Below are positions 1-26,606 of a stretch of DNA of 26,606 nt, in pieces (position 1 is the first letter of the stretch; the number at the start of each line of letters is the position of its first letter). The notes beneath the pieces were generated by a model, which did no database searches, was not told where the DNA came from, and saw only the letters and a list, made by a program, of their open reading frames with translations. The position numbers and the translations under genes are program-made. Origin of the DNA: a virus; IMG/VR virus record IMGVR_UViG_3300005830_000042, positions 1-26,606 of that record; one strand, written 5' to 3'.

Positions 1-67
1 CACTCCCCTTTTCATTGCCCTGTCTCGGCACTTGAGGAATTTGATGGTGGTTTTCATTAGGAAGGAA

Positions 68-727
68 ATGGGAAGATTAACAAAAGCATTCCTGGAAAAT
101 AAACCACGGATTATTGAATCCGCCCTGGAGCGCATCAGAAACGGCGATACCCTGGAAGAGGTAGCCAAGGATAACCGCATTTCCAAACCAACCCTATGGC
201 GATGGCTATCAGCTCTAGGCGATGAGTACACCGAACTACGCGAATTACTAATTGACGAACAATTAGCCGATGCAGGAGAAAAACTTGATGATGCGATTAC
301 AAATGCTTCTGATGAGTTTGGGGTAATAGATTATCAGAAGGCTCAACTTAACCTAGCGCACGCACGCGAATTATGGAAGAAGTCAACCTGGCTGGCCGAG
401 ATGAGATCATCCAGGTACAAACGTGCTGATGCTGCACCTATCATTAACAACAATCTAACCATCACTCCCATCCTGATGGATAGGCTAAGTGCTGTCCTAC
501 CTCCAGTCCTCAACCATGTACCGGAGCCAGAGGGGGGTGGGGTGCCATCCTTGGAGGATAAGCAGACCCCCGTATGTTGTAGGGTTCCCACACTTGAATC
601 CCTAAACACACTTAAATCTCTGTCCACGCATCAATCCATACCCACACTTGAATCTCTGCCCACATCTCTGCCCACATCTCAATCCACGGCTACACTAGAA
701 TCCACGCTTGAAGAAGATAATGATTGA
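68..727 (+). CDS. Terminase small subunit (TerS), 219 aa
   Basis: TerS recognises phage DNA (the pac or cos site) and hands it to the large terminase. Residues 27-47 (TLEEVAKD...TLWRWL) form a helix-turn-helix like that of many small terminases, preceded by a basic start (MGRLTK) and followed by a long helical oligomerisation region. Residues about 174-219 are low-complexity Thr/Ser/Pro/Leu with repeated TLESL units, an unusual tail. ATG 68 is preferred because MGRLTK is a typical TerS N-terminus and AGGA lies 5 nt upstream; ATG 44, preceded by GAGG at 34-37, would add eight residues. The large terminase follows, but only after a 512-bp gap and two small genes, an unusual separation. Family assignment rests on the HTH, length and position. 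Confidence 0.78.
   Translation: MGRLTKAFLENKPRIIESALERIRNGDTLEEVAKDNRISKPTLWRWLSALGDEYTELRELLIDEQLADAGEKLDDAITNASDEFGVIDYQKAQLNLAHARELWKKSTWLAEMRSSRYKRADAAPIINNNLTITPILMDRLSAVLPPVLNHVPEPEGGGVPSLEDKQTPVCCRVPTLESLNTLKSLSTHQSIPTLESLPTSLPTSQSTATLESTLEEDND
587..712 (+). repeat. Degenerate tandem repeats in the 3' end of the terS gene (candidate pac region)
   Basis: The 14-mer CCCACACTTGAATC occurs at 587-600 and again at 641-654, with degenerate copies near 606-622 and 690-703. TCTCTGCCCACA is repeated in perfect tandem at 653-664 and 665-676. The repeats encode the TLESL-type tail of TerS. In P22 and several other headful phages the pac site lies inside the small terminase gene, so repeats at this place could be the packaging recognition region; that function is inference. 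Confidence 0.6.
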
Positions 728-1239
728 TACCCCTTATGGTGATATTTTTTTGGCGGCGGAAAAATTTTTAGTAAGAATTGATTTTTCTGTAGGTTCTTTT
801 GGAACCATTTTAATGATGTCGTTAAAATGGTCTGTAACATTTTAGTTTCTCTTTCTGCACCAGAGCCAATAAGAGACGGCATCTTCGATGTAAGGCTCCC
901 CCTTATGGAGTCGGCGGGGAGAACGCTCTGTGGAACATTTTATGTTTGTTCGAAACAGTAGTTTTTGTATCTGTTATTACGAACAGTTTCTCGTAGTTGT
1001 ATTGGTCATGTTATCTTTTGCATTGTGCATTGACACCTTTGCCAATCTCTTGACGAGACTGATAGCCTGCCGAGGCTTTGGGAGTTTAGAGAGGTTGGGG
1101 GATATGTCTGCCCGCTTTGCTCTGCTTCCACCAGTTGCGGATTGGTGGTTGCCACTTGATTATGGGTACAGGTAAGTGAGTCCTTGCCATTAATGTAACG
1201 AAATGGTAGTGTTATGTCAAATGTGTGTTGGGGGGATTC
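728..1239. other. Hairpin-rich intergenic region between terS and the next gene
   Basis: No convincing gene is visible in these 512 bases. Several inverted repeats are present: GGTTC/GAACC at 792-806; a 10-bp dyad at 804-831; CTCCCC/GGGGAG at 896-901 and 916-921; a two-tier stem-loop at 947-985 (TGTTCG then AACAG, pairing with CTGTT then CGAACA); and AGCCT/AGGCT at 1064-1077. The motif CCCCTTATGG occurs near 729 and near 898. Possible roles are an untranslated leader, transcription termination or a small structured RNA, but none can be chosen from sequence alone. Confidence 0.5.
804..831. promoter_or_regulatory. 10-bp perfect inverted repeat (operator-like or hairpin)
   Basis: ACCATTTTAA (804-813) and TTAAAATGGT (822-831) are perfect reverse complements separated by 8 nt. 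It overlaps the 3' arm of a second small hairpin (792-806). AT-rich symmetry with a short spacer fits a repressor operator or an RNA stem-loop. No T-tract follows, so an intrinsic terminator is not well supported. Confidence 0.4.
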
Positions 1240-1485
1240 ATGAAAACCAAAGTAAGGGTGGGTTTGACAATCGGGATATTCTTTGCTGCGTTGGTTGATC
1301 TGTTCAGGCAATCAACCAGGATAGTGGGAGTTGTTGATAACACAACTGATGGTTTCAATATTAAGTTAATGGATTCCAGGGGGATATATTGGTTATCAGC
1401 TCCTTCTGTTCGCGGGGTTCATTTTATACGGACAAAGTTTTTCCTCACTGGAATACCGATAATATTGAAGATATACAGGTTTTGA
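1240..1485 (+). CDS. Small phage protein of unknown function, 81 aa
   Basis: I do not recognise this protein. ATG 1240 (MKTKVRVGL) is chosen over ATG 1225 because a G-rich Shine-Dalgarno (GGGGGG, 1230-1235) lies just upstream. Residues about 7-22 are hydrophobic after a basic start (a possible single membrane segment or just a buried helix), and the rest looks like a small beta-rich domain ending in a basic, hydrophobic tail (IILKIYRF). It is followed after one base by the next small gene, and both lie between the terminase subunits, so they probably belong to the late operon. Confidence 0.5.
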   Translation: MKTKVRVGLTIGIFFAALVDLFRQSTRIVGVVDNTTDGFNIKLMDSRGIYWLSAPSVRGVHFIRTKFFLTGIPIILKIYRF

Positions 1486-1486
1486 A

Positions 1487-1735
1487 ATGGGAATAAAGTG
1501 GTTTGGGCCTGAAGAAAGGCCTGTTGAGAATGACGTGTATGAAACCATTGTTGATTGGTTTCCATATCCTGTTGAGCGTGGGTTTTCGTTATTCTGGAAT
1601 GGGGAATGGAAATACCAGAAGGATTCTGTTAAGAGTTGTCTGGAATCAATTTACAAGAGTTCATGGGAATTAGATAAACTTTCGATGAACGGGATTGAAA
1701 TAAGGTGGAGGCCGGTAATCGAGGAGGGTAAATGA
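1487..1735 (+). CDS. Small phage protein of unknown function, 82 aa
   Basis: An acidic, Trp-rich protein (IKWFGPEERP, FSLFWNGEWKY, IEIRWRP). This pattern of a tryptophan-rich start followed by an LFWNGEW turn is seen in short accessory proteins of many phages whose role is unknown. The start is one base after the previous stop, with AGG about 8 nt upstream. Its stop codon overlaps the large terminase start (ATGA at 1732-1735), so translation of the terminase is probably coupled to it. No catalytic motif is visible. Confidence 0.6.
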   Translation: MGIKWFGPEERPVENDVYETIVDWFPYPVERGFSLFWNGEWKYQKDSVKSCLESIYKSSWELDKLSMNGIEIRWRPVIEEGK

Positions 1736-3285
1736 ACGGATTTTCTCCAGAACAGTTGTTGCAATTACGCTCGTTGGGACGTGAGCAAGTAATCGCTTAC
1801 TGGAAAACCCTTGAAAAGATTGGGCTTGAGGAAAATTCACTGAATGAGATAGTGCGATTGTTGTGTCTTTCTGATCTTTTTTACCTTTTGGTTGTTGTTT
1901 GTGGCAGAACGGACATGAATAATGACTTTGCTTTTGCCAGATGCAGGGAAGTTGAGGCAAATCCTGACAATCATCTTGATTTGTGGGCGCGTGAACACTG
2001 GAAAAGTACGATTATTACTTTTGGATTGACTATCCAGGATATTCTTAAAGACCCTGAAGTCACTTTTGGCATATTTTCGCATACAAGGCCCATAGCAAAG
2101 GCGTTTTTACGCCAGATTATGCGGGAATTCGAGAGTAACAAGATATTACATTCCGCTTTTCCTGATGTTTTGTGGGGTGAGGATACAAAACAGTCGCCAA
2201 AATGGTCGGAAGATGACGGAATTATAGTAAAAAGGCAGTCAAACCCCAAGGAAGCGACCATTGAGGCATGGGGTCTTGTGGATGGACAACCCACTTCCAA
2301 GCACTACAAGGTTCTTCTTTACGATGATATTGTTGTTCAGGCAAGCGTCAGTAGTCCTGAGATGATCCAGAAGACCATGACCGGTTTGGAGCAGAGTTAT
2401 AACCTTGGCGTGACTACTAGCATGAAGAGGCGTTTCGTTGGAACGAGATGGCATTTCAATGATGCCTACAAGACCATAAAGGACAGGCAGACGGCCATCC
2501 CGCGTGAACACCCTGGAAGGATAGGAGGTGTCGAGGAGGGAGAATCTGTATTCTGGCCGGAAGAAATCCACCTGATGAAGCGCAGGGACATGGGGCCATA
2601 TACCTATGCTGCCCAGATTTTATTGAACCCCAAGGCGGATGCCATGCAGGGTTTCAAACGGGAATGGCTACGGTTCTACAGCAAGATCAAGCCTGAAGGC
2701 ATGAACAAATACATTCTGGTGGATGCAGCCAACAGCAAAAAGAAAGGTTCTGACTACACTTCCATGTGGGTGGTTGGTCTTGCATCTGACGGTAATTATT
2801 ATGCCCTTGATATTATAAGGGATAGACTGAACCTGACAGAGAGGGGAGATAGGTTGTTTGCTCTCCACCGTAAATGGAAGCCCAAACAGGTCAGATATGA
2901 ACGATATGGGATGATGGCCGATATTGAGCATCTGAAAAACCGCATGGAAAATGAAACCTATCGGTTTGACATAATCGAGGTTGCAGGACAGACTTCAAAA
3001 GTGGACAGGGTCAAGAGATTGCTTCCAATTTTCGAGAATGGACGGTTTTACCTCCCAAAATCACTTTATCAGACTGATTGGCAAAAAACTCCTGTGGATA
3101 TGGTACATTCCTTCATTGAAGAGGAATATATGGCTTTTCCTGTTGGTCTTCATGATGATATGCTGGATGCGCTGGCAAGGATAGCCGAACCAGACTTGAA
3201 ACTCGTATGGCCGAAGGAAGAGACAAGGCAGGAGCCTCCTCCTCCAAGGATAACCTGTTCACCTAAAGTCGCATGGATGGTATAA
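1732..3285 (+). CDS. Terminase large subunit (TerL), 517 aa
   Basis: TerL is the ATP-driven motor and nuclease that packages DNA into the procapsid through the portal. The N-terminal ATPase shows an adapted Walker A, R87-EHWKS-T93, and a Walker B ending in VLLYDD at about 194-199. The C-terminal RNase H-like nuclease has its first acidic residue in YILVDAA (D331), a further Asp in GSDYT (D341), and the final acidic cluster in GLHDDMLDAL (D475, D476, D479). The length is normal for the family. It starts with an ATGA overlap with the upstream gene, and the portal gene follows directly, the usual terminase-portal order. Confidence 0.95.
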   Translation: MNGFSPEQLLQLRSLGREQVIAYWKTLEKIGLEENSLNEIVRLLCLSDLFYLLVVVCGRTDMNNDFAFARCREVEANPDNHLDLWAREHWKSTIITFGLTIQDILKDPEVTFGIFSHTRPIAKAFLRQIMREFESNKILHSAFPDVLWGEDTKQSPKWSEDDGIIVKRQSNPKEATIEAWGLVDGQPTSKHYKVLLYDDIVVQASVSSPEMIQKTMTGLEQSYNLGVTTSMKRRFVGTRWHFNDAYKTIKDRQTAIPREHPGRIGGVEEGESVFWPEEIHLMKRRDMGPYTYAAQILLNPKADAMQGFKREWLRFYSKIKPEGMNKYILVDAANSKKKGSDYTSMWVVGLASDGNYYALDIIRDRLNLTERGDRLFALHRKWKPKQVRYERYGMMADIEHLKNRMENETYRFDIIEVAGQTSKVDRVKRLLPIFENGRFYLPKSLYQTDWQKTPVDMVHSFIEEEYMAFPVGLHDDMLDALARIAEPDLKLVWPKEETRQEPPPPRITCSPKVAWMV

Positions 3286-3296
3286 AGGATATTGAT

Positions 3297-5600
3297 ATGG
3301 AAGAAAATGAGAAAAGTGAAGAAAAAGACTCCAAACAGGAATTATTGAAGGAGATTCTTGCCAATATCCAGATTGATATTGATGCTGATGTGGATAACCG
3401 CAAACTGATGCTTGATGATCTCAAGTTCTGCACTCTTGACCAATGGCCTGAAGAATTGAGGAATGCAAGGGAAAACGATATAAATGGCGCAAGACCATGC
3501 CTTACCATTGACAAGATCAACCAGTACATTACCCAAGTAGTAAATGACATGCGGCAGAATAAACCTGCCATCAAGATGCGTCCTGCTGATGACGAGTCAG
3601 ATGTGGAGACAGCCAAGATACATCAGGGGTTGGTCAGGCATATAGAATATAAATCATCCGCAACCATTGCCTATGAAACTGCCGGAGAATGGGCGGTAAA
3701 GACTGGGAGGGGATATTTCAGGATAGTCACCGAGTATTTAGACGGAACATTTGACCAGGAACCAAGGATCAAACCTATACAGGATGCCTTTTCTGTCTGG
3801 ATGGGGCCGCATGTAATGCCTGATGGGTCGGATGCAGAACGCGCAACCATCATATCGCAGGTGACTGAAGAGGAATTCAAGAGGAAATATCCGAAAGCCA
3901 AGTGGCAGACAAGTGAATTTGAGTCTTTGGGTGATTCACAAAGTACATGGCGTGATGAAAATACCATCTCTGTTGCGGAACACTTCTATACTGAATATGA
4001 AGATGTTGAACTGTTGTTCCTGAAAGACGGAACGGTAGTTGATAAAGACAAATACGACGGTTCTGAAGAAAATATCAAGGACAGGCGCACAGAATCACGC
4101 AAGAAAATAAAATGGGTGAAACTTACTGGCGCAGAGATACTTCAGGAACAGGATTGGGCAGGAAAGTATATTCCAGTAATTGAGGTAATCGGGAAATCCT
4201 CTTTTGTTGAGGGAAAACAAGTTTTGTGGGGGCTTGTGCGTCCTGCCAAAGACAATCTTCGCATGTACAACTATTGGGCAAGCGCAATAACCGAAAAGAT
4301 TGGTCTTAGTCCAAAAGCCCCTTTTGTTGGTGCAAAAGGCCAGTTTGAGGGTCTTGAAGAACAATGGAAGTCTGCCAACAGGGAAAACAGGGCTTACCTC
4401 GAATACAACCCAATTGACGTAAATGGGAACGCAATACCACGTCCTGAACGTGTGCAGCCATCCCAGATGGAGTCAGCAATGGTTCAGATGATGGCGATGA
4501 TCGAGAATGATGTGCGTGGGTCATTGGGCATGTACAAGGCTTCTGTAGGAGATTCAGCCAGCCAACAGTCTGGAAAGGCTTTGCTTACCCTGCAAAGGGA
4601 GTCTGATACAGGCACATTCCATTTCTCAGATAATCTTGCCTATTCCATATGTCACGCCGGACGCATTCTGTTAGACATTAACCCGAAGATATACGACACA
4701 AAGCGAATAATCCGTATTTTGGGGGATGACGACAAGCCCAAAATAGTAAAAATCGACCCAAAACAACCTGAAGCAAGTCGCACTATAAATACATCTTCCG
4801 GCATACAGAATATCTACAATTTAGGGGTTGGAGATTACGATGTTTCCGTAACGGTCGGCCCTAGTTACAATACGAAACGCATGGAAGCAGCGCAGGTATT
4901 CTCAGAGCTTGGAAGAAGTGCCACAGACCCGGCTTCTGCTGCCGTTTTGAACTACCTGGCCATCAAAAATGCGGATATAACGAGTTCTGATGAAGCGGTC
5001 ACCATGCTAAAGGCACTATTACCTCCGCAGGTACAGTCAGTAGAGGATGGTCAAGCCCCGATCCCCCCACAAGTAATGCAGAAAATACAACAAATGCAAA
5101 TGCAGGAACAGCAAATGCAGGAAGTATTGCAAAAACTGCAACAAGAGAATCAACAATTAAAAGCCGGGTCAATGGAAGCTCAAATGAAGATTCAGGCAAG
5201 TTCTCAGGAATCAAGCATGAAATTGCAGGCAAAACAACAAGAAAGTGCCGCCGAGTTGCAACTAAAGGCTGTTATGCAGGAAGAAGAATTGAAACTTGAA
5301 CGTGAGCGTGTCATGGCAATGATCGCGCTGGAGAGAGATAAGGCAATTGCTTCCCTTGAATTGAAAAAGATGGAAATAGCCTCTAATTCAGATAATTCCA
5401 TTGATACTGCAATTGAACAGGTAAAGGGAATTGTCCAGCAATTTCAGGGGAAAGTTGATAATTCAGAGAGCGCAGGAATGGAATCACACCATAGCGAGAT
5501 GATGAATCAGATTGCTCCGATAATTGAAAGTTTGAACCGGAAAAAGACAATCAGCTTGCAAATGTCTGATGGAAGAGTCCATACGGCTACAATACAATAA
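3297..5600 (+). CDS. P22-type portal protein, 767 aa
   Basis: The portal forms the dodecameric ring at the capsid vertex through which DNA enters and leaves. The N-terminal half matches the P22 gp1-like family in style: an early DQWP segment, PCLTIDKINQYITQVVNDMR, then a region with KTGRGYFRI and GPHVMPDGSDA. The length (P22 gp1 is about 725 residues) also fits. Residues about 590-700 are very rich in Gln, Glu, Met and Lys and strongly helical, which corresponds to the long C-terminal barrel of P22-type portals. ATG 3297 is preferred because AGGA (3286-3289) lies 7 nt upstream; ATG 3273, inside the terminase gene, would add eight residues. The ORF overlaps the next gene by one base. Confidence 0.92.
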   Translation: MEENEKSEEKDSKQELLKEILANIQIDIDADVDNRKLMLDDLKFCTLDQWPEELRNARENDINGARPCLTIDKINQYITQVVNDMRQNKPAIKMRPADDESDVETAKIHQGLVRHIEYKSSATIAYETAGEWAVKTGRGYFRIVTEYLDGTFDQEPRIKPIQDAFSVWMGPHVMPDGSDAERATIISQVTEEEFKRKYPKAKWQTSEFESLGDSQSTWRDENTISVAEHFYTEYEDVELLFLKDGTVVDKDKYDGSEENIKDRRTESRKKIKWVKLTGAEILQEQDWAGKYIPVIEVIGKSSFVEGKQVLWGLVRPAKDNLRMYNYWASAITEKIGLSPKAPFVGAKGQFEGLEEQWKSANRENRAYLEYNPIDVNGNAIPRPERVQPSQMESAMVQMMAMIENDVRGSLGMYKASVGDSASQQSGKALLTLQRESDTGTFHFSDNLAYSICHAGRILLDINPKIYDTKRIIRILGDDDKPKIVKIDPKQPEASRTINTSSGIQNIYNLGVGDYDVSVTVGPSYNTKRMEAAQVFSELGRSATDPASAAVLNYLAIKNADITSSDEAVTMLKALLPPQVQSVEDGQAPIPPQVMQKIQQMQMQEQQMQEVLQKLQQENQQLKAGSMEAQMKIQASSQESSMKLQAKQQESAAELQLKAVMQEEELKLERERVMAMIALERDKAIASLELKKMEIASNSDNSIDTAIEQVKGIVQQFQGKVDNSESAGMESHHSEMMNQIAPIIESLNRKKTISLQMSDGRVHTATIQ

Positions 5601-6022
5601 TGTTCAGCGAATTAGCATTCAGCACTCAAGCATTCAGTACGGATGCTTTCCTGTTCGCAATTGAGGAACAGGTACAGGAAATACTTTCTGGTGGATATGG
5701 TCAGGCATTGCTTGGCGGGAGGAAGAGAACACAGAAGGAAATACGCAAGGCTCGCGAAGATGTAGGGCTGATTATAGAAATCATCCAGGATATTGCAGAA
5801 AAACAGTGCAATAACCTTGTTGTTGATGAACAGAAACAAATTGATGAATTTGCAAATGAACTGAAACTTCAGGGAATTCAATTTGAAGTCAGGTTCCTGG
5901 AGTTGTTGAATGACCACCGTCAGGCAGTGATGAATGCCGAAATTGGTAGATTATTGAAAGATAAGCTACTGATGGAGGAAAAAGAGATATTGTTGTTACT
6001 TGCGGCAATATTTAGTTATTAA
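5600..6022 (+). CDS. Helical protein of unknown function between portal and scaffold, 140 aa
   Basis: The start shares a base with the portal stop (TAATG), so translation is coupled. The first 18 residues contain a short internal repeat (AFSTQAFSTDAF). The remainder is predicted to be almost wholly alpha-helical and charged (EIRKAREDVGLIIEIIQDIAEK; ELLNDHRQAVMNAEIG), ending in a hydrophobic stretch (EILLLLAAIFSY) that could be a membrane or core helix. Its place in the head module suggests a role in head assembly or internal virion content, but I recognise no family. Confidence 0.65.
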   Translation: MFSELAFSTQAFSTDAFLFAIEEQVQEILSGGYGQALLGGRKRTQKEIRKAREDVGLIIEIIQDIAEKQCNNLVVDEQKQIDEFANELKLQGIQFEVRFLELLNDHRQAVMNAEIGRLLKDKLLMEEKEILLLLAAIFSY

Positions 6023-6034
6023 AAGGAGAAAATC

Positions 6035-6076
6035 ATGGGTTGCAAAGGAAAAGGAAAAAAACCACCAAAGCGTTGA
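6035..6076 (+). CDS. 13-codon lysine-rich micro-ORF
   Basis: The peptide is MGCKGKGKKPPKR. A strong Shine-Dalgarno (AAAGGAG, 6022-6028) lies 6 nt before the ATG, as good as that of the major structural genes, and the ORF lies in the head operon 12 nt after the previous stop. It is far too short for normal gene calling. Six of 13 residues are Lys or Arg. It could be a translated basic micropeptide, or a leader whose translation governs downstream expression; it could also be a relic of a longer gene. Confidence 0.45.
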   Translation: MGCKGKGKKPPKR

Positions 6077-6077
6077 T

Positions 6078-6107
6078 TTGACATAACGTATGTTTGTATG
6101 TAAGTAT
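6078..6107 (+). promoter_or_regulatory. Possible promoter for the AT-rich zinc-ribbon gene
   Basis: A perfect -35 hexamer TTGACA lies at 6078-6083, just after the micro-ORF stop. At the correct distance only poor -10 matches are present (TAAGTA at 6101-6106, or AAGTAT one base later). The -35 alone is suggestive; promoter activity is uncertain. Confidence 0.25.
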
Positions 6108-6128
6108 TCACTAACATAAAAATTCACT

Positions 6129-6329
6129 ATGAAAAAAAATATTTTGAATGGATTTCTTTGTAAGTTTGGTATTCATAATAAAAAAACTCAAGTTTTTACA
6201 ATTGATTCAGAAGATGAACTTGGAATAATTGAAAAACTTGATTGCTTATGTTTTTGTAGTAAATGTGGCAAAGTATTCCATCACATGATTTGGGAATGGA
6301 ATGGAAAAGAAATGATTGAAATTAAATAA
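6129..6329 (+). CDS. Small zinc-ribbon-like protein, 66 aa (moron-like)
   Basis: A lysine-rich protein with a Cys cluster C39-x-C-x-C-x2-C46 (CLCFCSKCGKVF) followed by His51-His52, plus C11 and H16 near the N-terminus (LCKFGIHNKK), consistent with a small metal-binding fold. Short phage proteins pairing an N-terminal C-x-FG-H segment with a C-terminal CxxCG knuckle are common but uncharacterised. The gene is visibly more AT-rich than its neighbours and has no clear Shine-Dalgarno. It is bracketed by a possible -35 box upstream and a hairpin downstream, so it may be a late-acquired gene between portal and scaffold. Confidence 0.6.
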   Translation: MKKNILNGFLCKFGIHNKKTQVFTIDSEDELGIIEKLDCLCFCSKCGKVFHHMIWEWNGKEMIEIK

Positions 6330-6341
6330 TTGTATACGGTA

Positions 6342-6358
6342 CGCCAGCGTTTCTGGCG
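6342..6358. terminator. Hairpin after the zinc-ribbon gene
   Basis: CGCCAG (6342-6347) pairs with CTGGCG (6353-6358) around a CGTTT loop. There is no T-tract, so it may be a weak or factor-dependent terminator, or a 5' leader structure for the scaffold gene, whose GGAGG lies about 8 bp further on. Confidence 0.35.
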
Positions 6359-6374
6359 GTGACATGGAGGATAT

Positions 6375-7178
6375 ATGTCGGAAGAAAATGCAGTTCAGGA
6401 AGCACAGGAAGTTACTCAGGAAGTTACAGCCGAGGTCGCATCCGACCAGAATGTTTCGGAACAGGCAACCGAACCAGCAGAGGAAACTGCAAAGACGGAG
6501 ATTCCATCGGAGAAGCAACCAGTAAAACCTGGTAAAAACAGCTTTGAAAGGAAGATGGACAGGTTGTACAAGACGGCTGCCGAGCAAAAGGCTAGAGCAG
6601 ATTATCTTGAACGTCAGTTGGAAGAATTGAAACCGAAACCTGAAGTTAAATTTGATGGTTTGAAGATAGAGGATTTCGATTATGACGTTGATAAGTATGC
6701 AAATGCTAAAGCGAAGGCGGCAGAAGAGGCAGCGATAAAGAGGTATCAGGAAGAACAGCAATCCAAGACGCAGAAACAGCAAATGGAGCAACTTTCTACC
6801 TCATGGGAAGAAAGTATATCCAAGATTGAAGAAAAGTATGATGATTTTTCGGACATTGTTGGTGAATTAAAACCAATAAATCATCTTACCATTGCAATCA
6901 TGCAGGCCGAAAATGGCCCGGACATTGCATATTATCTTGGGAAGAATGTTAAAGAAGCTGAGCGTCTTGCAAAACTTGATCCTGTAACTGCCATTCGTGA
7001 GATTGGAAAACTTGAAGCTAAATTGCTATCTCAACCTGTACAACCAAAGGAGCCATCAAAAGCACCAGCGCCAATAGAACCGGTAATCGGAACCAAGAAA
7101 GTTTCAAAATCCTTTTTGGATGATGATCTTTCTTATGAGGAGTTTACCAAACTAAGGCGTAAGTCGTTAGGAAGGTAA
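6375..7178 (+). CDS. Scaffolding protein, 267 aa
   Basis: Placed directly before the coat gene and typical of P22-type scaffolds: acidic low-complexity N-terminus (residues 1-50, rich in Glu, Val, Thr), then a long charged helical rod (about 55-170), then a Pro/Ala linker and a short C-terminal module (SKSFLDDDLSYEEFTKLRRK) ending in basic residues, like the coat-binding helix-turn-helix of P22 gp8. Such proteins direct coat assembly and leave the procapsid. The length (P22 gp8 is 303 residues) fits. ATG 6375 has a GGAGG about 6 nt upstream. The assignment comes from position and composition more than from a sequence motif. Confidence 0.82.
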   Translation: MSEENAVQEAQEVTQEVTAEVASDQNVSEQATEPAEETAKTEIPSEKQPVKPGKNSFERKMDRLYKTAAEQKARADYLERQLEELKPKPEVKFDGLKIEDFDYDVDKYANAKAKAAEEAAIKRYQEEQQSKTQKQQMEQLSTSWEESISKIEEKYDDFSDIVGELKPINHLTIAIMQAENGPDIAYYLGKNVKEAERLAKLDPVTAIREIGKLEAKLLSQPVQPKEPSKAPAPIEPVIGTKKVSKSFLDDDLSYEEFTKLRRKSLGR

Positions 7179-7232
7179 TTGCCTCACCGCAGGGATGCGT
7201 CGGGCAATCAAATTAACATCGCAGGGATGCGA
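7178..7232 (+). promoter_or_regulatory. Two tandem GGGA-loop hairpins in the coat protein leader
   Basis: The 12-mer CGCAGGGATGCG occurs at 7188-7199 and 7220-7231. Each copy folds as CGCA/TGCG around the loop GGGA, which fits the stable GNRA tetraloop pattern. The first is enclosed by an outer stem ATTGCC (7178-7183)/GGCAAT (7203-7208); the second extends to TCGCA/TGCGA (7219-7232). Both lie between the scaffold stop and the coat Shine-Dalgarno (AAAGGAG). They could stabilise or punctuate the very highly expressed coat message. Confidence 0.5.
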
Positions 7233-7253
7233 CTTAAAGCAAAGGAGTAAGAC

Positions 7254-8486
7254 ATGAGTAACTCATTTAAGGTTGTTGACAGGGTATTGAAAGAAGCCAT
7301 GCGAATTGCCCACGAAAAGTGCCAGTTCATTGGCACTACTGATCGCCAATATGATTCTTCTTTCACCTATCGCCCGAATGCTGGCCCCAATGGTCAGACA
7401 TTGCGTATCCGTAACCCGAATCAATATATACGTCGTACCGGTTCACGTATTATGGATGTTCAGGATCAAGCCGAAACCTCCCAAACCATTACTGTTGCAA
7501 CACAGGACGGTGTAGACATGCGTTTCAATTCAACCGAGTTGATTCAATCGGTCAACAGTGAAGCTGCATTTGATGATCTTTCCAAAAATTACATTCAACC
7601 GGCTGTTTCCAGTCTGGTGTCTGCAATTGAGGGTGATTACATCGCTTATGCCACCAAAGCCACATATAATCTTGCTGGTACTGCTGGTACTCCACCTACT
7701 GATCTGGTCGCTGTTGGTGCAGCCCGCGCCAAACTTAACCAGCATCTTGCTCCCAAGGATGGCAATCGTTTCATTATGGCTGACTCCGTAACTATGGGTG
7801 GAATGGTGAATGGTCTGAAAGGTCTGTTTCAGGATTCAGCTCAAATCAAGGAGCAGTATCGTGAAGGCATGATGGGGCGCACTGCTATGGCTGACTGGTA
7901 TGAGAATGACCGTATGTATACTCATACTAACAGTGCCGGTACTGCCGCTGTTGCACTGGATACCTATACCATAATTGATGGGGATGCAGACCTTACTGTA
8001 GCGACCACCACTACCGCCTGGGCTGCTGGTACGGTATTCACCATCGCCGATCTGTATGCTGTTCACCCGGAAACCAAGACTCCGATTGGATTGCAGCAAT
8101 TCACTGTATTGGCTGGTTCCACCGCAACCAATGTCCTGATTTCACCAACGATCTACATCACTGGTGCAAAACGCAATGTCGGAACCTCTACTGGAGCGGC
8201 AATTACGGCTTCTTCGTATACCACCAAGACCTGTACTATCGTCGGTTCTGCTTCCACAAGTTATCTGCAAAACCTGATGTATCACAAAGAGGCATTCCAG
8301 TTCATCACTGCTGACTTGCCGTTGATGGATGATGCTCATAAATGCCAGCGCGTAAACAAGGATGGTCTGAGTCTGCGCCTGTGGATGGGTTCTGACATTC
8401 GCAATGATGAATTGTTACTCCGTCTTGATATACTGTACGGGTTTGCTGCATTGCGTCCTGAATGGGCTTGCAGGATTACGAACTAA
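7254..8486 (+). CDS. Major capsid protein, P22 coat (gp5) type, 410 aa
   Basis: The coat protein builds the icosahedral shell with an HK97-type fold. It resembles the P22 gp5 family: an N-terminal segment ending in RPNAGPNGQTLRIRNPNQY, a helix-rich segment with VDMRFNSTELIQSVN, the conserved middle MMGRTAMADWYENDRMYTHT, a Thr/Ala-rich central region corresponding to the family's inserted beta domain, and a C-terminal SLRLWMGSDIRNDELLLRLDILYG. Length is close to P22 gp5 (430). Translation starts behind a strong AAAGGAG, and two hairpins lie in the leader. A parS-like palindrome starts at the base after the stop codon. Confidence 0.93.
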   Translation: MSNSFKVVDRVLKEAMRIAHEKCQFIGTTDRQYDSSFTYRPNAGPNGQTLRIRNPNQYIRRTGSRIMDVQDQAETSQTITVATQDGVDMRFNSTELIQSVNSEAAFDDLSKNYIQPAVSSLVSAIEGDYIAYATKATYNLAGTAGTPPTDLVAVGAARAKLNQHLAPKDGNRFIMADSVTMGGMVNGLKGLFQDSAQIKEQYREGMMGRTAMADWYENDRMYTHTNSAGTAAVALDTYTIIDGDADLTVATTTTAWAAGTVFTIADLYAVHPETKTPIGLQQFTVLAGSTATNVLISPTIYITGAKRNVGTSTGAAITASSYTTKTCTIVGSASTSYLQNLMYHKEAFQFITADLPLMDDAHKCQRVNKDGLSLRLWMGSDIRNDELLLRLDILYGFAALRPEWACRITN

Positions 8487-8500
8487 GTTCCACGTGAAAC
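8487..8500. promoter_or_regulatory. parS-like palindrome (ParB box core)
   Basis: GTTCCACGTGAAAC is an exact match to the 14-bp core of the canonical chromosomal parS site (consensus TGTTnCACGTGAAACA); only the outermost flanking bases differ (A and T instead of T and A). It begins at the base after the coat stop codon and ends 20 bases before the next start, so it is not constrained by coding. Binding by a host or phage ParB is inference. Confidence 0.5.
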
Positions 8501-8520
8501 TTGATTAAGGAGAAAATGAC

Positions 8521-8751
8521 ATGGCTACATATGAACGTCTTGATTATGGCTCGGACGATGGTTGTCTGATAGGCGGGGCAGCTACCGACAAGGTTGGTTT
8601 TTACGGTACTACCCCGGTTGTTCAACGTGCAACGGCAACTACGCATACGACTACTAACGTGGTTACGTCTGCAAGTTTTGGTACGTTGCAAGTGGCACAG
8701 ATACAGGAAATCATGAATACACTCGCAGGGTGTGGTTTGTGGGCTTCTTAA
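8521..8751 (+). CDS. Capsid decoration/head-fibre-like protein, copy 1, 76 aa
   Basis: A small Thr-rich protein placed right after the coat gene. The C-terminal 51 residues contain the motif VGFYGTTPVVQ and end QEIMNTLAGCGLW; an IGFYGxTPVVQ segment followed by a short helix is seen in many phage head-decoration or head-fibre proteins. The N-terminal 25 residues (MATYERLDYGSDDG...) are unique to this copy. It has an AAGGAG Shine-Dalgarno. The next gene encodes a paralogue sharing 48 of the last 51 residues. A shared C-terminal assembly domain with different N-termini suggests two related capsid-surface subunits. Confidence 0.72.
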   Translation: MATYERLDYGSDDGCLIGGAATDKVGFYGTTPVVQRATATTHTTTNVVTSASFGTLQVAQIQEIMNTLAGCGLWAS

Positions 8752-8761
8752 GGAGTAAACC

Positions 8762-9016
8762 ATGAGTAGATCATTAGGTGTTGCAGATTCAAAATGCGAT
8801 ATTGATGAAGGAACCATTACTGGTATCAGCTTGCTGAAAACCGCTACTGGTTCCACTATCGGGTTTTATGGTGCTACTCCAGTAGTGCAACGTGCTACTG
8901 CCACAACGCATACGACTACCAATGTAGTGACTTCTGCCAGTTTTGGGACTTTGCAGGTTGCCCAAATGCAGGAGATCATGAATACATTGGCTGGATGTGG
9001 TTTGTGGGAATCGTAA
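8762..9016 (+). CDS. Capsid decoration/head-fibre-like protein, copy 2, 84 aa
   Basis: Paralogue of the preceding gene. Residues 34-84 (GFYGATPVVQ to the C-terminus) differ from copy 1 at only three positions, while 27 of the 48 identical residues use different codons. The N-terminus (MSRSLGVADSKCDIDEG...) is different and eight residues longer. AAGGAG precedes the ATG. The last 22 bases overlap the start of the methyltransferase gene. Role inferred from position after the coat gene and the decoration-type motif. Confidence 0.72.
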   Translation: MSRSLGVADSKCDIDEGTITGISLLKTATGSTIGFYGATPVVQRATATTHTTTNVVTSASFGTLQVAQMQEIMNTLAGCGLWES

Positions 9017-9519
9017 AGGCCGACAGGTTATTGCATGTAGGTTGCGGTAGCGCACCCCTTCCTGAATGGTTGGGGTGCAATACCGAAGTAAGACTTGATG
9101 TTGATGCTGATTTAAACCCTGATATTGTCGCAAATATGACTGATATTGGGGACGTCGGTGAGTTTGATTGCGTTTTTTGTTGTCATGCACTGGAACATTT
9201 ACACTTGTTTGACGTGTATAAGGCGGTAAGTGAGTTTTACAGAGTATTGAAATCAGGTGGAACACTGATTGTATTTGTTCCTGACTTGGAAGGCGTTTCT
9301 CCGACAGAAGATGTTTTGTTTGAATCTCCTGCTGGCCCGATTACAGGATTGGATTTGATGTATGGTTATAATTGCGTTACACAAGCGAAACCATACATGA
9401 GACACTTGACTGGATTTGTTAAATCTTCGCTTAAAAAAATATTGCAGCAAGCAGGATTTAATACTGTGAAAGTAAACCGCATTATTCATCATGACATGAT
9501 CGGAGTTGCCACTAAATGA
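8995..9519 (+). CDS. Class I SAM-dependent methyltransferase, 174 aa
   Basis: A Rossmann-fold methyltransferase: motif I LLHVGCGSA (residues 12-20), acidic second strand LDVDADLNPDI (34-44), motif after strand 4 FDCVFCCHALEHL (57-69), and the FYRVLKSGGTLIVFVPD region (81-97). This set matches methyltransferases acting on small molecules, sugars or proteins; the target is not evident. The start overlaps the decoration gene by 22 bases; a TTG at 9029 is an alternative start but would remove motif I. It overlaps the glycosyltransferase gene by ATGA, so the two are probably co-translated and may act on the same substrate. Confidence 0.85.
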   Translation: MWFVGIVKADRLLHVGCGSAPLPEWLGCNTEVRLDVDADLNPDIVANMTDIGDVGEFDCVFCCHALEHLHLFDVYKAVSEFYRVLKSGGTLIVFVPDLEGVSPTEDVLFESPAGPITGLDLMYGYNCVTQAKPYMRHLTGFVKSSLKKILQQAGFNTVKVNRIIHHDMIGVATK

Positions 9520-10211
9520 AAGTAATTTTCTGCATTCCGACACTCACCAGACCATATCAGCAATGTATTGAAAGTCTGAAGGCTTCAGTTCCTCTCATAG
9601 AGGCCGCAGGATGGGAGCATGGGATGGTTTCTGAGGTAGGATGCCCTTATATCAGTGCGGCTCGCGCTACCATGCTTAGAAAGGCTTTGGATGCAAATGC
9701 TGATGTGATTGTGTTCATTGACCATGATTTGAGCTGGCAACCAGAAGATATGTTGAATCTCATCGAGAAAAAAGGTGATGTGATTGCTGGAATATACAGG
9801 TTCAAGCAGGATGAAATTAAATACATGGGCGTAATTGATGATGATAAAGATAATATGCCTGTAGTAAGGGAAGATGGTTGTATAAGGGCAACACGTGTTC
9901 CTGCTGGATTTTTGAAGATCACAAAAGAGGCTGTAAATAAGTTCATGGAGAAATATCCTGAATTATGTTACGGGCCGAAATATAACCTTTCTGTTGATTT
10001 GTTCAATCACGGAGCGCATCAAGGAAAGTGGTGGGGAGAAGATTATTCCTTCTGCCGTAACTGGATAGATGCAGGCGGTGACATATGGATGGTTCCAAAC
10101 TTAAATCTTGTTCACCATTCTCCTGAAAAGGGGTATAAAGGCAATTATCACGAATTTCTCATGCGTCAACCGGGCGGAAGCAAAGAAGGTCAACCATTTT
10201 TGGAGGATTAG
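9516..10211 (+). CDS. Glycosyltransferase, GT-A fold (family 2-like), 231 aa
   Basis: The N-terminus KVIFCIPTLTRP is the first strand of a nucleotide-sugar-binding domain. VIVFIDHDLSW (residues 64-74) contains the DxD metal-binding motif (D69-H-D71). GEDYSFCRNW is the acceptor-side acidic motif, and NLVHHSP supplies the late His residues usual in GT-A enzymes. It overlaps the methyltransferase by ATGA. Sitting within the head genes, next to two Thr-rich decoration-like proteins, it could glycosylate virion proteins; modification of host surface sugars is an alternative. Substrate is not visible in the sequence. Confidence 0.83.
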   Translation: MKVIFCIPTLTRPYQQCIESLKASVPLIEAAGWEHGMVSEVGCPYISAARATMLRKALDANADVIVFIDHDLSWQPEDMLNLIEKKGDVIAGIYRFKQDEIKYMGVIDDDKDNMPVVREDGCIRATRVPAGFLKITKEAVNKFMEKYPELCYGPKYNLSVDLFNHGAHQGKWWGEDYSFCRNWIDAGGDIWMVPNLNLVHHSPEKGYKGNYHEFLMRQPGGSKEGQPFLED

Positions 10212-10212
10212 A

Positions 10213-10764
10213 ATGTCAACTTTACTCAAAGAGCATAATTACAGGTTGTTTGTTCCAAAACAAGCTGTTGGTGCGAACCTTGTATATTTCGACCTGTTTA
10301 ACGCTGCTGATACTGGGGTTTCATTATATGTTTCCAGTATTCAACCTGTTGTTTCCGGCGCTGTTGCTGTTACTGGACTTCTTGGTGTTGACCTTTTTCT
10401 TACTGGAACTACTGCTGTTGGCACTGGTGGAACTGCCGCAACATTTAATGGAACTGATCCAACTGCTTGTACGATTTCAGGGATAACTCCAAAGATTACC
10501 ACTCTCCCATTTGGTGTTACTGCAAGAATTACACCTACTGGTGGCGCTACTGCCGGGCGTGTGTTGACGTGGTGCAGTGTATTTACGGAAGAGACTGCTG
10601 CCGCAACTTATGTAGGGAAGTTGAATGATTTTGTTGGAATTCATGCTGATCCTGAAGATATTATTATTCCAGAAGGTTTTGGAATAAGGGTTGTTCAGGG
10701 AGCAGTAGCTTCAGTTGGGAACATTGGATTTAACGTAGCGTTTGGGATAAAGCAAAATGCTTAA
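10213..10764 (+). CDS. Virion structural protein of unknown role, 183 aa
   Basis: ATG 10213 is chosen because GGAGG (10202-10206) lies upstream. The protein is Gly/Thr/Ala/Val-rich and predicted to be beta-rich (VSGAVAVTGLLGVDLFLTG; PTGGATAGRVLTWCSVF), with a C-terminal DIIIPEGFGIRVVQG segment resembling jelly-roll proteins of the capsid or tail surface. It lies one base after the glycosyltransferase stop and overlaps the next gene by 8 bases. I cannot name a family; a head protein is likely from context. Confidence 0.6.
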   Translation: MSTLLKEHNYRLFVPKQAVGANLVYFDLFNAADTGVSLYVSSIQPVVSGAVAVTGLLGVDLFLTGTTAVGTGGTAATFNGTDPTACTISGITPKITTLPFGVTARITPTGGATAGRVLTWCSVFTEETAAATYVGKLNDFVGIHADPEDIIIPEGFGIRVVQGAVASVGNIGFNVAFGIKQNA

Positions 10765-10972
10765 ATACATGACACATCCAAATCACGGTAGAATGCCTGT
10801 ATATTCAGATGGAGAGATTGAATATAACAGTAAATTCGGGTGGTCAGTTGAGGAAGACAAACAGGAAGAAAAGACTGTTGAATCACCCGAAGTATTGTAT
10901 GAAAAGAAGTTTGGGAAAAAACCTCATCACAAGATGAAACAGGAAAGCATTATCGCAGCATTGGAGGATTAA
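10757..10972 (+). CDS. Small head-region protein, 71 aa, unknown function
   Basis: Begins MLKYMTHPNHGRMPVYSDGEIEYNSK-FGW, a start found in short phage proteins lying between capsid and head-tail connector genes; their role is not known. The C-terminal half is charged, with EVLYEKKFGKKPHHKMKQESI, resembling a short helix-extended-loop-helix peptide (YEKKFGKKPHHKM). It overlaps the upstream gene by 8 bases and ends 1 base before the gp4-like gene. Confidence 0.6.
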   Translation: MLKYMTHPNHGRMPVYSDGEIEYNSKFGWSVEEDKQEEKTVESPEVLYEKKFGKKPHHKMKQESIIAALED

Positions 10973-10973
10973 C

Positions 10974-11672
10974 ATGGCTACTGCCAGCACAATGATACTG
11001 AAAGCCCTTAGATTGATAGGGGAGAAAGACAACGCTGGCACCCTCACCTCTACAGAAGAGACACTATATCTTTCTGATCTGAATTCCATGCTTGAGTCAT
11101 GGAGTCTTGAAAGATTGATGTGTTATCACATCCTCGAAGAATCCAAGGCATTAACTGCTAACGTAGGAACCTACACAATAGGTTCTGGTGGTGCATGGAA
11201 TACTGCAAGGCCAACCAGGATTGTATCTGCATTTATCAGGGATAGTTCCAATAACGACTACCCTGTGCGGATAATCCAGAAATCAGAATACGATGCTATT
11301 CCCGGAAAAAGCACTTCTGGAACCTATCCGGAAGTATTGTATTACGATGCAAATTATTCTTCTGGTTTAGCTACGATATATCTATATCCTTTGCCATCAG
11401 CAAATCTTACGCTTTATATCAGCTCATGGAAGCAATTACAGTCATTTTCAACCATTTCAACGGCGATTGCATTGCCTCCAGGATACCAAAGAGCTATTGA
11501 ATATAACTTGGCAATTGAGCTTTCTGGTGGTTTCAGACCTGTTTCTGCCGAAGTGATAAAGATAGCAAAAGAATCAAAAGCGGCAATAAAGAATGTAAAT
11601 GCTCCAGATGTAATCATGCAACTACCAATGGAAATTTCTGGTGTTTACCGTTCAAATATCATTACCGGATAA
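10974..11672 (+). CDS. Head-to-tail adaptor, P22 gp4 (tail accessory factor)-like, 232 aa
   Basis: In P22 gp4 binds the portal ring and closes the packaged head. This protein has the family's helical opening (MILKALRLIGEKDNAGTL..., LSDLNSMLESWSLERL, residues about 7-47), then a beta-rich domain with TYTIGSGGAWNTARPTRIVSA, then a helical end (QRAIEYNLAIELSGGF). It is longer than P22 gp4 (166 residues), as in many environmental podoviruses. Position between the head genes and a gp10-like gene supports this. GGAGG lies upstream of the ATG; it overlaps the next gene by a base. Confidence 0.85.
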   Translation: MATASTMILKALRLIGEKDNAGTLTSTEETLYLSDLNSMLESWSLERLMCYHILEESKALTANVGTYTIGSGGAWNTARPTRIVSAFIRDSSNNDYPVRIIQKSEYDAIPGKSTSGTYPEVLYYDANYSSGLATIYLYPLPSANLTLYISSWKQLQSFSTISTAIALPPGYQRAIEYNLAIELSGGFRPVSAEVIKIAKESKAAIKNVNAPDVIMQLPMEISGVYRSNIITG

Positions 11673-13177
11673 TGCCACAATTCAATCTACAATTTAGCGG
11701 TGGTTATGACACAAGGTTATCCGCAAATAGCGGAGCTACCAGCACGTCTGGTTATGTTGATGTAGCCATAGTTGACCTTGCTGTTGTGGAAGGTGGGGCA
11801 AATAATTCGATGAACAAGGATTCGAGATTCATCAATTGTTATCCGGTAACAATGACAGATGGATATGGAAGAAAAAAGACCGCGATAATCAAACGTCCAG
11901 GATGGTCTACCCTGAATACTCCGGCAGCAGGATATGCAGGTGAAGAATTGATGGTGTGGACTGGTAGCGGAAGTGGACAGGACGTAATTGCTGCTTTTGG
12001 AGAAACAAATTCCACTATCTATAAGAATGCAGTCAGTATCGGTGCAATTACCGGAGAATGTACTGGTCTTTCCGAGACCTTTATAGGTACAACCCCTACC
12101 ATATTGGCATCAGGATCAGATTCAACTGGATGGTACTATGATGCCGGTGTAGGGGTAATGACAAAAATTACTGATGTTGATTTTCCGGGTAATGCCGGGA
12201 AAACCATTGCTGGAACATTCGTGAATATGCACGGATATGCTTTCATCATGTGTACAGATAGCACAATATGGGCTTCTGATTTGAATAGCGTTACTGCATG
12301 GACAGCAACAAGTTTTGATACCGCAAGTGATTATCCTGATCGCGGAATAGGTTTGGTACGCAACAAGAACCTGATTATTGCCTTTGGAACAGAATCAATG
12401 CAGTTTTTCCAGAATGCAGGATTAACTCCATTTCCTCTGGCAAAAGTTTCCAGTATGACCGCAAAGGTTGGAGCTATTTCATACGAAGCGATTACACAAA
12501 TATCAGATGTGGTGTTTTGGGCTGGTTCTACTCCGCAAGGTGGGATTTCGATATTTCAGTTCGATGGTGGAATAAAAAGGATTTCCACCCCTGAAATTGA
12601 ATTGCATCTTGCGGTTGTGAATTTCTCATCTATCAGTCTCACTAGCATAAGGATGCAAGGAAGGTCATTTGTGCTAGTTAGGGCTTACTCACAAACTTAT
12701 GTATATTGTATAGAAAGCGATACATGGCATGAGTGGAGTTCAACCACTCCATTATGGCATAAATGCGCTGGAACCTCTGTGGGTGCCTCTCAATTGAACT
12801 ATGCCATATCTCATACCTCAACATCAGGGAAAGTCTACATAATGGACATGAACAGTTATGTATTTACTGATGATGGATATTCATACACAGCTTCTATTCA
12901 GGGGCCAAGTGACGATATGGGAACACGCAGAAAAAAGTTCTTTAGCGAGCTTGAGATTGATGCAGACAAGGAAACATCCACATCTACACTTACAATTTCT
13001 TATTCAGATGATGATTATCAGAATACCTATACATGGGGTTCTGTTGATTTATCGGACAACCGCCCAAGGGCGACACGGTTGGGTTCCGCTACACGAAGAG
13101 CGTGGATATTCACGCATTCCTCTAATACACCAATGAGATTATATGGATGTAAAGGATTTATGGAGTATGGACAATGA
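11672..13177 (+). CDS. Tail hub / packaged-DNA stabilisation protein, P22 gp10-like, 501 aa
   Basis: P22 gp10 forms the hexameric hub that joins gp4 to the tail needle and tailspikes. The features match: N-terminal DSRFINCYPVTMTDGYGRKK and RPGW segment, repeated beta-propeller-like strands through the middle (NMHGYAFIMCTDSTIWASDL, RNKNLIIAFGTESMQFFQNAG, ISDVVFWAGSTPQGG), and the C-terminal RRKKFFSELEIDADK ... RAWIFTHSSNTPMRLYGC pattern. Length is close to P22 gp10 (472). The start overlaps the adaptor stop (TAATG) and the end overlaps the next gene by ATGA-type coupling. Confidence 0.86.
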   Translation: MPQFNLQFSGGYDTRLSANSGATSTSGYVDVAIVDLAVVEGGANNSMNKDSRFINCYPVTMTDGYGRKKTAIIKRPGWSTLNTPAAGYAGEELMVWTGSGSGQDVIAAFGETNSTIYKNAVSIGAITGECTGLSETFIGTTPTILASGSDSTGWYYDAGVGVMTKITDVDFPGNAGKTIAGTFVNMHGYAFIMCTDSTIWASDLNSVTAWTATSFDTASDYPDRGIGLVRNKNLIIAFGTESMQFFQNAGLTPFPLAKVSSMTAKVGAISYEAITQISDVVFWAGSTPQGGISIFQFDGGIKRISTPEIELHLAVVNFSSISLTSIRMQGRSFVLVRAYSQTYVYCIESDTWHEWSSTTPLWHKCAGTSVGASQLNYAISHTSTSGKVYIMDMNSYVFTDDGYSYTASIQGPSDDMGTRRKKFFSELEIDADKETSTSTLTISYSDDDYQNTYTWGSVDLSDNRPRATRLGSATRRAWIFTHSSNTPMRLYGCKGFMEYGQ

Positions 13178-13569
13178 ATATATTGGATGGTATTCAGCTT
13201 GATATTTCAAGTTTTGCGTACCAGAATATCATTGGATTGAATGAGTGGATTACATTTACACCGGTATTCGGAAGCCTTACGGTAGTTGGAGCAACATCTT
13301 ATTTTGGAAGGATGAGGAAAGTAGGAAGGGCATTACAAGGGCAGGTAAAGTTTAGTGCTGCGACCAGTATTGCATCCGTTGCTGGAACTGATTACCTGAC
13401 GCTTCCGATACCTGCAATTGGTTTAACCGGATTTGGTGTAATGAGCAATGACACAACGAATGTTGCAGTAGGTTTATGCCATCTTGATGTTTCTGCATCG
13501 AGGCTGTATCTTCCAACACAGGTAGCATCAGCAAATGTATTTAACCTGTTTTTTGAGTATGAGGTGTAA
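13174..13569 (+). CDS. Small beta-sandwich virion protein (fibre-tip-like), 131 aa
   Basis: The pattern WITFTPVFGSLTVVGATSYFGRMRKVGRALQGQVKFS...TLPIPA is that of a short beta-sandwich often found at the ends of phage tail fibres and in separate virion proteins, in which a Gly-containing strand is followed by a FxGRMRKVG turn. It lies between the tail hub and the ejection-protein genes, so a tail-associated or receptor-facing role is plausible. It overlaps the hub gene by 4 bases. Fold inferred from pattern only. Confidence 0.6.
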   Translation: MNILDGIQLDISSFAYQNIIGLNEWITFTPVFGSLTVVGATSYFGRMRKVGRALQGQVKFSAATSIASVAGTDYLTLPIPAIGLTGFGVMSNDTTNVAVGLCHLDVSASRLYLPTQVASANVFNLFFEYEV

Positions 13570-13571
13570 TT

Positions 13572-14648
13572 ATGGGATTCCTTAGTGATGTATGGGGTGC
13601 AGTTCGTGATCCACTTGAGAGTGCTGCTGTTCTTGCTGGAAACTATGTCCTTCCAGGAAGCGCGTTGGTAACCAGTAATCTTGCAAGCAAAGGCTCCCAA
13701 CAACAATTGGATTCTCCACTTGGTCAATTAGCCCAACTTGGCACTGGTGTTGGTGGAGCATTTAATGGGAATCTTGCCAATTATGGCAAGGGATTGAATG
13801 CCATTGGTCTTGGAGGAGCTGGCGCAAGTATGGGTATCCCCGGTGCCATGAGTTCTGAAACGGCGGCACTGATGCAAGCCTATCCAGGACTTACTATGGA
13901 ACAAGCCTCTGCACTTACCTCTGTAGGATACGATGCCGCATCTCTATCTGGAGTTCCTCTTTCAGAAGCCGCTACTGCTGCCGACAATCTTATTGCACAA
14001 CCAAGTTTGTGGAGCAAGGCACTGGATTATTCCAAGAATGTATTGATGGGTGCTGGTGGAAGCCCAAAAGAATTGTTGGGACAACTCAAACAGGGAAATG
14101 TTGGACAACCAAATTGGGCGCAGGCGGGTGTTGATGTAGAAACTGCCAAGTTAATGTCTGATGCAGCAAGGGAGCGCACAGACTTAATGCGTGAACAGGC
14201 TGGCAAATATGAGGCAATGGGTGCGCCATATCGCCAGAAGTTATCAGATTTGTATGCTAATCCGGAATCGTACTTGTCCAGTTCAGAAGTACAAAAACCT
14301 GTGCAGATGGGATCAGATATTCTTGCGAGGTCATTATCTACTCACGGTAATCCGATAGGGTCAGGTAATGCCTTACAGCAGATGCAGGATTATTCCAGCG
14401 GAAAACTGTATTCAATGCTTGGAAGCGAGAAAGACAGGTTGGCTGGATTCGGTGGACTTTCTGGATACAACGCGGCAGCACCTACTGCTACCACAAACTA
14501 TATCGGAAGCAATGCAGCGAACCTTGACCCGTTGATGTATGGACTTGGAACAGTTGGGAATGATATTTTTGGTACTGCAAGGCCACAGGGAATACAACCA
14601 AATCAGACGAATCAATCAAGGTTAATGCAGTTATTGTCAGGGGCATAA
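13572..14648 (+). CDS. Putative ejection (internal virion) protein, 358 aa
   Basis: Starts MGFLSDVWGAVRDPLESAAVLAGN, an amphipathic helix typical of small internal proteins of podoviruses, followed by Gly/Ala-rich stretches (residues about 50-90: LGTGVGGAF..., IGLGGAGASMG), then a helical charged region (ETAKLMSDAARERTDLMREQ), and a disordered end. First of three consecutive genes of this style after the tail hub, where P22 encodes its ejection proteins gp7, gp20 and gp16. No enzymatic motif is seen; which P22 protein it replaces cannot be said. Confidence 0.62.
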   Translation: MGFLSDVWGAVRDPLESAAVLAGNYVLPGSALVTSNLASKGSQQQLDSPLGQLAQLGTGVGGAFNGNLANYGKGLNAIGLGGAGASMGIPGAMSSETAALMQAYPGLTMEQASALTSVGYDAASLSGVPLSEAATAADNLIAQPSLWSKALDYSKNVLMGAGGSPKELLGQLKQGNVGQPNWAQAGVDVETAKLMSDAARERTDLMREQAGKYEAMGAPYRQKLSDLYANPESYLSSSEVQKPVQMGSDILARSLSTHGNPIGSGNALQQMQDYSSGKLYSMLGSEKDRLAGFGGLSGYNAAAPTATTNYIGSNAANLDPLMYGLGTVGNDIFGTARPQGIQPNQTNQSRLMQLLSGA

Positions 14649-14650
14649 TT

Positions 14651-15796
14651 ATGGACTTCTCAATGCCGGGATATGCAGGATTGCAAGCAGCGAGAGCTGA
14701 GAATCAACGTCGTGTTGATGAACCTTATAATGAATTAACAAAACAACTTACTTTGGCTAAGTTATTGCAGGCACAACAGGATGCTGAAGCAACCAGACAG
14801 GCGCTATCTACATTGCCGCCTGAACAACAACTTGCCTATAGGATTGGTGGTGCATCTCATTTTGCGCAAATTCTTGCAGAGAATCGCAAAGCAGAGACTC
14901 AACAGTTAGAAGATCAAAAGGCTAGTACATTGGGCGAGACACTATCTTTTCTTCAATCACAATCTGCTCCTGAAGATTTGCAGCGACACATGCAAGCTGC
15001 GACTATGCAACTTGGAACTGCTCCTGAAAGACAGCAAGTTGTAAAGGAAGTTACTTCACCAGAAAAACCTATCTCAATAAATGATCCTGAAATAGTGAAA
15101 TTGATTCAAAAAAGAGATTATTACAATGCAAAAGGCGAGACTGCCAATGCCAAGGCGATTGATTTGAGAATTCAAAAATTACAAAGTGCTGAAGGTGATG
15201 GAATTAAGAAACCAAAAGGGCTTTCGAGGGAGGCTAGTCTTAAATGGGATTTGGATAATGGTTTGATTGACCAAGTAACATACGATATGGCAATAAAAGG
15301 AACGCCTGGTGCAATTGCTGCAGGGAAAAATGAGGACAAAATACAGAAACAAAAAGCAGCAATGGAAAATGCCAAAGAAAAAGCAAAAATTGTAGTGAAA
15401 AATATTGATGATGCATTGAAAGAGGTTGGATTATTTTCCACGGGTTTCATAGGAGAGACAACTGGAATTATTCCAGGTACTCCAGGATACAATCTAGAAG
15501 CGACACTTGACACCATTAAAGCAAATATTGGATTTGGTGAACTGCAAGCAATGCGTCAGGCATCACCAACTGGAGGAGCATTAGGGCAGGTAGCTGTTCG
15601 AGAATTGGATTTGTTGCAGGCAACTCTTGGGTCATTGAAAAAAGGTCAGAAAAAAGAGAAACTTGTCGAGCAACTAAATGCTGTACGCAAACACTACACT
15701 AACTGGAAAGATACTGTAGAAAAGGCATATAACGAAGGTGAACAACCAGCAGTAGGGACTGCGGAAGACTTCCTTCGTTCAAGAGGATTAAAATGA
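14651..15796 (+). CDS. Putative ejection protein, 381 aa
   Basis: A mostly helical, Gln- and Ala-rich protein (AKLLQAQQDAEATRQALS; EKAKIVVKNIDDALKEV). Residues about 265-370 contain a conserved-looking domain, TGFIGETTGIIPGTPGYNLEA, then TLDTIKANIGFGELQAMRQ, ASPTGGALGQVAVRELDLLQ, which recurs in phage internal or DNA-transfer proteins. It lies two bases after the preceding gene and overlaps the next by ATGA. It is probably ejected with the DNA to help cross the cell envelope; this is inferred from position and composition. Confidence 0.62.
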   Translation: MDFSMPGYAGLQAARAENQRRVDEPYNELTKQLTLAKLLQAQQDAEATRQALSTLPPEQQLAYRIGGASHFAQILAENRKAETQQLEDQKASTLGETLSFLQSQSAPEDLQRHMQAATMQLGTAPERQQVVKEVTSPEKPISINDPEIVKLIQKRDYYNAKGETANAKAIDLRIQKLQSAEGDGIKKPKGLSREASLKWDLDNGLIDQVTYDMAIKGTPGAIAAGKNEDKIQKQKAAMENAKEKAKIVVKNIDDALKEVGLFSTGFIGETTGIIPGTPGYNLEATLDTIKANIGFGELQAMRQASPTGGALGQVAVRELDLLQATLGSLKKGQKKEKLVEQLNAVRKHYTNWKDTVEKAYNEGEQPAVGTAEDFLRSRGLK

Positions 15797-17745
15797 AACT
15801 CGACTCTTCTCTTACACAGGATAAAGAATATCTTGCACTTCCTCCTATGGAACGTGCAAAGGTAGTGGAATTCCTTGCAAAACAAGACAAGGAAGTAATG
15901 AGTTTGCCTGATGAAGAAAAGATAAAAGTTCTAAATCATTTTGTTAATCTTGGGTCTGCTCAACAGGAACAACCTAAAGTTTCACGTAAAGAATTTGATA
16001 CCACACTAACAACGCCAGAAAAGATTGCACTTGGCGCTGAAAATCTTGCAAATAGAGTTCGCGGATTGTTTCCAAAACCATTGCAAATGGCGCTGCCATC
16101 TCAAGAAACGGCAAATCCGATACTATCAGGAATGGCAACATCTTATCGTAATGTCATTGGCGAAGGATTGTTTCCAAAACAAGGGGAATCTGTTGTCGGC
16201 CAGATGTTAGACCCTGTTGCTTTGGCTGCTGGTGGTGGCGCTGCTGGTTTAACAAAGACAGCACTAACAAAAGTTGCACCAGCATTATCTCCCTATCTTT
16301 CAGGTATAGCTCAAGGAACCGCAGCGGGATTAGGTGCTGCTGGAGTTTCTGGTGGTGATATTGGTGCTGGAGCAGGAATGGGTGCCGGAATAGGTGCCGC
16401 ATTACCTCCTGTATTGCGTGGGGCTGCATGGCTTGCAAAATATCCATATCATCTGGTTGAAAGATTTATCCCTGGCGGAAAAGATAAAATCGCAGGCCGC
16501 GCTCTTAATAAAGCTGCTGGAATAAATCAACAAAAAATAGTTGATGAATTAAAAAGTGCTGGAGATGAGACAACGGCAGGTCAAGCGGCAGTCAATGCAA
16601 ATAGCGCAGAGTTTTCCGCTTTACAAAAAAGAATTGAAAATTTACGTCCAACAGAATATGACAAAATAACACAAACTCAAGAATCTGGAAGGCAACAAGC
16701 ATTGCGTTCCATAGGTAAAGATTCTCCACACCCTGACGCGCCTGCTCCATATATGACAAGTGCTGAAAAAACCAGAGGGAAAATTGCTGAAAGAATGTAT
16801 GGAGATGCTTTTACTGCTGACGACATGAGATTGTCTGCGTTGTTGGCTAAATCAATGCAGGCAAAAGGTGGTATACATCAAGGAACAGCATCGCCAATTC
16901 CTCTTGACCAAAGAATTGTTCCAATTACCAAAAACAAGGTAATCATGGATATTGCAGAACAAGTAAGAATTGAATCTCCCCAATTTGGAGATGAGCCGAT
17001 TAATAACTTGCGCGGTTTGGATAGAATAAAAAAGATGATTGATGCAGATTTATTTGCCATCAGGAATAAACAACCAACGGCTTTGCAGAACGTAACAGAA
17101 GCAAGTCTTAATAATGCAAAATCTCAATTGCTTGAGGCAATGACCTTGCTTAGTCCCAAATATGGCAAAGCGATGGAAGTATTTGGTGAGAGATCAATTC
17201 CGATCAACCAGATGAAAATAGGAAAAATCCTCGAAAATGCACTATCAGGAACAGTTGGGGTTGCTGAACGAGGAACTGTATTTACCAATAAAGTGAATGA
17301 TGCGGCTCGTATAATTGCGAACGAAACAGGTCAAACAAGATACGAAAAATTGTCTGATCTATTTACACCAGAACAGATGGGTAAAGTAAATCGGATCATT
17401 TTTGATCTTAATAGAGATGCAAGGTTTGCAGAATTAGCAAAGAAAGGAATGCCTGCAATTAACAAACAGCTTTCTGATACAAGTCATGAAATAAGACCTC
17501 CTAACTGGCTTGATAGGGGGATGCAAATAGCAAATGCTGTAATCAGAAGAGTGCAGGGAGAAGCTGGGGAAAAATCTCAAATGGAAATTGCAAAGATTAT
17601 GCAAAACCCAAAAATGACTGCAAAGATTATGCAGGCAGCAAGTGATAGTGAGAAAAAAGCACTTATGAGATTAAAAATGTTTATTGAAAAAACACCTTAT
17701 ATTGCTGCATCAATTACGGCAGGAACAAATAATGAGCGCCAGTAG
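15793..17745 (+). CDS. Putative ejection protein, large, 650 aa
   Basis: Largest of the three ejection-type proteins, in the position of P22 gp16. The N-terminus has two short repeats (KEYLALPPMERAKVVEFL; KEVMSLPDEEKIKVLNHF). Residues about 140-215 are strongly Gly/Ala-rich and hydrophobic (AAGGGAAGL; GIAQGTAAGLGAAG; IGAGAGMGAGIGAA), suggesting a membrane-inserting segment. The rest is helical and charged. No lytic transglycosylase or peptidase motif is visible. Its 3' end overlaps the next gene by 14 bases. Confidence 0.65.
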   Translation: MKLDSSLTQDKEYLALPPMERAKVVEFLAKQDKEVMSLPDEEKIKVLNHFVNLGSAQQEQPKVSRKEFDTTLTTPEKIALGAENLANRVRGLFPKPLQMALPSQETANPILSGMATSYRNVIGEGLFPKQGESVVGQMLDPVALAAGGGAAGLTKTALTKVAPALSPYLSGIAQGTAAGLGAAGVSGGDIGAGAGMGAGIGAALPPVLRGAAWLAKYPYHLVERFIPGGKDKIAGRALNKAAGINQQKIVDELKSAGDETTAGQAAVNANSAEFSALQKRIENLRPTEYDKITQTQESGRQQALRSIGKDSPHPDAPAPYMTSAEKTRGKIAERMYGDAFTADDMRLSALLAKSMQAKGGIHQGTASPIPLDQRIVPITKNKVIMDIAEQVRIESPQFGDEPINNLRGLDRIKKMIDADLFAIRNKQPTALQNVTEASLNNAKSQLLEAMTLLSPKYGKAMEVFGERSIPINQMKIGKILENALSGTVGVAERGTVFTNKVNDAARIIANETGQTRYEKLSDLFTPEQMGKVNRIIFDLNRDARFAELAKKGMPAINKQLSDTSHEIRPPNWLDRGMQIANAVIRRVQGEAGEKSQMEIAKIMQNPKMTAKIMQAASDSEKKALMRLKMFIEKTPYIAASITAGTNNERQ

Positions 17746-18025
17746 TACCGGAATGAAAAGATATATCAGGGATGATGGCAATGAGGTATTTGCCGAACAG
17801 ATAGCAACCATATCTGATTATCCCAATCCTGATAATCATCCAAACATAAGGGGCGCAAAAGTATTAACTTTTACGAATGGGCGCGTTGCTAACCTGGTTC
17901 CTTCGTGGGCTGCAAAATATCCGTTGCAGGTTGGTGGATACTTTGTTGCATTCGATATTAATGGGAAAGTAGATGCTATCTATGAACCCGAAGTTAATTT
18001 TAACGCATATTATAAAGCGGGGTAG
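17732..18025 (+). CDS. Phage protein of unknown function, 97 aa
   Basis: ATG 17732 is chosen because AGGAA lies about 7 nt upstream; ATG 17753 (MKRYIRDDG) is an alternative. The protein contains RYIRDDGNEVFAEQIATISD, NPDNHPNIRGAKVLTFTNG, VPSWAAKYPLQVGGYFVAFD and a short beta-rich end. The QVGGYFVAFD-type ending is seen in small proteins encoded just upstream of tail fibres, of unknown function. It overlaps the ejection gene by 14 bases and sits 3 bases before the fibre gene. Confidence 0.6.
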   Translation: MSASSTGMKRYIRDDGNEVFAEQIATISDYPNPDNHPNIRGAKVLTFTNGRVANLVPSWAAKYPLQVGGYFVAFDINGKVDAIYEPEVNFNAYYKAG

Positions 18026-18028
18026 AAC

Positions 18029-19060
18029 ATGGCAGATACAGTATATATTCCAACCGTAACGCTTATCACAGCGGATACGATGAACGACCTGAACAGGTTG
18101 CATTACACCATTCTTGGCGATCCTGCTGACGCCTCTGCCGCACTTACTGGTTTGGGTGTATCAACATATGCCAAGACAATCCTGGATGACACTACGGCGA
18201 CTGCTGCATGTACAACATTGGGCGCAGCAAAACTTGATGCCAATAATGCTTTTACCGGACAGACAGTTACCCAAACACTTAGCACAAATGGGGCTGTAAC
18301 TTATACGATTACAAATGCAAATACCGGGAGTTCTGCTTATGCGATGTTAAAGGCAGCCAGTGATGCAGGGAATGTTTATATACAACAATTTTCTACTGCT
18401 GGAGGTGGGGAGGCTTATTTATATGGGAGTCCTTCTGGCGGACTGGTGGTTGGGGTATCAACTGCAACTGGAATAAAACTGAAGACAAATGCACTGACCC
18501 GTTTTACTGCTGGTTCGGCTGGCCAATGGGGGATAGGAACTTCTCCTGATTATGGTACTTTAGGGCAGTCGTTCAAGTCTGGTGGTACTGGTGCTGCGCC
18601 ATCATGGGGAACCGCAATAGCTCAAGTAGTGAACTATCAAACTGGTGCTGTGGCAACCGGAACGACTAACTTGCCACATGATGATACCATCCCTCAAAAT
18701 ACTGAGGGGGATGAGTATATGACCTTGGCTATAACTCCAAAGGCCACCACAAATAAATTGAAGATTGAGGTAGTATTTCAAGGAACTTTGAATATAAATG
18801 AAATGATGTCAATTGCTTTGTTCCAAGACACTACAGCTAATGCTATTGCGGCAGTTAGTAAAAACATCAGATTAGCGGCTTGTCCTGCTGTTGTTACTTT
18901 TACTCATTACATGAGTGCAGGCACAACCAGCGCAACAACTTTCAAAGTAAGGGCTGGAGGGCAAGCGGGAGCAACGTTAACATTTAATGGTTTAGCAGGG
19001 GGGCGTATATTTGGAGGTGTCGGAGCTTCGTCCATAACTATTACAGAAATTACACCATGA
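18029..19060 (+). CDS. Tail fibre protein, 343 aa
   Basis: Residues 1-45 (VTLITADTMNDLNRLHYTILG, then ALTGLGVSTYAKTI) are the usual virion-attachment start of podovirus fibres, followed by a Thr/Gly/Ala-rich shaft. Residues about 170-195 contain WGIGTSPDYGTLGQSFKSGG, a fibre-end segment found in many phages, and the C-terminal 140 residues (VNYQTGAVATGTTNLPHDD, then TEGDEYMTLAITPKATTNKL) form a beta-sandwich of a type common at phage fibre tips, likely the receptor-binding part. No intramolecular chaperone motif is visible. Its stop overlaps the next gene (ATGA). Confidence 0.82.
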   Translation: MADTVYIPTVTLITADTMNDLNRLHYTILGDPADASAALTGLGVSTYAKTILDDTTATAACTTLGAAKLDANNAFTGQTVTQTLSTNGAVTYTITNANTGSSAYAMLKAASDAGNVYIQQFSTAGGGEAYLYGSPSGGLVVGVSTATGIKLKTNALTRFTAGSAGQWGIGTSPDYGTLGQSFKSGGTGAAPSWGTAIAQVVNYQTGAVATGTTNLPHDDTIPQNTEGDEYMTLAITPKATTNKLKIEVVFQGTLNINEMMSIALFQDTTANAIAAVSKNIRLAACPAVVTFTHYMSAGTTSATTFKVRAGGQAGATLTFNGLAGGRIFGGVGASSITITEITP

Positions 19061-19662
19061 GAATAATACTGTTATTTCTGCTTTTTTCTTCCTATGCACA
19101 AGCAGGAAACTTTACCCTTGGCGTTGGATATTCCCATTTTCAGAAGGCTCCTAGTGGCAACTGGTATGATGAGAAATATTCTCATGATCTCAACATGGAC
19201 TCTCCAAGTGCCACTATACGCTATGACTTTGATGATATTAGCGTAGGGTACATGTACACAGGAAAAGTAACTTCAAACGCCCTGGCCAGAGCTTCTGATT
19301 CAGCTTATTCAGCCAATTCCCCATATCCATTATCCAGTTTTTATGGTACAGGCCATAGCGAGGGCTTCTTTCTTTCCAAGCGGTTTGGCAGTGAATATTA
19401 CTTTTCTGGCGGATTGATGGTTTACCGCTCTACATGGGAAATGGTAGTGCCTGATTTTCGACCTACAATTGATTCTCCTCCGCAATACCTAAAAGTTGAC
19501 CACAAGCCTAGTTGGATGATTCTGCCTATGGTTGGATTGGGATATACAAAAGGCAAATACGCTCTGGAATTGAACTTAATACCAGTCAAGACCTATGGAG
19601 ATGAGTATCCAGCAATTTACAGGGGATATGCAACTAATTTATCGGTACTGTATAAATTCTGA
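19057..19662 (+). CDS. Phage-encoded outer-membrane beta-barrel protein, 201 aa
   Basis: Has a clear signal peptide (basic MR, then IILLFLLFSSYAQA, cleavage after residue 16). The mature 185 residues alternate polar and hydrophobic residues in strand-length blocks (FTLGVGYSHF, SATIRYDF, ISVGYMYTG, GFFLSKRF, YYFSGGLMVYRS, PMVGLGYTK, YALELNLIPV, TNLSVLYKF), about eight strands, and it ends in Phe (YKF), the BAM-targeting signature of outer-membrane proteins. It is translationally coupled to the fibre gene. Possible roles: blocking the fibre receptor (superinfection exclusion), lysogenic conversion like Lom, or envelope weakening at lysis. The role is inference; the OMP architecture is well supported. 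Confidence 0.78.
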   Translation: MRIILLFLLFSSYAQAGNFTLGVGYSHFQKAPSGNWYDEKYSHDLNMDSPSATIRYDFDDISVGYMYTGKVTSNALARASDSAYSANSPYPLSSFYGTGHSEGFFLSKRFGSEYYFSGGLMVYRSTWEMVVPDFRPTIDSPPQYLKVDHKPSWMILPMVGLGYTKGKYALELNLIPVKTYGDEYPAIYRGYATNLSVLYKF

Positions 19663-19663
19663 T

Positions 19664-20020
19664 ATGACTGAGCAAACAAAAAGAATGAGTGACCCGGTTC
19701 TTGCCGAACTTCTCCAGATGGTCACGGAAACGCACGGCATCCTGAAGTCGCACATGCACGACCACGACTTAAACCATCAAATACTGGAATCGAAACTCGA
19801 AGCAGCACACACAGATATTCTGCTGGTGCGTGGCGGCTTTCCCGGTGACGATCCTACTGGGCATCGCATGGCTCATGAGGAGGATATGCGGCGCATCAAA
19901 GCGCGCTCGGACTTCTGGCAGAAGATGAGTTTCGAGATAGGGAAATACGGGCTGCTCGGTTTTCTTGGGTGGGCATGTTACGCACTATGGAATGCTTTTT
20001 TGCACGGGCCGGGAAAATGA
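19664..20020 (+). CDS. Single-span membrane protein of the lysis block, 118 aa
   Basis: ATG 19664 follows the OMP stop by one base; ATG 19685 (MSDPVL) is an alternative start. The first 55 residues are helical with many His residues (ILKSHMHDHDLNHQILESKL), then a DDPTGHRMAHEEDMRR hinge, and residues about 94-113 (KYGLLGFLGWACYALWNAFL) form one membrane helix. It overlaps the next gene by ATGA. Membrane proteins with a coiled N-terminus and C-terminal span in lysis clusters are often holin partners or antiholins, but the family is not recognised. Confidence 0.62.
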   Translation: MTEQTKRMSDPVLAELLQMVTETHGILKSHMHDHDLNHQILESKLEAAHTDILLVRGGFPGDDPTGHRMAHEEDMRRIKARSDFWQKMSFEIGKYGLLGFLGWACYALWNAFLHGPGK

Positions 20021-20196
20021 GCGAAGATAAACCCGAAGAAGATTTGCACATAAAACGGTGCAAAGGCTGTCCTTCATTCGACCAATCCAGGTTGGCTGGT
20101 CATGGGTACTGTCTAGAAGGGCGAACCCCTATGGAGCTTAGCAGGTTGCTCAATAGTGATTCACCTTGCATGTTTTTAGTTGGGGAAAATAAATGA
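20017..20196 (+). CDS. Small four-cysteine protein, 59 aa
   Basis: ATG 20017 overlaps the upstream stop as ATGA. Cysteines 15, 18, 32 and 51 (RCKGCPSFD...GYCLEG...SPCMF, spacing C-x2-C-x13-C-x18-C) suggest a metal-binding or disulphide-bonded mini-domain. The N-terminus is acidic and charged. There is no signal peptide. It overlaps the endolysin gene by 4 bases. I do not recognise a family; a regulatory or chaperone role in lysis is only a guess from position. Confidence 0.55.
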   Translation: MSEDKPEEDLHIKRCKGCPSFDQSRLAGHGYCLEGRTPMELSRLLNSDSPCMFLVGENK

Positions 20197-20567
20197 GCAG
20201 CAGATCACCTGAAGATTTGGCTCCAGAATTACGTGAAATACATAATCAGTTTATTCAAGCCTGCAAACTGGCTGGGCTGGACATTGTAACCATCTGCACC
20301 TACCGGAGCAATGAAGATCAACAGAAGGCATATGATGCGAAACTATCTAACTGCAAACCTGGGCAAAGTAAGCATAACATGGTCAACGCACAAGGCAAAC
20401 CTGCGTCAAAGGCATTTGATGTTGGGGTCATCCGTAACGGGAAATACATTGGAAACGGGAAAGACCCAAACTATCTCTCAGCAGGAAAAATTGGTGAAGA
20501 CCTTGGATTGAAGTGGGCTGGGCGGTGGACTGGTAAACTCAAGGAAGTGGCACATTTTGAATTATAA
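20193..20567 (+). CDS. Endolysin, M15-family peptidoglycan peptidase, 124 aa
   Basis: Cleaves peptide crosslinks of the host wall, as do the L-alanyl-D-glutamate peptidases of the VanY/T5-endolysin type. Metal ligands appear to be H61 (GQSKHN), D76 (KAFDVGV) and H121 (AHFEL), with E118 three residues before the last His as likely general acid/base. Between the first His and Asp there is an extended loop (NMVNAQGKPASK), as in a known phage subgroup. There is no signal peptide or SAR segment, so it should need the holin to reach the wall. It overlaps the upstream gene and precedes the holin. Confidence 0.88.
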   Translation: MSSRSPEDLAPELREIHNQFIQACKLAGLDIVTICTYRSNEDQQKAYDAKLSNCKPGQSKHNMVNAQGKPASKAFDVGVIRNGKYIGNGKDPNYLSAGKIGEDLGLKWAGRWTGKLKEVAHFEL

Positions 20568-20581
20568 TTAAAGGAGAAATT

Positions 20582-20788
20582 ATGATTAAAAAATACATCT
20601 CTGGCGGTATCAAATCTCGCACCTTATGGTTTAACGCTATTATTGCCGGATTTCTGTCTCTTGAGGCTTCATTCGGTATATTACAGCCGTTTATCAGCGG
20701 GGATGTTTACGCATGGAGTTCTATAGTGCTTATTGTTGGGAATAAGATACTGCGCGTTCTGACTACCAAGCCGATTTTAGAAAAATGA
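20582..20788 (+). CDS. Holin-like membrane protein, 68 aa
   Basis: Two predicted membrane spans, residues about 15-37 (LWFNAIIAGFLSLEASFGIL) and 42-60 (VYAWSSIVLIVGNKILRVL), with a basic N-terminus (MIKKY) and C-terminal tail (TTKPILEK). Small two-span proteins with an SRTLWFNAI start lie next to endolysin and spanin genes in many phages and are annotated as holins. A strong AAAGGAG precedes the ATG. It follows the endolysin and overlaps Rz by ATGA. The function, inner-membrane pores at lysis, is inferred from topology and context. Confidence 0.78.
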   Translation: MIKKYISGGIKSRTLWFNAIIAGFLSLEASFGILQPFISGDVYAWSSIVLIVGNKILRVLTTKPILEK

Positions 20789-21285
20789 TGAATCCACTAG
20801 CCATGAAAGCCACTATCTACGCCATTATCGCTTTGGGCGCGTTCTATGGGGGCTACAAGCTACGTGATTTATCGGCTGATGCAGATATAGCCGAGCTTAA
20901 AGAAAATGCCCGTATCGAACGGCTTGCAGCGAGGGAATTGCTTAATAGAGAGGTTTACGAAAATGGCAAACTCAAAGATCAGATACATACACAATCAATT
21001 GAGAATAAGAAAACAATTGAAGCCGCTCATCAGCGGCTTGCTGCTGTTGGGCGGGTGCAGCTCCCCGCAACCTTGTGTGCCGACTATAGTTCACCTGACC
21101 CCACCAGTGGAAGTTCATTCTCCCCTGCCGGAGCCAGGGTACTTCCAGAACAAACTGAAGGACAGGTTGGAAACGCTCAACGAGCAATGGACGAGTTCAT
21201 CGCTGGACTCAAAGCCGATTACGAAGTGATGGATGGCGTGGTAGAGATGTGTCGCATAACAAGCGATTGGGCAGGGCAGTTTTAA
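20785..21285 (+). CDS. Rz: Rz-like inner-membrane spanin, 166 aa
   Basis: An i-spanin: an N-terminal signal-anchor (ATIYAIIALGAFYGGY, residues about 9-24) followed by a periplasmic helical, charged region (ELKENARIERLAARELLNRE; KTIEAAHQRLAAVGRV), which pairs with Rz1 to fuse inner and outer membranes. It is longer than lambda Rz (153 residues) only slightly. An Rz1-type lipoprotein gene is embedded in another frame, the classical overlapping arrangement. Overlap with the holin (ATGA) ties it to the lysis operon. Confidence 0.85.
   Translation: MMNPLAMKATIYAIIALGAFYGGYKLRDLSADADIAELKENARIERLAARELLNREVYENGKLKDQIHTQSIENKKTIEAAHQRLAAVGRVQLPATLCADYSSPDPTSGSSFSPAGARVLPEQTEGQVGNAQRAMDEFIAGLKADYEVMDGVVEMCRITSDWAGQF
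20963..21229 (+). CDS. Rz1: Rz1-like outer-membrane spanin lipoprotein, embedded in Rz, 88 aa
   Basis: Lies wholly inside the Rz gene in a different frame. Residues about 22-32 (LISGLLLLGGC) form a lipoprotein signal with Cys32 as the lipidation site, preceded by a basic N-region. The mature part is Pro-rich (SSPQPCVPTIVHLTPPVEVHS), typical of o-spanins. ATG 20963 has GAGAGG upstream; the frame opens at 20906. Short mature lipoprotein plus embedded position make this a confident call. Confidence 0.85.
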   Translation: MANSKIRYIHNQLRIRKQLKPLISGLLLLGGCSSPQPCVPTIVHLTPPVEVHSPLPEPGYFQNKLKDRLETLNEQWTSSSLDSKPITK

Positions 21286-21300
21286 CTAAGGAGATAAATA

Positions 21301-21771
21301 ATGGCTACAGGTACGATTAAGTGGTTCGCGCAAGGACTGCACGATTTAGGTAATAAAATCCATGACTTGGATACTGATACCTTCATGATGGGTATTGTGA
21401 CTACTGCAACCGTTCCAGCGGTTAATACAGCCGCGCCTCATTGGGGTGGAACAGGAACAACCGACTTTTCTGCTAATCAGGTAGGCACTGGTGGGACGAG
21501 TTATACCGGCCCAAAGACTTGCAGCTCTCCTACTTGGACGTTATCTGCAACTGGCGCGGTTATGGATTGGGCCGACACCAATTTTCAGATGGCGCAGGAT
21601 GCTTCAGGATTTACCGATGGCGCTTATGGAATTATCTACAACAACAGCGATGCCAATAAACGAGCAATCGCCTATATTGAGATTTCCAGTACCGGTACTG
21701 CCTCTTTGGTAACTGGTGCCGTCAATATTAACTTGAGTCCATCTGGTGCATTAAGTCTTTCTCAAGCATAA
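21301..21771 (+). CDS. Phage virion-associated protein, 156 aa
   Basis: Opens MATGTIKWFAQGLHDLGNKIHDLDTDTFMM, followed by a beta-rich, Gly/Thr/Ser-rich body (WGGTGTTDFSANQVGTGGTSY, then DWADTNFQMAQDASGFTDG, AYGIIYNNSDANKRAIAYIE). Proteins with this start occur beside tail-fibre genes in many phages and are presumed structural; no function is known. AAGGAG precedes the ATG. It follows the lysis genes and precedes the large LamG repeat protein, so it probably belongs to an accessory fibre module. Confidence 0.65.
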   Translation: MATGTIKWFAQGLHDLGNKIHDLDTDTFMMGIVTTATVPAVNTAAPHWGGTGTTDFSANQVGTGGTSYTGPKTCSSPTWTLSATGAVMDWADTNFQMAQDASGFTDGAYGIIYNNSDANKRAIAYIEISSTGTASLVTGAVNINLSPSGALSLSQA

Positions 21772-21780
21772 TAGAATAGC

Positions 21781-24147
21781 ATGGCACTTTTTAGTTCCAG
21801 TAATATCTTTCGTTACAAGTTAACGACAGGCGGGATACTTGTTGATTCAAGTGCTTCTGCGCTTGATCTTACTGACCACGGAACTACTGGAAATGCCAAT
21901 GGTTTCCAAGGCGGTACGAATACTGCCGCCCTGTTTGATGCTGGTACAAAGTACCTATCACATGCCAGTGCAGCAACATATAACGTCACCAATCTTACCT
22001 TTGCTGCATGGGTTTATTTTCCAACTGCACTGCCTGGCAGTGTTGGTTACATCTGCCGGAAGTTTGGCGGCTCTGGAAATCGCAGTTATCGTTTCGGGGT
22101 TGACAGCACAGGTAAATTATACTTTCAGAAATCCCATAATGGTTCCACGCTGGAGACCCTTAATGGGACTGCTACTTTATCGACCGCTACTTGGTATCAT
22201 GTTGCTGTTCGATATAATAATACCTCTAAGCTATGTGAATTTTTCATAAATGGCTCGGCAGATAATTCTGCCACTTTCACTAATGCTGGTATTTATGCTA
22301 GTACAGCAGACTTTCTTGTTGGTGGTGATGGCTCAACGGGTAGTCTCAATGGGCGGTTAGATGATCTTTATGGCGAGAATGTTGCAATGTCCGATGCTGA
22401 CTTTGCGGCTTTGTACGCTCTTAGTGAAGATTTCCCACAAACTGTAACCATTGATGGAATCATTGGGCAAGCAAGCGCCTCTGGTTATACCGCCACAGTT
22501 GATAAGCAACTCACCATTACAGCAACGATAGGCCAGGCTACAGCAAGCGGAAATGATGCGTATATTTCCAGCGATTTAACTGTTGATGGCGTAATAGGTG
22601 ACGCTACAGCATCGGGATATACGGCGAGCGTTGATCGTCAAACTACTGTATCAGGTATTATCGGACAGGCGGATGCGTCAGGTTATACAGCAGTAGTTAA
22701 TTTTGGCGTTTTATATTGGGTAGGTGGTACTGGTAATTGGGATCCGGCAACTGAGGATAAAACCAACTTTTCTTTTACATCTGGGGGCGCTGGTGGAGAT
22801 GGATGGCCGAGTATTACGGACAACGTAATCTTTGATTCCAATTCCAACATCCCAGGCGGTGGTGCTTCCTACACTTGTAATTTAATAAATGCAAGCGGTA
22901 CTTATCCATCTCCAGGAACAAGCCTTGGATATTGCAAGAACATTACTCTTGGCAATCCGTCTGCTGGCACTCTGACCTTTGCCAAGCAGACTGGCAGAAA
23001 TAATCTGGTTATTGGTGGGTCAGCAACCATTGAGGCTGGAGTCAGTTTAACTGGTACAGGCGAAGGATGGTTGTTTATTTCCTCTGGCGCTGAAACCTTA
23101 ACCACTAATGCGGTTGCTATCCCATGGGAATTGCTTTTCCGTGGTACTGGAGGATCAATAACTCTTGCGGATAACCTTAATAATACTGGTTCAGCAATCT
23201 GGTTCCAATCGGGAACTTTTTATGGTAATGGCAAGAACATAACCACAGATACAATCACCCTGAAAACGTGGTATACCTTGGATGTATATCCTGGTGCCGC
23301 GTTGTGGAAATGCAATGGATTTTACGTCCTGCCTACAACTGGCGGGTCGGCATACAACACAAACGTTTATCCCCCTGCTACTGCTAGTGATTGGGAAGTT
23401 CGGCTTGAAGGAGTCAATACCAGCGGCATATTATTCGATGATCGCCGCGCCAAGGCTCCTCTGGGTACTCGTTCTTATGGCGTAATCAGTGACAACACCA
23501 CTGGCAGCGGATATGTGGCACTACTCGGTTCTTTTACCCTGGATACCCTTCGCACCATTCGCGCCGATTCCGTGATTCAGGATGGCACAATTCTAGGTTC
23601 TGGATACACTCGCACATTAACTAATTTTGATTGTAGTGGTACAGCAGGACATCTAAACACGTTCCGCCCTTATTCCACCAGTGTTTATACGTTTACCAAG
23701 TCTGGCGGAGGAACTATAACCGGCAACTATATGAGCTTTTCATATTGCACCGGAACCCCGACAAATACTTGGTATGTAGGCTATAACAGCACAAATGGCG
23801 GAAATAATACAAACCTGATATTCGGCAATTTAGTAACGATTACAGGAATTACTGGTGATGCAACAGCATCGGCTTACACTGCCAGCATTGACATTCCAGT
23901 TACCATTACAGGGGTTGTGGGGGATGCGACATCATCAGGATATACAGCAAATCTGGACTTTCAAATAACCATTCCAGGCTCTCTTGCTGAAGCAGTTGCG
24001 TCAGGGTATTTGGCTAATATTGACCAGCAATTTGATGTAAATGGGATAATTGGAGATGTTACGGCTAATGGCTACAGGGCAACAATACTATTCGGCAGAC
24101 CTATGGGAAGGGTCATGGGTAGTAATGTAATCAGGAGAATGCGATGA
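21781..24147 (+). CDS. LamG-domain repeat protein, probable tail fibre/adhesin, 788 aa
   Basis: Residues about 45-212 form a laminin-G/concanavalin-like jelly roll (LTFAAWVYFP; WYHVAVRYNN; LCEFFINGSAD; GRLDDLYGENVAMSDADF), typical of carbohydrate binding. Residues 221-308 hold four 22-residue repeats (consensus VTIxGIIGDATASGYTAxVD). Residues 309-683 are a long beta-rich region starting LYWVGGTGNWDPATEDKTNF, common in phage fibres and adhesins, and probably a beta-helix-like stack. Residues 684-771 carry four more repeats, followed by a basic end (GRVMGSNVIRRMR). Likely binds host surface glycans. No clear Shine-Dalgarno lies upstream, and the ATG follows the preceding stop by 9 bases. Confidence 0.75.
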   Translation: MALFSSSNIFRYKLTTGGILVDSSASALDLTDHGTTGNANGFQGGTNTAALFDAGTKYLSHASAATYNVTNLTFAAWVYFPTALPGSVGYICRKFGGSGNRSYRFGVDSTGKLYFQKSHNGSTLETLNGTATLSTATWYHVAVRYNNTSKLCEFFINGSADNSATFTNAGIYASTADFLVGGDGSTGSLNGRLDDLYGENVAMSDADFAALYALSEDFPQTVTIDGIIGQASASGYTATVDKQLTITATIGQATASGNDAYISSDLTVDGVIGDATASGYTASVDRQTTVSGIIGQADASGYTAVVNFGVLYWVGGTGNWDPATEDKTNFSFTSGGAGGDGWPSITDNVIFDSNSNIPGGGASYTCNLINASGTYPSPGTSLGYCKNITLGNPSAGTLTFAKQTGRNNLVIGGSATIEAGVSLTGTGEGWLFISSGAETLTTNAVAIPWELLFRGTGGSITLADNLNNTGSAIWFQSGTFYGNGKNITTDTITLKTWYTLDVYPGAALWKCNGFYVLPTTGGSAYNTNVYPPATASDWEVRLEGVNTSGILFDDRRAKAPLGTRSYGVISDNTTGSGYVALLGSFTLDTLRTIRADSVIQDGTILGSGYTRTLTNFDCSGTAGHLNTFRPYSTSVYTFTKSGGGTITGNYMSFSYCTGTPTNTWYVGYNSTNGGNNTNLIFGNLVTITGITGDATASAYTASIDIPVTITGVVGDATSSGYTANLDFQITIPGSLAEAVASGYLANIDQQFDVNGIIGDVTANGYRATILFGRPMGRVMGSNVIRRMR
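22441..22704 (+). repeat. Protein-level repeat block A: four 66-bp units
   Basis: Four consecutive units of exactly 22 codons, residues 221-308 of the LamG protein, with pattern [VI]xGxIGxAxASGYTAxV. At DNA level they are divergent, so the repeats are old or constrained at the protein level only. Confidence 0.85.
23830..24093 (+). repeat. Protein-level repeat block B: four 66-bp units
   Basis: Four further units of exactly 22 codons, residues 684-771 of the same protein, with the same pattern (for example VTITGVVGDATSSGYTANLD). The third unit is the most divergent (GSLAEAVASGYLANID). Confidence 0.85.
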
Positions 24148-24524
24148 GTACCGTTACTCTTGAGGATACAATTTACTTTCATTTCGGGACATCGGATGTA
24201 AATACTGGCGGAGCCAGTAATGCTGATTCAACCCCTGTGGCTGTGGTAGTAGAAGATGGGGTTGATATGGCCTATTCTCCTACGATTACCAATATCATTA
24301 CTGGTTTGTATATGATAACGATTGATGCCACAACCGCCAATGGATTCGAGGTTGGGAAAAGGTATTCTGTTTATGCAACCGCTACTGTCAATGGTGTGGA
24401 TGGCGTGGATGGTATTGCCGAGTTCGAAATTGCCTATACTTCAATACCTGAAGTTGATGTAAAGAAAATAAATGGGGTTACGGTAATTGGTGCAGGGAAT
24501 AGTGGCAATAAGTGGAGGGCTTGA
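24144..24524 (+). CDS. Virion accessory (fibre-region) protein, 126 aa
   Basis: A beta-rich, Thr/Val/Gly-rich protein of the type encoded at the end of phage fibre modules: a start DTIYFHFGTSDVNTGG, then PVAVVVEDGVDMAYSPTITN, then GLYMITIDATTANGFEVGKRYSV and GIAEFEI. The middle matches the common pattern of small Ig-like or upper-baseplate/fibre-associated proteins. It overlaps the LamG gene by ATGA and is the last gene of the late operon, followed by a strong hairpin. Exact role unknown. Confidence 0.65.
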   Translation: MSTVTLEDTIYFHFGTSDVNTGGASNADSTPVAVVVEDGVDMAYSPTITNIITGLYMITIDATTANGFEVGKRYSVYATATVNGVDGVDGIAEFEIAYTSIPEVDVKKINGVTVIGAGNSGNKWRA

Positions 24525-24528
24525 TTGG

Positions 24529-24561
24529 TCATATACCGGGGGCGGCCACCCCCGGCAATGA
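24529..24561. terminator. Strong hairpin at the end of the phage late operon
   Basis: CCGGGGG (24536-24542) pairs with CCCCCGG (24549-24555) around a CGGCCA loop; outside it TCAT (24529-24532) can pair with ATGA (24558-24561). It starts five bases after the last + strand stop. No T-tract follows on the + strand, so it may terminate with Rho or act as an mRNA-end barrier. Its symmetry could serve both converging transcripts. Confidence 0.45.
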
Positions 24562-24651
24562 CTTGCGCGCTGACATGGTGGTTTCTCTTTTCGGATTCCA
24601 GCACCCGGACTATCGCGCCCTGATTCCATGCCTTTATGCCCCGCCTTATAC

Positions 24652-24732
24652 ACCTAATTACATGTTATGTAAAGTGTTTATTTTATTGATGGTGTAATTT
24701 CTGGCTTTTAGGGTGTCTATTTGTAGTTAGGC
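24652..24732 (-). other. Possible decayed attC site at the end of the cassette array
   Basis: The minus strand of gene 24727-25050 ends in GCCTAAC (24732-24726), the usual 5' end of an attC. At 24652-24662 the + strand reads ACCTAATTACA, which matches GCCTAACTACA at 9 of 11 positions, so the two ends can pair. The interior is AT-rich and I find no good inner stem, so the site is probably degenerate. The 24562-24651 stretch beside it holds nothing I can identify apart from short ORFs without support. Confidence 0.35.
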
Positions 24733-25050
24733 ATTCATCCCGCCAAGTGCCGCTGCAAGTTTTTTGAATACCTTGCTGCGCAAGCTATACCCGCGCTCTT
24801 GAAAGAAAGTTGCGCATTCTTTCAGCGCCTCATCCTTTAACTTGTCACTCTTCGGCGCGCCAAGCAGCGTTCTCAGCTTGTCGTTCTCCTCTTCTACAGC
24901 GCACAAAAGTTCACTCTGCGTTCTGAGCGCTTCCATAGCTGAATTAAAAACCCTTTCGAGTTGCTTGTTGCGTTCACGCAGCAATATCAATCCGGCGTGT
25001 TGTGCCGCTTGGCTTTTTCTGGCTGCTCTAATTGCCGCTTTTGTCATCAT
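24727..25050 (-). CDS. Cassette gene A: coiled-coil protein of unknown function, 107 aa
   Basis: Starts MMTKAAIRAARKSQAAQH, basic, followed by a long predicted coiled coil (residues about 20-65: LLRERNKQLERVFNSAMEAL, SELLCAVEEENDKLRTLL), then a KSDKLKDEALKECATFFQER region and a hydrophobic-basic end. GAGAGGTG is located about 4-10 nt before the ATG. The stop codon TAA lies within GCCTAAC, exactly as in integron gene cassettes, and a well-formed attC (25081-25150) precedes the gene. Small helical proteins of this kind are frequent in cassettes; no function can be assigned. Confidence 0.65.
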   Translation of the reverse strand: MMTKAAIRAARKSQAAQHAGLILLRERNKQLERVFNSAMEALRTQSELLCAVEEENDKLRTLLGAPKSDKLKDEALKECATFFQERGYSLRSKVFKKLAAALGGMNA

Positions 25051-25080
25051 CGTTCACCTCTCTGTTGTTAAGTAAAACCA

Positions 25081-25150
25081 GCCTAACTACGGCGCTCAAG
25101 CGGGACAGGCTGATGAATCGTCGCCTGCCCCTTAGCTTGATATGTTATGC
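25081..25150 (-). other. attC recombination site (a), 70 bp
   Basis: Outer ends GCCTAAC (25081-25087) and GTTATGC (25144-25150) pair with one mismatch. Inside, CAAGC/GCTTG and an inner stem GGGACAGGC with GCCTGCCC pair, leaving one extrahelical A on one side, the feature that sets the strand polarity of attC recombination. A loop of about 12 nt caps it. Size, symmetry and end motifs (R/L boxes) are those of integron attC (59-base element) sites. Confidence 0.82.
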
Positions 25151-25383
25151 GGCAACTCCACGCAGTAGCCAATAGCATCGGCTCCGGGCGTCGGGAACGT
25201 GCTGCCGGGGCTGCGCGTGTGGCCGTTCCACTGCCATCCGCGAACCGTTCGTAACCAAGCTCCGCCGTTGTAGGCGTGTGCCTTCGTGCCTTCCGGGTAG
25301 TCTCGCCACTCTCGGTCGCGCTTCTTCAGCCCGAGCGTGTGCTGGTTCTGGCTCGGGTAATCGCATTGCCGTTCGTTGTTCAT
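25132..25383 (-). CDS. Cassette gene B: small phage-type protein of unknown function, 83 aa
   Basis: ATG 25383 is chosen because AAGGAG lies 5 nt upstream. The protein shows RDYPEGTKAHAYNGGAWLRTVRGWQWNG, then STFPTPGADAIGY, ending LPHNISS. The pattern of YPEGTKAHAxxGGxWxRxxRGWxWNG followed by FPxPGxDA is familiar from small proteins in phages of Proteobacteria, of unknown function. Its stop codon is inside attC (a), so the gene and attC form one cassette unit with attC (b) on its other side. Cassette placement of a phage-like gene is unusual. Confidence 0.68.
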   Translation of the reverse strand: MNNERQCDYPSQNQHTLGLKKRDREWRDYPEGTKAHAYNGGAWLRTVRGWQWNGHTRSPGSTFPTPGADAIGYCVELPHNISS

Positions 25384-25397
25384 GGTCACTCCTTGCC

Positions 25398-25464
25398 GCA
25401 TAACACGCCGCTCTAGCGGGACTTCGCCGCTGCGCGGCTCAGCCCCTAAGCTCTGTCGTTAGGC
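25398..25464 (-). other. attC recombination site (b), 67 bp
   Basis: Ends GCATAAC (25398-25404) and GTTAGGC (25458-25464) pair with one mismatch. Inner symmetric boxes are CTCTAGCGGG and CCCCTAAGCTCT, and a central stem GCCGC/GCGGC surrounds a TGC loop. It shares the AGCTTAGGGG...TCCCGCTxGAGC core with site (a), so these two sites belong to one attC subfamily. Confidence 0.82.
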
Positions 25465-25465
25465 A

Positions 25466-25738
25466 TCATGGTTGGCGACTTATCCAGGCTTCCCATTCTT
25501 CTCGTGTGATTTTGTTGTTAGCGTATAGCTCTGCATGTTCCTTGAGCTTGTTCTCGCTGATGTATTCTGGATCGCCTAGATAGGGTGTACCGTTAATTTT
25601 CTTGGCTATGACGGCGTGGTTTCCTATTTGTACGCAGCCCATACAAGCACATGCGCTGCGCTCCCCGCCGCACCAGCGTTCGCGCCAATCTTTTGGAATT
25701 TGCTGCATGATTTCGTCCACTTGTGCTTCGGTTTTCAT
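25466..25738 (-). CDS. Cassette gene C: Cys-rich small protein of unknown function, 90 aa
   Basis: ATG 25738 is chosen because GAGGAG precedes it by 7 nt; the frame is open further upstream. The N-terminus is helical (EAQVDEIMQQIPKDWRERW), followed by a Cys cluster C23, C30, C32, C35 (RWCGGERSACACMGCVQIGN) that may bind metal, and a charged helical tail with YISENKLKEHAELYANNKIT and REEWEAWISRQP. A CGGERxACxCMGCVQ segment occurs in small uncharacterised proteins of phages and proteobacteria. The stop codon TGA lies one base before attC (b). Role unknown. Confidence 0.65.
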   Translation of the reverse strand: MKTEAQVDEIMQQIPKDWRERWCGGERSACACMGCVQIGNHAVIAKKINGTPYLGDPEYISENKLKEHAELYANNKITREEWEAWISRQP

Positions 25739-25772
25739 GTTTTTACTCCTCAAAATCAGTAACTTTAAACGC

Positions 25773-25834
25773 GCCGAACCCATCATTCAACCGCGACCGC
25801 CAAAAGCGGCGGCGCGTTAATTCAGACGTTAGGC
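25773..25834 (-). other. attC recombination site (c), 62 bp
   Basis: Ends GCCGAAC (25773-25779) and GTTAGGC (25828-25834) pair with one mismatch. Inner boxes ATTCAAC and GTTAAT pair with one extrahelical base. A strong GC stem CCGCC/GGCGG with an AAAAGC-type loop caps it. It is shorter and has a different core from sites (a) and (b). Confidence 0.75.
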
Positions 25835-25890
25835 CCGAATCCAGCGCTTGAAACGTGCCCACAGTGTTGGGCGTTCTGGTATGCGTATCG
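25835..25890 (-). other. Very short insert between two attC sites (ORF-poor mini-cassette)
   Basis: Only 56 bp separate attC (c) and attC (d), so this cassette would be about 118 bp with its attC. A minus-strand frame is open from within attC (d) to a stop inside attC (c) and reads PIRIPERPTLWARFKRWIRA, but it has no ATG, GTG or TTG start in frame. It is either the truncated 3' end of a former cassette gene or a non-coding cassette. Confidence 0.5.
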
Positions 25891-25954
25891 GCTCAACGGG
25901 TACTTCAACCCGGACGGCGCAAAAGCGCGCCGCCGGTTAACTTATACGTTGTGC
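25891..25954 (-). other. attC recombination site (d), 64 bp
   Basis: Ends GCTCAAC (25891-25897) and GTTGTGC (25948-25954) pair with one mismatch. The inner boxes TTCAACC and GGTTAA pair with one extrahelical C, and a GGCGC/GCGCC stem surrounds an AAAA loop. It shares its core layout with site (c), which makes a second attC subfamily in the same array. Confidence 0.75.
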
Positions 25955-26418
25955 AGGGCAAGGATTTTATTTAACGTCTCTTGCATCCTCGCATTGCTTT
26001 CTTGTACAGATAGCAAACACGCTCGCAAATTTTCAATTTCATTTGCCGCATCTAAAAGATGATTGGCAAGCCCGTCTTCTGATTGGCTGTTGCTCCATTC
26101 TTCCCACTCCTGTGTGGGGGGAGCCCAGCCTGTTAATTTAAAGTTAGAGCGCATCCGTATGTCTGTCGCACACCTATTTGCCTGTGCAATACAGCAGTCA
26201 TCCGCTCCGGTATCCATCTGTAGACATGCCTGTCTGTCACAAGCCATCGCGCATGCTTCACGCTCTGCCATAACTGCCGCTTTCACTGTTTGTTCCAGCA
26301 CCTCAAAAGTTATCCCTCCGGTTCCTTCGTAGATGATTGTGCCTGGTTGCTTTCCAGCCTCAATCGTTGCGCCGTTTTTGCGCGCCAGTTCTATAATTTC
26401 GTTTCTTTGCATGGTCAT
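25942..26418 (-). CDS. Cassette gene D: phage-type accessory protein, 158 aa
   Basis: Residues about 38-60 (FEVLEQTVKAAVMAEREACAMAC) followed by a run of Cys (C60, C65, C75, C76, C83) and ATDIRMR is the familiar AEREACAxxC...A.IRxR pattern of uncharacterised proteins found widely in phages and prophages of Proteobacteria. The C-terminal 40 residues form a coiled coil (ANHLLDAANEIENLRACLLS). The stop codon lies in attC (d). ATG 26418 has no clear Shine-Dalgarno; ATG 26412 is an alternative. Gene E lies 19 bases upstream with no attC between them, so the pair may be one transcription unit or a two-gene cassette. Confidence 0.68.
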   Translation of the reverse strand: MTMQRNEIIELARKNGATIEAGKQPGTIIYEGTGGITFEVLEQTVKAAVMAEREACAMACDRQACLQMDTGADDCCIAQANRCATDIRMRSNFKLTGWAPPTQEWEEWSNSQSEDGLANHLLDAANEIENLRACLLSVQESNARMQETLNKILALHNV

Positions 26419-26437
26419 TGCACAGTATCCATTCTCT

Positions 26438-26572
26438 CTAATACTCTATCATTATAAGAAAAAAGACCAATCCAACAATTGCCCAAAACCATAACTCTTG
26501 ATAGTGCGCGCCATGAACTCTGGAATATCTACGGCAGAACCTTCCCGCAGGGTCTCGATACCAGGATTTCAC
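26438..26572 (-). CDS. Small single-span membrane protein, 44 aa (GTG start)
   Basis: Short ORF with start GTG 26572 preceded by AAAGG at 7 nt. The N-terminal 25 residues are basic (SWYRDPAGRFCRRYSRVHG), and residues about 27-43 (LWFWAIVGLVFFLIMIE) form a single membrane helix, giving an N-in topology by the positive-inside rule. Upstream of gene D on the same strand. The sequence coding for the membrane helix is one arm of a perfect inverted repeat whose other arm lies upstream of the start codon. No family recognised. Confidence 0.5.
   Translation of the reverse strand: MKSWYRDPAGRFCRRYSRVHGAHYQELWFWAIVGLVFFLIMIEY
26455..26478. repeat. Left arm of a perfect 24-bp inverted repeat
   Basis: Exact reverse complement of 26583-26606. 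This arm lies inside the 44-codon membrane-protein gene. The arms are separated by 104 bp and the repeat reaches the last base of the window, so it may be longer. Confidence 0.9.
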
Positions 26573-26582
26573 TGTTTTGCCT

Positions 26583-26606
26583 TTGTTGGATTGGTCTTTT
26601 TTCTTA
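26583..26606. repeat. Right arm of a perfect 24-bp inverted repeat (at window end)
   Basis: Exact reverse complement of 26455-26478, ending at the last base of the window. Could be a genuine element terminus or regulatory stem, or an assembly fold-back at a contig end. Confidence 0.9.

Follow-up and report, generated by a model that had tools for sequence, protein, structure and literature searches.

The window, by which we mean the whole stretch of DNA analysed, corresponds to a 26,606-base virus record of IMG/VR. Its plus strand carries a late operon ending at 24524, and on the minus strand, from 26418 down to 24727, lie short genes with palindromes in between; late operon and array are convergent. 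The features are:

1732..24524, plus strand: P22-like late operon (TerL, portal, scaffold region, coat, head closure, tail end), from phrog_38, phrog_156, phrog_283, phrog_578 and PF16510 and from synteny with phage MW202573 and contig G044
24645..24732, minus strand: attI-like terminus, GCCTAA^C TACAAATAGACACCC...TAGGTGTATAA, with no intI after it
25081..25150, plus strand: predicted attC site B, 70 bp, R'' GCCTAAC and R' GTTATGC; 47.0 bits, E 1.5e-10
25398..25464, plus strand: predicted attC site C, 67 bp, R'' GCATAAC and R' GTTAGGC; 53.5 bits, E 2.8e-12
25773..25834, plus strand: predicted attC site D, 62 bp, R'' GCCGAAC and R' GTTAGGC; 40.3 bits, E 8.5e-9
25891..25954, plus strand: predicted attC site E, 64 bp, R'' GCTCAAC and R' GTTGTGC; 32.7 bits, E 8.5e-7
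25942..26418, minus strand: 158-aa gene, an open reading frame upstream of the first hairpin

PHROGs families for terminase, portal, coat and head closure were all matched in the window, and the portal also matches the P22 portal family PF16510 (E 3e-164). The window thus has a P22-type portal and coat and a terminase, in the order of a P22-like late operon, which bears out the initial annotation in placing the array at the convergent end of such an operon. A search with the tail-end protein (21781-24147) found no relative. Methyltransferase and glycosyltransferase-like genes lie between the coat and head-closure genes (8995-10211) and are kept in MW202573 (56% and 74%) and partly in G044. At the right end, positions 26455-26478 and 26583-26606 form an inverted repeat, perfect over 24 nt, and its outer arm coincides exactly with the contig end; this is perhaps an assembly fold-back, and it may account for the contig ending ahead of gp157 or intI. 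A small unlisted frame, read by eye, with a GTG start and AAAGG ahead of it (26425-26570, minus strand) encodes VKSWYRDPAGRFC...ELWFWAIVGLVFFL; the product is probably a small membrane protein, and the frame part of the early operon.

We searched the window with an attC covariance model (R1) trained on 22 sites from bacterial genomes, three from class 1 resistance cassettes and one from phage TJE1, with the window left out of the training set. With filters off the model gave exactly four matches, with E-values, to be read as rough, of 8.5e-7 to 2.8e-12 and a next-best E of 1; in 24 other P22-like phage loci (L001-L021, L023-L025) it found nothing at E <= 0.1. The four imperfect palindromes of 62-70 bp that the initial annotation had described are therefore real, and they do not lack the support of an independent attC model. 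Each has R''/R' and L''/L' boxes with extrahelical bases, and site E carries an extra C in its L'' arm (TTCAACC vs GGTTAA), as class 1 attC sites do. We conclude that, by sequence criteria, the palindromes are attC-type sites. Four such sites within 874 bp and no intI make the array a CALIN, that is, at least two attC close together without an integrase gene; neither PF00589 nor TIGR02249 had a match in the window. Folding energy was dropped as proof of attC: it proved a weak witness, with z from -0.5 to -3.2 and no advantage over shuffles for site C. A right-hand inverted repeat with ATCCAAC/GTTGGAT ends was rejected as an attC because the covariance model gave it no support. An exact search of viral contigs with the left arm of site D found nothing, nor did blastn of the array against phages.

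Boundaries of the cassette units were placed at the RYYYAA^C boxes, under a unit definition taken from the breakpoints of cassettes common to several viral contigs (below), which gives four units:

25829..25948, minus strand: cassette unit 1, hairpin E plus about 60 nt, gene-less, the E-D unit of about 120 bp
25459..25828, minus strand: cassette unit 2, hairpin D plus a 106-aa frame with likely start at 25738; no family match above cut-off
25145..25458, minus strand: cassette unit 3, hairpin C plus an 89-aa frame with likely start at 25383; end boxes 7/7
24727..25144, minus strand: cassette unit 4, hairpin B plus a 107-aa gene (24727-25050); end boxes 7/7

Start and end boxes within one cassette are complementary, matching at 7/7 positions in the units of the 107-aa and 89-aa genes, 6/7 in that of the 106-aa gene and 5/7 in the gene-less one. 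Together with the model matches, this end-box rule supports the layout of attC-bearing cassettes that had been proposed. An open reading frame had been said to end at every palindrome: this holds for E and B, which contain the stops of the 158-aa and 89-aa genes, and for C, where the 106-aa gene stops 2 nt ahead of the box, but not for D, at which no reading frame ends. The 107-aa gene stops inside the terminal box at 24726-24732. The view that at least three of the array products resemble phage accessory proteins did not hold up, since none of the four array proteins matched a PHROGs family even at E 0.1 and none had a match above cut-off; cassettes of sister phages do have such matches. The 158-aa protein has no PHROGs, Pfam or phage tblastn match and no relative among viral contigs and phages, and the covariance model places no attC 5' of its gene, which can be read either as an anchor gene or as an old cassette with a decayed attC.

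Of intI and attI, for which the initial annotation would have had the array searched, the record has no intI, and at 24645-24732 it has a sequence that appears to resemble attI. We rejected 24652-24732 as a fifth attC; it has no covariance-model match and looks like attI. The terminus, GCCTAAC-TACAAATAGACACCC, fits the bacterial attI form (box)N6-TAGACACC; in bacteria the attI box is mostly 110-150 nt away from intI, and N6-TAGACACC is often present. The terminus of G044 is similar (TGGACACCCTAAAAATACCGGCAATTACACC), several other phage arrays without intI also end in a box-N6-TAGACACC-type form, and in MW202573 no attI-like terminus was found. TAGAC follows 4 of 20 terminal boxes at exactly the same spacing (p 4e-9, for a motif picked after inspecting some of the sequences). 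A profile built from ten bacterial attI sites scores weakly in phages; it ranked the terminus as the best score of the window, yet only at E 0.72, and we therefore relied on the box-plus-motif test.

In a canonical attC the extrahelical bases lie in L'', on the gene side. By this mark the canonical top strand is the plus strand at all four sites, and the genes are on the minus strand; the usual cassette arrangement, with attC 3' of a gene in the same orientation, is thus absent from the window, a point that the initial annotation did not contain. We scored gene polarity in other arrays by a strict rule, requiring a start codon with a Shine-Dalgarno-like motif just past one site and a stop at the next, under which about half of all intervals could not be called. 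Viral intervals came out as 84 inverted and 2 canonical, against 9 inverted and 73 canonical among the listed matches of the same attC pattern in bacteria (Fisher p 1e-34). Because intervals inside one locus are not independent, counts by locus are safer, and these stand at 33:0 (inverted:canonical) in viruses and 5:31 in bacteria, the latter again among the matches listed. A looser rule gave 83:11 for viruses and 9:111 for the bacterial matches listed, and a cruder test based on the longest reading frame showed the same trend with more noise. In a second, independent, class-1-like attC subtype from IMG/VR, 44 intervals were inverted and 7 canonical; five of these seven come from L269/L271 (one record), L240 or L247, which to judge by their contig names are isolate genomes. 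Taken together, these counts argue that genes run antiparallel to attC in the window, in MW202573 and in most other phage contigs, and that bacteria with the same attC type have the opposite arrangement. Inverted cassettes also occur within three otherwise bacterial arrays (L081, L085, L137), possibly as phage cassettes stored in host integrons, and in two short contigs binned in Planctomycetota and Dependentiae MAGs (L100, with a methylase, and L118), which are probably misbinned phage contigs.

The location of the array could be compared between related phages. MW202573, the best portal relative among named phages (39% identity), is a circular, complete genome of 34.6 kb from Manatee Spring and is listed as a CALIN carrier by Qi et al. 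2023 (PMC9892861). Its coat and glycosyltransferase are 55% and 74% identical to those of the window and stand in the same order. Its array lies on the strand opposite the late operon, directly behind a Sipho_Gp157 gene, and faces the late-operon end, with genes antiparallel to attC; intI is absent from the circular genome. In G044, an IMG/VR contig with a coat 62% identical to that of the window, gp157 is followed by a single attC cassette, then by an attI-like site and the late-operon end. The three thus keep the location and have no cassette in common, the variable content at a fixed place that the initial annotation had anticipated. The distal end of the early operon, facing the late-operon end, appears to be the place of the platform.

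One attC-subtype pattern matched 44 IMG/VR stretches, and two exact patterns found about 80 contigs in one viral collection, so that the statement that cassettes occur very rarely on phages was too strong. Every record of the 44-stretch set has model-supported attC sites, up to 13 per record, and in the stretches read the next gene starts shortly after the site. IMG/VR contigs are predicted viruses, and the hallmark portal and terminase families are found in only part of them: P22-type portals, Terminase_6N or GpA terminase in a good part, with others matching phage proteins by blastp. In G028, G044, G031 and G013, attC sites stand on both strands, far apart, as two separate arrays per phage. 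Start and end boxes match perfectly in 51 of 69 viral cassettes, and the mean match across the cassette, 3.59 of 4 variable positions, exceeds both the shuffled value (2.54 +- 0.08; 0 of 2000 shuffles as high) and the match within one hairpin (2.57). Bacterial arrays behave alike, at 3.61 against 2.47 when shuffled (among the matches listed). Where single cassettes are common to otherwise different viral contigs, homology begins 0 to +3 nt from the 5' hairpin and ends +7 to +10 nt into the next site. Because these natural breakpoints place attC 5' of the gene, we conclude that the mobile unit on the sense strand is [C-hairpin-gene-RYYYAA], attC moving 5' of its own gene; this is what canonical cutting by IntI at G^TT would give with a reversed gene.

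An integron integrase scores above the curated cut-off in only 2 of 45 viral records, G022 and G033, and any tyrosine recombinase is missing from 29 of 46. The G033 contig is that of a lambda-like phage, with a GpA terminase, a lambda-type portal, an NlpC/P60 tail protein and a phage integrase beside IntI. A search with the IntI of G033 and G022 yielded 21 viral loci. Where found in these loci, attC sites have the normal geometry, on the strand opposite to intI and upstream of it, with L228 and some of L226 as exceptions; callable genes are inverted and co-directional with intI. In most of the loci a box 67 nt ahead of the intI start agrees at 7/7 positions with the expected end box of the last cassette and is followed by conserved sequence; this box is the predicted attI, and it leaves no room for a conventional promoter. 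In one locus, L216 (G046), cassettes and IntI stand between the terminase region and a portal-like gene, inside the late operon and not at its end.

In the IntI tree, 12 viral rows and 2 bacterial-genome rows form a supported clade (98/94). One of the two bacterial-genome rows is Thiobacillus denitrificans RG. Its chromosomal integron has genes of canonical polarity, with IntI divided over two frames (L235:12389-13404), and another of its contigs bears an antirepressor, inverted methylase cassettes, an intact IntI, a phage integrase and gltX. This organism thus appears to carry its own control, with a chromosomal integron that is canonical and a prophage integron that is inverted, and the prophage IntI might serve both arrays. 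As for cargo, 7 of 89 phage cassette proteins match N6_N4 methylase, with single matches to C5 methylase, MT-A70, Mom, Phage_gp49_66, RNA ligase and the Acb2/Tad1 hairpin.

An array without intI, in a set of records of which most lack it, could be an inert CALIN, a block of cassettes captured once by a phage ancestor with no later cassette recombination in phages; capture by illegitimate or off-target events has been proposed (Qi et al. 2023, PMC9892861). Such a block should not differ in every cassette between relatives that keep its location, and its end boxes still match within cassettes although the boxes of neighbours differ. With single cassettes common to otherwise different phages and a polarity unlike that of host arrays as well, we regard an inert block as unlikely.

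It is very unlikely that the array is the host's, a chromosomal integron to which a phage or the end of a prophage was joined by integration or chimeric assembly. Among the matches listed, sites of the same attC type are common on the chromosomes of Gallionellaceae, Thiobacillus, Methylobacter and their relatives, GC at the array is 0.5-0.59, up from about 0.45, and the contig ends in the 24-nt inverted repeat. But GC is back at 0.46 beyond the array, host arrays have the opposite gene polarity, and the relatives largely refute a host origin: MW202573 holds its array at the same place inside a complete circular phage genome, as does G044 on its contig, with a similar attI-like end. Because these two carry arrays with different cassettes at that place, the array appears to be a resident feature of the phage and not an adjoining host integron, which disfavours the prophage beside a chromosomal integron that the initial annotation had named as its alternative. 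Chance resemblance of intergenic RNA hairpins (terminators or processing signals) to attC is scarcely credible: the palindromes do lie between co-directional small genes and, in the sense strand, ahead of the next ribosome-binding site, but they are homologous to and alignable with class 1 attC, their boxes match across the cassette and not within the hairpin, the same box recurs at the attI position beside intI, and Rfam has no match in the window.

We therefore think it highly probable that the array is a phage-resident integron platform that lacks an integrase and is read in reverse, made up of an attI-like site, the four attC cassettes and, upstream, a gene on the early strand. A phage early promoter on the far side would transcribe the array toward attI; a Pc promoter reading from attI would be useless to these genes because of their direction. 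Since the window has no intI and its right contig end is incomplete, IntI is presumed to be supplied in trans, by a host chromosomal integron or by a co-resident phage with its own intI. The integrase would cut the attC bottom strand at G^TT, and cassette circles would be joined at attI or attC. With the phage early promoter on the far side as the sole promoter, expression would be confined to cassettes whose genes point toward attI, and selection would thus keep a separate pool of inverted cassettes. This pool, which in sister phages often encodes anti-restriction methyltransferases, would circulate mainly among phages, and its cassettes would be silent behind a host integron promoter.

With less assurance, we lean toward a broader reading in which phages own an integron system: a dedicated cassette pool with attC ahead of the gene would be transcribed toward attI from a phage promoter, and during infection an IntI of phage or host origin would mobilise it. 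Phages unrelated to each other, such as P22-like podophages and lambda-like siphophages, could in this way exchange anti-restriction and other accessory genes while insulated transcriptionally from host integrons. Integrons are viewed as belonging to bacteria, which use them to gather genes such as those for antibiotic resistance, and as being read from an attI promoter into cassettes that point away from attI. The back-to-front arrangement of the window recurs in dozens of other phages, so that phages seem to have a version of their own. If true, this would mean modular phage-to-phage gene exchange with reversed polarity, an integrase clade of its own and a methyltransferase-rich cargo, and would make testable how phages keep pace with restriction, how the pools stay apart and where new cassettes arise. 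The polarity of attC relative to the gene strand would be a simple mark separating phage from host arrays in metagenomes.

That phages contain attC clusters, some of them recombined by IntI1, is already known (PMC9892861). The phage CALINs of Qi et al. 2023 (PMC9892861) are, like the array of the window, attC clusters that lie in phage genomes and lack intI; gene/attC polarity, an attI-like terminus, a lineage-conserved location and shared inverted cassettes go unreported in the main text, and phage TJE1 of that paper is canonical, unlike the window. In the open-access literature searched, we found neither reversed gene polarity nor a phage IntI clade nor reverse-read phage integrons described. 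The new part, and the most novel element, is the gene polarity reversed relative to attC. Sedentary chromosomal integrons of freshwater beta- and gammaproteobacteria resemble the window in attC type, attI form, the cassette-end rule and single small reading frames, but their genes point away from attI, divergent from intI, whereas those of the window point toward attI. Class 1 resistance cassettes (aadA, cmlA) align with the window in attC boxes and in the polarity of the extrahelical bases, with the gene before attC where the window has attC before the gene. In 'inverted integrase' integrons, as in the phage integrons that carry intI, intI is co-directional with the cassette genes; there intI itself is turned round, whereas the phage integrons keep the normal intI/attI/attC geometry and only their genes are turned.
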